This document shows positions 1 to 64,000 of a stretch of 64,000 nucleotides of DNA, one piece after another (the first letter of the stretch is position 1; every line of letters begins with the position of its first letter). The DNA comes from Luteithermobacter gelatinilyticus (GTDB taxonomy: Bacteria > Pseudomonadota > Alphaproteobacteria > Sphingomonadales > Emcibacteraceae), in NCBI RefSeq assembly GCF_005849285.1, contig NZ_CP040517.1, forward strand, positions 2,052,501-2,116,500. Direction: 5' to 3'. The notes under the pieces are model-generated. The model had not been told where the DNA came from. It made no database searches and was given only the letters and a program-made list of their open reading frames with translations. A program made the translations under genes and the position numbers.

Positions 1-1254
1 GACGTTTATACCCCTGAATATGAATGGCTGAATCAAAGCCTGACCCCGTGTGATCCCCCGGCGGAGGATTTACGTCTGGACATCGGCAGTTCCCAGTGCA
101 CCCGACCCTATAACGCCTCCATTTTCAACATTTCGGCCATGAGTTTTGGCTCCCTCGGTCGCCGCGCCATCGAGGCGCTCAATCTGGGCGCCCGGCAAGG
201 GAATTTCTTTCACGACACCGGCGAAGGCGGCATCAGCCCCTATCATACAAAGCATGGCGGGGACCTGGTCTGGGAACTGGGCACGGGCTATTTCGGCTGC
301 CGCACCCGTGACGGTGATTTCGATCCTGAGCAGTTCCGGGACAAGGCCCGCCTGGACCAGGTCAAAATGATTGAAATCAAGCTCAGCCAGGGGGCCAAGC
401 CGGGTCATGGCGGTGTCCTGCCGGCCCAAAAAGTCACAGCGGAAATCGCCCAGACGCGGGAGGTGCCGATGCATCAGGATTGTGTCTCCCCCCCTTATCA
501 CCGGACATTTTCAACGCCGGGCGGACTTCTGGACTGGGCAGCGCAGTTGCGCGAACTGTCCGGCGGCAAACCGGTGGGCATCAAACTTTGTGTCGGTCAG
601 CCCCATCAGATCTTTGCGCTAACCAAAGCCATGCGCCAAAGCGGTATTTATCTGGACTTCATTGTGGTTGACGGGGCCGAAGGCGGCACCGGCGCCGCCC
701 CCCAGGAATTTGCCGACCATATGGGCATGCCGCTCAGGGAAGGACTAGTGATTGTTCGAAACGCCCTGGTCGGTTGCGATCTGAAACAGGACGTCCGCCT
801 CGCCGCCAGCGGGAAAATTCACGACGCCTACAGCATTGCGGCCAATTGTGCCCTCGGGGCGGATTGGTGCAACGCCGCCCGCCCCTTCATGTTCGCGCTC
901 GGCTGCGTCATGACCAAAAAATGCCATACCGGCAAGTGTCCCACCGGGGTCGCGACCCAGGATCCCATGCGTCAATATGCCCTGGTGGTACCAGACAAGG
1001 CCCGTCGGGTGGCCCGTTATCATGAAAGAACCGTCAAAAGCCTGAAAGAACTGCTTGCCGCTGCCGGGCTTACCCATCCCGGACTTCTGCAACCTTCTCA
1101 TCTGTGTCATCGCATCAGCCCGGCGGAAGTAGGCATGATGGATAAGATGTACCCGTTTCTCAAGAATGGCGAACTTCTGGACGGTACGAATCATGACGTC
1201 TATCGCCAGTGGTGGGATATGGCCTCACCAGACAGTTTTGCGCCTCAGGGATAG
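1..1254 (+). CDS. FMN-binding glutamate synthase-like protein (5' partial)
   Basis: The open frame runs in from the left edge, so the N-terminus is missing; the visible part ends at the TAG at 1252-1254. It matches the FMN/glutamate synthase central domain (GltB-like, 'glutamate synthase domain 2'). The stretch around GEGGISPYHTKHGGD is the flavin barrel, and a C-x5-C-x4-C cluster precedes PTGVATQDP, the usual 3Fe-4S ligand pattern of this family. Stand-alone members lack the glutaminase domain, so the true reaction may differ from classical GOGAT; some act on gamma-glutamyl amides such as N-methylglutamate (family knowledge). gabD follows after 96 bp on the same strand and may be co-transcribed. 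Family is secure; substrate is not. Confidence 0.88.
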   Translation, partial: DVYTPEYEWLNQSLTPCDPPAEDLRLDIGSSQCTRPYNASIFNISAMSFGSLGRRAIEALNLGARQGNFFHDTGEGGISPYHTKHGGDLVWELGTGYFGCRTRDGDFDPEQFRDKARLDQVKMIEIKLSQGAKPGHGGVLPAQKVTAEIAQTREVPMHQDCVSPPYHRTFSTPGGLLDWAAQLRELSGGKPVGIKLCVGQPHQIFALTKAMRQSGIYLDFIVVDGAEGGTGAAPQEFADHMGMPLREGLVIVRNALVGCDLKQDVRLAASGKIHDAYSIAANCALGADWCNAARPFMFALGCVMTKKCHTGKCPTGVATQDPMRQYALVVPDKARRVARYHERTVKSLKELLAAAGLTHPGLLQPSHLCHRISPAEVGMMDKMYPFLKNGELLDGTNHDVYRQWWDMASPDSFAPQG

Positions 1255-1350
1255 CCCCCCGAGAGCTACCCTTGATTGCGTCTACCCCCCGCGATACCAT
1301 AGGGGGAAACACCTTTTCCCTCCCCGGAACACACCCGAAAGGACTGTCCG

Positions 1351-2805
1351 ATGAAAGACCTGCAAAATCCCGACTTGTTCCGTGAACAGTGTTACATCAA
1401 CGGGCAATGGATCAACGCCCATAGCAACCAAACCCTTACCGTCACCAATCCTGCTACCGGGGAAACGCTGGGGACTGTGCCGAATATGGGCAGTGGTGAA
1501 ACCCGGGCCGCCATCGCCGCGGCCAAAGCTGCCCTACCAGCCTGGCGCGCCAAAACCGCCAAGGAGCGCGCCACCCTGCTGCGTCGGTGGTATGACCTGA
1601 TCATGCAGCATGTCGATGATCTGGCCCTGATCATGACGCTGGAACAGGGCAAACCGCTGCCAGAAGCCAAAGGTGAGGTGGCCTATGCCGCTTCCTTCAT
1701 TGAATGGTTCGCCGAGGAAGGCAAACGCATTTACGGCGATGTCATCCCGCCCCATCAGGCGGATAAACGGATTGTGGTCTTGAAACAGCCCGTGGGAGTT
1801 GTCGCCGCCATTACACCGTGGAATTTCCCCGCCGCCATGATCACGCGCAAGGCGGGACCGGCGCTGGCGGCCGGCTGTACCTTTGTATCAAAACCGGCCA
1901 GTATGACTCCCTATACCGCATTGGCCATGACGGTTCTGGCCGAGGAAGCCGGACTGCCCGCCGGCGTTTTCAACATGGTTACCGGCTCCGCCCGTGAAAT
2001 TGGCGGCGAAATGACCGCAAATCCAGACGTGGCCAAGGTTACATTTACCGGCTCCACCGCCGTGGGACGGCAGCTTCTGGCACAATCCGCCAAAACCGTG
2101 AAAAAAGTCTCCATGGAGCTTGGTGGCAATGCGCCATTTATCGTTTTTGATGATGCCGATCTGGACGCCGCCGTCGAAGGAGCGATCATGTGCAAATACC
2201 GCAACAGCGGCCAGACCTGTGTTTGCGCCAACCGCCTTTATGTCCAACAGGGGATCTATGAGGACTTCCTCGCCCGTTTTAAAGAGGAGGTCGAGAAACT
2301 GAAAGTCGGCCCCGGCACCGAACCCGGCGTGACGCAAGGCCCGCTGATCGAGGAAGCCGCCGTCCGCAAGGTCGAAGAACACGTAAAGGATGCGCTGGAC
2401 AAAGGTGCGCGGCTGATCACCGGCGGCCGGCGTCATGCCCTGGGCGGCACCTTTTTTGAGCCCACGATTGTGGCCGACACCACCCAGGAAATGCTGATCG
2501 CCCATGAAGAAACCTTCGGCCCCCTCGCCCCGATAATTCCTTTTGCCACCGACGAGCAAGTCATTGCCATGGCCAATGATACGGAGTTCGGCCTGGCCGC
2601 CTATTTTTACGCCCGCGACATCGGACGCGTCTGGCGAGTGGCCGAAGCACTCGAAAGCGGCATGGTGGGCATCAATACCGGCATTCTGTCCACCGAAGTG
2701 GCCCCCTTTGGCGGCATCAAACAATCCGGAATCGGGCGCGAAGGATCCTACTACGGCATTGAAGAATATGTAGAAATCAAATATCTCTGCCTAGGCGGGA
2801 TATAG
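1351..2805 (+). CDS. gabD: NAD(P)-dependent succinate-semialdehyde dehydrogenase
   Basis: This 484-residue protein has the full aldehyde dehydrogenase fold. The FTGSTAVG nucleotide-binding segment is near residue 232, the general base is Glu256 in MELGGN, and the nucleophile is Cys290 in NSGQTC. Length and motifs such as AITPWNFP fit the GabD branch, which oxidises succinate semialdehyde to succinate at the end of GABA catabolism. The ATG at 1351 has AAAGGA seven bases upstream. The gene follows a glutamate-synthase-like gene, consistent with glutamate/GABA metabolism. The adjacent Cys292 (TCVC) is common in this branch. Other semialdehydes are possible substrates. Confidence 0.88.
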
Positions 2806-2809
2806 GAAT

Positions 2810-2962
2810 CTAATGTGAATTGTGAATGAGGAACACGTCATCGCAAACCCGCGCCATATATCTTGGGCCATATATCGTGGGAAAGGAGTGTGGCGATCCA
2901 GAATATGGCCCTGGATTGCTTCGTTGCCGCGTCTTGCAATAACGATAATGATGTCAAAAAAC
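2810..2962. repeat. Degenerate intergenic repeats (AGTGAATTGTGAA half-element plus ATTGCTTCG element)
   Basis: The 228-bp gap after gabD holds one half (around 2813-2827) of the AGAGTGAATTGTGAA palindrome seen intact at 9492, 26436 and 28877. At about 2912-2944 it also holds an element of the type GGATTGCTTCG...TTGCAATAACG; related sequence recurs at about 35861-35893 and 58291-58320. Both are intergenic and non-coding. No protein is supported here. Confidence 0.5.
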
Positions 2963-3033
2963 ATCATCCCGGATCGCTCTTAAGCTTATCCGAAAGGACA
3001 GACCGAAAGGACAGACCAGATGACAGGAACAAC

Positions 3034-5925
3034 TCAGCCCACAGCCCCGACATAAGCGGTAATCGCCAGGGAGATTTTGCGGATCTGGTCATAAGTGCTG
3101 CTGATTTCGTCAAAAATCACCCGGTTTTCATATTCATAGCCATGCGCATCATCCCCCCTGAACGTAATTTTTTCGGGATTGTCCGGGTCAATGTCATATT
3201 GGGCCTCCATCGGAAAAATTTCTCGCAGCATGTTTAAAGCCGGCGGGATTTGGAAACGCAAAATCTGCATTACCAGATCATCCACCGTCACCCCTTTATG
3301 ATCCCGGAAACGTGGAATCCGGGTTACCAGCAGGAAAATTTTCTGAATCAGAGCCAAACGCAGCACATGCAGCAGAATATAAAAGGTCCGGTCTTCCCCG
3401 GTCAGCCGCAGTCCCGCTCGATGAATTTCCCCCTTGTCCGCCTTGCGCTCCTTGAGCTTGTCCTTAAGGAAGATTAGATCTTCGCGCAGTTTCAGCTCAA
3501 TACGGTTTAATCCCTCATATACCCCGTGTTTTTCCAGCATCTTGGCCAATCTCAGCATACGCAGATGCATCGAACTGTCTTTTTCAAAACGGGCGCAGTG
3601 CATCCAGTAGCGCGGCCGGAACAATGCCATATAGGCCCCCAGAACATCCTCGTCCGTGAGGTCCGCCGCCGCCAGCACCAGTTTCATAATATGCCGTAGA
3701 CGCGATGAGCGATCATAAGTTTTCCAGAACGCATCCCCGTCCTGGGCCAGGGCCGTACCAATGCCGCCGATGCTGTTGGCCAGATAACCTAACTGATGCA
3801 ACAGCATATTGTTGGGGATGGCCCGGATCTGGGACAATTTTTCGAGCCCTCGGGACAATACCCCTTCATCCTGACGCAACGTCATGCGCGAGCCTGATGG
3901 ATAGGAGACTTCCGGGCCCAGCAACGACAACAGCTTGATGTAATCCGGGTCCCCGGAAAGGCGCGTGTTATACTCCTTGACCGTCAGGAAAAAATCCAGC
4001 GACCAGTCGGTATCCTCATAAAGCCGGTCATTTTCCTCCACCGGCGACGCCAGCAGATTTTCCATCACCCGGGTGAGCGTGGCAAAGGCCAGATTTTCCC
4101 GACGCAGCCACAAATAGCCGTCGCCGCCCTGCAAACTGAACTCCTGCTTATAGGATATCCCCAACCGCCGGATCAGCCGCCGGGCTTCCAGGGGGTGTTT
4201 GTATTCCAGCCGTCCTTCGAACCCGTCCGAATGCGCGCCCCGGCCCAGACTTTCCCCCCCGGTATCGAAAATCACCAATTGCACATCATCAAGATCAAAT
4301 TTTTTCCACAGACACGCGAGCTTGATACGCAGCCGCTCAATGCCAAGACCAGCCGCCACCTGGCCCAGATACCGCCCGGCATCCGAATACCCCGCCTGCA
4401 CACACAGCCGTCCCCGCTTTTTCACATAGGCGTAATAATGTTCGTTTTCCAGAAGCTCCTCGATAATGCGCGCGCCGCGTTCCAGAGCTTCATCCGTTTC
4501 AAACAGGGGCGAGATATCCACCCGGTCCTCCACTCCAAACATTTTTGCGTAACACAGCGCCGCAAGAACCGTGAACGGCGTATCCGATTCCGCAATCAGA
4601 AACCGGATCGGGGTTTCCGGATCTATATATTTCAGAAACTGGGCCACGATCATAAAAAGCCGTTTGGCCGTCGTCTGTTCATGGAGAATATTTTCATAAC
4701 CCGCCGTCACCGGCGTCATATGGTCCAGCACCCGGGTGGCTGCCTTCATATAGCGGCGCCGGTTGGAGGCATCATCGGGATCCTTTTCCAGCGCCACAAG
4801 CGGCCGAATGGCATTGTGCAACTGTACGGCATTAAGCCGAAAATGAATATGCGACAAGCCAATGCCGAAATTGGCAAATAGGGCTCTATAGACCAGAAGC
4901 CGGCGCAGAAGGCTTTGATCCCCTTCACGCGCAATACGGTCTGCCAAATGATCCAGTATGTCCCGCATCAGGTCCTGCACACGGCCTTTTTCTTTGCGGT
5001 TACGCACCACTTGCCGGCTGAATTCTCGTACTTGAACGACTTCCGACGGCCGGTCCGGCAGCGAGGCCCGGTCCTCCTGCAAAATTTCGTACACGATGGT
5101 CAACGCGGCCCGCACCGGATCTTCCGCCCGGCTCTCCTGAGACCCCGTTTTTGTGCTGATCCTGTCCCAATGGTCCAGATATCTTGTCACCTGCCGAAGC
5201 GCCATATCATATCGGAACGCCACGCTTTTCAGCCAGGTGATGTCATCCCGGCCGTCCACATCAAAACCAACCCAGCTGGCGGCGGTTGTCAGGCGTGGGG
5301 TCAGCTGTGTCCAGTCGTCCGGATAATGTTCCGCCGCCACCTCAAGGGCAATGTCATACAGTTCCGCAATCGCTTCCTGCAACTGGATCAGGGCCTGTTC
5401 GGCTTCCGTAAATTCATAATCCAGGCTCAACCCCTCATCCGGGCGTGCGGAAGCCACCTTCAGTTTTCTCCCCGCCTCATCCTTGTTGATCCGGCGATCC
5501 ACAAGATCGGCAAGGATGTCGTATTGTGCCGCGCTGAACCCAAAAGTGGGATGAGCCGTAATCACAATGCCGGCCACATCAGATTCCAGCTGCGCCTGGA
5601 ACCGGTCAAAGGGGCGTTTTCCTCCCGTTTCGTCCCACACAAGACGTTCCAGGCTTTGGCGCATCCGGATACGGTTTTTCCGCCGGTCCGTTTCCTTAAG
5701 GTAAGCACGGGCTCTTTCAGCGCGGTTTAAAAAAGCTTTTAGCGTCAGTTCATCAATCACCTCATTCAGGGCCTTCCCTTCCACATCGCCCTGTTTCATG
5801 GCATTCAGCAGCCTGTATGAAAGCTGCTGGTAAGGGTTGACCAAGGGGGTATCTTCGGCAAGCCGAAGACAATCCTGAAGTTCAGTTGAAAGCTTTCCGA
5901 GAAGCGCCGATACGGTTTTGTCCAT
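3034..5925 (-). CDS. Divergent phosphoenolpyruvate carboxylase homologue with altered active site
   Basis: This 963-residue protein aligns by eye along the PEP carboxylase fold: TAHPT at 123-127 (catalytic His125 kept), SWVGFDVDG near 217, ISPLFET at 471, GYSDAGR at 512, the GESLGRG loop at 557-563 and RAIPNN in the C-terminal half. Several E. coli PEPC active-site residues are changed: Lys546 becomes Arg518, His579 becomes Asp554 and Arg581 becomes Gly556, while Arg587 is kept as Arg562. The usual C-terminal NTG is absent; the protein ends AYVGAVG. It is also longer than the usual 880-940 residues. It may be an inactive or neofunctionalised paralogue rather than the anaplerotic enzyme. The start at 5925 has AAGG about eight bases upstream. 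It appears to be a single gene. Confidence 0.8.
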   Translation of the reverse strand: MDKTVSALLGKLSTELQDCLRLAEDTPLVNPYQQLSYRLLNAMKQGDVEGKALNEVIDELTLKAFLNRAERARAYLKETDRRKNRIRMRQSLERLVWDETGGKRPFDRFQAQLESDVAGIVITAHPTFGFSAAQYDILADLVDRRINKDEAGRKLKVASARPDEGLSLDYEFTEAEQALIQLQEAIAELYDIALEVAAEHYPDDWTQLTPRLTTAASWVGFDVDGRDDITWLKSVAFRYDMALRQVTRYLDHWDRISTKTGSQESRAEDPVRAALTIVYEILQEDRASLPDRPSEVVQVREFSRQVVRNRKEKGRVQDLMRDILDHLADRIAREGDQSLLRRLLVYRALFANFGIGLSHIHFRLNAVQLHNAIRPLVALEKDPDDASNRRRYMKAATRVLDHMTPVTAGYENILHEQTTAKRLFMIVAQFLKYIDPETPIRFLIAESDTPFTVLAALCYAKMFGVEDRVDISPLFETDEALERGARIIEELLENEHYYAYVKKRGRLCVQAGYSDAGRYLGQVAAGLGIERLRIKLACLWKKFDLDDVQLVIFDTGGESLGRGAHSDGFEGRLEYKHPLEARRLIRRLGISYKQEFSLQGGDGYLWLRRENLAFATLTRVMENLLASPVEENDRLYEDTDWSLDFFLTVKEYNTRLSGDPDYIKLLSLLGPEVSYPSGSRMTLRQDEGVLSRGLEKLSQIRAIPNNMLLHQLGYLANSIGGIGTALAQDGDAFWKTYDRSSRLRHIMKLVLAAADLTDEDVLGAYMALFRPRYWMHCARFEKDSSMHLRMLRLAKMLEKHGVYEGLNRIELKLREDLIFLKDKLKERKADKGEIHRAGLRLTGEDRTFYILLHVLRLALIQKIFLLVTRIPRFRDHKGVTVDDLVMQILRFQIPPALNMLREIFPMEAQYDIDPDNPEKITFRGDDAHGYEYENRVIFDEISSTYDQIRKISLAITAYVGAVG

Positions 5926-5972
5926 CCTAAATGCCTTGTTGTCCTGTTTTTATATAATTAATGCCCGCAAGA

Positions 5973-6002
5973 AGCCCCCGCGCCATATCACGCTCGGGGG
6001 CT
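5973..6002. terminator. Hairpin between PEPC-like and ALDH genes
   Basis: Arms AGCCCCCG (5973-5980) and CGGGGGCT (5995-6002) pair perfectly around a 14-base loop. The hairpin sits just downstream of the minus-strand aldehyde dehydrogenase stop at 6040. The tract after it on the minus strand is only TTCTTG, so it is a plausible but not classical intrinsic terminator. Confidence 0.55.
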
Positions 6003-6039
6003 TTCCAGTTCCCGCGATCAATGTTCCCGCTCAGCGGGA

Positions 6040-7464
6040 TTATTTGGGGATCTTGACGGTCTGAATGGAAGTGTATTCCTCCAGCCCATACCGGCCGAAT
6101 TCCACCCCAATTCCAGAATTCTTGATGCCGCCAAAGGGCGCATCAGGCTGAACGGCACCATGTTCATTGATCCAGACGGTGCCACATTCCAGCCGCTTAG
6201 CCAGTTCCGACGCTTTCGCCCGGTCACTGGACCATATAGACCCGCCCAGCCCGTTCGGGCTGTCATTGGCCAGTCGGATCGCCTCGTCTTCGTCCTGATA
6301 TTTAATAACCGGCACAATGGGCCCAAAGGGTTCTTCATCCACCAAACGGCTGCCATTAGTCAGATCCGCAACAATGGTCGGTTCGTAAAAATAGCCGGGG
6401 CGATCCATTTCCCGCCCTCCTGTGAGAAACCGCCCACCACTGCGCCGGGCATCTTCGGCAAGCTCCTTGACGATATCCAGCTGCCTGGCGTTTTGCAGCG
6501 GCCCCAGTTCCACATCCTGTTCCAGGCCGTGACCCACCTTCACCGTTTTGGCGATGGCGGCCAGTTCGTTACAGATATCATCATAAATGGATTCATGTAC
6601 ATAAAGCCTTTTCAACGCGGCACAGGTCTGCCCGCTGTTATGGAAACAGGCGCTGAACAGGGCGGGGGCAATTTCTTTCGGTTTCACATCTGCAAGCACA
6701 ATGCCCGCATCATTACCGCCCAGTTCCAAAGTCAGGCGCTTCAATGTGCCTGCGGCATTTTCCATGATGCGTTTGCCCGTACGGCTGGATCCAGTAAAAA
6801 CAATCTTTGCCACATCCGGATGTTGAGCAATGGCCTGCCCCACATCGCCCGCGCCTGTAACCACATTGAGCACCCCTTTGGGCAGGATCTCATTGGCCAG
6901 CTCAACAAAACGCAGAACGGAAACCGGGGTGTATTCGGAAGGTTTAATCACCACGGTGTTGCCGGTTCGCAGGGCGGGGATCACATGCCAAACGGAAATC
7001 AGCAAGGGCCAGTTCCAAGGCGTAATGGAACCGACCACCCCAAGGGGCTTGCGATGTACTTCAATCCGAGCTTCCTCATTGTCCTGAATCACCTCTACGG
7101 GCAAATCGAACTGGGCCGTGACCCGCGTCCAGGCCACCGCGCCGCCCACTTCCATGCCGGCCCCCACACCTTTATATCCCCCCTGGGGTTTGCCGGTTTC
7201 CAGGGTGACCAGTTCCATGAATTCAGGCATATGGGCTTCCAGTGCATCAGCAATGCGATTGATCATGTCCCTGCGATCTTCGTCACTGCTTTCCCGCCAG
7301 TCGGCAAAAGCCGCCTTAGCCGCCCTGACGGCCTGATCCACATGTGCCGGCGTACCCAACGCACATTCCGCAAAAGGTTCTGCCGTGGCCGGATTGATCA
7401 CCTTCAGAGTCTGTTCCGTGGCCACGGTCGCGCCGTCAATCATCATTTCAAAACGTTTCATCAT
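6040..7464 (-). CDS. NAD(P)-dependent aldehyde dehydrogenase
   Basis: This 474-residue ALDH-superfamily protein has the general base Glu247 in LELGGN, the nucleophile Cys281 in NSGQTC, the FTGSSRTG nucleotide loop and the SITPWNWP segment. The C-terminal region (QPDAPFGGIKNSG) is also intact, so it should be active. It resembles the acyl-semialdehyde/betaine-aldehyde-like group, but the substrate cannot be assigned. ATGATG at 7464/7461 gives two adjacent starts, both preceded by AGGGATGAG. It is followed by a hairpin. The GST gene 65 bp upstream on the same strand may form an operon with it. Confidence 0.85.
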   Translation of the reverse strand: MMKRFEMMIDGATVATEQTLKVINPATAEPFAECALGTPAHVDQAVRAAKAAFADWRESSDEDRRDMINRIADALEAHMPEFMELVTLETGKPQGGYKGVGAGMEVGGAVAWTRVTAQFDLPVEVIQDNEEARIEVHRKPLGVVGSITPWNWPLLISVWHVIPALRTGNTVVIKPSEYTPVSVLRFVELANEILPKGVLNVVTGAGDVGQAIAQHPDVAKIVFTGSSRTGKRIMENAAGTLKRLTLELGGNDAGIVLADVKPKEIAPALFSACFHNSGQTCAALKRLYVHESIYDDICNELAAIAKTVKVGHGLEQDVELGPLQNARQLDIVKELAEDARRSGGRFLTGGREMDRPGYFYEPTIVADLTNGSRLVDEEPFGPIVPVIKYQDEDEAIRLANDSPNGLGGSIWSSDRAKASELAKRLECGTVWINEHGAVQPDAPFGGIKNSGIGVEFGRYGLEEYTSIQTVKIPK

Positions 7465-7529
7465 CTCTCATCCCTTCGGCTTGTGAAAACTCCCCTTTGT
7501 CCGCCCTGTCTGGCCTGATTTTATGTTGG

Positions 7530-8132
7530 TTATTTTGGCGGCCGGGTGGATGTCATGGAAACCCGTTCGGAAATTTCAGAAAACCATTCTGCTGTGGCTT
7601 CATGCCCCCTCCGCCAGTCGATTTCCGGCAGGCGGAAGTCAAGATACGCCAAGGCACAGGCTAGGGTGATCTGACCCAACTGGAATGGCTCTTCAAACAT
7701 TGCTCTCTCCTGTTCCACCATTCCTACCGCCTGGGTGATGGCCTGACGCCAGCGGCTGATCCAAGAGGGAGACTGTTCATTTTCCGGCCGCCGCCGTTCT
7801 AACACCGTCGCCACAGCCGCATCCATGATACCATCCCCCAGCGCCTGATGACGCAACACCCGCCACCGCGCCGCGCCCTGAGACGGGATCAGCGGATTTT
7901 CCTTCGACAGGCTGTCAAGATATTCGGCAATCACCGGGCTGTCATATAACGCCGCCCCATCCTCCAGCATCAATGTGGGAATTTTGCTCAAGGGGTTAAG
8001 GCTTCTCAATCCGGTTGTTTCATCCAGTGGATTGCAGGACACGAGGTCAATGTCCTCCGTCACTCCTTTTTCAACCATGACCACCCTGACCTTGCGACTG
8101 TAGGGGGAGGTCTCCGTATAATATAACCGCAT
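7530..8132 (-). CDS. Glutathione S-transferase family protein
   Basis: About 200 residues with a thioredoxin-like N-terminal domain. YTETSPYSRKVRVVMVEKG carries the Ser/Tyr region that activates glutathione, and IPTLMLEDG...LYDSPVIAEYLD carries the cis-Pro and glutathione-binding Asp-Ser. An all-alpha C-terminal domain follows. I chose the ATG at 8132 rather than the longer frame from 8150 because AAGGAG lies six bases upstream of it and inside the longer version. The cytosolic enzyme probably conjugates or isomerises electrophiles; the substrate is unknown. It lies upstream of the aldehyde dehydrogenase on the same strand. Confidence 0.85.
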   Translation of the reverse strand: MRLYYTETSPYSRKVRVVMVEKGVTEDIDLVSCNPLDETTGLRSLNPLSKIPTLMLEDGAALYDSPVIAEYLDSLSKENPLIPSQGAARWRVLRHQALGDGIMDAAVATVLERRRPENEQSPSWISRWRQAITQAVGMVEQERAMFEEPFQLGQITLACALAYLDFRLPEIDWRRGHEATAEWFSEISERVSMTSTRPPK

Positions 8133-8391
8133 GAAAAACTCCTTAAGCAAAAACTCCTCAAATACACACCAGCGGCATGATCCCGAGTCATTGCCGTATA
8201 TCCCGATTTTCCCCCAGAGTCAGGACCCTACCATAATTTCCGATCAAAAAGAACCATGACACAATACGTGATACTTACATAATACTTACATCCCCCCAGC
8301 CGTCAGCGACGGCCCGACGCGCTGCACTCGGGCCTGGCGAATTATAAAACGGCCATTGACATATCGCAGGAAATCCCGTTAATTCAACGGA

Positions 8392-8817
8392 ATGGATCAG
8401 ATTGATGAAAAACTAATTGAGTTGTTGCGACTGAATGCCCGTGAACCTACGGCGTCACTGGCCCGGAAGCTTAATTTATCCCGTTCCACCGTTCAGGACC
8501 GCATCGCACGGCTGATCGACCGCAACATCATTTCCGGGTTCACGGTGCGCTTTCATGGCGATTACCAACAGAAACTGATCACCGCCCATGTGATGATCTG
8601 CATCACTCAGCGCCATGCGGCCCAGGCCATTGTGACCATGCGCAAACACCCGGCCATCCGCACGCTCTATGTAGTCAGCGGCGTTTATGACATGATAGCG
8701 ATCATCAAGGCGCCGACCATGGAGGAAATTGATAAAACGCTGGACGACATCTGCGCTATTGAAGGGGTGGAAAAAACCACCACCTCGCTGGTCCTGTCCA
8801 CCAAGATCGACCGGTAA
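8392..8817 (+). CDS. Lrp/AsnC family transcriptional regulator
   Basis: This 141-residue protein has the classical layout: an N-terminal winged helix-turn-helix (DEKLIELLRLNAR then LARKLNLSRSTVQDRIARL, residues 3-45) and a C-terminal RAM ligand-binding domain (VVSGVYDMIAIIKAP, about 90-105). It is divergent from the GST/ALDH genes across a 259-bp gap and probably regulates them, itself, or the genes to its right. That gap holds a direct repeat, ATACTTACAT twice at about 8271-8291, which may be a binding or promoter element. The ligand is probably an amino acid, by family. Confidence 0.85.
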   Translation: MDQIDEKLIELLRLNAREPTASLARKLNLSRSTVQDRIARLIDRNIISGFTVRFHGDYQQKLITAHVMICITQRHAAQAIVTMRKHPAIRTLYVVSGVYDMIAIIKAPTMEEIDKTLDDICAIEGVEKTTTSLVLSTKIDR

Positions 8818-8895
8818 GCTCTCCCGGTAATTCCGTTATCCCCATCAGCACCAATACCGCAGGCCGGGCGACCCCGAATGCCAAGGGTCAAATAA

Positions 8896-9447
8896 TCACG
8901 CGGACCATTCCGCCGGCCTGAAGGCGTCATCAAGCGGCGTTTCCGCCACATGGTTGACATAGTTGGACAGGGTTTTCATGGTCACGCCGACCAGTAGCTC
9001 CAGATAGTGTCGCGGATCATAGCCCGCCTCAAAAAAGGCCTGTTTGGCGCTTTCTTCGGGCCAACCGCGGGTTTCCACCACAGAACGGGTCAGTCGCGCC
9101 AGGGCATCCAGCTTGCCATCAGGTAACGTCCGCCCCTGACGCAGCGCCTCAATAACTTCTTCCGGCACACCGTTCATACCGGCAATGGCCGTATGCGCCG
9201 CCATACAGTAAGTGCATTGATTCACATAACTGGCGGACAGCAAGATGACCTGCTTTTCCGCAGCCGAAAAGGATGTTTTGTCAAAAATATCGTTCAAGGC
9301 CAGATAGGCTTCGACCGCAGCCGGCGCTTCTGCCATAATCCCGATCAAGTTGGGCACAAAACCGTATTTTTTCTGGGCTGTTTCGACAATAGTTTTGGAA
9401 TCCTCGGGGGCGGTCTCCGGGGTGTGTATGGTGAACTTTGTCATCAT
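8896..9447 (-). CDS. Carboxymuconolactone decarboxylase/AhpD-like peroxidase-related protein
   Basis: This 183-residue all-helical protein has the AhpD-type redox motif CTYCMAAHTAIA near residue 93, with the family Cys-x-x-Cys and following His. That makes it a likely thiol-dependent peroxidase or disulfide-handling protein rather than a true carboxymuconolactone decarboxylase. It is the last gene in a minus-strand run below RidA, Rieske and the diiron oxidase. The 18-bp-arm palindrome at 9492-9537 separates it from RidA, so co-transcription is uncertain. Confidence 0.82.
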   Translation of the reverse strand: MMTKFTIHTPETAPEDSKTIVETAQKKYGFVPNLIGIMAEAPAAVEAYLALNDIFDKTSFSAAEKQVILLSASYVNQCTYCMAAHTAIAGMNGVPEEVIEALRQGRTLPDGKLDALARLTRSVVETRGWPEESAKQAFFEAGYDPRHYLELLVGVTMKTLSNYVNHVAETPLDDAFRPAEWSA

Positions 9448-9491
9448 CCTTATCCTTTCCTTGATTTGATCATTGAACCGCTAAAGTGACT

Positions 9492-9537
9492 CTAGAGTGA
9501 ATTGTGAATAGATTGACCCATTCACAATTCACTCTAG
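9492..9537. repeat. Intergenic palindrome with 18-bp arms
   Basis: CTAGAGTGAATTGTGAAT at 9492-9509 is perfectly complementary to the inverted copy at 9520-9537, around a 10-base loop. It is the most complete copy of an element that also occurs at 26436-26474 and 28877-28916, with half-copies at about 2813, 35816 and 63165. All copies are intergenic. It could act as a terminator or a REP-like element. Confidence 0.75.
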
Positions 9538-9641
9538 GCCCTCCCCTCGATATATGCCGGGAGCGCAACACTTCAATGGACCGGACCGCTCCTGACCGAT
9601 CAAGAAAATGTGAGGAAAATGTTAGTGAGACCTGACCCGGC

Positions 9642-10118
9642 TCAGAGTGAGCGGGGATCCAGTTCAAATATGCCGTCAATCTCGACGCTCGCCCCGCCCG
9701 GCAGGGAACTGCAACCCACGGCCGCCCGGGCATGCTGCCCCCTTTCTCCCAGACACTTCCTGAACAGATCGGACGCCCCGTCGGCCACCCGGGAATGATC
9801 CCGAAAATCAGCCGCAGCATTCACATAGACGGTCAGTTTGAGACAGGACTGCAAATGGTCCAGATCTCCCCCACAGGCGATTTTAAGTTGCAAGAACAGG
9901 TTCAGGGCGCAAAACTCAGCCGCCTTGATCCCCTCCTCTAGGCTTATTTCCTGCCCTACGGCGCCACGATAAACCAGCTTGCCGTTCCACTTACAGGTCT
10001 GTCCGGAAACATAGACCAAAGCGCCATACCTGCTATAGGCCACATAATTGCCCACCGGACCGTTTCTTTCCGGCAGGGACAGGCCAAGTTTTCGCAGTTT
10101 TTGTTCCACTTGGGACAT
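9642..10118 (-). CDS. RidA/YjgF/YER057c family protein
   Basis: About 158 residues with the RidA fold: NYVAYSRYGALVYVSGQTC at the N-terminal beta region, VYVNAAADFRDHSRVADGASDLF in the middle and ARAAVGCSSLPGGASVEIDGIFEL at the C-terminus. The family's substrate-anchoring Arg is the one in ARAAVG. RidA proteins hydrolyse reactive enamine/imine intermediates from amine or amino-acid oxidation, so its place downstream of the oxidase/Rieske pair hints at an amine substrate (inference). I start it at the ATG at 10118 (MSQVEQ), where family homology begins; no strong Shine-Dalgarno is visible. It lies 61 bp from the first Rieske gene on the same strand. Confidence 0.85.
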   Translation of the reverse strand: MSQVEQKLRKLGLSLPERNGPVGNYVAYSRYGALVYVSGQTCKWNGKLVYRGAVGQEISLEEGIKAAEFCALNLFLQLKIACGGDLDHLQSCLKLTVYVNAAADFRDHSRVADGASDLFRKCLGERGQHARAAVGCSSLPGGASVEIDGIFELDPRSL

Positions 10119-10179
10119 TGTTACCAATTTTTCCCTGGTATTATGGTCACCCCACGCTGGAGCCACAATATTTCAGTTT

Positions 10180-10548
10180 TTATTTCGGGCATTTTTCGTT
10201 TTCCTGGGGAGGGGTTGTACGGATTTTTGGGGTTGGATCGACATAGACGTCTTGGCCGTCGATTTTGACGTTATAGACGGGCTGGCATTTGGCCCATTCA
10301 TCGACCCATCCGGTCTTGAGATCGAACGCCCACTGATGGCCGGGGCAGATCACATTGCCCTGAAACACCAGCCCCTTATGCAGGCGGCGCTGTTTGTGAA
10401 TGCAGATGTCATTCATGGCATACACGTCGCCGTCCACATAAAACAGCGCAATCTCCTGAACCTCCCCCTCGGCCCCCTCAACTTCCACCACCTGTTTCTT
10501 GCGCCGCTTCAGCGCCGCAAGATCCGTTACCCTGATCCATTCAGACAT
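10180..10548 (-). CDS. Rieske [2Fe-2S] ferredoxin, copy 1
   Basis: This 122-residue single-domain Rieske protein has ligands Cys49-x-His51 and Cys68-x2-His71, sixteen residues apart. The short, soluble form with no membrane anchor suggests an electron carrier to an oxygenase rather than a respiratory subunit. The ATG at 10548 is preceded by AGGGCAGGG. The upstream gene on the same strand encodes the diiron oxidase, its likely partner. The protein is identical to that at 17160-17528. The duplicated DNA begins inside the stop codon: this copy ends TAA, the other TAG. Confidence 0.92.
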   Translation of the reverse strand: MSEWIRVTDLAALKRRKKQVVEVEGAEGEVQEIALFYVDGDVYAMNDICIHKQRRLHKGLVFQGNVICPGHQWAFDLKTGWVDEWAKCQPVYNVKIDGQDVYVDPTPKIRTTPPQENEKCPK

Positions 10549-10580
10549 GTACCCTGCCCTTTCCTTGTCGTCTCCCTTAG

Positions 10581-10631
10581 CCTGATCATCCCTTGGGCCT
10601 GATCATCCCTTGGGCCTGATCATTCCCTGGG
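10581..10631. repeat. Three tandem 17-bp repeats between oxidase and Rieske genes
   Basis: Two identical copies of CCTGATCATCCCTTGGG and one near-copy lie head to tail at 10581-10597, 10598-10614 and 10615-10631. The rest of the 212-bp spacer holds a small hairpin (CCGGGA/TCCCGG at 10704-10718) and a GGCGGC/GCCGCC inverted repeat (10724-10747). These could set the ratio of oxidase to Rieske message. The same sequence is at 17561-17611. Confidence 0.7.
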
Positions 10632-10760
10632 CGCGCGCCCCCTAAGATAGTTCTCGATAGTTCTTTGAGGCTTCTCTCGGTGATCTCTTTTGGCAATATT
10701 TCTCCGGGATAGTCCCGGGCACCAGGCGGCCCCCTCAGAAGCCGCCTGTCCGCTTTTCCC

Positions 10761-11501
10761 TCATACCGAGCCGATCGACGCCAAATCCGCCTCCGAATGT
10801 TCAAAGTCCCGCACATAATAATCATACAGCGCCTTGGTATAGGAAAACCGCATGTCCGCCGCATCCCGTACCGCTTCCAGACAGGCCTGCTGCAATTCCG
10901 GCGTCGTGGCCTGGTTCAGCACAATCTCATACCCCCGCTCCCCATGGACCTCATCCGAGGAAATATGCAGCTCGAAAAATTCCGCCTCATCTTCCGTAAA
11001 CCCGTATTTCTCAATCAGCGGCGGATATTGACGCCGGTAAATGTCCGGCACTTGGGATTCCAGTCCCACCACCAAAGCCGCCGTCGCCACCACCCAGTGA
11101 TCACGCATCGCCTTGGCGTAACACCAGCCCTGCAACCCCCGCGTCACCGGGTTCATGTTCCGCGGATCCTCAACCCGTTCCCGCGTCGTCCCGCAGGCTT
11201 CCGCAAAACGGATCAGAAGATCCGTATGGCGAATGTCCGCCAGTTCCTCCTCATACATGTTCTGCAACAGAAAATCCTTCGCCTCCGTCGCACTCTCCGG
11301 CGCATTGGCGTAAATATAGCCCAGATAATCCGCAAACGGCCCCACATAATGATAATGGTTCTCCGCCCAGCGCGCAAAATGCTCCCGCTTCAGCTCCCCG
11401 TTCGACCAGGCCAGGCTGAACGACGCATCCTTCGCCTCCCGACCCTTCATCGCCTCCTTGATCGCCTTGCGAAACTCGTCCTTGCTTAACAATTCTGCCA
11501 T
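10761..11501 (-). CDS. Heme-oxygenase-like diiron oxidase (TenA/PqqC/CADD superfamily), copy 1
   Basis: This 246-residue, probably all-helical protein of the TenA/PqqC 'iron-containing redox enzyme' group carries a complete potential diiron ligand set: Glu85-x6-His92, Glu148, and His179-x3-Asp183-x2-His186. This is the spacing I recall for CADD (E81/H88, E142, H174/D178/H181), so it is more likely an O2-activating HDO than a thiaminase or a cofactorless PqqC. The start is the ATG at 11501, with GGAG/AGGAG just upstream; the longer frame to 11642 runs through the promoter and operator. The Rieske gene downstream is a plausible electron donor. The substrate is unknown. The protein is identical to that at 17741-18481. 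Confidence 0.88.
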   Translation of the reverse strand: MAELLSKDEFRKAIKEAMKGREAKDASFSLAWSNGELKREHFARWAENHYHYVGPFADYLGYIYANAPESATEAKDFLLQNMYEEELADIRHTDLLIRFAEACGTTRERVEDPRNMNPVTRGLQGWCYAKAMRDHWVVATAALVVGLESQVPDIYRRQYPPLIEKYGFTEDEAEFFELHISSDEVHGERGYEIVLNQATTPELQQACLEAVRDAADMRFSYTKALYDYYVRDFEHSEADLASIGSV

Positions 11502-11560
11502 CTCTCTCTCCTGTCTCCTCAATACGTGGCCAAACCTGTTTAACTCAAAGTTCTCCAAAA

Positions 11561-11588
11561 CTGTATACTGTATACAGATTGTTGTCAA
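11561..11588 (-). promoter_or_regulatory. Promoter and GntR-type operator of diiron oxidase copy 1
   Basis: CTGTATAC-T-GTATACAG at 11561-11577 is a perfect odd palindrome. On the minus strand TTGACA (11583-11588) is followed after 17 bases by TACAGT, so the operator covers the -10 region, a layout typical of repression. The core TGTATACAGT recurs at five other intergenic sites in the window. Confidence 0.75.
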
Positions 11589-11693
11589 TGTACTTTTTTC
11601 CCCTTTACACCGGTTCCACTTTACATGCGTCACCTTATACATTTTATAAATAAGCCAGAGGCGTTTTCCCGCTCAGAATTCTTAAATATACAC

Positions 11694-11722
11694 TTGACAC
11701 AAATTACATACTGTATACAGTA
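11694..11722 (+). promoter_or_regulatory. Promoter and GntR-type operator of the glcG-like/ALDH operon
   Basis: TTGACA at 11694-11699 is followed after 16 bases by TACAGT. The perfect palindrome TACTGTATACAGTA (11709-11722) overlaps that -10 box. It lies 43 bp before the ATG at 11765 and shares the TGTATACAGT core with the divergent oxidase promoter about 130 bp away. Confidence 0.75.
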
Positions 11723-11764
11723 ATTGCTCATCTAATCCAAAACAAATCCACAGGAGAAGGGCGC

Positions 11765-12235
11765 ATGATCACCAAAAAAGTACTCAGTCTGGCCGAAGCA
11801 GAATTCCTGCTTGACGCCGCTCAGAAAGCTTCCGAAAAATTCGGCGGCAAACACGTTATCTGCATTGCCGATGATACCGGATACCCCATTGCCTTGCGTC
11901 GACTGGACAATGCCAAGGTAACCGGCGTGCAGATTGCCGAAAACAAGGCGTTCACCGCCGCGGCGCACCGCCGGGTCACACACACCTTCACCAACACCTA
12001 TCCGGGTGAAGAGGCCTGGGGCATTTTCACCCAGCATGGCGGCCGTATCACCGTGTTTGTCGGCGGTTATCCGATTTATGTTGACGGCGCCGTCGTCGGC
12101 GGCATCGGTGTATCCGGTGGCAATGGCGAAGAAGACATCGCCGTATGCGAAGCCGCCATCGAGGCCTTCAAGGAATATATGAAGGAAACCGGCGGTGGTG
12201 AAGTCACCATTCCGGAACAAGCCCAAAAGGCATGA
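11765..12235 (+). CDS. GlcG/HbpS family heme-degrading-domain protein
   Basis: This 156-residue DUF336/GlcG-HbpS protein has the typical VICIADDTGYPIALRRLDNA strand region (about 34-53) and the Gly-rich end VVGGIGVSGGNGEEDIAVCEAA (about 124-145). Family members bind heme or small cofactors, or act as accessory proteins in catabolic operons; no precise reaction is known. AGGAG lies eight bases upstream of the ATG. The stop overlaps the ATG of the aldehyde dehydrogenase (ATGA), so the two are translationally coupled. The gene lies under a GntR-type operator. Confidence 0.85.
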   Translation: MITKKVLSLAEAEFLLDAAQKASEKFGGKHVICIADDTGYPIALRRLDNAKVTGVQIAENKAFTAAAHRRVTHTFTNTYPGEEAWGIFTQHGGRITVFVGGYPIYVDGAVVGGIGVSGGNGEEDIAVCEAAIEAFKEYMKETGGGEVTIPEQAQKA

Positions 12236-13695
12236 GCATGTCACAAGATTTTATCGGCAAGAACTTTATCGGTGGCGCCTGGGTTCCCGCGAGCAACGGC
12301 GGAACCTTTGAGCGCAGAAACCCGGCAGACAATGAGGATGTGGTTGGACACTTCCCAGCATCCACGCCAGAAGATGCCAAGCGCGCCGTGGAAGGGGTGG
12401 ATCAGGGCCGCCATGACTGGGCGGCCACCGATCCGGAAAAACGTATGACCGTCCTGGAAAAGGCGGCGGACCTTATCCTGGAACGTGTGGACGACCTGGC
12501 GCGGGAACTCACTCGCGAGGAAGGCAAGCCGCTTGGCTCAGCCACCATGGAATGGAAACGCACAGCGGCCAATTTTCGGCTTTATGCCGGGGAAGCCCTG
12601 CGCAGCCTCGGGGAAACCTTCCCGGTCGCGGGCAATAGCCTGGTCTGCTCCATCCGCGAACCCGTCGGGGTTGTGCTGGCCATTACCCCTTGGAATTTCC
12701 CGGTCTCCATCCCGTCACGAAAAATCGGTCCGGCCCTGGCCACTGGTAATGGCGTGGTGTTCAAACCATCCGAAGTCACCCCGCTTTCAGGCCAGAGAAT
12801 GGTTGAAATTCTTCTGGAGGCTGGCGTCCCTGAAGGCGCCATCGCCCTGGTACAGGGGGGTGGGGCGGAACTGGGCACGGCTCTGGTCACGGCCCCGGCC
12901 GTCAAAGCCGTAACCTTTACCGGTTCGTTCGCCACCGGCAGCGCCATTCATCAGGCCGCCGGCCCCTCGAAACGCCTGCAACTGGAAATGGGGGGGAAAA
13001 ACCCCTGCATCGTATTGGAGGATGCGGACACCGAACGGGCCGCCCAAATCATTGCCCAGGGCGCCTTTAATCTGACGGGGCAGGCCTGCACGGCCACCAG
13101 CCGGGCCTTTGTCATGGACAGTATTTATGATGAGGTTCTGGAAAAAGTCGTGAACAAGGCACGGGCCATCAAAGTGGGCAACGGTCTGGATAAGAACACC
13201 AAAATGGGCCCGCTCGCCACCCAGGCGCAGTTTGACAAAGTGCGCGAGATGATTGAAGTGGGCAAAGCCGAAGGTCTGCGCATGGCCTATGGGGCTGACG
13301 ATCTGGAAACACCGCTGCCACAGAACGGCTTTTATGTGGCGCCCACAGTGTTTGCGGATGTGCCCAACTCTTCCCGGCTCGCCCAAGAGGAAATCTTCGG
13401 GCCGGTGGTTTGCCTGCATCGCGTTAACAATTATGAGGACGCCATCCGCCAGGCTAATACAGTGGAATACGGCCTTGCCGCGTCTCTCGTCACCCGGGAT
13501 ATGGGCCGCGCGCTGTCTTTCGCTCATGACATTGAGGCCGGTGTAATCAAGATCAACAGCGCAACGGGTGGGGTTGCTCTCACCGCCCCCTTCGGCGGCA
13601 TCAAACATTCCAGCAACCAGACTTACAAGGAACAGGCTGGACACGGGGTGATGGATTTTTACACGACCACTAAAACCGTTTACCTCGCCAACTGA
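12232..13695 (+). CDS. NAD(P)-dependent aldehyde dehydrogenase (KGSADH-like)
   Basis: This 487-residue aldehyde dehydrogenase has the general base Glu252 in LEMGGK, the nucleophile Cys286 in [16 protein letters not shown] at 150-157 and FTGSFATG at 229-236. It most resembles the alpha-ketoglutarate/succinate semialdehyde branch, but the substrate is uncertain. The gene overlaps the GlcG-like gene by four bases and ends before a strong hairpin, so the two form a compact GntR-controlled operon. An ATG at 12238 is an alternative start. Its likely role is oxidising an aldehyde produced by the diiron oxidase or an amine-oxidising step (inference). Confidence 0.88.
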   Translation: MSMSQDFIGKNFIGGAWVPASNGGTFERRNPADNEDVVGHFPASTPEDAKRAVEGVDQGRHDWAATDPEKRMTVLEKAADLILERVDDLARELTREEGKPLGSATMEWKRTAANFRLYAGEALRSLGETFPVAGNSLVCSIREPVGVVLAITPWNFPVSIPSRKIGPALATGNGVVFKPSEVTPLSGQRMVEILLEAGVPEGAIALVQGGGAELGTALVTAPAVKAVTFTGSFATGSAIHQAAGPSKRLQLEMGGKNPCIVLEDADTERAAQIIAQGAFNLTGQACTATSRAFVMDSIYDEVLEKVVNKARAIKVGNGLDKNTKMGPLATQAQFDKVREMIEVGKAEGLRMAYGADDLETPLPQNGFYVAPTVFADVPNSSRLAQEEIFGPVVCLHRVNNYEDAIRQANTVEYGLAASLVTRDMGRALSFAHDIEAGVIKINSATGGVALTAPFGGIKHSSNQTYKEQAGHGVMDFYTTTKTVYLAN

Positions 13696-13731
13696 TCCGT
13701 CCTGCCACATTGGCAAGAGGATATGAACCAT

Positions 13732-13768
13732 AACTCCCGGATGGCATAAAACTCATCCGGGAGTTTTC
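13732..13768 (+). terminator. Intrinsic terminator of the glcG-like/ALDH operon
   Basis: AACTCCCGGATG (13732-13743) pairs perfectly with CATCCGGGAGTT (13754-13765) around a 10-base loop, and a short T-rich tract follows. It lies 37 bp after the aldehyde dehydrogenase stop. Confidence 0.85.
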
Positions 13769-13922
13769 AAACGCCCGGCCAAATTATCCCCGGCACTGGC
13801 GGACCAGTTGGGCGGGATGAGGGGAGCCCCCACCTTCCCTATAAAAACAAACAACAATATTGGACGACATCTATAGAAACGCCGATGGATCTGCTATAAG
13901 CGGCCGGAAAAAAAGGTATCAC

Positions 13923-14681
13923 ATGGACAATTTCGGTTTTGACATTATTCATCAGCTCCCCTGGTCCAGTCTGCTGCTGGGGGTTGTGGCTGTTTTTGCG
14001 GGATCCGTCATTCAGGGGGCCACGGGACTGGGGCTCGGTATGGTGGCGGCCCCCGTTCTGATGATCATCGACCCGGTTTTTGTGCCAGGACCATTATTGA
14101 TGTTGGCCATGCTGGTTTCCTTTTTGATGGCGGTCCGCGAAAGACATCATATCGACCACAAGGGCCTCGCCCTCGCCTTGTCGGGACGAATTCCAGGCAC
14201 CATACTGGCCGCCCTCACCATTTCGGCAATTCCTCTGGCTCTTTATGGGCTCATTTTCGGTCTTATGGTGCTCGCTGCGGTTTTGCTCAGCATTAGTCGG
14301 TGGAAATTCAAAACCTCTCCCTCCAACCTGTTTACCGCTGGTCTGGCTTCGGGCTATATGGGAACACTGACGTCCATAGGCGCGCCTCCCATCGCCCTGG
14401 CATACCAGCATGACACCGCGGCCGTGATCCGGTCTACGCTAGCAGCCTTTTTCCTGGTGGGATCAGCATTTTCCATCCTGACGCTGGTCTGGTTTGGCGG
14501 ATTTTCGCTCAATCATTTGCTGGTCAGCGCGGTGTTTGTTCCGCCGCTACTGGTCGGTTTCCGGGTGTCCAGCTGGATGGTTCCCCGCATGAATTCCCGA
14601 ATGGTCAGGCTGTCGGTGCTGGGCCTGTCCGGCCTGTCCGCCCTCATCCTGATCATCCGGTCTGTAATGTCGCTGCCCTGA
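13923..14681 (+). CDS. Sulfite exporter TauE/SafE family membrane protein
   Basis: This 252-residue, very hydrophobic protein has about eight predicted membrane segments and the family repeats GSVIQGATGLGLGMVAAPVL (about 27-46) and YMGTLTSIGAPPIALAYQ (about 141-158). Members export sulfite, sulfoacetate or other small organic anions. I prefer the ATG at 13923 with AAAGG upstream; a TTG at 13860 would add a hydrophilic 21-residue tail. It is probably a separate unit after the terminator at 13732, convergent with the SDR gene. The cargo is unknown. Confidence 0.82.
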   Translation: MDNFGFDIIHQLPWSSLLLGVVAVFAGSVIQGATGLGLGMVAAPVLMIIDPVFVPGPLLMLAMLVSFLMAVRERHHIDHKGLALALSGRIPGTILAALTISAIPLALYGLIFGLMVLAAVLLSISRWKFKTSPSNLFTAGLASGYMGTLTSIGAPPIALAYQHDTAAVIRSTLAAFFLVGSAFSILTLVWFGGFSLNHLLVSAVFVPPLLVGFRVSSWMVPRMNSRMVRLSVLGLSGLSALILIIRSVMSLP

Positions 14682-14705
14682 TTGAGAGTGCAGGATAAGG
14701 CGGGT

Positions 14706-15491
14706 TCAGAATCCCACGACCGCGCCGCCATCCACCCGGATGACCGAACCGGTCACAAAACTGGCGCGGGCGCTGCACAGAAAAGTCACCACATCAGCCA
14801 GTTCTTCGGCCCGGCCCAACCGGCCCAGAGGAATGGCCTTTTCATTCTCCCGGCGCATGGCTGCCGCCTCAATCCCTTCCCGGCTGGCCAGCCAGGCTTC
14901 GAAACGGGTATAGGCCGGTGTATCAAACTGGCCGGGCACAACCACATTCACCAGCACCTCAGGCGCAAGTTCCAGGGCCAGGGATCGAGCTGCCGCCGCC
15001 ACTCCGCTTCTGAACACTGAAGACAATGCCAGTTCCGGCGTCGCTTCCAGCACAGAGCGCGCCGTGATGAAGATCATGCGTCCCGCGAATGAGTTGCCCT
15101 GAGAGGATTTTTTCAGATAGGGCACAGCTGCCAGCGCCGCCTCCAGAGCCGGTCGCAGCATGCTATGATAGGCCTTGTCCCGGCTTTCCCCCGTCATATC
15201 CAGAATGCCGCCGGGTGTGCCGCCGCCCGTATTGACCACGATGACATCCAGCCCCCCGAGCCCCCGGGCCGCCTCTTCTACTAGCCGGGTGGCCTCCCCT
15301 GCGACACTCAGGTCTCCGGTTACAGCCAAACGGCCACCGCATTCCTCTACCGCTTTGCGGGCCCGCCCGGGATCACGCCCGGCAATCGCAACCTCGGCCC
15401 CTTCAGCAGCCAGGGTATGAGCTATGGCCCGGCCCAGTCCGGAACTGGAGCCGAGCACAAGGGCTTTCCGATTTGTCAAGCCAAGATCCAT
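14706..15491 (-). CDS. SDR family oxidoreductase with atypical active site
   Basis: This 261-residue Rossmann protein has the cofactor loop GSSSGLGRA (14-22) and the NTGGG element near 87. The usual catalytic Tyr-x3-Lys is not present: the aligned stretch reads LSSVFRSGV, giving Ser157 and Arg161 by eye, while Ser146 of ARSV is kept. This is seen in a divergent SDR subgroup and suggests altered or lost dehydrogenase chemistry. The gene starts one base after the stop of the FAD-Rieske reductase, so the two are tightly coupled. Its probable role is a step on the product of the oxidase. Confidence 0.85.
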   Translation of the reverse strand: MDLGLTNRKALVLGSSSGLGRAIAHTLAAEGAEVAIAGRDPGRARKAVEECGGRLAVTGDLSVAGEATRLVEEAARGLGGLDVIVVNTGGGTPGGILDMTGESRDKAYHSMLRPALEAALAAVPYLKKSSQGNSFAGRMIFITARSVLEATPELALSSVFRSGVAAAARSLALELAPEVLVNVVVPGQFDTPAYTRFEAWLASREGIEAAAMRRENEKAIPLGRLGRAEELADVVTFLCSARASFVTGSVIRVDGGAVVGF

Positions 15492-15492
15492 G

Positions 15493-17064
15493 TCAGTTTA
15501 CCTTGACATAGATATGGCCGTTCATTTCACGAACCGGATAGGTTCTCACCGGTTTGGTGGCCGGCGGGTTGACCGGAATCCCCGTTTCCAGTTCGAACAT
15601 GGACCCATGACACAGACAGGTCAGACAATCGTCTTCCACTTTCCCGGAGGCCAGATGACAGGCCAAATGGGTGCACAGATTGTGTACGGCATAAGCTTTC
15701 CCTTTGGAGCGGGCAATGGCCAGTTCCACATCCCCCACCACAAAACGGCGCACCATGCCTTCCCCGATCTGGCCGCTGCGGGCGGCTTTAAGGTATTCCC
15801 CTTCACTCTCTGGGGCATCCGCGGCGCTTTCCGGTTCGGCTTCGCGTTCCTTGCTGGAGAGAATATCCTGCAGGTCCGCATCCTCATCTCGAAGCATGGC
15901 TGGATCCACCTTGATCTGTTCGGCGATGAAGGTCTTGGCCATCATTACATCCGCCCCCCGGTCCACGGCGAATGCCGCGCCAATCTTGCCGTCCACCATA
16001 TAAAAGGCGGTAAAGTCCATCTCCTCAAGTGAGCCGCGGATCACAATGTCATCCCATTTGTCCGCATACCCTGCATATTGTAGGTTATGATCATACTGAT
16101 CCGACCAGAACCAGTGCGGGTCATCATAGACCGTACGGATGCCCATCATATTCTTGGCCGCCACCGCGCCCTGCCGGGTGGCGTTATCGAAATGTTCAAC
16201 CCGCATCCGCCGGTCATAAAGCGGATGATAATGATTGGCCACATCACCGGCGGCAAACACCCCTTCAGCAGAAGTCCGGCAGAACTCATCCACCCGGATT
16301 CCGTTTCCAACGGTGATTTCGGAGGCCCGGGCAATCTGGTCATTGGGCTCAATGCCGATCCCCACAACCACAAGGTCCGCTTCCAGCGTATCACCGGTGC
16401 TCAGCTTCACAAGTTTTTTACCCCCCTTCTCACTCACCGTTTCCACACTCACCTCGCAGCGCAGATCGACACCATTTTCTCGATGCATTCTGGCGCAAAC
16501 TTCGCCAATTTCCGGGCCCAGAACCTTCTGTAACGGGGTATTCATGGCTTCCAGCATGGTCACCTTGGCCCCCAGCGCCCGAGCAGACGCGGCCACCTCC
16601 GAGCCGATAAAGCCGGCACCCACAACAACCACATGGCTGTCCTTGGTGATCTCCTCGCGTAACTGGTCTGAGTCTTCAATATTTCTCAGATATCTGACCA
16701 GCGCATCATCCACGCCATCCAGACGACGCGGCCGCCCACCTGTGGCCAGCAGCACCGCATCGGCCACCAGATGGGTTCCGTCTTCCAGTTCCACATCCAG
16801 ATTGCCGGTATTGATCCGCGCCACCCGGCTGTGTAACCTGAGCTCCACATCATTGGCTGAATACCAGTCAAGCGCCGCAGCCCAGATTTCCTCCTTATCG
16901 GATTCGCCCTGCAGATACTCCTTGGACAAGGGCGGTCGCTGATAGGGAGCGATGGATTCTTCGCTCACTATGATGATATGACCATCAAATCCCAGACGGC
17001 GCAGCGTGCGCGCAGCGGAAACGGATGTCTGTCCGCCACCGATCAAAACAAATTGGCGTCTCAT
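15493..17064 (-). CDS. FAD-dependent ferredoxin reductase fused to a C-terminal Rieske domain
   Basis: About 523 residues. The N-terminal two-thirds is a rubredoxin/ferredoxin-NAD(P) reductase: FAD loop IGGGQTSVSAARTLR at the start, PYQRPPLSK near 43, a second nucleotide loop VVVGAGFIGSE near 150 and FAAGDVANH near 270. After a linker comes a Rieske domain with Cys466-x-His468 and Cys485-x2-His488 (numbered from the GTG). In AIF-like fusions the Rieske domain is usually N-terminal, so this order is unusual. Start codons are ATG at 17064 or GTG at 17070, with AAGGA 10 or 4 bases upstream. The gene lies directly below Rieske copy 2 and is the obvious electron source for the oxidase system. Confidence 0.88.
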   Translation of the reverse strand: MRRQFVLIGGGQTSVSAARTLRRLGFDGHIIIVSEESIAPYQRPPLSKEYLQGESDKEEIWAAALDWYSANDVELRLHSRVARINTGNLDVELEDGTHLVADAVLLATGGRPRRLDGVDDALVRYLRNIEDSDQLREEITKDSHVVVVGAGFIGSEVAASARALGAKVTMLEAMNTPLQKVLGPEIGEVCARMHRENGVDLRCEVSVETVSEKGGKKLVKLSTGDTLEADLVVVGIGIEPNDQIARASEITVGNGIRVDEFCRTSAEGVFAAGDVANHYHPLYDRRMRVEHFDNATRQGAVAAKNMMGIRTVYDDPHWFWSDQYDHNLQYAGYADKWDDIVIRGSLEEMDFTAFYMVDGKIGAAFAVDRGADVMMAKTFIAEQIKVDPAMLRDEDADLQDILSSKEREAEPESAADAPESEGEYLKAARSGQIGEGMVRRFVVGDVELAIARSKGKAYAVHNLCTHLACHLASGKVEDDCLTCLCHGSMFELETGIPVNPPATKPVRTYPVREMNGHIYVKVN

Positions 17065-17159
17065 ATTCACTTGTTCCTTTCTTATTGGCCCTTAGGCCCC
17101 TGCCTCACCACTATTTCCCAATTTTCCGTTGTTCACCAATGCCCGTGTGGAGTGGGCTC

Positions 17160-17528
17160 CTATTTCGGGCATTTTTCGTTTTCCTGGGGAGGGGTTGTAC
17201 GGATTTTTGGGGTTGGATCGACATAGACGTCTTGGCCGTCGATTTTGACGTTATAGACGGGCTGGCATTTGGCCCATTCATCGACCCATCCGGTCTTGAG
17301 ATCGAACGCCCACTGATGGCCGGGGCAGATCACATTGCCCTGAAACACCAGCCCCTTATGCAGGCGGCGCTGTTTGTGAATGCAGATGTCATTCATGGCA
17401 TACACGTCGCCGTCCACATAAAACAGCGCAATCTCCTGAACCTCCCCCTCGGCCCCCTCAACTTCCACCACCTGTTTCTTGCGCCGCTTCAGCGCCGCAA
17501 GATCCGTTACCCTGATCCATTCAGACAT
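17160..17528 (-). CDS. Rieske [2Fe-2S] ferredoxin, copy 2
   Basis: Identical at the protein level to 10180-10548, with ligands Cys49/His51 and Cys68/His71. Only the last base of the stop codon differs (TAG here, TAA in copy 1), because the duplicated DNA ends within that codon. In this copy the gene is followed by the FAD-Rieske reductase and SDR instead of RidA and the AhpD-like gene. It may be the ancestral arrangement, since its redox partner is next door (inference). Confidence 0.92.
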   Translation of the reverse strand: MSEWIRVTDLAALKRRKKQVVEVEGAEGEVQEIALFYVDGDVYAMNDICIHKQRRLHKGLVFQGNVICPGHQWAFDLKTGWVDEWAKCQPVYNVKIDGQDVYVDPTPKIRTTPPQENEKCPK

Positions 17529-17740
17529 GTACCCTGCCCTTTCCTTGTCGTCTCCCTTAGCCTGATCATCCCTTGGGCCTGATCATCCCTTGGGCCTGAT
17601 CATTCCCTGGGCGCGCGCCCCCTAAGATAGTTCTCGATAGTTCTTTGAGGCTTCTCTCGGTGATCTCTTTTGGCAATATTTCTCCGGGATAGTCCCGGGC
17701 ACCAGGCGGCCCCCTCAGAAGCCGCCTGTCCGCTTTTCCC

Positions 17741-18481
17741 TCATACCGAGCCGATCGACGCCAAATCCGCCTCCGAATGTTCAAAGTCCCGCACATAATA
17801 ATCATACAGCGCCTTGGTATAGGAAAACCGCATGTCCGCCGCATCCCGTACCGCTTCCAGACAGGCCTGCTGCAATTCCGGCGTCGTGGCCTGGTTCAGC
17901 ACAATCTCATACCCCCGCTCCCCATGGACCTCATCCGAGGAAATATGCAGCTCGAAAAATTCCGCCTCATCTTCCGTAAACCCGTATTTCTCAATCAGCG
18001 GCGGATATTGACGCCGGTAAATGTCCGGCACTTGGGATTCCAGTCCCACCACCAAAGCCGCCGTCGCCACCACCCAGTGATCACGCATCGCCTTGGCGTA
18101 ACACCAGCCCTGCAACCCCCGCGTCACCGGGTTCATGTTCCGCGGATCCTCAACCCGTTCCCGCGTCGTCCCGCAGGCTTCCGCAAAACGGATCAGAAGA
18201 TCCGTATGGCGAATGTCCGCCAGTTCCTCCTCATACATGTTCTGCAACAGAAAATCCTTCGCCTCCGTCGCACTCTCCGGCGCATTGGCGTAAATATAGC
18301 CCAGATAATCCGCAAACGGCCCCACATAATGATAATGGTTCTCCGCCCAGCGCGCAAAATGCTCCCGCTTCAGCTCCCCGTTCGACCAGGCCAGGCTGAA
18401 CGACGCATCCTTCGCCTCCCGACCCTTCATCGCCTCCTTGATCGCCTTGCGAAACTCGTCCTTGCTTAACAATTCTGCCAT
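17741..18481 (-). CDS. Heme-oxygenase-like diiron oxidase, copy 2
   Basis: Identical to the 246-residue protein at 10761-11501, with the same Glu85/His92, Glu148, His179/Asp183/His186 ligand set. It starts at the ATG at 18481 with AGGAG upstream. It is first in an apparent minus-strand operon: oxidase, Rieske ferredoxin, FAD-Rieske reductase, SDR. Its own promoter and GntR operator are inside the duplicated segment, so both copies should respond to the same signal and raise gene dosage. Confidence 0.88.
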   Translation of the reverse strand: MAELLSKDEFRKAIKEAMKGREAKDASFSLAWSNGELKREHFARWAENHYHYVGPFADYLGYIYANAPESATEAKDFLLQNMYEEELADIRHTDLLIRFAEACGTTRERVEDPRNMNPVTRGLQGWCYAKAMRDHWVVATAALVVGLESQVPDIYRRQYPPLIEKYGFTEDEAEFFELHISSDEVHGERGYEIVLNQATTPELQQACLEAVRDAADMRFSYTKALYDYYVRDFEHSEADLASIGSV

Positions 18482-18540
18482 CTCTCTCTCCTGTCTCCTC
18501 AATACGTGGCCAAACCTGTTTAACTCAAAGTTCTCCAAAA

Positions 18541-18568
18541 CTGTATACTGTATACAGATTGTTGTCAA
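18541..18568 (-). promoter_or_regulatory. Promoter and GntR-type operator of diiron oxidase copy 2
   Basis: Same sequence as 11561-11588: the 17-bp palindrome at 18541-18557 over the -10 region and TTGACA at 18563-18568 on the minus strand. Confidence 0.75.
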
Positions 18569-18675
18569 TGTACTTTTCTAATCGGAAATGTCTTTCCGCC
18601 AAATCATCTGCTGCTGTGTAAATTCGCTGCATAAATTTAAGAAATTTTACGCTTCCGCTTTCACCACTGGACAGG

Positions 18676-20169
18676 TCAAAATGCCATCACACTGCCTACA
18701 GTGCGGGGATCAGCTGCCGCCGAAACACATAGACCATCCCCATCGGCGGCAATAATCTGCATCGCCGAACTGGTGGCCCACAGCTCGACTTCTTCAAGCC
18801 GTGAAGCCTGAGATCTGAGCAACGCCATTTCACCAGCGGTGAAACCGTCCTCCACCACAAGGGAATCATCAGCGGGAATCCATTCCCAGCGCGGCGCCAC
18901 AATCAGTCGGCCGATATCCTCCTGCCCGGTGAGCAGCCGCGCCAGGGTTTGCGCATTCCATGGCATCTGATTGGCCCCGCCAGGCGTCGCCCCCAGCAAG
19001 CGGGTTTGGTCCTTTTTTTGTACAGCCCAGGCATGAAGAGTGGTGGCGGGACGGCGCCCAGCCACCGGGAAATTGGGATGTGCCGGATCACTGCTGTAGC
19101 CGCGCCCCGCCCGGTTGGACAAGATCAGGTCATAGTCATGAACGATCAGCCCGCTGCCAAAACGCGGGTAGGAATTGGAATGGACAATGGTCACCATGGT
19201 GCCATCCTGATCCACCGCTGAAACCATAGAGGTGCCGCTGGGGTCCGCCAGTTCCCGACGCTGCCAGGCAATGGCTTTCATCACCCCGGCATAGACCGCC
19301 GCCGCCGCATATTCTGTCGAAGGCGTCACCTCCTGAACCGCATGTATCAAAGAGGCGCCATGCGTAGGCGCCGGAGTCACATAAAGCGGCATATCCCCGA
19401 GCCTGCCGGCCTGACACGCCGTCCATTCCGCCGTCGCGAAGGCAAAATCATCCTGCTCCAGGATACCGCCATGCTCACGCACACAGCGCAGAATGGCCTC
19501 GCCCACCTCCCCGGCAAGAAATTCCGGACCGTCCGCCACCAGGGCCTCCAACGCCCGCGCCAGTCCCGGCAGGCGGGTTATTGTTCCCGGCCGGATTTCT
19601 TTGCCCTCAGGATAATAACAACACCCCGAAGGATTGTGGCGCGCCACAAGTTCGGCCGATTCCTGCGCCAGCGCCGAACAGATCCGGGACCAGCAAAACC
19701 CTTCCCGCGCCAGATCAATCGACGGTTGGGCCAGCTGTGCCAGCGGCAGGCGCCCCCGTTCAGCAAGCGCCAGATACCCTGCCGGGGCGGCCGGCACGCC
19801 CACGGAAGTGGGACCGGTTCTTTCCAGCTCGCCCCGTTCGGCCACCGCTCTCAGCCCCCGTGGTGCGCCGCCAATAGCCAAAAGCGTTTCGGGATCTTTG
19901 CGGTCTTTGTGCCAAACCAGCGCCACCAGATCCCCAGCCAGCCCGCATTTGGGGGGCAACAGCACCGTTTCCGCCAGGGCTGCCGCCACCGCTGCATCAT
20001 AAGCGTTACCGCCGGCCCGCAACATTTCCGTCCCGATCAGCGCCGCCAGAGGAGCGGCTGCAGCTACCGCCGCGTGAGGACCGCGCGCCTGACACTGTTC
20101 TGCCATGACGGCTTCGGCCCCACCCAATCGCCAGCTTTCCTGCTGTGTGTTTTCCTGCTTGGCTTGCAT
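18676..20169 (-). CDS. Gamma-glutamyltransferase family protein
   Basis: This 497-residue Ntn-hydrolase precursor of the GGT family has GGNAYDAAVAAALAE near 53 in the large subunit. The small-subunit start is at SGTSMVSAVD, where Thr313 is the expected nucleophile exposed by self-cleavage, and a TPGGANQ oxyanion element lies further on. There is no clear signal peptide, so the protein is probably cytoplasmic, unlike classical periplasmic GGT. The Lys/Arg pattern for glutathione binding is not obvious, and it could hydrolyse another gamma-glutamyl amide or amide. AGGG lies upstream of the ATG at 20169. The permease upstream may share its transcript across a 146-bp gap. Confidence 0.83.
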   Translation of the reverse strand: MQAKQENTQQESWRLGGAEAVMAEQCQARGPHAAVAAAAPLAALIGTEMLRAGGNAYDAAVAAALAETVLLPPKCGLAGDLVALVWHKDRKDPETLLAIGGAPRGLRAVAERGELERTGPTSVGVPAAPAGYLALAERGRLPLAQLAQPSIDLAREGFCWSRICSALAQESAELVARHNPSGCCYYPEGKEIRPGTITRLPGLARALEALVADGPEFLAGEVGEAILRCVREHGGILEQDDFAFATAEWTACQAGRLGDMPLYVTPAPTHGASLIHAVQEVTPSTEYAAAAVYAGVMKAIAWQRRELADPSGTSMVSAVDQDGTMVTIVHSNSYPRFGSGLIVHDYDLILSNRAGRGYSSDPAHPNFPVAGRRPATTLHAWAVQKKDQTRLLGATPGGANQMPWNAQTLARLLTGQEDIGRLIVAPRWEWIPADDSLVVEDGFTAGEMALLRSQASRLEEVELWATSSAMQIIAADGDGLCVSAAADPRTVGSVMAF

Positions 20170-20315
20170 GTTTTTTCCCTGCCCATTTAATGGTTTTCAC
20201 ACTCATCCAGCCTCTTCTCCCCGGTTTCAGAGGCCGCAGATCTCCTGTCCAACATCGTTTCCAACAGATTGGCCAATGTACTGACCAATATACTGGTCGA
20301 ACTTGTTTTAAAGCC

Positions 20316-21782
20316 CTACATCATCACAATCGCCAGAATGGTGATCACCAGAATCCCCGATATCACCGGAACAAAATTACGGCGCACCAGATCCGATGGA
20401 GAAACACCGGCAATACCGGCATCGGCACAGGCCCCAAACGCCCAGGCCACCAGGGTGCCGCCGCCGGTAAAGATAGTGACCACCTGCCCCAAAGCCGCCA
20501 GCACCGCCACATCAAACCCCGCCCCATGGGCCAGGGCCCCTGACAAAGACCCCACCAACGGCAACCCGGAAAATCCTGAGCCATCCATTCCTGTCAGCAA
20601 GCCAATGGTGGTGACCCCAAATCCCAGCATCCATCCGGCACCGGCCACATGCTGCCCCAGATAATTCCCCACATCGAACAGAAATCCCGGGGTGCCTTCC
20701 CCCATGACCGTTTGGGCATATTCCGGATTGCCCAGCAGGAAAAATCCCGCAATGGGAATGATCGGCGCAAAAATCTTGATGGCGAAAAAGAAACCTTCCC
20801 GAATATGCAGGCTGATTTCATCCATCGCATGATGGCCGCGGGTGGCGAAGGTGGACAACACCAAAAGCGTCGTTGCCGTCCCACCGAGCAAGGCCGTGGC
20901 CGCCCCGCCGCGAATCGCCTTTTCCGGGACAAACAGGCCCCGGTAAATCATCAACAAGGCAATGCCGAGCAGAATAACCGGTACGGCAATGGCGAACAGT
21001 TGGGCATAAGGCCCCTTGGACTCATTCACCAGAACATGGTCCTTGCCTGTCCCCGCCGGCGCAGCGGACCCATTTCCCGCCAGGGGAAGCTTGCCCTGCG
21101 AGGTTTCCAGTTTACCGGCTCGCATGTCCCGTCGCAACGTCCATGCGGCCACCGCAAAGGCAACCATCCCCGCCACCAGGGAAAACAGAATTGTATAGGG
21201 CAGCAATTCATTGGTGGTGATGCCTGCCGCGCCTGCTGTTAGCCGGGTCGCTCCCTGAATTACCGGGTCCGCGGAAAGCGCCATGCCATGCCCGGACAGG
21301 TTAACCGCTACGGCCCCGCCCATGGCCGGCAACCCCACGCGCATCGCCACGGGAATAAGAACCGTCCCCACCAGAGCCACGGCAGGCGTCGGCCAAAAGA
21401 ATACCGCGGCGATATACATGGTCACCGCCAGAACAAAAAATGCCGTCTTGGGTCCCACCATCAGCTTTTGCATCGGCGCCACCATGATCTGAGCCGCCCC
21501 CTGGGCCTGCAGGGATTTCAACATGGCCGCCATCATTGCAATCACCAGCATAATATCAAACAGCTCCACCCCTGCATTGAGCAAAGCCTTGAACATCACC
21601 TGCACGGCAAAAATGGTCTGATTCAGGACGCCGTCATCCTGCTGATAGGACAACAGCCCCAAGATAAAGGTTCCGACAATGGACGGAATAATCACACCCT
21701 TTCGAAATCCTATGGAAATGAAAATCGACACAACGACCAGCAGAAAAGCCCAATGGGCAATCGTCAACTCTATTTGTTCCAT
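20316..21782 (-). CDS. Predicted permease, ion-transporter superfamily (GntP/CitMHS-like)
   Basis: About 488 residues with roughly 12 hydrophobic segments, two long re-entrant-type Gly/Ala-rich regions (NLSGHGMALSADPVIQG near 170 and TTIGLLTGMDGSGFSGLP near 400) and a hydrophilic central loop. This pattern fits ion-transporter-superfamily carriers for organic acids or amino acids; I cannot name the substrate. The start is placed at the ATG at 21782 (MEQIEL), preceded by AGGG; the longer frame from 21830 has no supporting site. It is divergent from gntR and upstream of the GGT-like gene, and probably imports the substrate or an intermediate. Confidence 0.75.
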   Translation of the reverse strand: MEQIELTIAHWAFLLVVVSIFISIGFRKGVIIPSIVGTFILGLLSYQQDDGVLNQTIFAVQVMFKALLNAGVELFDIMLVIAMMAAMLKSLQAQGAAQIMVAPMQKLMVGPKTAFFVLAVTMYIAAVFFWPTPAVALVGTVLIPVAMRVGLPAMGGAVAVNLSGHGMALSADPVIQGATRLTAGAAGITTNELLPYTILFSLVAGMVAFAVAAWTLRRDMRAGKLETSQGKLPLAGNGSAAPAGTGKDHVLVNESKGPYAQLFAIAVPVILLGIALLMIYRGLFVPEKAIRGGAATALLGGTATTLLVLSTFATRGHHAMDEISLHIREGFFFAIKIFAPIIPIAGFFLLGNPEYAQTVMGEGTPGFLFDVGNYLGQHVAGAGWMLGFGVTTIGLLTGMDGSGFSGLPLVGSLSGALAHGAGFDVAVLAALGQVVTIFTGGGTLVAWAFGACADAGIAGVSPSDLVRRNFVPVISGILVITILAIVMM

Positions 21783-22193
21783 TTTATACCCTATCCTGAC
21801 TTGGAAGCCTCCAAGCACCCTATATTTCATGCGAATTCTTCTTTTTTGTTTTGTTTCGCATGGCCCTAAACCAGTACTCTGGCATCAATACTCTAGCATC
21901 AGTGCCCTGATGACACTATAATTCCCGTTACATCACCCCCTACGCTCCGGTTCACCGGGTGTGATGTGCAGAGTGACCGGATTATTCCGTGACATTTCCG
22001 CAAGGCGAATTATTCTGTTGGAACAAGACCCTACGCTCCCAACTCAAAGCCTGCCACACATCCCAGTAATTCATTTTTCTTTTTTTTCGGGTATGCTATG
22101 TTAATTATACCATGACTTAATTCTGTATACAGTATACAATACGCAAAGCAAAAAAAGTCAAGTCCTAAATGTAACAACCGAGGTAGTCTGACT
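21783..22193. other. Divergent intergenic region between permease and gntR
   Basis: About 410 bp with no supported gene. It carries the promoter/operator of gntR at 22112-22140 and an imperfect direct repeat ACTCTGGCATCAAT / ACTCTAGCATCAGT at about 21877-21904. The permease promoter must lie here, but I could not identify it. Confidence 0.5.
22112..22140 (+). promoter_or_regulatory. Autoregulatory promoter/operator of gntR
   Basis: ATGACT (22112-22117), 17 bases, then TACAAT (22135-22140) forms a reasonable promoter. The perfect palindrome TGTATAC-A-GTATACA (22124-22138) lies in the spacer and overlaps the -10. It shares the TGTATACAGT core with the oxidase, glcG-like and receptor sites, so the regulator probably controls itself. 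Confidence 0.7.
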
Positions 22194-22901
22194 TTGAACG
22201 ACGAAAACAGAACCAATATGTGGACTGAGGTCGGCCAACAGCACCAGTCCCTGAACGACACCGTCGCCAACGCCCTGCGCAAGGCTATATTCCGGGGCGA
22301 CTTCAAACCGGGTGAACGACTAACAGAACCCGGCCTGGCGAAACTGTTTGGTGTTTCCCGCAATCCCATCCGTGAAGCGCTGCGCAAACTCCAGAGTGAG
22401 GGGATTGTCGAAATCCCGCCTCGCAAAAGCGCCCGGGTCGCCCTTCTTTCCCGCCAGGAAGTGGAAGAGATTATCGAGCTGAGAGCGGAACTCGAAGGGT
22501 TAAGCGCCCGTTTCGCTACACGGCGTTTGACGGACGAAACCCGAAAATCTTTCCAGAAACTTCTGGACGAAGGAAATGAGGCGGCAAAAAACAATGACAT
22601 TGACAAAATCCGTGAGTTGAACAGTGAGTTCCATGGCCTTCTTGCCAGTTCCGGAAAAAATCGTTATCTGGCGGACTTCATGCGCATGCTGCGCGAGAGA
22701 ACGTTATGGCTATTTAACCAGGTCATGCAGGATCGGGGAATTGACTCCTGGTACGAACATGCCGCAGTCCTGGAAGCGGTAATGTCCTCTGACGAGAAAC
22801 TCGCGGGTCTTCTTGCGGCGCGCCATGTCAGAAAGGTCGGAACCGATATTCTGACAGCAACCGGTGAGGAAGACAGCCCAGAAGAGAACGACACGGCGTG
22901 A
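22194..22901 (+). CDS. GntR family transcriptional regulator, FCD (FadR) subfamily
   Basis: About 235 residues: an N-terminal winged helix (ANALRKAIFRGDFKPGERLTE then LAKLFGVSRNPIREALRKL, about 23-65) and a C-terminal FCD ligand-binding domain with the usual metal/ligand residues in the ELNSEFHGLLA region and near YEHAAVLEA. The TTG at 22194 has GAGG upstream; the ATG at 22218 is an alternative. It sits among the operons whose promoters carry the TGTATACAGT palindrome, including its own, so it is the best candidate regulator of the duplicated oxidase system. FCD ligands are usually small organic acids. Confidence 0.88.
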   Translation: MNDENRTNMWTEVGQQHQSLNDTVANALRKAIFRGDFKPGERLTEPGLAKLFGVSRNPIREALRKLQSEGIVEIPPRKSARVALLSRQEVEEIIELRAELEGLSARFATRRLTDETRKSFQKLLDEGNEAAKNNDIDKIRELNSEFHGLLASSGKNRYLADFMRMLRERTLWLFNQVMQDRGIDSWYEHAAVLEAVMSSDEKLAGLLAARHVRKVGTDILTATGEEDSPEENDTA

Positions 22902-23009
22902 CACATTTTCCCTTTGCCAGGAAACAGGACACGCCGTTGTCTTCCCTCAACATTTTCGTCATCTAGACGGTTTTTACTCACTTGTCCTCTCTTAAGTCGT
23001 ATAGATCAC

Positions 23010-23041
23010 AAAAAAGAGAGGCTCATCATCGAGCCCCTCCT
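23010..23041 (-). terminator. Intrinsic terminator of the first TonB receptor
   Basis: Read on the minus strand, GAGGGGCTC-GATGAT-GAGCCTC forms a hairpin (one bulged base) followed by CTTTTTTG. It lies just after the receptor stop at 23057 and before the convergent gntR end. Confidence 0.8.
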
Positions 23042-23056
23042 CATTACAGTTATGAC

Positions 23057-25714
23057 TTAGAAGTCGAAACGCAGTTTGGCGTAATAGAAGCCGCCATTGA
23101 TCCCGGCCGGCGCCGTGGTCGGGTATTTTGACCCGACGATGAAACCGAAGGGGTTTTCATCGGGGAAGCTGTTGAACACATTATCAGCCCCCACCGCCAA
23201 CTCGATTTCTTCGGTCAGATTGATCCCGGCTTCCACATCCACAGTAATCTGGGATCCGGCATCAATTCTCAAAGACCCCGCATTCACATGCAGTTCCGTA
23301 AATGGCCCGTAATAATTGGCCCGGACATGCGCGCGCCAGTTATCTTCACTATGGCGCAGGGTCAGATTACCGCGGAAGTTCGGATTATTGTCTTCCAGCT
23401 GAATAACCCGCGTTTCACTGAGCAGCTCATTGGGATCATCCGGATCAAAGGATGTTACTTCCGTTTTTGTCCAGTTGGCCGCCACCAGGATCTCCGTAGC
23501 CCCCGTCTCCGTCAGGTTCAGCGGAATGGTGGCCACCACATCAACGCCCTGGGTTTCGGTACTGAAGTCGTTGGTAAAGAAACGGAACGTGCCCAGCCCC
23601 GCTGCGGCGAAGAAACCTTCGGCGATCAGGTCTGCGCGCTGCTGATCCGTCAACTCATTACTTGCGGACTGGGTAATGCGGTCATCCATTGTGATGTAAT
23701 AATAATCCACGGTCAGGCTCAGCCACTCGGTTTCATATACAAAACCCACCGAAATACTTTCCGAGGTTTCCGGCTGTATCTGCCTGCCGCCGACCGCCAT
23801 GGCCACCGGGCTTGTGGGCGGGATCACCCCGGTTTCAATCAGATCCCCTTCCGGTGAGATTTCCGTGGTCAGGGCGCTGAAATTCTGCTGTCCGGGGGTG
23901 GGCGCATGAAAGCCTGTGGCAAAGGTTGAACGAATGCCCAAGGAATCCGTGACGTGATAAAGCCCCGCTACCTTATAAGTGGTTTTGCTGCCGAAATCAT
24001 CGAAGTCCTCGAAACGTATGGCACCGCCAAGAACCAGTTTCTCGGTGATGTCCGCTTCTACATCCAGATAGAAGGCAATGTTGCTGCGGTCAAAAATGCC
24101 GGCAATGGTAGGCGAGAATCCGGGGAAGGCCTCTTCCCCGATCAGGAAGCCCTGATCCGCAAGAATACCAGCCTCAAAGGATTCCGGTGCCCCGGCCACA
24201 ATCTCGAACATTTCCTTATGCCATTCAAACCCGGCCGCAATATTCAGCGGTGAATGCAACCCGGATATTTCCAGCGGATAAGTCAGGTCTATATTGACGT
24301 TGGTTTCCGTCTGAATCCTATCCCCGAGATCATCGAAGGTGGTCGGAGACAAGGATCCCAGGCTGGGGTTCAGCACATTATCAATATTAAACGCCAGCTT
24401 GTTACGTCCGGCACTGGCACTGACATCATAGGTCAGACCGTTTTCCAGCTCTCCTCGCACCCCGAGGGCCCCGCTCATATCTGTCAGCTTGCTACCGAAA
24501 AACGGCGTATAACCGCCGGGGAAGAATTCAAGGGCGGAAAAACAGTTGGGGTCTGCAAAAATGGCTGCAAGTCGGGCCTCCGCATCCGGGGATCCTACAG
24601 GAATCGGGTCATTGACCACACCTGTGCCACCAAAATCTATGCCGCCGTCACAGGTGATGCCGTCCTCCGGTGTCATGTCGCCAATCAGAAAATTTCCATT
24701 TTCATCTGCATCGGTGAATACACCAAAACGGCCTTCTGGATTACGGTAGAAGAAATCACCTGCCGTTTTTCTTTCCGCATAACCGGCAAACATATAAAAT
24801 TCCCGGTTATCCCCAGCCTCAACTGCCATGTTCACAAACAGTTTGAGATCATCGTCAATCTGCGGAGTCCCGAAACGGGTCGCCGGATCAGGCACCGCCG
24901 TATTTCCGGCAGCTATCAACGCCGCCGCATCGGCACGCTGTACCGCGCGGGTGGTCAGGTCGCTTTCTCGGAACTCACCGCTAAACCTGACAAAACCGGA
25001 ATCGCCAAGTGGCATGCCCCAGGTTGCAGCAATCTGATAGGCGTCACCGTCACCTTCATAGGTGCTGCCCACCTTGGCTTCGATGGTCCCGCCTTCCGGG
25101 TTATCATTCAGAATAAAGTTCATCACTCCGGCGATCGCGTCAGATCCGTACTGCGCCGCGGCCCCGTCACGCAACACCTGAATCTGTTTCAGGGCAATGG
25201 TCGGAATAGAGGACAGATCAGGCCCCTGCGAACCATCAGAAATCCCACCGGAGAAAGTGGCAATATCCGCCGCCCGATGTCGGCGTTTGCCATTCAGGAG
25301 AACCAGCACATGGTCTGGCGCCAGCCCCCTGAGTGTGGGTGGGCGCACATGCGAGGACGTTCCGCTCAACGGATGGTCCCCAATATTCAACGACGGAATT
25401 GACGTCCGAAGCAAATTGGCGATATCCACCCCACCCTGCGCAGCAAGCTGGTTGGCATCAATAATATCCACCGGCGCCGGAACGTCCGAGGGGGAACGGG
25501 CTTCGCGGCGCGACCCGGTGATGGTGATTTCTTCAATGACAGCGGCTTCGTCCTCCTCAACAGCCGAGGCCTCTTCGGCCCGACTGGACGTCACATTCGC
25601 CTGAGTAAGCGTGACGCCGGCCAAAAGCGTGACCAAAGCCGTGCTAAATGTTGCCCTTTTCCCTGCCGTCACGGGCAACCAGACGGTTTGTTTCTCATAT
25701 TCCAAGCTCGACAT
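23057..25714 (-). CDS. TonB-dependent outer-membrane receptor 1
   Basis: About 885 residues: N-terminal signal region (ATFSTALVTLLAGVTLTQA), a TonB-box-like IEEITITGSR, plug domain (LANLLRTSIPSLNIGDHPLSG-type region through VLRDGAAAQYGSDAIAGVMNF) and a long beta-barrel ending in YYAKLRFDF with the typical terminal Phe. The subclass resembles receptors for carbohydrates or other organics rather than classical siderophore receptors. I start it at the ATG at 25714 (MSSLEYEK), seven bases from AGGAG; the frame is open to 25801. Two GntR-type sites upstream (25921 and 26184) suggest it imports the inducer of the oxidase system. Confidence 0.88.
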   Translation of the reverse strand: MSSLEYEKQTVWLPVTAGKRATFSTALVTLLAGVTLTQANVTSSRAEEASAVEEDEAAVIEEITITGSRREARSPSDVPAPVDIIDANQLAAQGGVDIANLLRTSIPSLNIGDHPLSGTSSHVRPPTLRGLAPDHVLVLLNGKRRHRAADIATFSGGISDGSQGPDLSSIPTIALKQIQVLRDGAAAQYGSDAIAGVMNFILNDNPEGGTIEAKVGSTYEGDGDAYQIAATWGMPLGDSGFVRFSGEFRESDLTTRAVQRADAAALIAAGNTAVPDPATRFGTPQIDDDLKLFVNMAVEAGDNREFYMFAGYAERKTAGDFFYRNPEGRFGVFTDADENGNFLIGDMTPEDGITCDGGIDFGGTGVVNDPIPVGSPDAEARLAAIFADPNCFSALEFFPGGYTPFFGSKLTDMSGALGVRGELENGLTYDVSASAGRNKLAFNIDNVLNPSLGSLSPTTFDDLGDRIQTETNVNIDLTYPLEISGLHSPLNIAAGFEWHKEMFEIVAGAPESFEAGILADQGFLIGEEAFPGFSPTIAGIFDRSNIAFYLDVEADITEKLVLGGAIRFEDFDDFGSKTTYKVAGLYHVTDSLGIRSTFATGFHAPTPGQQNFSALTTEISPEGDLIETGVIPPTSPVAMAVGGRQIQPETSESISVGFVYETEWLSLTVDYYYITMDDRITQSASNELTDQQRADLIAEGFFAAAGLGTFRFFTNDFSTETQGVDVVATIPLNLTETGATEILVAANWTKTEVTSFDPDDPNELLSETRVIQLEDNNPNFRGNLTLRHSEDNWRAHVRANYYGPFTELHVNAGSLRIDAGSQITVDVEAGINLTEEIELAVGADNVFNSFPDENPFGFIVGSKYPTTAPAGINGGFYYAKLRFDF

Positions 25715-25920
25715 TTTCATTCTCCTATAAGCGCTTCCCTTGTGCTCTGTTATTGCTTGCTCTGTTATTACTCTGTTTTCGTTATTTTTTCGGAGCTGCA
25801 TGACTCTTTATATCTTACGGCTCTATTCACTACAGACCCGCCATACCCTGATCATACAGCTCGCTTATGGATGATTTAGTATTCTATACAGCACCTCATG
25901 TTTTGTATATGAATAATGAT

Positions 25921-25935
25921 TACTGTATACAATTA
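25921..25935 (-). promoter_or_regulatory. GntR-type operator upstream of receptor 1 (proximal)
   Basis: On the minus strand the sequence reads AATTGTATACAGTA, containing the TGTATACAGT core shared with the other five sites. It is about 207 bp upstream of the receptor start codon, with TTATAA-like sequence next to it that could serve as a -10. Confidence 0.6.
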
Positions 25936-26183
25936 TAAGATTTTGTCAATTTTTAATAATAATCCGCAACAAAAAAATAGATCCCCCCTTTTCAGCCTAG
26001 GAAAAATGCGCCATGCCAAATCCAGAAAAAACATTATTTTTCATATATTAGAAAAGCTTAACCCAACCGATAACCAGGGAATACCAGCCTTTTCCATCTT
26101 TGCAAAAAAGCGCTCTTTGCGACGGGATTTGGGATTTAGGAGATATTGGCTAACTATAAAATACGTCAGGATTTCTTTTAAAA

Positions 26184-26197
26184 TTGTATACAGTATA
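26184..26197 (+). promoter_or_regulatory. GntR-type operator upstream of receptor 1 (distal)
   Basis: TTGTATACAGTATA contains the same TGTATACAGT core. It is 263 bp from the proximal site and about 470 bp from the receptor start, a spacing that would allow looping. It could alternatively control an unrecognised transcript in this AT-rich region. Confidence 0.55.
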
Positions 26198-26435
26198 TTA
26201 TTTCAAAGATATTTATACCAATGATCCGAATACCCAAACAAAATCAGCAGACGGCCCTTTTCAACGGACCTGAAAAATATTTCTTTACAGCTCCCCCTTC
26301 CTCCCTTCCCGAAAAATTTTTGTGAGCGACCGTTCCCGACCCTCCCCTTTCTGTTTTTTCGGTGCCGGGAAACAAACCGGAAAAAAGTGTCCCCTCAAAA
26401 AAGACTCGCAGCAGGCGACCGTGAAATTCGAAAAC

Positions 26436-26474
26436 CTAGGGTGAATTGTGCATAGGTTGGTCAATTCACTCTAG
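26436..26474. repeat. Intergenic palindrome of the AGTGAATTG family
   Basis: CTAGGGTGAATTG (26436-26448) pairs with CAATTCACTCTAG (26462-26474), one mismatch, around the conserved loop TGCATAGGTTGGT. Same family as 9492-9537 and 28877-28916. Confidence 0.7.
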
Positions 26475-26692
26475 CAGCATTCCCTTCCTGGCCTTGATGT
26501 GCTCAGAACAGAATGTTGCTTTTTTAACCATGCGCTGGAGAGAAGAAAAGGTGAGGGAAAAGTTCACGATTAATCAATATATAAGAATATTACAATATTT
26601 TACTGTGATTTATGATTGAAAGTCTGCGAAATCCTAGGTAAGATATTTTCATACAATAATGTATCACAATAAAAGATTTACGAACCAAAGTA

Positions 26693-26734
26693 TTCGCAAA
26701 AATAACTTCGCAAAAATAACTTCGCAAAAATAAC
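26693..26734. repeat. Three perfect 14-bp tandem repeats
   Basis: TTCGCAAAAATAAC occurs three times head to tail (26693-26706, 26707-26720, 26721-26734), ending 159 bp before the PAS-protein ATG. It may be a phase-variable or regulatory spacer; nothing codes through it. Confidence 0.8.
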
Positions 26735-26893
26735 AGGGCACAAAAAATTATCGGGCGTACTCAGCTGTGGTGATGACAGATCACCTTCAAAACCGGCCGC
26801 AGGAATTTTTGCGGAGGGGTGGCTGACATCACAGGACCCCAAAACGCAGTATGACTTATCAAGTTCAGATCAGTAGAGTTACGGAGTACGCTC

Positions 26894-27421
26894 ATGTCCA
26901 GACCTATCACCTCCCCCACAGGTCACGAAAGAACCTTTGGCGAGAATGAGATCATCGTCAGCAAAACCGACCTGAAGGGAAAAATCATCTATGTGAATGA
27001 ACTGTTCGAAAAAATTTCCGGCTATACCCAAAAAGAACTTCTGGGCCAGCCCCACAACATCATCCGCCATCCCGACATGCCCCGAAGCATTTTCCATCTG
27101 GCGTGGGAAACCCTGAAACAGGGTAATGAAATTTTTGCTTATGTGAAAAACATGTGCAAACAGGGAGACCATTACTGGGTCCTGGCACATATGGCGCCAA
27201 GTTACGATCTTCAGGGCACCCCCGTCGGCTATCATTCGAACCGCCGATGTCCGAACAGGGAAAATGTGGCGATTATGGAAGGCATTTACGCAGAGCTGCG
27301 ACAGATTGAAAGCCGCGCCACCACTCCCAAAGAGGCCATCCTCAAGGCCAGGGCGCATCTTGATAACCTCCTGTCGCAAAAAAAACTTGCCTATGATGAG
27401 TTCATCTTTTCCTTGACCTGA
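26894..27421 (+). CDS. PAS domain protein, Aer-like redox/energy sensor
   Basis: This 175-residue soluble protein has one PAS domain at about residues 15-120. TDLKGKIIYVNELFEKISGY and the RHPDMPRSIFHLAWETLKQG stretch are the signature of Aer and related FAD-binding PAS sensors. The C-terminal 50 residues are helical. There is no HAMP, membrane or signalling domain, so it must pass its signal to a partner, most likely the soluble MCP encoded 110 bp downstream on the same strand. GGAG lies seven bases before the ATG. FAD binding is an inference from the family. Confidence 0.85.
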   Translation: MSRPITSPTGHERTFGENEIIVSKTDLKGKIIYVNELFEKISGYTQKELLGQPHNIIRHPDMPRSIFHLAWETLKQGNEIFAYVKNMCKQGDHYWVLAHMAPSYDLQGTPVGYHSNRRCPNRENVAIMEGIYAELRQIESRATTPKEAILKARAHLDNLLSQKKLAYDEFIFSLT

Positions 27422-27531
27422 TCGCGAATGTTACGCCGCCATCATAGATGTGAAGAACCATAGAGATAAATCGGCCGAATTAGCGCCACTATCGCAAAAA
27501 AGAAAGAGGCAGACACAAAGGGAGAGTATAA

Positions 27532-28866
27532 ATGAGTCTTTTTCGCACACACCGCCCCGCCCTTCCTGAAAGCGGGGATCACATATCCGCCGAAGACATC
27601 AAAAAACTGATCAACTATTGCCAAGCCCTCACTCAAAGGCCGGAACATGCCTCCTCACCGGCAAGTGCGGACCTGCCGGATCATCCTTTGCTTACCGAAG
27701 CCGCCACCGCCATCCAGCGTTTGGCCGAGCGGTCATCTCCCTCTGAGACCGGACGTTCCGAATTTGAAGACGCCGCCGCGGTCTGTGAACAGATTGCCTT
27801 GGGCAATATGGAAGCCCGGATTACAAACCGCAGTCTGTCCGGTTCCGCCGGGCAATTTTTTCTCAGGCTGAATCATATGCTTGATGTTGTTGACGCCTTT
27901 ATGCGCGAGGCCGGGGCCTCGCTCATTGCCGTGCGGGACAAAAAATATTTCCGCCGTATTCTGCGTGAAGGACTTCAGGGAGAATTCCGGCGGCAAGCCA
28001 ATAACATCAACAGCGTATTGCAGACCATCAGCGAACAAAACGCAAATTTCAAGGCGCTCACCGAAAAATTCATTGGCAATGTCAAGGCCGTCATTCAAAG
28101 CACATCGGAAATGGCCCCGAAAACTGACACCATGTATCAAAGCGCGGCCAAGACCAAGAAGTCCCTGGAGAAGGCTGTAGAGGCCGCCAATACCACAATG
28201 GTCAACGTCAATACAGTGGCCAGCGCCGCGGAAGAGATGACCGGATCCATTTCGGAAATCAGCAGTCAAATCGACCGTTCCAGCAAGGCCGTACAGGAAA
28301 CCGTCGCCGATGTGAAACAGACCATCGATTCCGTGCAGGAACTGGATGCCGCCGCCACACAAATCGGTAATGTTCTGAACATTATTACGGAAATCGCCAA
28401 CCAGACCCACCTGTTGGCGCTCAATGCCACCATCGAGGCGGCACGGGCGGGAGAAGCCGGCAAGGGGTTCGCCGTGGTCGCCAGTGAAGTGAAAAACCTG
28501 GCCCAGAAAACCGCCGAAGCCACAGAGGAAATCGCCAATCAGATTTCCGGCATTCAGGACGTGACCGGCCTGACGGTCAACGCTATTACCAATATCGGCA
28601 ATAAAATCAACGATATCGACGAAACAACCCAGAGCATTGCCAGCGCCATTTCCCAACAAACCGCTGCCACCCGGGAAATCAGCAAAAGTGCCCAGATGGC
28701 TGCAACAATCACCGATGAAATGCTGGCGCTGATCAAGGAGGTCTCGGCACTGGCCAGTCAGACCGGCGCCAATGCCCAAGACCTGAACGCTGCCGTCAGT
28801 ACGCTCACGTCAACCTCCCAGCTCCTTGAAAGTGAAATTCATGATTTTATGCAGTCGGCAGGATAA
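27532..28866 (+). CDS. Soluble methyl-accepting chemotaxis protein
   Basis: This 444-residue protein has no membrane segment. An N-terminal variable region is followed by a helical HAMP-like stretch (about 80-170) and a C-terminal MCP signalling domain with the conserved hairpin tip [33 protein letters not shown] near residue 285. It should form cytoplasmic arrays coupled to CheA/CheW. GGGAG precedes the ATG. With the PAS protein just upstream it looks like a split Aer receptor: sensor and transducer on separate polypeptides. It is convergent with the thiolase gene across a palindrome. Confidence 0.9.
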
Positions 28867-28876
28867 TCCGATCCCT

Positions 28877-28916
28877 TTAGAGTGAATTGTGCATAGGTTG
28901 CCGCAATTCACTCTAA
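28877..28916. repeat. Palindrome between convergent MCP and thiolase genes
   Basis: TTAGAGTGAATTG (28877-28889) pairs perfectly with CAATTCACTCTAA (28904-28916). The right arm overlaps the thiolase stop codon (28913-28915). The placement between two convergent genes suggests a bidirectional terminator role for this repeat family. Confidence 0.75.
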
Positions 28917-30115
28917 CAGCGCTCAATAATCATGGCTTCGCCAACGCCAGCTCCGCCGCACAGGGAGACCAGCCCCCGTTTCAGGTTTTGTCGTTCCAGC
29001 TCATCCAGCAAGGTGCCCAGAAGGATCGCCCCACTAGCGCCCATCGGATGCCCCATGGCAATGGCGCCGCCATTGACGTTCATTTTCTCCGGGGCCAGAT
29101 TAAAATCTTTCTCGAACTTCAGGGCCACGGCAGCAAACCCTTCATTGACCTCATAAAGATCAATGTCCTCCGGCCTGAGCCCGGCTTTATCCAGCGCCTT
29201 TTGTGCCGCCTTTTGCCCAGCGGTGAGCATCACCACCGGTTCCACACTGGCATTGGCAAAGGCCACCACCCGTGCCCGCGGCGTAAGCTCCTGTGCCCGT
29301 ATCTGTTGGTCCGAGGCAAAAAGGACCAGCGCCGCCCCGTCAACCATGCCCGGTGAATTGCCGGGATGATGGACATGGTTGATCGCTTCCAGCTCGGGAT
29401 ACTGGCTAAGGGCGATGGCATCCAGACCCTTTTGTCCCAATTCCGCAAAGCTGGGCTCCAGCGCCGCTAGCTTTTCCATCGACGCATCCTCCCGGATAAT
29501 CTGATCCTGGGCCAGCGCCACATTGCCCTCATTATCCCGGATCGGAATAATCGACCGCTCAAAATATCCCTCGGCTCGCGCCCGGGCGGCCCGTTGCTGG
29601 GAACGTAGGGCATAGGCATCCACATCTGTGCGCTCAAATCCTTCCAATGTCGCCACCAGATCGCCGGAAATGCCCATATGGATGAAGCGGGTCTTCTTCA
29701 TCACCTCCTTGTCTGAATACCACGGCCCCCCATCGGAAAACATGGGGCAGCGGGACATGCTTTCCACACCGCCCCCGATCACCAGATCCTCCATACCGCT
29801 CATGATTTTCATGGCGGCAGTATTGCAGGCCGTCAGTCCTGAGGTACAGAAGCGGTTCACCGTATGGCCCGAGGTTTGTTCGCTCCAGCCCGCATAAAGG
29901 GCAGAGATCTTGGCAATATTCCCCCCCTGATCCCCGCTCTGGGTCACACAGCCCAGGATAATATCCTCCACCTCCGACGGGTCCAGATCATTACGCGCCT
30001 CCAACGCCTGATAAAGCTGCGCCAACAGTTCCACCGGTTTGATACTGGCCAGGCCACCCCATTCGCGCGCGGCGCCGCGCGGACTTCTGAGCGCATCAAC
30101 AATAAAAGCTTCCAT
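28913..30115 (-). CDS. Acetyl-CoA C-acyltransferase (thiolase)
   Basis: This 400-residue thiolase has the full catalytic set: nucleophile Cys90 in NRFCTSGL, His356 in AMGHPMGASG and Cys386 in SLCGGAGVG. It should cleave a 3-oxoacyl-CoA (or perform the reverse condensation) in the cytoplasm. It is the last gene of the operon starting with nitronate monooxygenase. The ATG at 30115 has AAAGGA about ten bases upstream and lies six bases from the stop of the SCP2-type thiolase. Confidence 0.9.
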   Translation of the reverse strand: MEAFIVDALRSPRGAAREWGGLASIKPVELLAQLYQALEARNDLDPSEVEDIILGCVTQSGDQGGNIAKISALYAGWSEQTSGHTVNRFCTSGLTACNTAAMKIMSGMEDLVIGGGVESMSRCPMFSDGGPWYSDKEVMKKTRFIHMGISGDLVATLEGFERTDVDAYALRSQQRAARARAEGYFERSIIPIRDNEGNVALAQDQIIREDASMEKLAALEPSFAELGQKGLDAIALSQYPELEAINHVHHPGNSPGMVDGAALVLFASDQQIRAQELTPRARVVAFANASVEPVVMLTAGQKAAQKALDKAGLRPEDIDLYEVNEGFAAVALKFEKDFNLAPEKMNVNGGAIAMGHPMGASGAILLGTLLDELERQNLKRGLVSLCGGAGVGEAMIIERC

Positions 30116-30121
30116 CGTTCT

Positions 30122-31354
30122 TTAATCCTTTGACAAAATAAAACTGACCGCGGTGGTGCCGCTACCGCCGATATTGAGGGTCTGTACCGTTTTTGCTCCA
30201 GAGACCTGATAATCACCGGCTTTTTCCATAAGCTGCTTCCACCCGTCCAGCATCATGCGCACGCCAGTGGCGCCCACAGGATGGCCACAGCCGATCAAAC
30301 CGCCACTGGGATTGATGGGAATATCGCCGCTCATGGCAATTCGTCCCTCTTCAATGGCTTTCCAGCTTTCCCCCGGGGCGGTAATGCCCAAATGATCAAT
30401 GGCCATATATTCCGTTGTGGTGAAACAGTCATGGGTTTCTACCACGTCGATTTCCCCGACACCAGAAAGGCCCGCACGTTCATAGGCATCAGTGATGGTG
30501 CCGCGCACATGGGGGAAAACATAATCTGCATCCCTGCTTTGCGCGATCTTGCGGTCATATTCGATGGGGGCGGAGCGATGCCCCCAGCCCCGGATATAGG
30601 GCAGGCTTTCAAACGGAATATTCCGGGCCTGAGCATATTCACGGGCTCGTGCGGCAGAGGCCAGAAACACCACGGCCGCCCCATCGGTGACTTGTCCGCA
30701 GTCCTGCTTGCGGATGCGCCCGTCAATCACCGGGTTGGCTTCGTCATCCTCGGTAAAATTGATGTCGGAAAACTGCCAGTGGCGGGTCTGGGCATGGGGA
30801 TTGTTTTTGGCGTTGTCAAAATTGATCCGGGCAATAGCCGCCAGATGTTCATGTTTCAGGCCATAACGTCGATCATATTCATCTCCCAGCTTGCCAAACA
30901 TATGTGGCCAGGGATATTTCACATCTTGACATTCATGACCGGCCCAGGTCGCCGCGCCCAGATATTGAGCCGCCTGCTCGCCCGGCACATTACGCATCTG
31001 TTCAATGCCCAATACACAGGCCAGGCCATAACGCCCCGCCTCGATTTCCGCCGCCGCCGCCAGAAGCGCAATGGAGCCCGAAGCACAGGCCGCCTCGTGC
31101 CGCGCCGTCGGCAATCCCGCAAGTGACGGATCCACCATGCCGAAAAATCCGCCGAGAATGCCCTGTCCGTTAAACAGGTCTCCGACAAAATTCCCCACAT
31201 GGCCGGTTTCAAGATCCATATATTCGAGCCCGACCTCTTCTAGCCCCTGATTCAGGGTGTCAGAAAACACCTCAAGAAGATCAACGCCTTCGCGCGCCCA
31301 GTTGCGGGCGAAATCCGTCTGCACACCGCCCAGAATGTACACCCGCTCACTCAT
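30122..31354 (-). CDS. SCP2-type thiolase-like acyltransferase
   Basis: This 410-residue thiolase-superfamily protein has Cys90 in HEAACASGS, an HDCF motif (ETHDCFTTTEYMA) and CGHPVGATG. The second cysteine of classical thiolases is replaced by Asn in LNIGGSG. This is the SCP-x/SCP2-thiolase pattern, in which the HDCF cysteine takes the second role. Such enzymes act on bulky or branched 3-oxoacyl-CoAs. The ATG overlaps the stop of the isomerase-like gene (ATGA). A second thiolase follows, so the operon may use two different chain-shortening steps. Confidence 0.86.
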   Translation of the reverse strand: MSERVYILGGVQTDFARNWAREGVDLLEVFSDTLNQGLEEVGLEYMDLETGHVGNFVGDLFNGQGILGGFFGMVDPSLAGLPTARHEAACASGSIALLAAAAEIEAGRYGLACVLGIEQMRNVPGEQAAQYLGAATWAGHECQDVKYPWPHMFGKLGDEYDRRYGLKHEHLAAIARINFDNAKNNPHAQTRHWQFSDINFTEDDEANPVIDGRIRKQDCGQVTDGAAVVFLASAARAREYAQARNIPFESLPYIRGWGHRSAPIEYDRKIAQSRDADYVFPHVRGTITDAYERAGLSGVGEIDVVETHDCFTTTEYMAIDHLGITAPGESWKAIEEGRIAMSGDIPINPSGGLIGCGHPVGATGVRMMLDGWKQLMEKAGDYQVSGAKTVQTLNIGGSGTTAVSFILSKD

Positions 31355-31959
31355 CTCTTATCCCCTGTTTTCCGAATGAAAGCCTCAAGGGACGCTAACC
31401 GGTCCGCACCCCAGAACATTTCCCCTCTGCATAGAAAAGTCGGGGCTCCGAAGATGCCCTTTTCCTGCGCCGCCGCTGTTTCGGCTTTCAGGCGGGTTTT
31501 GATATCTTCGGATGAGATACCGGTCTTGAAGGTCTCAGGGTCAAAACCCAGCCGTTCAACAATGCCGATCAATATATCCGGGCGGGCGATGTCCCGCCCT
31601 TCACCAAAGGCCGCTGCGAAAACGGCTCTGGCATAAGTTTTGGCCAAAGCCGGGTCCTGATCCTGCAGAAAATAGAATCCGCGCATGGCCGGAATGCTGT
31701 TCATGGGAAACGGATCAGGCCAGACATAAGGCAGGCCCTGTTCCGCTGCCGAGCGTTCCACGTCATGCCAGATATATTTCTGTTTCGCGGACCCCATCTT
31801 GGGCAGTCTGTGCTCCAACGCGGTAAAAATCGCCCCCAGAGAAATGGGTTTCCAATGAAGCGAGAGTCCTAACTCCCTGGCTAGGTCTTCAATTTTTCGA
31901 TGCGCCACATAAGAATAACTTGACGAAAAATCAAAATAAAATTCAATGGGCTCAGACAT
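31351..31959 (-). CDS. 2-hydroxychromene-2-carboxylate isomerase family protein (DsbA-like fold)
   Basis: This 202-residue thioredoxin-fold protein of the HCCA isomerase/kappa-GST group has EFYFDFSSSYSYVAHRKIEDL at the N-terminus, with Ser in the GSH-activating position, and GIFGAPTFLCRGEMFWGADRL at the C-terminus (cis-Pro and GSH region). The true substrate may be any GSH-dependent isomerisation. It overlaps the AMP-ligase gene by eight bases and the thiolase gene by four, so it is firmly in the operon. Confidence 0.85.
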   Translation of the reverse strand: MSEPIEFYFDFSSSYSYVAHRKIEDLARELGLSLHWKPISLGAIFTALEHRLPKMGSAKQKYIWHDVERSAAEQGLPYVWPDPFPMNSIPAMRGFYFLQDQDPALAKTYARAVFAAAFGEGRDIARPDILIGIVERLGFDPETFKTGISSEDIKTRLKAETAAAQEKGIFGAPTFLCRGEMFWGADRLASLEAFIRKTGDKR

Positions 31960-33679
31960 GTTTCGATCCTTCTAAATACTGAAGCAGGTCCCGCCGGATC
32001 ACCTTACCCAGCGGATTACGGGGCAGTTCCTTAACAAACACCAGTTTTTCCGGCAGCTTGAAACTGGCGATATGTTTGCCTTTTAAAAACTCGACAATGT
32101 CTTCGAGCGACAACTCCACGCCCGCACGCGGCACCACAAAAGCAGCAATCCGTTCCCCGAGCACATCATCGGGATAGCCAGCCACAGCGGCCTCTTCGAT
32201 ATCGGCATGACTGTTTAGCAGGTCATCCAGCTCCGCCGGGGCGATATTCATGCCACCGCGAATGATGATGTCCTTGCACCGGCCGACAAACTGGTAAAAG
32301 GCTTCCTCTTCCCCGTCACCGGCAATCTGAAACATATCGCCGGTTTTGAAATACCCATCATCGGTGAAGGCTTGCCGGGTCTGTTCCGGCGCCTTGAAAT
32401 ATCCCGCAAACACCCCGGCCCCTTTAATCTGTAGTTCTCCGGGGCGGCGGGGGGTCGTAATTTCTTCCCCGGTTTCCGGATCCACGATCCGGGTCACAAG
32501 ACGCTCCGCCACCCGGTTCGCCCAAGCGTATCCCTTAACCCCGAAACGGGGAAAATACCGCGCCCGCCTTTCCGGATCGGGCACGTCCTCGGCTCCGCTG
32601 ATCAATGAAACACCTTCGTTGGAGCCGAAATGATTGATGATCTGGATGCCATATTTTTCCAGATAGCCTTTCACCATCCACTCATCGAGCGGCGCCGAAC
32701 CGGACCCGATGGCGCGGATGGACCCGATATCCACCCTGGACATAAGCGCTTCATCCTTCAGCAGCATATTCAGCAACGCCGGCGGCACCAGAGTAAAGGT
32801 GACTTTTTCTGTGGCGATCTGACGCAGAAAGGTGGGCAGATCCAGCGGATGATGCAGAACCAGGGTCCCCTTCGAATGAAGCCAACTCATGAACAGGCCG
32901 CCAATACTAGCCATGTTGATCATGGGAAACGGGTTCAGCAGAATGTCACCTTCCTGGATATGGCTGCCATCAAAGGTCCCATAGCTGATGGCGATCCAGT
33001 GATTATGGGTTCGGGGAATCCCCTTGGGTTTGCCTTCCGTCCCGGAAGTCCAGCAGATGGTAAACACATCATTGGCCGTCACGGTAATGGTTTCGAGATA
33101 AGACCGCAGGGTTCCCTCCGGCAACTCCTGCTCCATCAATTCGTCAAGACTGATAGCTCCGTCTGGTGTCTTGTCCCCCCAGGACAGCACCATCGGACGA
33201 GCCAGGCCGTGTTCTTCCATATAGGCCGCTCCCAGAAGCGCCCCTTCCGCATGATTGCCCCCCTTGAAATTATTGGTGGTGACAATCGCGGCAGGTTCAA
33301 GAATACGGGCAATCTGTGCCAACTCCCGGTCCCGGTACTGCATGGGCACGGGACTGACAATAATGCCAAGCCGGGAGGCTGCGAGATAGATGTAAAAATA
33401 TTCCATGACATTGGGCATCTGGATCAGCAGGATATCATCCTTTTTGAGACCCAGATGCACCATGAGACGGGCAAACTGATCGACTCGCTCCTTCAGTTCC
33501 CGATAGGTATGTCGTTTTGGGGCACCATCGGTAAAGTCCGTCCTGTTCAACGGGTCTATCGCCGCTACCCGGTTCGGTACCGCCGCTACATTGCGCTCAA
33601 AAAGATCATGCAGACACTCCTGCCCCCACCATCCCCGGTCCGTATACTCCCGGATCTGTTGTTCATCACAGACAATCAT
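31952..33679 (-). CDS. AMP-binding acyl/aryl-CoA synthetase
   Basis: About 575 residues of the adenylate-forming family: P-loop-like TICWTSGTEGKPKGIPRTHN (near 205), the YFKTGDMFQI core near 445, GRCKDIIIRGGMNI and the C-terminal PRNPLGKVIRRDL with the catalytic Lys. The N-terminal layout resembles aryl-AMP ligases of the 2,3-dihydroxybenzoate type, so an aromatic or unusual acid is a plausible substrate. I start it at the ATG at 33679 (MIVCDEQQ), with AGGGAAGAG upstream. It should activate the acid processed by the two thiolases. Confidence 0.87.
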   Translation of the reverse strand: MIVCDEQQIREYTDRGWWGQECLHDLFERNVAAVPNRVAAIDPLNRTDFTDGAPKRHTYRELKERVDQFARLMVHLGLKKDDILLIQMPNVMEYFYIYLAASRLGIIVSPVPMQYRDRELAQIARILEPAAIVTTNNFKGGNHAEGALLGAAYMEEHGLARPMVLSWGDKTPDGAISLDELMEQELPEGTLRSYLETITVTANDVFTICWTSGTEGKPKGIPRTHNHWIAISYGTFDGSHIQEGDILLNPFPMINMASIGGLFMSWLHSKGTLVLHHPLDLPTFLRQIATEKVTFTLVPPALLNMLLKDEALMSRVDIGSIRAIGSGSAPLDEWMVKGYLEKYGIQIINHFGSNEGVSLISGAEDVPDPERRARYFPRFGVKGYAWANRVAERLVTRIVDPETGEEITTPRRPGELQIKGAGVFAGYFKAPEQTRQAFTDDGYFKTGDMFQIAGDGEEEAFYQFVGRCKDIIIRGGMNIAPAELDDLLNSHADIEEAAVAGYPDDVLGERIAAFVVPRAGVELSLEDIVEFLKGKHIASFKLPEKLVFVKELPRNPLGKVIRRDLLQYLEGSKHV

Positions 33680-33729
33680 GCTCTTCCCTGATAATTCTGG
33701 TTTTTTGTCATTATAAATAAAATAAAGGA

Positions 33730-34683
33730 TCAAAAGGCGGGTTTTCGGCTGGCTTCCCTGTATTCCTGATACAAGCGCTCCACCATTTCCCCCAGCGGCT
33801 CGACCTTTTTCACCGTATTGATCCCGTGCCCCGCCGACCAGATATTTTTCCACGCCTTGCTTTCGCTTTGCGGGTCCGTAAAGTCGATCTTGTCTTTGGG
33901 TTTAAGATTGTCAGGATCAAGCCCTGCCTGCCGAATGCTGGGTTTGAGCATATTCGCCCACGCCCCCGTAAAGGCATTGGTGCAAACAATATCCTCATAT
34001 GTGCTGTTCACCAGCATCTGTCGATACTCTTCCTGTGCCAAACTTTCTTTCGCGGCAATGAATTTGGTGCCCATATAAGCAAAATCAGCGCCCAGCACCT
34101 CGGTCGCACGAATGGCCCCACCATCACAGATGCTGCCGGCAAGCACGATCATGCCATCAAAAAATTCGCGCACCGCCGCCACAAAGGCAAAAGCCGCCAT
34201 CTGTCCGGTATGGCCGCCAGCCCCGGAACACACCAGAACCAGGCCATCCACGCCGGTGGCTGCCGCCTTGCGGGCAAAGGCCACGCTGTTGACATCGGCA
34301 AACACCTTGCCGCCATAGGACTGCACTGCCTCGACCACAGCCGCTGGGCTGCCCAGCGCCGTAATCACGATTGGCGGGCGATATTTCATCACCAGCTCCA
34401 TATCCGCCGGAAGCCGGTCATTGGAGGAATGAACCACCAAATTAGCGGCCCAGGGGCCAATCTTGCGATCAGGGTCAGCCGCCCGCGCCGCCGCCAGTTC
34501 CGTGGTAATCGCACGCATCCAGTCGTCAAGGGCATCGACCGTGCGGGCGTTTGGCGTGGGGAACGCCCCCACAATACCCGCTTTGCAGGCCGCAATAACC
34601 ATTTCGGGGCCGGAAACCAGAAACATTGGTGCAGCAATGAGGGGCAAACGAAGGTTGTCTTTTATCTCAGGCGGAATGGCCAT
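33730..34683 (-). CDS. Nitronate monooxygenase/NPD family FMN enzyme
   Basis: This 317-residue TIM-barrel flavoprotein of the 2-nitropropane dioxygenase-like family has LPLIAAPMFLVSG at the start, GLVLVCSGAGGHTG with the FMN-phosphate loop near 150, and GSICDGGAIRATEVLGADFAYMGTKF near 195-220. Members oxidise nitronates, but several in acyl-CoA clusters act as enoyl/acyl flavin enzymes. The start at 34683 has GGGAG eight bases upstream; the frame is open to 34707. It is the first gene of the acyl-CoA operon and divergent from the HxlR regulator. Confidence 0.86.
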   Translation of the reverse strand: MAIPPEIKDNLRLPLIAAPMFLVSGPEMVIAACKAGIVGAFPTPNARTVDALDDWMRAITTELAAARAADPDRKIGPWAANLVVHSSNDRLPADMELVMKYRPPIVITALGSPAAVVEAVQSYGGKVFADVNSVAFARKAAATGVDGLVLVCSGAGGHTGQMAAFAFVAAVREFFDGMIVLAGSICDGGAIRATEVLGADFAYMGTKFIAAKESLAQEEYRQMLVNSTYEDIVCTNAFTGAWANMLKPSIRQAGLDPDNLKPKDKIDFTDPQSESKAWKNIWSAGHGINTVKKVEPLGEMVERLYQEYREASRKPAF

Positions 34684-34810
34684 CTGAATACTCCCTGATA
34701 AGAACAAGTTTGGTGAACGAGGAAATTATGATTTTTATAACTTTCATAAAAAGACTAACTAAAAAGGATCATTTAAGCAAGCGACAATTGATTATTTTGT
34801 GGAAGCGGTT

Positions 34811-35770
34811 ATGTTTCTGGATGTTATGTCTGTATCAGATCGCATTAGAGCCAGTTCCGTCACCCGCACGCTTAATCTCATCGGAGACAAGTGGACCCTG
34901 GTCATTCTCAGGGATGCATTTCTGGGCATTAAACGTTTCCAGGACTGGCAACGGCGCAACGGCATGGCCAAAAGCCTGCTCACCAACCGGCTGAACAAAC
35001 TCCTCAAAGCCGGCTGTTTCAAAAAGGTCCTCTATCAGGAGCGGCCCAAACGGTATGAATACCAGCTCACGGAAATGGGCAAGGACCTTTACCCGCTATC
35101 ACTTTTGATGTGGGAATGGGAACGCAAATGGATGAAACAGAGCCAGCGCCTGCCAGAAATGCTGGTACACAAGAGCTGCGGCAAAGCCTTTCATCCCGTA
35201 ACCACCTGTAATCAGTGCGAGGGTGAGGTGCACATCCGCAACACCACCTATCGCAACGGCCCCGGCGCGGGTTATGACGTAAAAATGCCGCCCCGTTTTC
35301 AGCGCCGTTCCCGGCTGAAAACCAATCACGACACAGACAGTTATATTTTTGAACAGGCCGTGGACATCATCGGCGACCGATGGAGCAATATGGCGCTGGC
35401 GGCGGCCTATTTCGGCCTGAAACGTTTTGATGACATTCTTAATGAACTGAAAATCGCCCCCAATATTCTGTCAAACCGGCTGACCAGTCTGGTGGACTGC
35501 GGCATTTTTGAGAAAGTTCTCTATTCCGATAAACCGCCCCGCTATGAATACCGCCTGACCGACAAAGGACGCGATATATTCCCCATAGCCGTGGGCATGA
35601 TGATGTGGGGGGACAAATGGCTCGCCGATGAAAAAGGCGCCCCCCATATCCTGATCCATATTAGCTGTGGGCAGGATATGCGCCCACATGTCACCTGTTC
35701 CGAATGCGGCAGCCTGCTACGCCCGGAAGATGTGGTTTTCAGCCGCCCTCCACAAAATCCCGCCACATAA
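34811..35770 (+). CDS. Tandem HxlR-family regulator with two HxxC-x9-CxxC motifs
   Basis: A 319-residue protein made of two complete HxlR winged-helix units in one chain (about 15-110 and 178-272). LNLIGDKWTLVILRDAFLGIKRF and VDIIGDRWSNMALAAAYFGLKRF are the matching first halves. Each unit is followed by the same putative metal site: His120-x2-Cys123-x9-Cys133-x2-Cys136 and His283-x2-Cys286-x9-Cys296-x2-Cys299. HxlR proteins normally carry one domain and dimerise, so this looks like a covalent dimer. The ATG at 34811 has GGAAG upstream; a GTG at 34799 is possible. It is divergent from the acyl-CoA operon and probably regulates it. Confidence 0.88.
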   Translation: MFLDVMSVSDRIRASSVTRTLNLIGDKWTLVILRDAFLGIKRFQDWQRRNGMAKSLLTNRLNKLLKAGCFKKVLYQERPKRYEYQLTEMGKDLYPLSLLMWEWERKWMKQSQRLPEMLVHKSCGKAFHPVTTCNQCEGEVHIRNTTYRNGPGAGYDVKMPPRFQRRSRLKTNHDTDSYIFEQAVDIIGDRWSNMALAAAYFGLKRFDDILNELKIAPNILSNRLTSLVDCGIFEKVLYSDKPPRYEYRLTDKGRDIFPIAVGMMMWGDKWLADEKGAPHILIHISCGQDMRPHVTCSECGSLLRPEDVVFSRPPQNPAT

Positions 35771-35815
35771 GTTTTGACCACCAACACCTTGACGACCGCA
35801 TCCTCTATCCTGTTT

Positions 35816-35893
35816 TTAGAGTGAATTGTGAAGAGGTTGCGTCATCGCCACAGAAACATGTATTGCTTCGTCGCCGGCGCGCCGCGCAATGAC
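35816..35893. repeat. Half-palindrome and ATTGCTTCG-type repeat
   Basis: TTAGAGTGAATTGTGAA (35816-35832) is one arm of the dispersed palindrome. It is followed by TATTGCTTCGTCGCCGG...CGCAATGACG (about 35861-35893), an inverted-repeat element related to sequence near 2912 and 58291. It fills the gap between the convergent HxlR and qhpB ends. Confidence 0.55.
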
Positions 35894-35931
35894 GGTGAGG
35901 GCGTACCGTCATCGCGCGCGCCCTATCAAAT

Positions 35932-37005
35932 TTACCGGTCAACCATTCGCATCACACTGGCCCCCATATCAGCACAATCCGGCAGGATCACCTCGCCTTT
36001 GCGGGCCAGTGTATCGCTGTCGTAAATGGCAATGTCACAGGCGGTACCGCCAATATAAACCTCGCTGCCGTCATGGGAGATTTCCACCTGATAATAGCTG
36101 TGGTCCACGTCGATACGTTTTTCCGTCCGTGGCGTTTCCAGATCAATTTTCAGCAACGTGTTATAAACGGCATAGGCTTTTTTCCTGTTGGGGTGCAAAA
36201 CAGAGGTGAACAACACTTCCGCTGCGCCCTGAAAATCATACAGATTGAACTCTTCGGTTTTCAGGTCAAGCGCCAGGATCGCCGCCCGATACCGTTCAAT
36301 ATCATCCACCGCCCGGTCGGTGCGCTCAAAAAACAACGGCGTGGACAAAACCCCATTATTATCCCAGGTTTGCCAGAAGGCCAGCGCATCGGGTTGTGTC
36401 GTATTTTCCCGGGTCCAGTGGCGCAGGGGAAAGGCCACTTCATAGGCGCCGGTCTGGACGTCAATTTTGTAGAAATCCCAGCCCATAGCATACAATGCCC
36501 CGCTTTGCGCAGCCGCCAAAAGATGAATGCGGCGGGGCATGGGAAACTGGCGGATGGGTTTGGCGTCAAGTCCTGCATCCGTGCGCCAGACACTCAGCCG
36601 CGTCTCTGCGCTTTCATAACGATCCGGGTGCAAAATGGTGGGAATGTCATAGGTATAGAGTTCCTTGCCATCGGGGCTGATTTCAACCCCGTAATTCCAG
36701 ACCCGTTCGTTATCCTCTGTCGCCAGGTCGGCCCGGAACACCACCTCGCCGCTGTCCAGGTCGATGCCAACAATGGACCCCATGGAATTGGTTTGTAGAT
36801 AGGCCACCTTACCATCCGGCGAAGGCACAATGGCCTGTGGCGCTGTGCTGTCGGGGATGGTGTAGCTTCGGGCCACTTTGCGGGCTTCCATATCCACCAG
36901 AAACAGCTTGTCCGGACGTGCCCCCACCAGAAGATATTCCTTGGCCAAGGCCAGGTCAGTCATGCCGAAGGCAAGCACCCCCATCAAGAAAAGTATTTTT
37001 TTCAC
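35932..37005 (-). CDS. qhpB: Quinohemoprotein amine dehydrogenase beta subunit
   Basis: About 357 residues: a secretion signal (KKILFLMGVLAFGMTDLALA) and a seven-bladed beta-propeller of YVTN-like repeats, as in QHNDH beta chains. ARPDKLFLVDMEARKVARSYTIPD and PSPDGKVAYLQTNSMGSIVGIDL are early blades. It is periplasmic and forms the active-site wall around the quinone of the gamma chain. I prefer the GTG at 37005: AGGAG sits seven bases upstream of it and lies inside the alternative frame from the ATG at 37020. It is last in the alpha-gamma-beta gene order. Confidence 0.88.
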   Translation of the reverse strand: MKKILFLMGVLAFGMTDLALAKEYLLVGARPDKLFLVDMEARKVARSYTIPDSTAPQAIVPSPDGKVAYLQTNSMGSIVGIDLDSGEVVFRADLATEDNERVWNYGVEISPDGKELYTYDIPTILHPDRYESAETRLSVWRTDAGLDAKPIRQFPMPRRIHLLAAAQSGALYAMGWDFYKIDVQTGAYEVAFPLRHWTRENTTQPDALAFWQTWDNNGVLSTPLFFERTDRAVDDIERYRAAILALDLKTEEFNLYDFQGAAEVLFTSVLHPNRKKAYAVYNTLLKIDLETPRTEKRIDVDHSYYQVEISHDGSEVYIGGTACDIAIYDSDTLARKGEVILPDCADMGASVMRMVDR

Positions 37006-37030
37006 AGAGTCTCTCCTCATTCTTCGGCTT

Positions 37031-37348
37031 TTACTCTTCGGGGAAGACAGCCTGAAGCTGACGCCAGTTCTTGCGGGTATCGGTCAGTTCGGACCAATCC
37101 GGATAGGTATTGACGGTATCCGGCACTGCCGCCGGCCACCAGCAAGGGTCAGAACAGCCGTAAAGATCCGCCTCCATCGGTTGGCACAAGGATGCCACGC
37201 TGCCAAACGGATCCACTTCCCAGCCCGGATCAAGGGAGGTGGTACAGCCGGCCACACTCTGCATGGCCACCACTTCCTCAGAGGTGCCGTCCGCCCGCGC
37301 CTCAAAGTAGCGGGCGGCTTTTTTGTTCAAGGGTTTTAAGCGTGTCAT
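37031..37348 (-). CDS. qhpC: Quinohemoprotein amine dehydrogenase gamma subunit (CTQ-containing precursor)
   Basis: This 105-residue precursor carries every residue needed for cysteine tryptophylquinone and the three extra thioether bridges. With mature numbering starting after a 28-residue leader, Cys7-Glu16, Cys27-Asp33, Cys41-Asp49 and the cofactor pair Cys37/Trp43 all fall at the known spacing; in the precursor the first Cys is 35 and the CTQ Trp is 71. AGGAG lies eight bases before the ATG at 37348. Normally the radical-SAM maturase gene qhpD lies just before it; here only 43 bp separate it from qhpA. Confidence 0.93.
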
Positions 37349-37391
37349 CTGTTGGTCTCCTCGCTCAAAAATCGGGCCAAAGATCGGGAAT

Positions 37392-39002
37392 TCAAAGAAT
37401 GGGGGGCGTGTTCCAGCGCTGCACCGTCGCAATCAGATGCGCCCGGGCACTGAGTTCCCGCTCCCCGTCTTTAACCGTCGCCACAATCGCCAGATCCCCA
37501 GCATTGTTGGTGCCATATTTCCGCTCCGGATTTGGTCCAGCGCCAGCCGGAACGAACAGGCCGTTCTGACGCAGTTCACCGGCATATTTCACATCTTCCA
37601 TTTCCCGCGCGATTTCATTGTAGGGTTCGGCATGCCAGCGGGCTTCCATTACCCCCAGGCGGATGTCATCGGCGGTTTCCGGCTTACCGTCGGGGCCATT
37701 ATGATACCCGATGGCTTCGAACTGAGCATGAACCTTGGGGATCGGTCCCCCGTTATCGCCGACCCGGGAAATCCCGTAGTCTGGGGTCACCTTGATATAA
37801 TCCACCCGATCATACAGCACAATCTGCCCGCGGGCCTCTCCGATGGTCATCTCCGCTTCGCCCGCATTTCCTGTGGCCCGCGCCTTGACCACCAAGCGGG
37901 TTGCACTGCGTTCAAGGATTTCGGTTTCCACCCCCGGAATGACCAAATCGCCACTGAGCCCTACCCCATTAATGGTCAACGTGGCCTCTTCACCGATTTT
38001 AAGCGCCGCGGGGATCGTGGACAAAATTCTGCTGCCGGTCCCTTCCAGGCGCACAGCCGTCACATGGGCGCCGATTTCCTTGTATTGATCCAAAAAGAGT
38101 CGCCCCTTGAGCATCTTCCCATCGGGGGTGGCGGCCAGAACCTGCCGAACCTTATCTCCTCCAAGCGTACCACTGCCGCGCCACTCATAACCAGTGTGCA
38201 CCGTGGATTTAGCAGTGCCTTCAAGGGCTTCACCGCCGGATAGACGCATAGTATAAAGCGCCTCGTACCGGTCATCGCCCAAGGCTTTTATCGTCATCAT
38301 GCCCTCAAGGGCCCCCTTGCCGGGCCAGTGACCCACCAGGCGCCATTCGCCGGCATAATCCGGCCAGGGTGTATTTTTCCATTCCGTCCAGGCTGCCGTT
38401 TGCAAGGGATACATCTGCCCGAGCTGATCGGCAATGGGGCCCAGCGCGTCATCGCGCCAGTCACGATGACGGGCCAGCATCTGATATTCGATAGACGCCC
38501 ATTGTCCCAGATGCATATGCACCAGTTTGCGCCATTCCTCCGCATCCCGCCGTTGCAACGCCACGCGGGCATAGGTATGGCAACGGGCACACATGTCCAT
38601 TATGTTCTGATCGTCATTCTGTTCGATCACGTTATGTTGGCGTTCCAGTATGGCCCGGTGCGCCGTTGTTTCCGAAGGAGCCAGGCCTTGCGTATCCGAT
38701 AAGAACTTCACCATTGCCCGACGGTCTTCGGGCTCGAAATAGGCGCCGTGGAAAATCATCATACGGGCAATATTCATGTCCCAGCCTTCCGGTGTCTTGC
38801 GAACCTCGCTGATCCGCGAGAGCGTGCCGTCCGCCCTTTCCACATGACAGCCGGAGCAGTTATTGACCAGCAATTCGTGTCCGGCCTCCAGTTCCGCCTG
38901 AGTCAGATTGGAGATGGGCCGCGACGTTTCCTGTTTTTCACCACAACCCATAAGAGCCAAAGTACCAATAACCGAAAGAAGCAAACCTGCGGATCGCACC
39001 AT
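37392..39002 (-). CDS. qhpA: Quinohemoprotein amine dehydrogenase alpha subunit (diheme)
   Basis: This 536-residue subunit has two c-type heme sites, Cys49-x2-Cys52-His53 (CSGCH) and Cys138-x2-Cys141-His142 (CARCH), then the beta-rich domains of QHNDH alpha. It passes electrons from the CTQ of the gamma subunit to periplasmic cytochrome c or azurin-type acceptors. The N-terminus ends in LMGC (Cys20), a possible lipobox, which would tether the enzyme to the outer membrane; classical QHNDH is soluble. The AraC and TonB receptor genes upstream are on the same strand, 92 bp away from qhpA at the nearest. Confidence 0.9.
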
Positions 39003-39094
39003 AATGAAGCCCTATCCTGTTAGCCGTTACGTATGGTTATGCAGGCCGCCCATTGCGGGCGACCTGCTGTTTATGTATGTCGCCTGCCCTGTCC

Positions 39095-41368
39095 TCAGTT
39101 AAAGCGAATGCTGAACTGAGCACCGAACCACTGCGGATGACCGATCATCTGCTGATAGAAACCATCCTCAAAGAACGGGAATTTATATGTGGTGTATTCC
39201 TTGTCGAACAGATTGTTCACAAAGGCAGCCACCTGCCACATATCATCAGCGGATGTATAGCTGATCCGGGCATTGACCAAGGCATAACCGTCCTGGCTCA
39301 ACAGCGGGTCATTATCAATAGAATACCACTGATCGCCAGTGTAGGTGAAATCAACCTGGTAGTTCATCGTACCGCCAGTGCCAATGGTGTGGAAATAACG
39401 GAATACGCCATTGGCATTGAAGTTGGGGGCAAAGGCCAGTTCGTTACCGATAAAGGCTTCATTGCCGGCCGGAGCTTCCTTGATCTCGGAATCAATCAGA
39501 CCGGCTCCCAGAACCACCTCAAACCCTTCAAATGGCTGGGCAATCAGTTCTGCCTCGACCCCGTATACATCCACCTGATCCAGGTTCAGCAATACGGAGG
39601 TCGCGCCACCGCCGCCTTCAAAAACCACGTTCAACAGGGCCTGCATGTCTTCATAGTCATAGAAAAAGGCCGTAGCGTTGAAGCGCACCGCCCCATCGGC
39701 GAATGTGGACTTGAAACCCAGTTCGTAACTGGTCAGGGTTTCCTTGTTATAGGGACGCAGGCCTTCCAGATCGAACAGGAAGGTACCGTTATACCCCCCG
39801 CTCTTGAAGCCACGGGCCGCATTGGCGAAAATCATCAGATCTTCACTGGGCCGGTAGGTCAAACCGACCTTGCCGGAAACAGCACTATAGTCGGTTTTGT
39901 CATCACCGGTTGTGGCATCGGTGCTTGGTCCCGGACCACCGTCGATCACGCTATTGAAGAAGAATTCCTTGCTTTCATCCGTATAACGCAGCCCCAAGGT
40001 CCCGGCGAGCTTTTCGCTGAAGTCATAATCCAGCTGCCCGAAGATGGCATAGCTGTCCGTATCAATGCTGTAGACCCCTTTATAGTCCAGCAGCACCGGT
40101 ACGACATCCGCAGGCGGCGCAGCACCTACATCCACCAGGAACTGATCCAGGGCATTATTCACCAGAAGATCGGCCTGACCGTCTTTGCTGTCGGTGTAAT
40201 AATAACCGCCGATGACCCATTTAAACTGATCGGTGCTGCCGGAGACACGTACCTCCTGGCTGAACTGTTCAGACTCAACGCCAAATGTGGGCTCAAGATA
40301 ATTGCTTGGCCCCATATCAGTATCTTCCTGGTGCAACTTGTCCACATTTTCATAAGCGGTGACCGATACCACCTCAACCTCTTCCCCGGCATATTCAAGC
40401 TTGCCGGAAAAACCGTAGGTATCCACTCTCAGGAAACTCTGGCGGTCATAGGATCCGGTATAAATGTCGCCGTCCGCATCCCGATACCCGGTGACATCCT
40501 GACACTGATCCGCCAGAATCGCGTCCATGGCGCACATTTCGAAATTCTCATCCAGAAGCCCGACATGGTCATAATCCGCAGCATTCTGGTCCACCTTGCC
40601 GAAATGACCGTTCAGCAACAGGCTCAGCTGCTCCGTCGGCAGGAACTCAAGCTGCAAGCGACCGGCGTAATAATCAGTATTGTTGGCGTCGTGATCGCTG
40701 TTCAGACGGTTGGTGACAAACCCGTTATCCACATGACGCACGCCTGAAATACGGGCTCTGACTTTTTCATGCAGCGCACCACTGGCGGCGGCTTCCATCC
40801 TGATCTGACCGTGTTCTGCAATGGTCAGATCCGCATACCCCTGCAATTCCTCGGTCGGTTTGGCGGTGATGAAGTGCACCAGCCCGCCAGTGGCGTTACG
40901 GCCATAGAGCGTGCCCTGCGGGCCACGCAGCACCTCGATCCGCTCCATATCAAAAAGCTGGATTGTCTGCCCGGCCAGGGTCCCGATATAGACCTCGTCC
41001 ACATACATGGCAATCGGCGCTTCGTTTCCGTCCCCGAAATCATTCAGCCCCACCCCACGCAGGGTAAAGCCCGGATTATTGCCTTCCCCAACCGGCGTTC
41101 CGAAAGTGAAGTTGGGAACCTGGGATGCCAGGCTGGTACTGTCTTCAAAGCCCAGGTCTTTCAGGGCCTCGCCGGAAAAGGCTGTGACCGAAACCGGTAC
41201 GTCCTGAAGATTTTCCGCACGTTTCTGAGCCGTCACAACGATTTCATCGAGAATCGTCTGGGCCATGACAGTTTCTGCCGCAAAAGCGGAAAACACAAAT
41301 AGCCCGCCCATCAGGCAGGTTGTCTCTCTCAGCGTTTTTCGAAAATTCTTTTGATTTTTGCTCCGCAT
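39095..41368 (-). CDS. TonB-dependent outer-membrane receptor 2
   Basis: This 757-residue receptor has a signal peptide ending near TVMAQ, a TonB-box-like LDEIVVTAQKRAENLQDVPVS, a plug with IEVLRGPQGTLYGRNATGG near 145 and a beta-barrel ending FGAQFSIRFN. The AQKRAENLQDVPVSV class is the large alphaproteobacterial family for diverse organics. AGGAGAGG precedes the ATG at 41368. It lies directly upstream of the amine dehydrogenase genes, so it probably brings in the amine or its conjugate, or a metal/heme needed by the enzyme. Confidence 0.88.
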   Translation of the reverse strand: MRSKNQKNFRKTLRETTCLMGGLFVFSAFAAETVMAQTILDEIVVTAQKRAENLQDVPVSVTAFSGEALKDLGFEDSTSLASQVPNFTFGTPVGEGNNPGFTLRGVGLNDFGDGNEAPIAMYVDEVYIGTLAGQTIQLFDMERIEVLRGPQGTLYGRNATGGLVHFITAKPTEELQGYADLTIAEHGQIRMEAAASGALHEKVRARISGVRHVDNGFVTNRLNSDHDANNTDYYAGRLQLEFLPTEQLSLLLNGHFGKVDQNAADYDHVGLLDENFEMCAMDAILADQCQDVTGYRDADGDIYTGSYDRQSFLRVDTYGFSGKLEYAGEEVEVVSVTAYENVDKLHQEDTDMGPSNYLEPTFGVESEQFSQEVRVSGSTDQFKWVIGGYYYTDSKDGQADLLVNNALDQFLVDVGAAPPADVVPVLLDYKGVYSIDTDSYAIFGQLDYDFSEKLAGTLGLRYTDESKEFFFNSVIDGGPGPSTDATTGDDKTDYSAVSGKVGLTYRPSEDLMIFANAARGFKSGGYNGTFLFDLEGLRPYNKETLTSYELGFKSTFADGAVRFNATAFFYDYEDMQALLNVVFEGGGGATSVLLNLDQVDVYGVEAELIAQPFEGFEVVLGAGLIDSEIKEAPAGNEAFIGNELAFAPNFNANGVFRYFHTIGTGGTMNYQVDFTYTGDQWYSIDNDPLLSQDGYALVNARISYTSADDMWQVAAFVNNLFDKEYTTYKFPFFEDGFYQQMIGHPQWFGAQFSIRFN

Positions 41369-41520
41369 ATTCCTCTCCTGAATTTTAGTCTGGATTTATG
41401 GTTATTTATTATGTGTGTAGGATAAATAATAAATGAACTGTTCCGGTGACTCTTGTCTGAGCGCGCCTCAAATATTGTTATATAGTGACGACAATTACGC
41501 TACCACGGCACCATCACCAC

Positions 41521-42552
41521 CTAGTTTAGATCTTTCCGCTCACGCATGGACAAGCGGTACTCCCGCGGTGAAAGACCAAATTCTTTTTTAAAGGCCCGGC
41601 TGAAATGCGCCGCATCATTAAACCCCCAGTGAAATGCCACCCGGATGATGCTGTAATGATCAAACCGGCTGTCCAGAAGATAACGCCGTGCCTCTTCCAA
41701 ACGCCGGCGGCGCACCCATTCCCCGAATGACGTGCCGTTGGTCTGAAACAGCCTGTGCAGATGGCGGGTGGAAATGCCGCAAAGCCCGGCAATCATCGCT
41801 GGCGAGAGTTCCGGGTCGGTCAGATATTGTTCAATATGTTTTTGAATCTGGCGTAATTGAATGCCTTTAAAGGGGATCTTCTGGGCCTCGGCCACATCCG
41901 CGTCTTCATTTCTCAGGGTCGAGCTTAACAGATTAAGAAGCACCTCCCGCACGGACCCGAAATAACTGTCAGTGATCGTTTCCGCTTCGTCATAAATGGA
42001 ATGTAAAAAACGGCTGGTCACTGCGCCGATCCCGCGACGCCCGGGAATGGTCTGGGCCTCGGGAATGTGACATTCCGGCAGGCAGGCTTCCAGCGTTTCC
42101 CGGGGGATATGAAGTGACAATTGTCGCATGAACCCGTCATAACGAAATTCCGACGGCATGCCGGAATCGATCAGCACCATGTCACCGGGTTCCATAAACG
42201 CCTCATTTCCGTTCTGACGCATGAGGGCCCGGCCTTCCATCTGCATGATCAGGAAACAAAATTTGTCGTTGCTTTCAGCAATTTGTTTTTGCGACCGACG
42301 CACAATCTCCGCATTAAGCGCAATATGGGCCACATCAAAGCCGCCGGCATTGCGTACCTCAATGCCGCCGCGAAAATTTGACCAGTCTTTCATGATGGTT
42401 TGGAAATTTCCACAAACCTCCACAATGGACCGGTTCCAGAGCTCCGCCTTTTCCTCGGCAGGGAGATCACCTATCTGATACAGCCTGCTCATTGTCCGAT
42501 GAAAGTCTCCCTCGTACTTAAAGCCCCCTGATTTTTGCCCCTCCTTCAACAT
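41521..42552 (-). CDS. AraC-family regulator, FeaR/QhpR-like
   Basis: This 343-residue protein has an N-terminal AraC_binding_2-type cupin (MQMEGRALMRQNGNEAFMEPGDMVLIDSG, about 125-153) and a C-terminal AraC DNA-binding domain with two helix-turn-helix motifs (LSPAMIAGLCGISTRHLHRLFQ and IIRVAFHWGFNDAAHFSRAFKKEFG). The N-terminal type is shared with FeaR, the activator of aromatic-amine oxidase genes, and an AraC regulator (QhpR) controls qhp genes elsewhere, so it is the likely amine-responsive activator of the downstream receptor-qhp operon. The ATG at 42552 is used; one at 42492 is possible. Confidence 0.86.
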   Translation of the reverse strand: MLKEGQKSGGFKYEGDFHRTMSRLYQIGDLPAEEKAELWNRSIVEVCGNFQTIMKDWSNFRGGIEVRNAGGFDVAHIALNAEIVRRSQKQIAESNDKFCFLIMQMEGRALMRQNGNEAFMEPGDMVLIDSGMPSEFRYDGFMRQLSLHIPRETLEACLPECHIPEAQTIPGRRGIGAVTSRFLHSIYDEAETITDSYFGSVREVLLNLLSSTLRNEDADVAEAQKIPFKGIQLRQIQKHIEQYLTDPELSPAMIAGLCGISTRHLHRLFQTNGTSFGEWVRRRRLEEARRYLLDSRFDHYSIIRVAFHWGFNDAAHFSRAFKKEFGLSPREYRLSMRERKDLN

Positions 42553-42641
42553 GAGAGGTGATCTGTAACAAGGCAGAAAAACGGTATCAGATTACATCTT
42601 TAGCGTCAATGAAGTGTCACGGTCCCCATACCTCTGCAACC

Positions 42642-43022
42642 TTAAACAATTTCCCCGGAAACTGACCTGAAAAGCGTAAGGGAAAGGACAATTACCCCGA
42701 AAATATTAATAACGATGGCCGCCGCCCAAGCGGTACGCGACGCATAGTCTTGGTCATTATACCCCACGGCGTGGCGATATATCCCGAACCGCAGGATCAA
42801 TAGCAGAAATACGATAATCAGCACCCCCCAGGCCATCTCGCCCAGACCCTCCTGAGCGGTATAGACCACATAAAGAACGGTCATCATGACAATGGCCTGA
42901 ACCGGTTCGGTAGGCGCCAGCGTGCGCCCTCTGAGGTCATTCAGAATCAGACTGAGGACATTATAGCCAATGGCCAGGATGAAATAGAGATTGACAGACT
43001 GTTCCAGTAACGCAGTGGTCAT
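42642..43022 (-). CDS. Small four-helix membrane protein of unknown function
   Basis: This 126-residue hydrophobic protein has about four membrane segments (FILAIGYNVLSLIL, QAIVMMTVLYVVYTA, WGVLIIVFLLLILRFG, AAAIVINIFGVIVLSLTLF). I do not recognise the family. It follows the MFS gene after 64 bp on the same strand and is the last gene of the hydantoinase operon, so it may be a transport accessory. Composition and spacing support a real gene. Confidence 0.7.
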   Translation of the reverse strand: MTTALLEQSVNLYFILAIGYNVLSLILNDLRGRTLAPTEPVQAIVMMTVLYVVYTAQEGLGEMAWGVLIIVFLLLILRFGIYRHAVGYNDQDYASRTAWAAAIVINIFGVIVLSLTLFRSVSGEIV

Positions 43023-43086
43023 TCGTCAGACTCCCCAGATTTTTATTCGGTCAGATTTTATTCAGAAATTTATCCGGCGATATGGT

Positions 43087-44469
43087 TCAGCCTTGCCAGG
43101 CCTTCGCCCGCTCAAGGCTGTTCCCGAAATGCCGGCTTCCCCATTTGAGAAGAAAGGTCGCCGTAATCGCGGCTCCCCCGGCGACAAGGGCCATGGAATA
43201 TCGGAGGTCCAGAGGGTCAGCAAAATAATAATCCGTGATAAGGGCAATCAGCGTCGGCCCCAGGCCAATACCAATAAGATTAACGGTAAAAAGATAAACG
43301 GCCCCCACCTGCCCGCGCAGTTCATTGGGGGAAATTTGCTGCAATGCTGAAACCGCCACCCCCCAGGGGGCACTGGAACACAAGATCATCGGCGCCATCA
43401 GAACCAGTGCCCCGGCGGCCGTAGGCATAAGGGGATAAGCAGCCGCCGGAAGGACAGCCCCGGCGGAAAACAGCAGGGCAGATTTGAACGGCCCGCCGCA
43501 ACGCCCGTTCCGATCGAACCAATCGGCAAGCCAACCGCCAAGATAAACGCCACTCCCGCCAAATATCAGCAATAAGGCCCCATAGGCGACCCCTGCCTCT
43601 GCCATGTTCCAGCCGTAGGTGCGAAACAGGAACGTTGGCGTCCACAATGCCATGCCATTAACCAGCAACGCCATGCCGCCAAACCCCAGGGAATGGGCCA
43701 GGAAAGTCCGCCAGTTGGTTTTCAGGAAGGCCACAAATTCGCCCAATGTGGCTCCTTGGTGGACGCCGGTTTCCCGGTGCAACCGGCCGCGGCGCAACGG
43801 TTCGCGAATGGTCAAAAACAACAACAGCAGGAACAATCCCGGCGCTGCCACATAAAAAAAGGCAACCTGCCAGGAAAAAATATGCCCCAGGACAGGCAGC
43901 TCAAGATCCGGCATGTTGCTCACTGCCCCAACAACTGTGCCGCCGACAATATAGGCAATGCCAAATCCCAAATAGGTCCCCATCACATAGGTGCTGGTGG
44001 CGCGCGAAATTAAGTGCGGCGGAAAATAATCGGCAATCAGGGAATAGGCCGAAGGATTAAGCGCCGCTTCGCCAAATCCGACCCCAACCCGGGCCAGAAA
44101 CAGGCTCCAGAAAGACTTTGCCAGGCCACAGGCCGCAGTCATGAGGCTCCAGATCATCACCCCCGCCGCGATGATACGCACCCGGTGATGACGATCCGCA
44201 AAACGGCCGATGGGAAATCCCATTAAGGTATAGAACAAGGCAAAAGCAATGCCGTGCAGAAGGCTGACTTCCGTATCTGACAGGCCGATGTCCCGTTTGA
44301 TGGGCTCCACCAAAAGGGTCAGGATAGTCCGGTCCACATAGGACAGGATATAAGCCAGCATCAGGATCACAACCACATACCACGCATAGGCCGGGCGGGG
44401 ATAAGGTTCAATATCGTCCGTTGCCCCGACAGCCCCGGCCATATCCGCTGTACCCGCTTTCGATTTCAT
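43087..44469 (-). CDS. MFS transporter
   Basis: This 460-residue protein has about 12 membrane segments and the MFS loop signature GFPIGRFADRHHRVRI between helices 2 and 3 (about 80-95). The N-terminus YAWYVVVILMLAYILSYVDRTILTLLVEPIKRDIGLSDTEVSLL is typical of the anion:cation symporter/hexuronate-like group common in alphaproteobacteria. The ATG overlaps the stop of the third hyuB by four bases, so it belongs to the hydantoinase operon and may import or export an acid product. Confidence 0.86.
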   Translation of the reverse strand: MKSKAGTADMAGAVGATDDIEPYPRPAYAWYVVVILMLAYILSYVDRTILTLLVEPIKRDIGLSDTEVSLLHGIAFALFYTLMGFPIGRFADRHHRVRIIAAGVMIWSLMTAACGLAKSFWSLFLARVGVGFGEAALNPSAYSLIADYFPPHLISRATSTYVMGTYLGFGIAYIVGGTVVGAVSNMPDLELPVLGHIFSWQVAFFYVAAPGLFLLLLFLTIREPLRRGRLHRETGVHQGATLGEFVAFLKTNWRTFLAHSLGFGGMALLVNGMALWTPTFLFRTYGWNMAEAGVAYGALLLIFGGSGVYLGGWLADWFDRNGRCGGPFKSALLFSAGAVLPAAAYPLMPTAAGALVLMAPMILCSSAPWGVAVSALQQISPNELRGQVGAVYLFTVNLIGIGLGPTLIALITDYYFADPLDLRYSMALVAGGAAITATFLLKWGSRHFGNSLERAKAWQG

Positions 44470-46163
44470 CCTGTTTTCCCCTCCTGATCAAGCAGCGTGC
44501 TGTCCAACCCGTACAGATCTATAGCCTCACGGCGGGTGATATAACCGTTTTTCAGGTCCGCGAGCACTTCCGACGCCGGGCGGGTGCGCGGATCCCCAAA
44601 GCCCCCACCATTGCCCGTGACAATGCGCACAATGTCCCCTTGTTCAAGCGGCCGATTGCTGGCGTGATCCAAACATTCCGTCGTTCCATCCGCATGGAGA
44701 ATTTCCAGCCGGTTCAGAGACCCCTCTCCCCCGCCTTTTACGCCCCAGGGCGGAATACGCGTGCGGGTATATCCCGCAGTAAGCCACGCCCTTTCCCCGA
44801 GAATCTTATACCGCAGGTCGATCCCCTTGCCGCCCCGGTAGCGTCCGGGCCCTGCCGGTTCATCATTCAATGCCAGCCGCTCCACCGCTATGCCGTTGCG
44901 CGCCTCATTTACTTCTACCGGGCAGGTAAAGGTATCGCCGTGCGAGGCGGAAAACTGAGCATTTTCACCATCCTTGCTGGCACCCGCGCCCCAGCCGCCG
45001 ATTTCCGGTTCGATGAAGGTGTGCTCCCGTCCCTCGGCATCCCGACTGCGGATAAGGGTTGCACAGATGGAGGCAAAATGTCCGGCAGGCATACGATCGG
45101 GCATATGCGGCGCCAACGCCTTGCAGATCAGATCGGCAGAGCGAATCTTGTTTTCATAATACAGGCCGACGGCCGCGGGACGTTCGGCATGAAACAATGT
45201 CCCCGGTGTTGTCATCAGCTTGAGAGGGCGAAAACTGCCGGCATTGGCCCAGCGCTCCGGGGCCGCCACCCCCTTGAAAACCGCCTGAGCACTGACCAGC
45301 GTGGCGTAATAACTGGCATTTACCGGGCCCTCATCCTGCGGCGGGTTATCGCGCAAATCGACAATAAACTCATCATCCGTAATGGTCACTACTGCCCGAA
45401 TTTTCCGTCCGTCATCCAGTTTATCTTCCGCTTCAAAACGGCCCTTGGGAAGTTTGCGAAGACCATGACGGGCAACCATCTCGCCGTATTCGAGATAACG
45501 ACGGATGGCCTGTCTCACAGTTTTCTGACCGTATTTGCGACACAAATCCTCCAGACGCTGTGCCCCGATACGCAGCGCCGATATGCCGGCCCACAGGTCG
45601 CCCGTCGCCTGATCCGGCAAACGGCTGTTAGCGCGGATGATGTCAAAAACCGCCTCTACCGGCCGGCCGCCATCAAACAGCCGGATTTCCGGCAGGATCA
45701 AGCCTTCCTGAAAAAGTTCAGTGGCCAGCGGCGACAGCGAACCTGGCGTCATGCCGCCAATATCCACCCAATGCCCCTTATTTGCCGTCCAGGCAATGAT
45801 CTCACCGTCATGAAAGACGGGCATCGCCAGAACCACGTCATTGGCGTGACTTACCCCCCCGGTAAAGGGGTCATTGGCAATAAAGACATCACCGGGCCGG
45901 AAGCCCCGCTCCTTGTATTTATGGATAATGGCCTTGACCGAAGGATCCAGCATGCCCACAAAGCTTGGGATTCCGGCGCCGGCGCTGGCCAGTTCCCCGT
46001 CGGCATCGGTTATGGCCACACCAAAATCAAGCACCTCATAAATCACCGAACTCATGGCCGCCAGGGCCATGGCGGCAAACATCTCATCCGCAATCGCGGT
46101 CAGCGAATTCTGGATAATCTCCAGCGTGATAGGGTCTATATGATCGGTCTGTAAAGACGGCAT
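44466..46163 (-). CDS. hyuB: Hydantoinase B/oxoprolinase family protein, third hyuB
   Basis: This 565-residue HyuB-type protein has ADEMFAAMALAAMSSVIYEVLDFGVAI near 20-45, ANDPFTGGVSHANDV near 95 and GGFGDPRTR near the end. It is more diverged from the two upstream hyuB copies than those are from each other. The HyuB subunit binds the metal and substrate and works with the HyuA ATPase to open cyclic amides or similar rings at the cost of ATP. It sits after the NCS1 permease and before the MFS gene. Confidence 0.85.
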   Translation of the reverse strand: MPSLQTDHIDPITLEIIQNSLTAIADEMFAAMALAAMSSVIYEVLDFGVAITDADGELASAGAGIPSFVGMLDPSVKAIIHKYKERGFRPGDVFIANDPFTGGVSHANDVVLAMPVFHDGEIIAWTANKGHWVDIGGMTPGSLSPLATELFQEGLILPEIRLFDGGRPVEAVFDIIRANSRLPDQATGDLWAGISALRIGAQRLEDLCRKYGQKTVRQAIRRYLEYGEMVARHGLRKLPKGRFEAEDKLDDGRKIRAVVTITDDEFIVDLRDNPPQDEGPVNASYYATLVSAQAVFKGVAAPERWANAGSFRPLKLMTTPGTLFHAERPAAVGLYYENKIRSADLICKALAPHMPDRMPAGHFASICATLIRSRDAEGREHTFIEPEIGGWGAGASKDGENAQFSASHGDTFTCPVEVNEARNGIAVERLALNDEPAGPGRYRGGKGIDLRYKILGERAWLTAGYTRTRIPPWGVKGGGEGSLNRLEILHADGTTECLDHASNRPLEQGDIVRIVTGNGGGFGDPRTRPASEVLADLKNGYITRREAIDLYGLDSTLLDQEGKTG

Positions 46164-46169
46164 GGCCCC

Positions 46170-47489
46170 TTATCCTTCTATTTTGCCTTGTGTTTCCGGC
46201 GCCCCGGTCGTTTTTTTGCGCCATTTCAGCAATACATATAAAACCGCCGCCAGCAGGATGGAATCCACTGAGGCAATATAGGTAAGGCTGATCACCTCAT
46301 GAGCGGCAAGATAACCCATCACCGTGGCTGCCCCCCAGGCAGTAAAGGCCGCCACGTCATAGGAGGGTTCCCGCTCAAGATCCTGTGGATCCACACCCCG
46401 TCGACGCAACAGCAAAACATCCAGCACATAAATCGCCCCGATCGGCGGGATGGTAATCCCAAGGAACAAAAGAAAATCAGTGAAATATTCCTGCGCCCGC
46501 ATCAGGGCAAGACCCGTGCCAACAAGACCGATCACCAGAATGATCTGCCACAAATGGACACGCCGGATGATGGTCGATAAGGAAAGTCCCGAGGAATATA
46601 GACAGAGGACGTTGGACGACCAGGCCCCGAGCAGCAGCAGGAAAAAGGCCGGCAATCCGATCCCGATGGCAATCATAATGCCAATCAGATCGCTTTCTCC
46701 GGTTGCGCCACTGGGTACCGCGGTCAGAAACAATATAAGGGGAAACGTGAGCCCAAGCGCCAGAAATGCCGCCCAGACAGCATGAGTGACATTGCGGGCA
46801 AAGCGGCTGTAATCCGGCTGGATAATAACCCCGACAATATAGGTGCCCACCACCGCTGATACCGCCCAGGAAAAGCTGATGGGGGGTGTGTTCGCTACCG
46901 GCCGGGTCCAGGATTTCACATCGCCCCAGGACAGCCAGGCGGCATAGCCGATAAACGCCACCATAAACGGCACCAGATATAACGCCAGTTTGTCTATGCC
47001 CTGAAAACCGGACAATGTCACCCCGATCATCAACGCGCTTCCCAACAGGATGAAAAGCCAAACCGGAAGTTTGATACCGTAAAGGTCAGCCAGGACAAAA
47101 CTGGCCGCTTGTCCAAACACATTGCTGATCACCCCATACCAGCCAATCAGGGTCAGCGCGATCAGCGCATTGACCCAGAGCGCGCCCTTACGTCCAAAGG
47201 CGAATTCCGCCAGCATATAAGTGGAATAGCGAGACTTTGCCCCGACATAGGAGGTGAGCGCCCCCAAAATGCCCAGAATCAGACTGCCGGATACGAATGC
47301 CAGTGCGGCCTTGTGAATTCCCAGGGCACTTCCCACTTGCGCCGCCATTAGGAACACAGCCATACCGATGGTACCGCCAATAATAATAAGCGCAATATGG
47401 ACACCGGAATAGGTATGGTCTTCCGGAACCTGGCTTTGTGCGAAATCTTCGGTCTCTGCGACGCCCAACCCGGAATTATCCCTGTTCAT
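46170..47489 (-). CDS. NCS1 family purine/cytosine/hydantoin-type permease
   Basis: This 439-residue, 12-helix transporter of the nucleobase:cation symporter-1 family has IGGTIGMAVFLMAAQVGSALG (first helix), SYVGAKSRYSTYMLAEFAFGRKG and NVLCLYSSGLSLSTI near helix 8. NCS1 members import cytosine, hydantoins, allantoin or thiamine-like rings, which agrees with its place between two hyuB genes and points to a cyclic-amide substrate. It overlaps the second hyuB by four bases. Confidence 0.87.
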   Translation of the reverse strand: MNRDNSGLGVAETEDFAQSQVPEDHTYSGVHIALIIIGGTIGMAVFLMAAQVGSALGIHKAALAFVSGSLILGILGALTSYVGAKSRYSTYMLAEFAFGRKGALWVNALIALTLIGWYGVISNVFGQAASFVLADLYGIKLPVWLFILLGSALMIGVTLSGFQGIDKLALYLVPFMVAFIGYAAWLSWGDVKSWTRPVANTPPISFSWAVSAVVGTYIVGVIIQPDYSRFARNVTHAVWAAFLALGLTFPLILFLTAVPSGATGESDLIGIMIAIGIGLPAFFLLLLGAWSSNVLCLYSSGLSLSTIIRRVHLWQIILVIGLVGTGLALMRAQEYFTDFLLFLGITIPPIGAIYVLDVLLLRRRGVDPQDLEREPSYDVAAFTAWGAATVMGYLAAHEVISLTYIASVDSILLAAVLYVLLKWRKKTTGAPETQGKIEG

Positions 47490-49159
47490 GAGCCGTCCCC
47501 GATACCATAGACCTCCCGAGCTTCCTCCGGCGTGATAAAGCCGTTGCGCAAATCCGCCTCAATCGCTTCCGGCGCCCGCTCTCGTGGATCACCATAGCCC
47601 CCGCCGGTCGCCGTCACCAGGCGCACCACATCATCTTTTTGCAGCGGCAGCGCCGTCACCATGCTGTGGCGTTCGCGGGCGCCGTTGGCGCGCAAAATCT
47701 CCACATAGTTGGGGGTGCCGTCCTGTCCGCCATTCAGGCCCCAGGGGGGACAACTATCCCGGCTGAACGTAACGGTGAGCGCCGCCTCATCCGCCCTCAT
47801 ACGATAATCGAGGACCACCCCCTTGCCCCCGCGGTACTGCCCGGCCCCGCCAGGGTGGTTATGAAACGCATACTGATCTACCTGGATGCCATAGCGGGCT
47901 TCCGTGAGCTCTACCGGAATGTTATAGGTTTCCCCGTCACCACAGCAGAACTGTCCATTCTGGCCGTCCGCATCATGGGCCGCGCCCCAGCCGCCCACCA
48001 GCGGTTCGCCAAAAATGTAATATTCCCCTGTATCGGCGTGCCTGCCGGACAGAAACGTCCCACACACCGAACGCATATGCCCGGCCGGCAGGCGGTCAGG
48101 CGCAATCGGCGCCAGCGCCTTCCACATCAAATCCGCCGCCGCCGTATCCGTTTCATAATAAATGGAGGTCGGCGCGGGACGTTCCGCGGAAATAATTGTG
48201 CCCGGCGGACAAATGATGTTCACAGGGCGGAAGCACCCACCATTGGCCGGAATATCCGGGTTGGTCAGGCTTTTGACAATGGTCCTGACCGCACAGGACA
48301 GGCTGGTCAGCGAACAATTGATCGGCCCAGGCGCCTGGGCCGCCGTTCCGGTGAAGTCCGCCGTCACGCTCTCGCCATCCACAATGACCCGAACCTTGAT
48401 CGTGAACGGCCCATTGCCCAGTCCGTCACTTTCGATGATGTCTTCGGCTTCATAGACCCCATCCGGGATCCTGCGCAGTTCCAGCCGCGTCATCCGCTCG
48501 CCATACTCCAAAAGGTCAGCCATCGCCCCCTTGACGTTTTCACGGCCGAACTTCCGCATCAACTCATGCAGCCGGCGGGCGCCGACCCGGGCGGCGGCAA
48601 CCCCGGCCCACATGTCACCAATGGTACTTTCGGGCAAGCGCACATTGGCCGCAATCATGTCAATCAGGGCCTGGTTCACCCGCCCCTGCTCGATTAATTT
48701 CACATAAGGAAACTGCAAACCTTCCTGATACACTTCCGTGGCATTGGCCGATACGCTGCCGGGAGAGGCGCCGCCCACCTCCGTCCAGTGCGCCTTGTTC
48801 ACGGTGAATGCCACCAGTTCCCCTTCGAAAAAAACTGGCAGCACAATCGACACATCCGAAAGATGGGTTCCGCCCCCGCCATAAGGGTCATTGGCGATAA
48901 AGACGTCGCCATCGTGAATGTCGTCTTTTGCGCCGTACCGGGTCAGGATTTCCTGCACCGTGGTATCCAGAGTGGCCAGAAACAGCGTCACCCCGTCGCC
49001 CTGGGTCAGCAATTCTCCCTTCGCATCCGTCAGTCCCACGGCAAAGTCCAGGGTTTCATAGATAATCGTGCTCATGGCCGTGCGGGCAAGCGCACTGAAC
49101 ATTTCGTCTCCTGTCGCCACCAGCGCATCCTTGATGATTTCCGAAGTAAAACGATCCAT
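47486..49159 (-). CDS. hyuB: Hydantoinase B/oxoprolinase family protein, second hyuB
   Basis: A 557-residue HyuB protein clearly paralogous to the first hyuB: same length and nearly superimposable motifs (GDEMFSALARTAMSTIIYETLDFAVGLTDAKG, IANDPYGGGGTHLSDVSIVLPVFF, GGYGDPRER). The two probably arose by tandem duplication. Diversified copies in one operon suggest two related substrates or a heteromeric complex with one HyuA. Confidence 0.86.
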   Translation of the reverse strand: MDRFTSEIIKDALVATGDEMFSALARTAMSTIIYETLDFAVGLTDAKGELLTQGDGVTLFLATLDTTVQEILTRYGAKDDIHDGDVFIANDPYGGGGTHLSDVSIVLPVFFEGELVAFTVNKAHWTEVGGASPGSVSANATEVYQEGLQFPYVKLIEQGRVNQALIDMIAANVRLPESTIGDMWAGVAAARVGARRLHELMRKFGRENVKGAMADLLEYGERMTRLELRRIPDGVYEAEDIIESDGLGNGPFTIKVRVIVDGESVTADFTGTAAQAPGPINCSLTSLSCAVRTIVKSLTNPDIPANGGCFRPVNIICPPGTIISAERPAPTSIYYETDTAAADLMWKALAPIAPDRLPAGHMRSVCGTFLSGRHADTGEYYIFGEPLVGGWGAAHDADGQNGQFCCGDGETYNIPVELTEARYGIQVDQYAFHNHPGGAGQYRGGKGVVLDYRMRADEAALTVTFSRDSCPPWGLNGGQDGTPNYVEILRANGARERHSMVTALPLQKDDVVRLVTATGGGYGDPRERAPEAIEADLRNGFITPEEAREVYGIGDGS

Positions 49160-49165
49160 GCCCTG

Positions 49166-50839
49166 TCACACCTTTACGTTATAATCTGCGTGCGCCTGTT
49201 CCGGCGTGATATACCCGTTTTTCAGATCCCGCTCGACCGCCCGGCGATCCCTGGCGTCGGGATCTCCATACCCCCCGCCATTGGCCGTCACCAAGCGAAT
49301 AACTTCTCCCTTTTCCGCCCGCACCGTAGTGCACATGCCATAGCGCTCCACACGGCCGTCATGACGCAGGATCTGGGCATAGTTGTTGGTCCCTTCCCGG
49401 CCCCCGACCATACCCCAGGGGCGGCTTTCGGTACGGCTTGCGGCATAAGTCAGAAACGCCTCTTCCGATGTCACCCGGTAATCCAGGACAACCCCCTTGC
49501 CGCCGCGATACTGTCCGGCGCCCCCCCCTTCCATGTTGAAGGCATATTGATCAATCTGAAGGCCGTAACGGGTTTCAAAAAGCTCTACCGGAATATTGAA
49601 GGTTTCCCCGTTGGCACAGCAGAACTGGCCATTATCCCCGTCCATCCCGTCGGACGCCCCCCAGCCGCCCACCAGCGGTTCGCCCATGACAAACAGCTCC
49701 CCGCTGTCGGGATGAATGCCGGAAATGAACGTTGCCCCGACGCTGCGCTGATGCCCTGCCGGCAGGCGGTCCGGCACCACGGGCGCCAGCGCCTTCCACA
49801 TCACGTCTATGGCCGCAATCAGGGGCTCATAATATAACGATACCGGGGCCGGCGATTGGGCCGAAATCAGGGTCTTGTCAGGACAGATGACCTCCAGCGC
49901 CCGGAAACAACCGCCATTGGCCGGAATTTCCGTATTGGTCACCGCCTTGAACAGACACCGCGCCCCGGTGACCAGCCCGGTATAGGAACAATTGATCGGT
50001 CCTGGCACCTGCGGATCTGTGCCGGTAAAATCCGTAATCATCTTGTCATCTGTGATCGTCACCTTGACCCGGATTTTAAACGGCCCGTTGCCAAGACCGT
50101 CATCCTCGACCACATCTTCCGCTTCATAAACGCCATTGGGCAGTTTCTGCAATTCCACCCGGGTCATGCGGTCGCCATAATCCAGAAGCTCCTCCATGGC
50201 TGTGAGCACCTCATCCCGGCCATATTTTTCCATCAGTTCCAGAATGCGTTTTGCCCCGACCCTGGCGGCGGCAACCCCGGCATGCATGTCCCCGATGGTG
50301 GACTCCGGCAGGCGCACATTGTCCCGGATCAGGCGCACCAGGGAAGAATTCTGACGGCCTTCCTCATAGAGTTTCAAAAATCTGAAATGCAGGCCTTCCT
50401 GAAAAATTTCCGTCGCCTCGGTGGACACGCTGCCAGGCTTCGTGCCGCCCACCTCTGTCCAGTGGGCCTTGTTCACCGTAAAAGCCACCAGTTCCTCACC
50501 GAAAAATACCGGCAGCACAATCACCACATCTGACAGATGAGTCCCTCCGCCTTCATAGGGTGAATTGGTGATGAACACATCGCCAGGGCGAATATCTCCG
50601 GGGTTTGGGTAATGCTGCAACGTGCTTTGTACAGCCGTATCCAGTGTCGCCAGAAACGCTGTCACCCCGTTGCCCTGGGCCAGCAGATTGCCGCGGGCAT
50701 CTGTGGCCCCCACTGCAAAATCGGTTGTCTCATAAATGATCGGGCTCATGGAGGTGCGCACCATGGCGTTGAACATCTCATCCCCCAGCGCCACAAGGGA
50801 ATCCTTGATGATTTCGCTGGTAAAAACATCACCGCTCAT
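49166..50839 (-). CDS. hyuB: Hydantoinase B/oxoprolinase family protein, first hyuB
   Basis: This 557-residue HyuB family protein has GDEMFNAMVRTSMSPIIYETTDFAVGATDARG, TNSPYEGGGTHLSDVVIVLPVFF and GGYGDPDAR. It begins four bases after the hyuA stop, so the pair is translationally coupled and probably the core heteromer. By family it takes part in ATP-dependent ring opening of hydantoins, 5-oxoproline, caprolactam-like lactams or carboxylation of ketones; the sequence alone does not choose among these. Confidence 0.88.
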   Translation of the reverse strand: MSGDVFTSEIIKDSLVALGDEMFNAMVRTSMSPIIYETTDFAVGATDARGNLLAQGNGVTAFLATLDTAVQSTLQHYPNPGDIRPGDVFITNSPYEGGGTHLSDVVIVLPVFFGEELVAFTVNKAHWTEVGGTKPGSVSTEATEIFQEGLHFRFLKLYEEGRQNSSLVRLIRDNVRLPESTIGDMHAGVAAARVGAKRILELMEKYGRDEVLTAMEELLDYGDRMTRVELQKLPNGVYEAEDVVEDDGLGNGPFKIRVKVTITDDKMITDFTGTDPQVPGPINCSYTGLVTGARCLFKAVTNTEIPANGGCFRALEVICPDKTLISAQSPAPVSLYYEPLIAAIDVMWKALAPVVPDRLPAGHQRSVGATFISGIHPDSGELFVMGEPLVGGWGASDGMDGDNGQFCCANGETFNIPVELFETRYGLQIDQYAFNMEGGGAGQYRGGKGVVLDYRVTSEEAFLTYAASRTESRPWGMVGGREGTNNYAQILRHDGRVERYGMCTTVRAEKGEVIRLVTANGGGYGDPDARDRRAVERDLKNGYITPEQAHADYNVKV

Positions 50840-50842
50840 GGC

Positions 50843-52939
50843 TCAGTCCTCCGCCCTTATCTCGACGTGGTAATTCCCATAATCATCAATGGTAACCCGA
50901 TGACCGGGGGAGACCACCAGCGTGACCGATGGTTCCTGTACAACAGCCGGACCATACAACTCCATGCCCGGTTCCAGCTTCAGCCCGTCATAGATCAGGG
51001 CCTCATGGAGTCCGTGCTGATCAAAATCGACCTTGCGGGTATGCAGAATGGTTTCTTCCAGTGCCCGACCGGTGACCGGTTTTTTCGCAAGTTCCGGTTT
51101 CGGCACCTCCACCTTGGCGACCAGATGGAAATTGACAATCTGCACGCCGGTGTCCAGCCGATAGGTAAAACGTTTTTCATGGGCCGCGTGGAACCGCGCG
51201 ATTGCCGCGTCAATGTCCGGACCGCCGTCCTCGCGCAACGGAAACGGCACCTTGACCGTATGTTCCTGCCCGCGGTAACGCATGTCGGCAAAATATTCAA
51301 ATGCTATCTCCGCCTCTGCGACCTTCACTCCGTCGGCCTGATAATCCTGATGGGATTGGGCAGTCATGGCGGCAAAAGTTGCGGCGATCGTGGCGGCATT
51401 TCCCGCTTCAACCGATAAGGGTTTGGTTTGCAGATAATCACGTCTGAGATCGGTCAGCAACATGCCCCAAGCAGAAAACACAGAAGAATTCACCGGTACG
51501 ATCACGCGCGGCACCTTTAATTCTTCTGCCAGGGCGACGGCATGCATTGCCCCACCTCCGCCAAAGGCGATCAGGGCAAAATCACGCGGATCGTGTCCCT
51601 TGTTGGTGGAGACCAGCCGCAGCGCATTGGTCATATTGGCATTGGCGATGCGCACAATTCCCCGCGCCAGTTCCTGCCGGTTCATCCCCAGTTCCTTTTC
51701 AAGCGGGGCGAAAGCAGCCGCAACAGCATCCCAGTCGGGTTCCACTTCCCCGCCTACAAAACTAGCCGGATCAATCCGGCCCAGAACCAGATTGGCATCC
51801 GTGGTGGTGGGCTTGGTGCCCCCCTTGCCATAAGCCGCCGGGCCTGGCATGGCTCCGGCCGACTGCGGCCCCACATGGAGTTTCCCGCCTTCATCCACCC
51901 ACGCGATTGATCCGCCGCCATTACCGATTTCAACAATTTCGGAAACCGGGGTCTGAATCGGATAGCCGGGGTTTTTCCGGTCCTTTTCAATATAATATTC
52001 CGTGGTAACCTTGACCTCGCCGCCCTCAATCAGGGTGCATTTCGCCGTCGTCCCCCCGATATCCAGAACAATCAGGTTTTCCTCACCAATTGCCCGGCCC
52101 AGATAGGCGGCCGCGAAAATGCCGCTGGCAGGTCCGGATTCCACCATGGTGATGGGGTTGGCCTTGGCCGCCTCCACCGTGGCGATGCCGCCATTGGATT
52201 GCATCATATAGGGCTTTTCCTTAAATCCTCCGGCGGCCAGTTTTTCTTCCAGGGATTCAATATATTTTTTGGCGATGGGATGTACATAAGCCGACAAAAC
52301 CGTGGTGTTGGTCCGCTCATATTCCCGCCACTCACGACTGATTTCATGGGACGCGAGCACAGATACTTCCGGCCACAATTCCTTTAGCCCTGCCACAACC
52401 TTCCGTTCATTTTCCGCATTGATATAGGCATGCAGAAAACATACGGCGATGGCCTCGACCCCTTCCGCCTTGAAGAATTTCACCAGCTCCGGCAGCGGTG
52501 TCAAATCAACCTCTTTCTGAATTTCCCCCTTATAGCTCACCCGCTCATCCAGTTCCGTACGCAGATACCGCTCCACAAAGGGTTTGGGTTTGCGGAAATT
52601 AAAGTTAAACAGGTCCGGGCGGTTGCCACGGGCGATTTCCAGAACGTCCCTGAATCCCTTAGTGGTAATGAGTGCTGTTTTGACCCCTTTCTTTTCGGTC
52701 AGCGCATTGATCACCACCGTTGAGCCATGGGCAAAAAAAGCCAAATCACCGGCACTAAGCCCAACCTTGGCCATGGCATTCATCACCCCGGCTTCAAAAT
52801 TCGGCGGGGTTGTGTCCGCCTTGGCGGTTTTTACCTCGCCGCATTTTCCTGTTGCGGGATCAAGATCGTAATACACCAGATCAGTAAATGTACCGCCAAC
52901 ATCACTGGCTGCGCGATAAAGATTGCTCATTTTTTTCAT
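50843..52939 (-). CDS. hyuA: Hydantoinase A/oxoprolinase family ATPase subunit
   Basis: This 698-residue ASKHA-fold protein has an N-terminal phosphate-binding loop ASDVGGTFTDLVYYD, VIDIGGTTAKCTLI-type second loop (LDIGGTTAKCTLIEGG near 293), FGGGGAMHAVALAEEL near 466 and a C-terminal DYGNYHVEIRAED. It supplies the ATP-dependent activation for the three HyuB proteins. It is the first gene of a compact seven-gene minus-strand operon (hyuA, hyuB, hyuB, permease, hyuB, MFS, small membrane protein). Confidence 0.89.
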   Translation of the reverse strand: MKKMSNLYRAASDVGGTFTDLVYYDLDPATGKCGEVKTAKADTTPPNFEAGVMNAMAKVGLSAGDLAFFAHGSTVVINALTEKKGVKTALITTKGFRDVLEIARGNRPDLFNFNFRKPKPFVERYLRTELDERVSYKGEIQKEVDLTPLPELVKFFKAEGVEAIAVCFLHAYINAENERKVVAGLKELWPEVSVLASHEISREWREYERTNTTVLSAYVHPIAKKYIESLEEKLAAGGFKEKPYMMQSNGGIATVEAAKANPITMVESGPASGIFAAAYLGRAIGEENLIVLDIGGTTAKCTLIEGGEVKVTTEYYIEKDRKNPGYPIQTPVSEIVEIGNGGGSIAWVDEGGKLHVGPQSAGAMPGPAAYGKGGTKPTTTDANLVLGRIDPASFVGGEVEPDWDAVAAAFAPLEKELGMNRQELARGIVRIANANMTNALRLVSTNKGHDPRDFALIAFGGGGAMHAVALAEELKVPRVIVPVNSSVFSAWGMLLTDLRRDYLQTKPLSVEAGNAATIAATFAAMTAQSHQDYQADGVKVAEAEIAFEYFADMRYRGQEHTVKVPFPLREDGGPDIDAAIARFHAAHEKRFTYRLDTGVQIVNFHLVAKVEVPKPELAKKPVTGRALEETILHTRKVDFDQHGLHEALIYDGLKLEPGMELYGPAVVQEPSVTLVVSPGHRVTIDDYGNYHVEIRAED

Positions 52940-53016
52940 CCTGATTGTTGTGCCGCCACCAATGGCGGTGCCAAACCACGTCCCGGCGCTGTTTTCCGGG
53001 ATTCATTACGGGGTTA

Positions 53017-53045
53017 GGGCAGGCACCTGTCAGGGGTGCCCGCCC
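53017..53045. terminator. Strong hairpin between receptor 3 and the hyu operon
   Basis: GGGCAGGCACC (53017-53027) pairs with GGTGCCCGCCC (53035-53045) with one mismatch. It is just downstream of the receptor stop at 53054 on the minus strand and upstream of hyuA. No U-tract follows, so it could be a Rho-assisted terminator or an attenuator for hyuA. Confidence 0.55.
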
Positions 53046-53053
53046 CTCACGGA

Positions 53054-55222
53054 TCAGAAGTTGTATCTGAAATCCACACGCCACACCCGGGGATTGGCCT
53101 TGTGGGAGAAGGCTGGAATAACAAATTCCGAATTATACCGTTCATCGGTCAAGTTATTCACCGACCCGGCCAGGGTCCACCGCCCCGCCGCATCTTCCAG
53201 TGCAACGCGGGCATTTACCAGATCCAGCGCCGAGCGCGGGAAGATGTTGTCCGGCGACCAGAACTGCTTGCCGCGCCGTTCATAGTCCACCCGGGTAATA
53301 AGATTCAGGGTGCTTGAGATGCCGACGTTCCACTGAAAACCGGTGTTAAAGGTCATATCCGGCGTATAAGGGGCCTTGTTGCCGACAAATTGCGGATCGG
53401 TGGTATAGGCCTTGATTTCGCTGTCCGTGTATCCATAAGACGCATAAAGGTCCAACCCTTCCGCCGCGCGGAAGACAGCCTCAGCCTCAACCCCCCTGAT
53501 ATCCACATCGTCAATATTGATCAGCACCTGCGCGCCAATCCCGCCGATAAAGACAAAATACTGTTGCCCACTCAGCGAGGTATCAAAATAAGCCAGATTC
53601 AGCCGCAGACGGTTGTCAAGCAGGGTGGCCTTGGCACCCACTTCCCAGGATTTGGACACTTCCTGATCCACGACGTCATCCACGCCGGCAATTCCCGCGG
53701 CTTCGGCTGCATCGCGGGTGCCATTCTGGTTGAACTGACCACTGCGGAAACCTTCCCCGTATGTTCCGTAAAGGTTAATGTCCTCCGTAGCAGCATAACT
53801 GAGGGTGACTTTGGGGGAGAAATGGTTAAAGGTTTCAGAGTTCTGCGCACCGGGCACTCCACCCGTATTCTGGGGCGAAACGGACTGATCACGCTTTTCT
53901 TCGTCATAACGCCCTGCGACGGACAATTCCAGATTATCCAGAATGTCGTAGTTCAACTGGAAAAACAATGCCCAAGCGGTATTGTCATTATCATCAGCAA
54001 AGAAGGAAACCGTCGGATTGTCCGCCACATTAAAGAACGGTGTTCGGGTTACCCGGCGGATACCGTCTCCGGTGTCCAACCCGACGGTGGAGGAAATAAA
54101 ACGATCCCAACTCAGAAAATAGGCCCCCACCTGCCAGCGCAAGCGCTGATCGGAAGGTGACGTCAGGCGAAGTTCCTGACTCCACCCTTCAATATCTGTA
54201 TACTGGGACTGGGTGCCATCCCCAAACGGCACATTATCATCCACGCCATTGGCCAGTTCGGTATAGGGGAACTGGTCGGCCCGGGTCAGCGTGTTGATCT
54301 TGTCATAGGAAGTGACGGACAGCAACGTGCCAATCTCGAAATCCTTTTCAATTTTCAAAGAAGCGCCGAACGTTTCCCGCTCACCCAGATCCTCATTATT
54401 GGCCCGGAACGGCAGGCTGGTGTCATCGGCACTGGCCGCACCGAACTGGAAGCCAATGCCCCGCCCGTCATGTTTGGAATAGTTGGCATTAAAATCCACG
54501 GAAAGGGTATCATTGGGACGCCAAGCCACACGACCACGCAGCGCCCGGTCAAAGAAAGGATCATCCGGTGCATCGCGAGTGATGTTTGTGAAATAACCAT
54601 CCCGGTTCACCATCCGGCCCGACAGGCGCACATAAAGCTCATCTTCAATGATCGGGGTGCTGACGGAACCTTCCGTGGTTACTTCATCCCCCTTACCATA
54701 CCCAAATTTCAGATAACCTTCCGTTTCGTTTGAGGGTTCCTTGGTGTTGATGATAATGGCGCCGCCAGCTGCATTGCGGCCATAAAGCGCACCCTGTGGT
54801 CCTTTGACCACCTCGATCTGCGCCACGTCAAAAAGCTGCTGGACGAACTGACGATTGTTAAACTGCAACACCCCGTCGATGACCACAGCAACCGGAATTT
54901 CCCCGTTACGGACCTGGGTCAGGCCACGAATGGTCAGGAACGAGGTGCTGATACTCTGCGATTCCGCCAGCGTGATGTTCGAGGTAAGCTGAATAAAATC
55001 CGCCGTCTCCCTGATTCCGGCGTCTTCAATCGCCTGGGCATTAAACGCCGTCACGGAAATCGGGGCATCCTGGATGCTTTCCGCCCGTTTCCGGGCCGTC
55101 ACGGTGATTTCCTCAATGGTTATTTCCGTATTTTCATCCGCTTCCAGCGCCCAGACAGGGCCCTGGGCAGCACTTATCGCAATCAGCGATGTGGCGCTGA
55201 GCATATGGCGAAGTCGAGACAT
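53054..55222 (-). CDS. TonB-dependent outer-membrane receptor 3
   Basis: This 722-residue receptor has a signal sequence (ATSLIAISAAQGPVWA), TonB-box-like EEITVTARKRAESIQDAPISV, plug motif VVKGPQGALYGRNAAGGAI near 125 and a barrel ending VWRVDFRYNF. GGGAGG precedes the ATG at 55222. It lies between the hyu operon and the MalT-like regulator, with a phased repeat array upstream of its promoter region, so it is probably activated by that regulator and serves the hyu pathway. Confidence 0.89.
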   Translation of the reverse strand: MSRLRHMLSATSLIAISAAQGPVWALEADENTEITIEEITVTARKRAESIQDAPISVTAFNAQAIEDAGIRETADFIQLTSNITLAESQSISTSFLTIRGLTQVRNGEIPVAVVIDGVLQFNNRQFVQQLFDVAQIEVVKGPQGALYGRNAAGGAIIINTKEPSNETEGYLKFGYGKGDEVTTEGSVSTPIIEDELYVRLSGRMVNRDGYFTNITRDAPDDPFFDRALRGRVAWRPNDTLSVDFNANYSKHDGRGIGFQFGAASADDTSLPFRANNEDLGERETFGASLKIEKDFEIGTLLSVTSYDKINTLTRADQFPYTELANGVDDNVPFGDGTQSQYTDIEGWSQELRLTSPSDQRLRWQVGAYFLSWDRFISSTVGLDTGDGIRRVTRTPFFNVADNPTVSFFADDNDNTAWALFFQLNYDILDNLELSVAGRYDEEKRDQSVSPQNTGGVPGAQNSETFNHFSPKVTLSYAATEDINLYGTYGEGFRSGQFNQNGTRDAAEAAGIAGVDDVVDQEVSKSWEVGAKATLLDNRLRLNLAYFDTSLSGQQYFVFIGGIGAQVLINIDDVDIRGVEAEAVFRAAEGLDLYASYGYTDSEIKAYTTDPQFVGNKAPYTPDMTFNTGFQWNVGISSTLNLITRVDYERRGKQFWSPDNIFPRSALDLVNARVALEDAAGRWTLAGSVNNLTDERYNSEFVIPAFSHKANPRVWRVDFRYNF

Positions 55223-55332
55223 TTACACCTCCCTTGGAATAATGGGGTCCATAGTTAAAGTTTTTTGTTTGTGACATGTGCCGAACATGTGCGAACCATT
55301 ATCTGTTCGACACAATATCGACGCAATCTGCA

Positions 55333-55406
55333 GGAAGGGTAGCTTATCGTTTTAAAGGGATAGGCGGCGGCTCGGAACGGGTAGGCCACCCCCCGCAAAG
55401 GGATAG
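55333..55406. promoter_or_regulatory. Four phased direct repeats, candidate LuxR/MalT-type binding array
   Basis: GGAAGGGTAG (55333), AAAGGGATAG (55354), GAACGGGTAG (55375) and AAAGGGATAG (55397) lie at start-to-start spacings of 21, 21 and 22 bp, about two helical turns, so all face the same side of the DNA. The array is 111-184 bp upstream of the receptor 3 start and ends three bases from the stop of the regulator gene. Confidence 0.65.
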
Positions 55407-55408
55407 GG

Positions 55409-58135
55409 TCAGATAACAATATTTCTTGAGCGGATTTTGGCGATGGCCTGGGCGCGGCGTTCCACGCCAAGTTTCTTATAAATATTTTTCAGATGGAACT
55501 TCACCGTATGTTCGGTCATATCCAGCGCCCGGGCAATTTCCTTATTGGACAGATTTTGGGACAGCTCTTCCAGAACTTCAATTTCACGAGGGCTGAACAT
55601 CTCCACCTCTCCCCCGGAAACACAGCCATTTCTGGCCTTTAAGGCCTCCAGACACTCGCCAATAAAACTTTGGGTCAGCATGTCCACAACCTCTGCCCGG
55701 CCATGTTTTTGCGCCGCCCGCAACAAGGGTTGAATGGAACGATGCACCAGAAAAGGCTGACTGATTTTTTCCGGCGCCGCCATCTCCAGCGCCGCCAAAA
55801 TATCTGTAAGCCCGCCAGCACGATCCCCGGCCCGGTCCAACAGGATCGCCCGTAGGATAAGCGCTTGGATAAGATGGAAACGCGCCCCGATCCCCCGGCA
55901 ACACTCAACAAGGTCGCCGGCAATAACAATCGCCCTGGCCCGGTCATGAGGCTCGTAATAAAAGGCCAGGGCCTGCCCGGCCACCTGATAGCCCCGCCAG
56001 GCAAAAGACTCTTTCTTCCAGCATCCGACCGGAAACTGACGCTCCAGACGATGGGCAAGCCGCATCAGTTCCTTATCATCCCTGTCTTCGCCGCCAGTGA
56101 GTAATAAATGGGCCTCCACCAGCGAGGGCAAGCGGACAATGCCCCGCTCTTCCGCAATACGGGCACAGCGGGAAATGGCATCATGGCAAATGGAAGGGTG
56201 CTGATCGCCGATTTTGCTGAAGGAATGAATATCCAGAACCGTGGCATAAATATCCAGCCATCCATCATATTTTTCCACATAATCGAATGCTGCCGAAAGC
56301 CGGGCCTGGCGCGCCTCATCCGCGAGCCCACCACGCCAAAAAAACAATGCGCTCAATAGGATACTGGCCAGAAATTTTAGGCCGCTATCCGCCCCGAAAT
56401 TATCTTCAGCCAAACGGTAGGCTTCCCAAAAACTGGCTTCGGCCAATTGAAACCGCCCCTGATAAAAAGCGCTTAGGCCCGCATGCAGATACGCGTAATT
56501 CAGCCCCAGCACACTGTTGGCCATCCGCATGGACCGCATGGCTTCCCGGCAGGCCGCATCTGCCTCATTAAAAGCGCCGTTGGCCAGATAATGCATGGCG
56601 CCAATGCAGTGAAGCACCCCCAAGGTCACCCCGTCGGCGGGGCTGATGCGCGCCTCAAGCGCCTTATAATGCCGGGGCCAGTCCGGGTGATTCAGACGGT
56701 CTTCATAACTTTCCATCAACAATCGTATATTCAGCAGGTCACGCCCGAACCCCGGTCTGTCCACCATCTGAGCATCCGGACCGAGTGGATTGTTTTCCGC
56801 CGCATCGAGATAGGCCCGGGCCAGTCGGATTTCCCCGTCTTTGAGCGCCAGATAGGACCGTGCAATCTGGATTCTCGGGAAGCGGGGCAAGTCACGTTCC
56901 GGAATATTGCGCAGCAGGTTGCGCAAATAGCCAATGCCACCAAACAGGATCAGTTCCCAGCCGCCCGCTTCCTCAATCAAATGCGCACAGCGGTCAAGAT
57001 CACCGGCCAGACGGGCATGGCGCACCGCTTCACTCACATATCCTTCCTGCTCAAACCACAAAGATGCCCGGGAGTGCAGGGCGTTAACCTCTGCCCCGGA
57101 ACATCTTCGCCGCAGCAGATCCTCAAGGCATTCGGCAAACAGATGGTGATAACGAAACCATTCCGAAGCATCTTCAAGCGGCACCAGCAGCGCATGCAGG
57201 GGCTCCAGCCGTTTGAGAATGTCCCAGCTGTCGTTACTTTCCCGAATGGCGTCAGCCAGCGGCGCATTGAAGCGTTCCAGGATCGACGTTTTGATTAAAA
57301 AATCCTGAATATCGTCCGAGAGATTCCCCACAACCTGGTCGGTAAGATAAGTGGCGATATGGGAACTGTGGCCGTGAAACTTTCCAATACCGCCGGCCCC
57401 GTTGTAATCGCCGCGCACCACCAGCCGCGCCAGCTGCACCGCAACCGCCCAGCCTTCCGTGCGGTCAAACAGGATATCCAGGGCCGCATCATCAATGGCC
57501 GCATCCACAGCGGCCCGGGTTTCCTCTCGTGAGAATCGCAACTGTTCCGGGCCGATTTCCCGCGCCTGACCCGCGGCCATATAATGGGGCAAGTTCAACG
57601 CCGGCCGGTTACGGCTGTTGATCACCAAAGTGAAATTCGGCGGACATCCGGCAATCAGGTCATCAATAAAATGATCCACCGGCTCATAGTCCAGACGATG
57701 ATAATCGTCCAGAACCAGAACAATTTTGCTGTCTGCCTTTGCAATACATTCCAGAATCGAGGCAAGCGCCACCCGAGGGGCAATATCCCCCTGCTCCGCC
57801 ACTTTTTCCAAAGCTCCCATTTCCAGACCGGCTTCGGCAAGGGCAAAAATCATATAGACAATGAGCTGATGGACGTCCGCATCCCCTTCATCCAGTGTGA
57901 TCCAGCCCACCTTTGTCCCCCGGGCCAACAGGCTTTCCCGCCATTGCGCCAAGAGGGTTGTTTTGCCAAATCCGGCCGGGGCCACCACCAACGCCAGCCC
58001 CCGCCCCAGCGCCTCATCCAAAAGCGACAGCAAATGGGGGCGGGGCACCAGGGAAACCTGCTGTCGGGGCACCCGCAGTTTCGCCCGAATAAGCCAGTAA
58101 CGTTTCTCCATGTGCTCCTGATTGGTGGGGGTCAT
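55409..58135 (-). CDS. MalT-like LuxR-family ATP-dependent regulator (LAL)
   Basis: This 908-residue STAND regulator has an N-terminal LIRAKLRVPRQQVSLVPRP, Walker A VVAPAGFGKTTLL (about 50-62), Walker B IVLVLDDYHRL (about 137-147), a helical-repeat sensor domain, and a C-terminal LuxR DNA-binding helix-turn-helix (FSPREIEVLEELSQNLSNKEIA then HTVKFHLKNIYKKLGV, about 845-895). Like MalT it should oligomerise with ATP and inducer on direct repeats. The start may be the ATG at 58135 or that at 58111, which has AGGAG three bases upstream. It is upstream of the receptor 3-hyu block in the same direction. Confidence 0.9.
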   Translation of the reverse strand: MTPTNQEHMEKRYWLIRAKLRVPRQQVSLVPRPHLLSLLDEALGRGLALVVAPAGFGKTTLLAQWRESLLARGTKVGWITLDEGDADVHQLIVYMIFALAEAGLEMGALEKVAEQGDIAPRVALASILECIAKADSKIVLVLDDYHRLDYEPVDHFIDDLIAGCPPNFTLVINSRNRPALNLPHYMAAGQAREIGPEQLRFSREETRAAVDAAIDDAALDILFDRTEGWAVAVQLARLVVRGDYNGAGGIGKFHGHSSHIATYLTDQVVGNLSDDIQDFLIKTSILERFNAPLADAIRESNDSWDILKRLEPLHALLVPLEDASEWFRYHHLFAECLEDLLRRRCSGAEVNALHSRASLWFEQEGYVSEAVRHARLAGDLDRCAHLIEEAGGWELILFGGIGYLRNLLRNIPERDLPRFPRIQIARSYLALKDGEIRLARAYLDAAENNPLGPDAQMVDRPGFGRDLLNIRLLMESYEDRLNHPDWPRHYKALEARISPADGVTLGVLHCIGAMHYLANGAFNEADAACREAMRSMRMANSVLGLNYAYLHAGLSAFYQGRFQLAEASFWEAYRLAEDNFGADSGLKFLASILLSALFFWRGGLADEARQARLSAAFDYVEKYDGWLDIYATVLDIHSFSKIGDQHPSICHDAISRCARIAEERGIVRLPSLVEAHLLLTGGEDRDDKELMRLAHRLERQFPVGCWKKESFAWRGYQVAGQALAFYYEPHDRARAIVIAGDLVECCRGIGARFHLIQALILRAILLDRAGDRAGGLTDILAALEMAAPEKISQPFLVHRSIQPLLRAAQKHGRAEVVDMLTQSFIGECLEALKARNGCVSGGEVEMFSPREIEVLEELSQNLSNKEIARALDMTEHTVKFHLKNIYKKLGVERRAQAIAKIRSRNIVI

Positions 58136-58290
58136 TGTTGATTTTGCGTCCTTTTATGCCTCAAACATTTCCTCAGCATTCTTGCATAACGGCATAGAAG
58201 GTCAATACTTTCCCGGATTTCTGATTTCGCGCCGTCCCTCTCCCCCCACCCCTTCCGTTTTGGGGCCGGGGGTATTCCGGCTCCAGAATG

Positions 58291-58320
58291 GATGGCATCG
58301 TTTCCGCTCGCGATGACGAC
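58291..58320. repeat. ATTGCTTCG/ATGACG-type dispersed element
   Basis: GATGGCATCG...CGATGACGAC is related to the elements at about 2912 and 35861. The approximately 280-bp gap between the regulator and tRNA-Gln contains no supported gene. Confidence 0.4.
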
Positions 58321-58415
58321 AAAATGAGGCCGTCATCACGACCCCTGCCATATGAGGGGTGCGGCATCTCATTATCGTCAACGAATAAATAGGGGAAAAT
58401 ACAATGGGATAAAGA

Positions 58416-58490
58416 TGGCTGGGGTGGCAGGATTCGAACCTGCGCATGGCGGTACCAAAAACCGCTGCCTTACCACTTGGCTACACCCCA
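58416..58490 (-). tRNA. trnQ: tRNA-Gln (anticodon UUG)
   Basis: On the minus strand a complete 75-nt cloverleaf is seen. The acceptor stem TGGGGTG/CACCCCA is followed by discriminator G and an encoded CCA. The D-arm contains AGTGGTAAGGC, the anticodon loop TTTTGGT gives anticodon TTG, and the T-arm is GCAGG-TTCGAAT-CCTGC. Confidence 0.97.
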
Positions 58491-58681
58491 TTCTAACAAG
58501 GTCGCTGCGCCGGTGGCGCGGAAAGTGACGCGAACATAGCAAATTCATCTGAAGTTGCAATCCCGTTTTTTATTTTTTGTTATATTCCCGGTTTCGGCCC
58601 ATTTTTTAAAGATTTGGCAACAAGGATCGGCTATAACCCCTAAAAGTGAGTGATGTTTAGTCAATATTGCAGAGGTATTTC

Positions 58682-59680
58682 ATGGCCATTGTCGTAACCG
58701 GGGCTGCCGGTTTTATCGGTTTTCATGTTTCCCGTACTTTGCTGCAGCGGGACGAACAGGTTGTCGGCATTGACAATCTCAATGATTATTATTCCGTGGC
58801 GCTGAAAAGGGCCCGGCTTGCAGAACTGGAGCAGGACAAGGGATTTACCTTCGAAAAACTGGATTTTTCCGACTTCGAGGCCCTGAAAGAGGCGCTGGAT
58901 CACTATACCATCACTCATGTGGTGCATCTGGGCGCGCAGGCCGGCGTGAGATATTCGCTCACCAATCCTTTTGCTTATGCCCGGAGCAACCTGGTCGGAC
59001 ATCTCAACATCATGGAATATTGCCGTCATCTGGACGGGTTCGATCATCTGGTCTACGCCTCCTCCTCCTCGGTCTATGGTGGCAACACCAACATGCCGTT
59101 TTCCGTCGATGACCGGGTGGACAATCCCGTCTCGCTTTATGCCGCGACCAAAAAGGCCGATGAATTGATGAGCCAGAGTTATTCCCACCTGTTTCGCCTG
59201 CCACAAACGGGGCTCAGATTCTTTACCGTCTACGGTCCGTGGGGGCGTCCGGACATGGCCATGTGGATTTTTACCGAAAAGATTCTCGCCGGCCAGCCGA
59301 TCCCTGTCTTCAATTATGGCGACATGCGCCGGGACTTTACCTATATCGACGACATTGTGGATGGCGTCATCCGCTGCATGGACAATCCCCCCAGGGATGA
59401 CGGCACCCGGCATACACCAGGCTCCAGCGCCCCGCACCGGGTCTATAATATTGGCAACAACAATACCGAAAACCTTCTGGACATGATTGCCGTACTGGAA
59501 GACGCGCTGGGCCGGAAAGCGGAAAAAGACCTTCTGCCGATGCAACCCGGCGACGTAAAAGAAACCGCCGCTGACATTACCGCCATTCGCAATGATCTGG
59601 GCTTTGCCCCCAAAACCAAGATCACCGAAGGCATCCCCAAATTCGTCCATTGGTACAAAACCTATCACAAAATTAACTGA
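58682..59680 (+). CDS. NAD-dependent epimerase, UDP-glucuronate 4-epimerase-like
   Basis: This 332-residue extended SDR has the NAD loop VVTGAAGFIGFHVS (4-17), DNLNDYYSVALKRARL near 36 and a catalytic Ser-Tyr-Lys set (SSSSVYGG near 128 and YAATKKADE near 152). YFTVYGPWGRPDMA-type sequence near 190 is characteristic of UDP-glucuronate 4-epimerases. The product UDP-galacturonate feeds polysaccharide or LPS synthesis. AGAGGT lies six bases before the ATG at 58682; the TTG at 58667 is unlikely. YdcF follows 12 bp after the stop. Confidence 0.9.
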   Translation: MAIVVTGAAGFIGFHVSRTLLQRDEQVVGIDNLNDYYSVALKRARLAELEQDKGFTFEKLDFSDFEALKEALDHYTITHVVHLGAQAGVRYSLTNPFAYARSNLVGHLNIMEYCRHLDGFDHLVYASSSSVYGGNTNMPFSVDDRVDNPVSLYAATKKADELMSQSYSHLFRLPQTGLRFFTVYGPWGRPDMAMWIFTEKILAGQPIPVFNYGDMRRDFTYIDDIVDGVIRCMDNPPRDDGTRHTPGSSAPHRVYNIGNNNTENLLDMIAVLEDALGRKAEKDLLPMQPGDVKETAADITAIRNDLGFAPKTKITEGIPKFVHWYKTYHKIN

Positions 59681-59692
59681 ACAGGATAACGG

Positions 59693-60541
59693 ATGGAATG
59701 GGGGAATATCATATCACGAGGCATTTGGGCGTTACTACAGCCCAGCAATTCTCTTGTTCTTCTGGCGTTGGTCGGAACCTGCCTATTGTGGCGGGGATAC
59801 AGAAAATGGGGGTTTTGGCTTAGTCTCGTGCCCCTGAGCTGCCTGATACTGGTCGGCATCACCCCGCTGGGCAAATGGCTGGCCATTCCATTGGAGAACC
59901 GTTTTGCCGCCTTCCGGGACCTGCCCCGGGGCGATTATGCCGGCATCCTTGTTCTGGCTGGCACCGAACGCCCCTCTCTTAGTACCGTTCATGACCAGCC
60001 TGCCCTTACGGGGCGAGCCGAGCGGCTGATCGGCGGGGTGAAAATGGCCCGGCTGTTCCCGCAATTGCCCCTTATCCATAGCGGCGGCACCGGAAAAAAG
60101 GGCGAATGGACAGAAAATGATGTGGCCCGACGGGTGTTTGAGGATGTGGGCCTCGACCTGAAAAAGGTTTATTTTGAAAACCGCTCCTATAATACCTATA
60201 CCAATGCCACAGAAAGCCGGGAGCTGATACGTACGCAAGGCCTGGACAAGAGCGGCACCTGGATTCTGGTGACCAGCGCCAATCACATGCCGCGCGCCGT
60301 AGGCGCCTTCCATGCAGCGGGGCTCAGGGTCAGACCATATCCCGTGGATTTCAAAACCGATCTGCAGTATGCAACCTTTCCCAAATTCGCCGTGGCGGCC
60401 AACCTGAATGATTTTGATGATGTGGCCCATGAATGGCTGGGACTTGTGGTCTATTACCTCACCGGCCGCTCCAGCAGCCTATTTCCCGGGCCGGATACTC
60501 TGTCCGTCCCGCCTCCCCCAGCGGAACTTGCTGTTCCATAA
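59693..60541 (+). CDS. YdcF/ElyC/SanA (DUF218) family membrane protein
   Basis: This 282-residue protein has two N-terminal membrane segments (about 15-33 and 41-62) and a DUF218 domain outside the membrane. YAGILVLAGTERPSL is its first strand, IHSGGTGKKGEWTENDVARRVFEDVGL the central motif with conserved acidic residue, and SYNTYTNATESRELI the following motif. ElyC-type proteins act in envelope or undecaprenyl-carrier homeostasis. It is coupled to the epimerase gene, supporting an envelope role. Confidence 0.86.
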   Translation: MEWGNIISRGIWALLQPSNSLVLLALVGTCLLWRGYRKWGFWLSLVPLSCLILVGITPLGKWLAIPLENRFAAFRDLPRGDYAGILVLAGTERPSLSTVHDQPALTGRAERLIGGVKMARLFPQLPLIHSGGTGKKGEWTENDVARRVFEDVGLDLKKVYFENRSYNTYTNATESRELIRTQGLDKSGTWILVTSANHMPRAVGAFHAAGLRVRPYPVDFKTDLQYATFPKFAVAANLNDFDDVAHEWLGLVVYYLTGRSSSLFPGPDTLSVPPPPAELAVP

Positions 60542-60620
60542 AAAAAAGACCACCCATAAAGGGTGGCCCAAGTTTAGGGAGGAAACGCCCACGTAGGGCT
60601 CAAGCGTGTATTCCTACACC
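60541..60620 (-). ncRNA. Candidate mmgR/suhB (alpha-r8)-type small RNA
   Basis: Read on the minus strand, about 80 nt show a GTGTA-GGAA-TACAC hairpin, a GCCC-TACGT-GGGC hairpin, an unpaired TTTCCTCCCT core (60576-60585 on the plus strand) and a final CCACCC-TTTAT-GGGTGG hairpin followed by seven U residues. From memory this single-stranded core before the terminator is the hallmark of the alphaproteobacterial mmgR/suhB sRNA family, which is Hfq-dependent and linked to PHB control. The 5' end is uncertain. It converges on ydcF. Confidence 0.6.
60542..60570 (-). terminator. Rho-independent terminator of the sRNA candidate
   Basis: CCACCC (60550-60555) and GGGTGG (60561-60566) form the stem, and the A-tract at 60541-60547 gives a run of U on the minus strand. 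Orientation and tract show it ends a minus-strand transcript, not ydcF. Confidence 0.75.
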
Positions 60621-60987
60621 AAGAACAACGCTCTTCTCTATATTTAGGAAGACCCTTCCTAAAATCAAGGACAAAAAGGTATTTATTTTCCAACGACTTA
60701 GCGTAACATACATGTCACAGTGTTGTATTTTTGCACCACCTCTATAATCCTGAAAAAATTATATTTCCCATAGAGATAGCTCATGCTGTGTTGGTGTGGA
60801 CACATAAAGATCACACCAGAAGTTCGGGATATATTTTCTCCAAACCAGCGTCTGAAAGAAGCCTCAACGGTCCGAGATGCGTTTTTTCTTGCCGGGTGAT
60901 TCGAATTCCGCCATTACTTTTGCTGCAAGAACTCGGGGGTTATCGTCAGGGCACCCGGAAAACCCGAACGGAGGGGATAAAAAGAAA
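60621..60987. other. Intergenic region upstream of the membrane-protein gene
   Basis: About 370 bp with no supported gene. It should contain the promoter of the sRNA (minus strand) and that of the membrane protein at 60988. Another small hairpin (AGGAAG-GGT-CTTCCT on the minus strand, 60646-60660) could extend the sRNA at its 5' side. Confidence 0.5.
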
Positions 60988-61806
60988 ATGGTGGATTTCA
61001 GTAAAATTTATATCTCCGCGCTTTTGCTGCCCTTTTGCCTGAGTCTGGCCGGGCTTGCTCTGATCCGCTTTTTTGCCGGAGAAGGGTTGGGCCATGCGCT
61101 GGCCAGCGTGGCGGTCAGTATTGCGTTTCTCACGGGGTTCCTGATTCATTTCGGCTTGCCGGCGCTGCCGCCTGCTCAGACGTTTGAAAAACTTTTTTTT
61201 CTCACTCTGGTCGCGGCCGGATATGGGTTGCTTCAGGATCGTTTCCCCCGCTTTCCCCTGCTCTCCTCTCTGATAAAGACGGCGTTTCCCGTCATCACCG
61301 TTTTCTGGATGGTCGGCCATACGGAGCAATATCCGCTCACTCTGGCGGAATATCGGGACCTGGCTGTTTTGACCATTCTGGGCACCGGATTGTTTTTCAA
61401 GATGGAAAAGGACTGGGAAAACGGTCTGGATATTTCCCGCAATTTGCTGGGCTTCGCATTAGGGCTTCTGGCCGTGAGCTGGAGTTTTGGTCATGTCGCG
61501 ATCTGGACCAGTGCCATGATCATCGCAGCCGCACTCGGTGGGTATATGGCCGCTGGTCTTTACAGGCAGGTGTTTCCTTTTGGAGCAGCGGCATTTTATC
61601 CGGCCTATATCGCCGTGCTGGGCAGCAGTGTCGATCTTCTCGCACGGGAAGAGGCCGCATTGCCGGCGCTGCTGGTCCTCTGTGCCGTCTTCTACAGTCA
61701 GGATATTACGGAACGCCTGCCCCTGAACATGCGACATGGCGTCAAAGGAACACTTATGCTCGCGGCCATCCTGCTGGTCGTTCTAGCCTTGGCTCAGTTC
61801 GGATGA
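60988..61806 (+). CDS. Integral membrane protein of unknown function
   Basis: About 272 residues with eight or nine predicted membrane segments. The only charged stretches are TEQYPLTLAEYRD (about 109-121) and KMEKDWENGLDISRN (about 138-152). No transporter or enzyme motif was recognised. The start is the ATG at 60988, with GGAGGGG about 11 bases upstream; the frame is open from 60877. It converges with the TPR gene. Confidence 0.65.
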   Translation: MVDFSKIYISALLLPFCLSLAGLALIRFFAGEGLGHALASVAVSIAFLTGFLIHFGLPALPPAQTFEKLFFLTLVAAGYGLLQDRFPRFPLLSSLIKTAFPVITVFWMVGHTEQYPLTLAEYRDLAVLTILGTGLFFKMEKDWENGLDISRNLLGFALGLLAVSWSFGHVAIWTSAMIIAAALGGYMAAGLYRQVFPFGAAAFYPAYIAVLGSSVDLLAREEAALPALLVLCAVFYSQDITERLPLNMRHGVKGTLMLAAILLVVLALAQFG

Positions 61807-61836
61807 GCCAGGAAGGGACATCCCCTGTAAGAAAAC

Positions 61837-62196
61837 CTATTCCAATGTCTCCAGAAGCGCCTGCTGTAAATGAAAACGCATGCTTTTATCGCCCTTTTCC
61901 CGTTCAAGAACGGAAATCCCGTCTTCAAAATGCTGCCGGGCTTTCAGACGATTATTCAGGTTTTTATAAACCATCCCCAGCTTGTAATGGACATACACCT
62001 TTTCCTTAGGGGCCTCAGCATGATCCATGGCTTTCTGATACAGCTCAACGGCATCCTCGTAGCGCTGCAATACAAGTTGCTGATCCGCTTTTTCAATCAA
62101 TGCCATATATTCTGACTTCGGAGTGGCTAGTGACAAGTTTGAAAAACCGAGAATAACCGCCATACCGGAAAACAGAAATAAACGTGCCGCTAACAT
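61837..62196 (-). CDS. Secreted TPR-repeat protein
   Basis: About 119 residues: a signal peptide (MLAARLFLFSGMAVILGFSNLSLA), then two to three tetratricopeptide helices (LQRYEDAVELYQKAMDHAE and VYVHYKLGMVYKNLNNRLKARQHFEDGISV). It is probably a periplasmic scaffold; the partner is unknown. The ATG at 62196 has AAAGGTGA five bases upstream, which is better than the in-frame ATG at 62211. Confidence 0.78.
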   Translation of the reverse strand: MLAARLFLFSGMAVILGFSNLSLATPKSEYMALIEKADQQLVLQRYEDAVELYQKAMDHAEAPKEKVYVHYKLGMVYKNLNNRLKARQHFEDGISVLEREKGDKSMRFHLQQALLETLE

Positions 62197-62349
62197 AAAT
62201 TCACCTTTCATCCGATCATAGGTCTTCCCCCCTTCCTCACACCATCACAACAAGAAAACTTGTTGTTTTTGCGGCAACGATTAAAAATTCTTTCCCGGAA
62301 GCCGGTTTTATACCTCTGAAATATTTATACAATAATTTTATGTGGTTTT

Positions 62350-63120
62350 TCAGGTGATGCCGAAACGCTGCAGGACTTCGGCAAGGTCAGCCCCGAAATT
62401 TTCTCCCCGGCGGATGATTCCCACCGTCATGGGCAGGGCCCGAAGATCCGGATGATTGAGATCCATACTGGTCAGCAATGCGACGGCCACATCCCGGGTT
62501 GTCGGCATGGCTTTCAGAGCACAGGCAAGATCAATACCCGACAGCCGGGGCATGACTGCCGTGGTAATCACCAGATCCGGGCGAGATTCCAGAATAATCT
62601 CAAACGCCTCAAGGGAGTCCAGTACAGTTGTGACGCGGTAACCGCATTCGGTAAGCTCCCGCCCCACCAGTCGTGCCGCGGACTTCTGCGGCAGGACCAG
62701 AGTGACTTCCTTGTCAATTTTCTTGACTTCACTCACATCAAAAGTGGTGTGATGCGGCAGATTCCTGATTTCTGCGGCCACATCTATTTTGGGTTCGGTC
62801 GGCCCGTCGAGCAGACCGAGGATCTTATCAGCAAACTGCTGAATATCGCGCACATTCTGATCGGTTATATCGTCAATATTCCACAGATAATCATCCAGAC
62901 GCTGACAGATGGAAGACAGACCCGGCAGTTTGACAACCTTGACTTTAAGGCGCAGATTGGACGCATCCTGCGCCAGAAGGTTCCTTGCCTCCTCCCCCTT
63001 GAGTTCGCCACACAGGACCTGATTGATCCGGATTTCAAGACTTCCCGCCACATCACGCGCCTCATCCAGCGCTTCCCCTTCATGCAGCTTTTCAACTTCT
63101 TTTTCTGATAAAACAGCCAT
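62350..63120 (-). CDS. Degenerate response-regulator-like protein
   Basis: This 256-residue protein has a helical N-terminal half (about 1-110) and a C-terminal receiver-like domain (about 139-256) recognisable from PDLVITTAVMPRLSGIDLACAL and VAVALLTSMD. The phosphoacceptor Asp is replaced by Thr187, the N-terminal acidic pair reads PQ (144-145) instead of DD/DE, and the C-terminal Lys-Pro is RR (237-238). It therefore cannot be phosphorylated in the normal way and is likely a pseudo-receiver. No output DNA-binding or enzymatic domain is present. It appears monocistronic. Confidence 0.75.
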   Translation of the reverse strand: MAVLSEKEVEKLHEGEALDEARDVAGSLEIRINQVLCGELKGEEARNLLAQDASNLRLKVKVVKLPGLSSICQRLDDYLWNIDDITDQNVRDIQQFADKILGLLDGPTEPKIDVAAEIRNLPHHTTFDVSEVKKIDKEVTLVLPQKSAARLVGRELTECGYRVTTVLDSLEAFEIILESRPDLVITTAVMPRLSGIDLACALKAMPTTRDVAVALLTSMDLNHPDLRALPMTVGIIRRGENFGADLAEVLQRFGIT

Positions 63121-63164
63121 GAAACCTGCTTTTGCTTCCGTTGTCAGTATTGAACAATCTGATG

Positions 63165-63175
63165 ATTCACTCTAG
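63165..63175. repeat. Half-copy of the AGTGAATTG palindrome
   Basis: ATTCACTCTAG is the right arm of the dispersed palindrome, without its partner, in the gap upstream of the receiver-like gene. Confidence 0.45.
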
Positions 63176-63272
63176 GAACAAGTCCTTAAAATATGCCTAA
63201 CATAGGCATCGGCTTCGACATGACATGACATCAGACGAGGACCGAATGCGATAGCTGCCGCGCCAGAAACCA

Positions 63273-64000
63273 TCAGAGATCAAGGAACTGCCGCAAATGA
63301 TCCCACATCACCTGGCGCAGCGGCGCCGTTTCCCGGTAAATTTCATGATAGGCGCCTTTCACTATATGTATTTCCGCATTGGGCAAGCGCGACAAAAGAC
63401 GGCGCGCGGCTTTGTTGTCCACCAGTTTTTCCTGTTGCGCCAACAGGGCCAGGAGCGGGGTCTGGATGGATTCTGCATATCCCGGCTGCCAAACCGTCTC
63501 CAGGCTTTTCAACGCCGCATCAAGCCAGCCAAACGTGGCCCCGCCGGAATAAAGATCGGGACAACGTTCCAGAATCCGGCGCTCTTCGTCATACCGCCGG
63601 GCATCATGGGTCAGGAGCGTATTGACCAGAAGTTTCAGAACCTCCCTGTTTTTGGCCCCCTGACCGGGGGCATAAACCGCGTCGAATCCCAACCGCATCG
63701 CCAGACGAACCAGCCCCCTGGACAGGGACGAAAAGAAGGGTGGCCCCAGATTAATGCCCATCATTGGTGAGAGCAAAACCGCCTTATCAAAAACCCCCGG
63801 ATGGTCGTAAAGATACCGCAACGCAATATGCCCCCCCATGGAATGCCCCAATATATACTGCGCCCCGCCTGACGATACTGTTTTCCCCTCGCCCATATTT
63901 TTTACCAGACCAAAATGGTCAATCATCCGGTGCAGGTCCGCGATATAATCATCAAACGTTCTGATATAACTTTTCCTGCGATCCTCCAGCAGGCGACTAG
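63273..64000 (-). CDS. Alpha/beta hydrolase, lysophospholipase-like (5' partial)
   Basis: The frame is open to the right edge of the window, so the N-terminus is missing. The visible ~242 residues begin around DDYIADLHRMIDHFG and contain the nucleophile elbow GHSMGG, the acid in QEKLVDNKAAR and the catalytic His in GAYHEIYRE. This layout matches the PldB/monoacylglycerol-lipase group (serine hydrolase on lysophospholipids or monoacylglycerols). No operon partner is visible. Confidence 0.87.
   Translation of the reverse strand, partial: SRLLEDRRKSYIRTFDDYIADLHRMIDHFGLVKNMGEGKTVSSGGAQYILGHSMGGHIALRYLYDHPGVFDKAVLLSPMMGINLGPPFFSSLSRGLVRLAMRLGFDAVYAPGQGAKNREVLKLLVNTLLTHDARRYDEERRILERCPDLYSGGATFGWLDAALKSLETVWQPGYAESIQTPLLALLAQQEKLVDNKAARRLLSRLPNAEIHIVKGAYHEIYRETAPLRQVMWDHLRQFLDL

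Follow-up and report, generated by a model that had tools for sequence, protein, structure and literature searches.

How is a heme-oxygenase-like dimetal oxygenase (HDO) reduced in the cell when its gene lies beside that of a Rieske ferredoxin, and what does such an enzyme do? The question is raised by a gene within 64,000 nt of contig NZ_CP040517.1 of Luteithermobacter gelatinilyticus (hereafter the window), part of a single-contig genome of 3.15 Mb. About a dozen HDOs have been characterised (PMC13108848). Nearly all characterised HDOs are biosynthetic and were mostly assayed with artificial reductants, and their reduction in the cell remains largely open. According to a 2026 review, the HDOs studied so far need no protein-based effector, and a ferredoxin is nowhere mentioned. 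The pair MboA/MboB, published in April 2026, is described as perhaps the earliest case of an HDO with a redox partner of its own, a flavin-Fe2S2 reductase (PMC13185094).

Identification of the HDO and of its predicted metal ligands

The gene had been correctly placed at positions 10761-11501 by the initial annotation, which did not state its minus strand, and each of the six residues proposed there as metal ligands (E85, H92, E148, H179, D183 and H186) was found as claimed in the translation. They are invariant in 84/84 aligned proteins, i.e., the window protein and proteins from other genomes (relatives 24-87% identical), two of which share only 24-33% identity. Since they are also invariant in a 40-row alignment and kept in the readable distant PF14518 relatives (20-32% identity), the ligand set goes beyond what chance would leave. 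In a sequence alignment with checked spacing, the six residues are in register with E81/H88, E142 and H174/D178/H181 of CADD, which we take to be the metal ligands of that protein. Metal content as such is not readable from sequence.

In Pfam the protein scores best with PF14518, “iron-containing redox enzyme” (119 bits for a cut-off of 28.9), well ahead of TENA_THI-4, which scores 38 bits, above its cut-off of 22; the position of the catalytic Cys of the latter family was not mapped. The nearest solved proteins by sequence are 4-aminobenzoate synthases/CADD and not TenA thiaminases. The AlphaFold2 model (40 sequences; pLDDT 91, pTM 0.87) was obtained after exclusion of locus L046 from the fold alignment due to an in-frame stop. 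Its closest structural match is the diiron/Mn-Fe protein CADD, with a VIA Z-score of 27.1, an rmsd of 1.7 Å over 212 residues and a Foldseek E-value of 4e-8, followed by PqqC (Z 26), UndA (Z 24.6) and HrmI (Z 24.1), so that the predicted fold supports the HDO assignment made initially. TenA structures (Z 20-23) rank below CADD, PqqC and UndA. Judged by this predicted fold match and by residue equivalence, the protein is an HDO.

The same fold could be kept without an O2-activating metal site, as in a TenA thiaminase or a PqqC-like protein devoid of metal, and both the matches to PqqC and TenA structures and the weak TENA_THI-4 hit are compatible with it. However, the complete ligand set is invariant, and sequence matches put CADD above PqqC, the TenA-named proteins near the bottom of the list of solved matches being UndA-type or uncharacterised homologues. 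We consider such a metal-free protein very unlikely. PqqC membership was rejected on its own account, with 42.8 bits for NCBIfam TIGR02111 against a cut-off of 240 and with the scanned neighbours containing no pqq genes; thiamine genes are missing from them too.

Among solved structures, CADD comes closest in both sequence and fold, and a weak NCBIfam match of the HDO bears the name “CADD family”, which could point to a self-sacrificing p-aminobenzoate (pABA) synthase of the CADD/NePabS type. In CADD, Tyr27 is the sacrificed residue and Lys152 the amine donor (PMC11965152). In the HDO these positions are occupied by Ser29 and Gln158, neither of which varies within the family, and therefore the HDO is not a pABA synthase. 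Besides, family membership fails on score (86.6 bits for TIGR04305 against a cut-off of 200) and the neighbouring genes are catabolic, not folate genes, which leaves this function scarcely credible. In an alignment read by eye, Tyr141 and Tyr170 of CADD align with Leu147 and Phe175. Hence, the CADD-type label given initially holds for the fold and the metal site and not for the self-sacrifice residues: CADD/NePabS resemble the window HDO in fold (Z 27, 1.7 Å) and in the six ligand positions at 24% identity, whereas the HDO lacks the sacrificial Tyr/Lys and comes with an NADH-Rieske chain and a catabolic neighbourhood.

Gene neighbourhood and duplication of the HDO-Rieske pair

Both the Rieske ferredoxin and the Rieske-fused FAD reductase with which the HDO had been associated in the initial annotation are real (Table 1).

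Table 1. Coordinates of the HDO cluster and of its operator-like sites, as positions of the window.
Feature	Position	Strand	Remarks
HDO copy 1	10761..11501	-	heme-oxygenase-like dimetal oxygenase, 246 aa; ligands E85 H92 E148 H179 D183 H186
HDO copy 2	17741..18481	-	identical to copy 1
Rieske ferredoxin copy 1	10180..10548	-	122 aa, CxH...CxxH; immediately downstream of HDO copy 1
Rieske ferredoxin copy 2	17160..17528	-	identical to copy 1
Exact 1417-bp direct repeat, copy 1	10181..11597		covers HDO and Rieske genes plus 96 bp upstream, operator included
Exact 1417-bp direct repeat, copy 2	17161..18577		
Ferredoxin reductase	15493..17070	-	FAD/NADH, AndAa/HcaD type, C-terminal Rieske domain
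SDR-family dehydrogenase	14706..15491	-	last gene of HDO copy-2 operon
RidA/YjgF-like protein	9642..10166	-	imine/enamine hydrolase type
HbpS/GlcG-like protein	11765..12235	+	
Aldehyde dehydrogenase (ALDH)	12232..13695	+	nearest NCBIfam 2,5-dioxovalerate dehydrogenase, below cut-off
TauE/SafE-type anion exporter	13860..14681	+	
Gamma-glutamyltransferase (GGT)-like Ntn amidohydrolase	18676..20169	-	
Membrane transporter	20316..21830	-	without Pfam family; model of SLC13/TRAP/ArsB elevator fold
GntR/FCD regulator	22194..22901	+	probable regulator of cluster
TonB-dependent receptor	23057..25801	-	two near-operator sites upstream
Operator-like ACTGTATACAG	11567..11577	+	upstream of HDO copy 1
Operator-like ACTGTATACAGT	11710..11721	+	upstream of HbpS-ALDH-TauE
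Operator-like ACTGTATACAG	18547..18557	+	upstream of HDO copy 2
Operator-like ACTGTATACAG	22123..22133	-	between transporter and GntR gene
Near-operator ACTGTATACAAT	25922..25933	+	upstream of TonB receptor
Near-operator ATTGTATACAGT	26183..26194	+	upstream of TonB receptor

The transporter has no match in Pfam or NCBIfam and no sequence match in the PDB. Because its model (pLDDT 86) adopts the SLC13/TRAP/ArsB elevator fold (Z 22-26), the prediction suggests an organic anion as substrate. The transporter family is conserved in most long loci of the HDO cluster.

The HDO and the Rieske ferredoxin are duplicated together, with their upstream DNA, in the exact direct repeat, and these two copies are the only HDO genes of the genome. 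Copy 1 heads an HDO-Rieske-RidA unit. Copy 2 heads HDO-Rieske-reductase-SDR as in the relatives and hence is probably the older, ancestral copy, as far as can be inferred from gene order. Although the two repeats have different flanks on both sides, a misassembly remains possible. No other exact repeat of this size occurs in the window. Elsewhere, three diverged direct repeats (44869-45014, 47865-48010 and 49539-49684) lie within open frames of 557-565 aa that follow one another and seem to form a series of paralogous genes.

Conservation of the pairing and nature of the probable electron donor

Relatives were taken from a scan of one genome per species (84,980 species), the best 80 of which (73-87% identical) belong mostly to actinobacteria and sphingomonads, and the synteny of the family loci was determined by tblastn. 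In 82 of 85 family loci a Rieske gene is found no further than 1.5 kb away, which holds for none of 31 non-orthologous PF14518 loci (Fisher 4e-25, uncorrected for relatedness, the loci not being phylogenetically independent). The pairing with a Rieske electron supply, described initially for the window alone, is thus kept across the family. The control was composed of 33 other PF14518 loci, 0/33 having a Rieske gene within 1.5 kb, from which two were removed as orthologues (L097 and L100, 64-69% identical; plant-type ferredoxins lie beside L100). The CxH...CxxH motif is present in 82/82 Rieske proteins of the family loci. Two distant HDOs of the same order (L004 and L092, 32-33% identical) possess all six ligands and no Rieske gene within 1.5 kb; in L004, an aldehyde dehydrogenase adjoins the HDO gene.

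An NAD(P)H-dependent redox partner, made of a Rieske protein and an FAD reductase, lies beside the HDO in the window genome and in most family loci. The HDO is followed by the Rieske gene and an AndAa-type reductase in about 71 of them (one, at a contig end, shows the Rieske only). The electron chain is not uniform, since 11 loci present the HDO, a plant-type ferredoxin and a Rieske gene, without any reductase recognised nearby; these loci (L013, 8749-9488, and ten similar ones) may represent an intermediate or hybrid chain. Finally, a Rieske gene is lacking in three loci (two Cupriavidus and one Caballeronia), which contain plant-type ferredoxins with a BenC-like reductase instead. The Burkholderiales orthologues L088 (12783-17864), L087 and L089, with two plant-type ferredoxins and this reductase, look like a natural swap of electron donor. 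They keep the HDO, ALDH and HbpS genes while the Rieske and reductase genes are replaced, as would be expected if the HDO must be reduced. Donor types are distributed clade-wise on the HDO tree, with about four changes in all. The HDO-Rieske-reductase order remains constant across about 20 arrangements in which the ALDH, HbpS, GGT and transporter genes move. Exactly two Rieske proteins are found in 53 of 61 long loci, and a Rieske oxygenase is absent from 60/61, the remaining locus showing one weak match about 10 kb away. With two Rieske proteins and no Rieske oxygenase, the cluster contains no recognised oxygen-activating acceptor other than the HDO.

Adjacency indicates shared function and not direct contact, and the Rieske chain could reduce another component. 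Turnover of most HDOs studied has been obtained with ascorbate or PMS/NADH (PMC13185094), and the genome has distant Rieske-domain proteins, some of them in long open frames that might encode Rieske oxygenases. The HDO might then use general cellular reductants while the Rieske proteins and the reductase serve another oxygenase and merely share the catabolic island. Nevertheless, the HDO and Rieske genes remain adjacent in 82/85 loci despite many rearrangements, were duplicated together, and sit in long loci where a Rieske oxygenase is missing in all but one case; moreover, the HDO stays the same where the type of donor changes. These points make a general reductant unlikely without ruling it out, and the need of the HDO for its Rieske/reductase partner in catalysis is itself inferred.

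A close copy of the cluster was detected in just 2 of 398 genomes of the order of the window, i.e., the window genome and one other. Owing to this scarcity, the cluster is regarded as patchy and, by inference, as probably moving horizontally.

A promoter palindrome shared by the cluster

The 3.15-Mb genome contains the palindrome ACTGTATACAG only four times, always at a promoter of the HDO cluster: before both HDO copies, before HbpS-ALDH-TauE and in the transporter/GntR interval. The form WYTGTATACARW occurs at eight places in the genome, including six in the cluster, two of which precede the TonB receptor gene. In relatives, GTATAC-type sites are found about 20-90 bp before the HDO, HbpS, GGT, transporter, TauE and ornithine-cyclodeaminase-type (OCD) genes. 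The neighbouring GntR/FCD gene is likely, by inference, to encode the regulator of the cluster acting through ACTGTATACAG-type sites.

Proposed function of the HDO

We judge it probable that the HDO serves as terminal oxygenase in a multicomponent dimetal (probably diiron) monooxygenase driven by NADH, which belongs to a catabolic pathway, not a natural-product biosynthetic one. No biochemical data exist, and the identity of the metal, the direction of electron flow, monooxygenation and the identity of the regulator are all inferred. In the scheme proposed, NADH would reduce the FAD reductase, and electrons would pass through the Rieske domain of this reductase and the small Rieske ferredoxin to the HDO. 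The latter would activate O2 at its six-ligand site and oxidise an organic anion taken up from outside, which probably contains nitrogen. The resulting product may be handled by the aldehyde dehydrogenase together with RidA or, in other genomes, an OCD-type imine reductase, and in most genomes it might also be processed by the GGT-like amidohydrolase. The GntR regulator, on ACTGTATACAG-type sites, would probably switch the regulon. Hydroxylation next to nitrogen, with the product collapsing into an aldehyde plus an amine or imine, is a guess that rests on gene families, since the aldehyde dehydrogenase and the RidA or OCD-type protein fit such products.

This chemistry is not the only one conceivable. 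Desaturases and C-C cleaving enzymes are among the known HDOs (PMC13108848), and MboA requires MboB for its second turnover (PMC13185094). The HDO might then be a desaturase or a C-C/C-N lyase of the BesC/UndA/MboA kind, the Rieske chain only re-reducing the cluster between turnovers. No sequence feature distinguishes it from a monooxygenase, and the aldehyde dehydrogenase and the imine-handling partners fit either chemistry; we hold the desaturase or lyase to be possible and the less probable of the two.

The substrate itself is unknown, and its class is only weakly inferred, the gene families being unspecific. Naming it from the neighbours was abandoned, as none of the families concerned (GGT-like, RidA/OCD, ALDH, HbpS, TauE and transporter) is specific. 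Taurine/sulfonate (from TauE), phosphonate (from the PhnR-like GntR) and polyamine (from the gamma-glutamyl enzyme) were rejected, each lacking a defining gene or failing across the family. TauE is present in 7/61 and OCD in 6/61 long loci.

Comparison with known systems

The mangotoxin HDO acetylenase MboA and its partner MboB resemble the window HDO in having a linked NAD(P)H-dependent redox partner (PMC13185094). However, MboB is a flavin and Fe2S2 reductase without a Rieske chain, and MboA is biosynthetic with a peptide substrate; the BenC-like reductase of the Burkholderiales family members is nearer to MboB. The AibH1H2/AibG/AibF and SfbO systems combine a dinuclear oxygenase with a small Rieske ferredoxin in catabolic operons, as here, AibH1H2 being also paired with a flavoprotein (PMC10401708, PMC10811679). 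Unlike the window HDO, their oxygenases have the unrelated amidohydrolase fold (PF04909). The electron chains of anthranilate and 3-phenylpropionate dioxygenases (AndAa/AndAb and HcaD/HcaC) belong to the same reductase and Rieske ferredoxin families as those of the window, but they feed a Rieske mononuclear-iron oxygenase, which has no counterpart in the window cluster.

Neither an HDO with a Rieske system nor a study of a cluster of the window type was found in the open-licence PMC literature, an absence that carries little weight, and no HDO accepting electrons from a Rieske protein is known yet. What the evidence supports as new is the association of a conserved Rieske chain with an HDO inside a catabolic regulon; a redox partner dedicated to an HDO was already known with MboB, which is of another type. 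The cluster points to an undescribed catabolic role for HDOs, and its deep conservation, with a donor that switches between lineages, makes electron delivery to the HDO scaffold directly testable. We lean, by a little, toward a wider view, in which a widespread catabolic branch of HDOs would be a true multicomponent monooxygenase, with two Rieske proteins, an NADH reductase and lineage-specific swaps to plant-type ferredoxins, serving an undescribed route by which soil actinobacteria and alphaproteobacteria would degrade a common organic acid that contains nitrogen. The cluster occurs in well-studied culturable genera (Rhodococcus, Mycolicibacterium, Streptomyces and Cupriavidus), so that growth phenotyping offers a way to search for its substrate.
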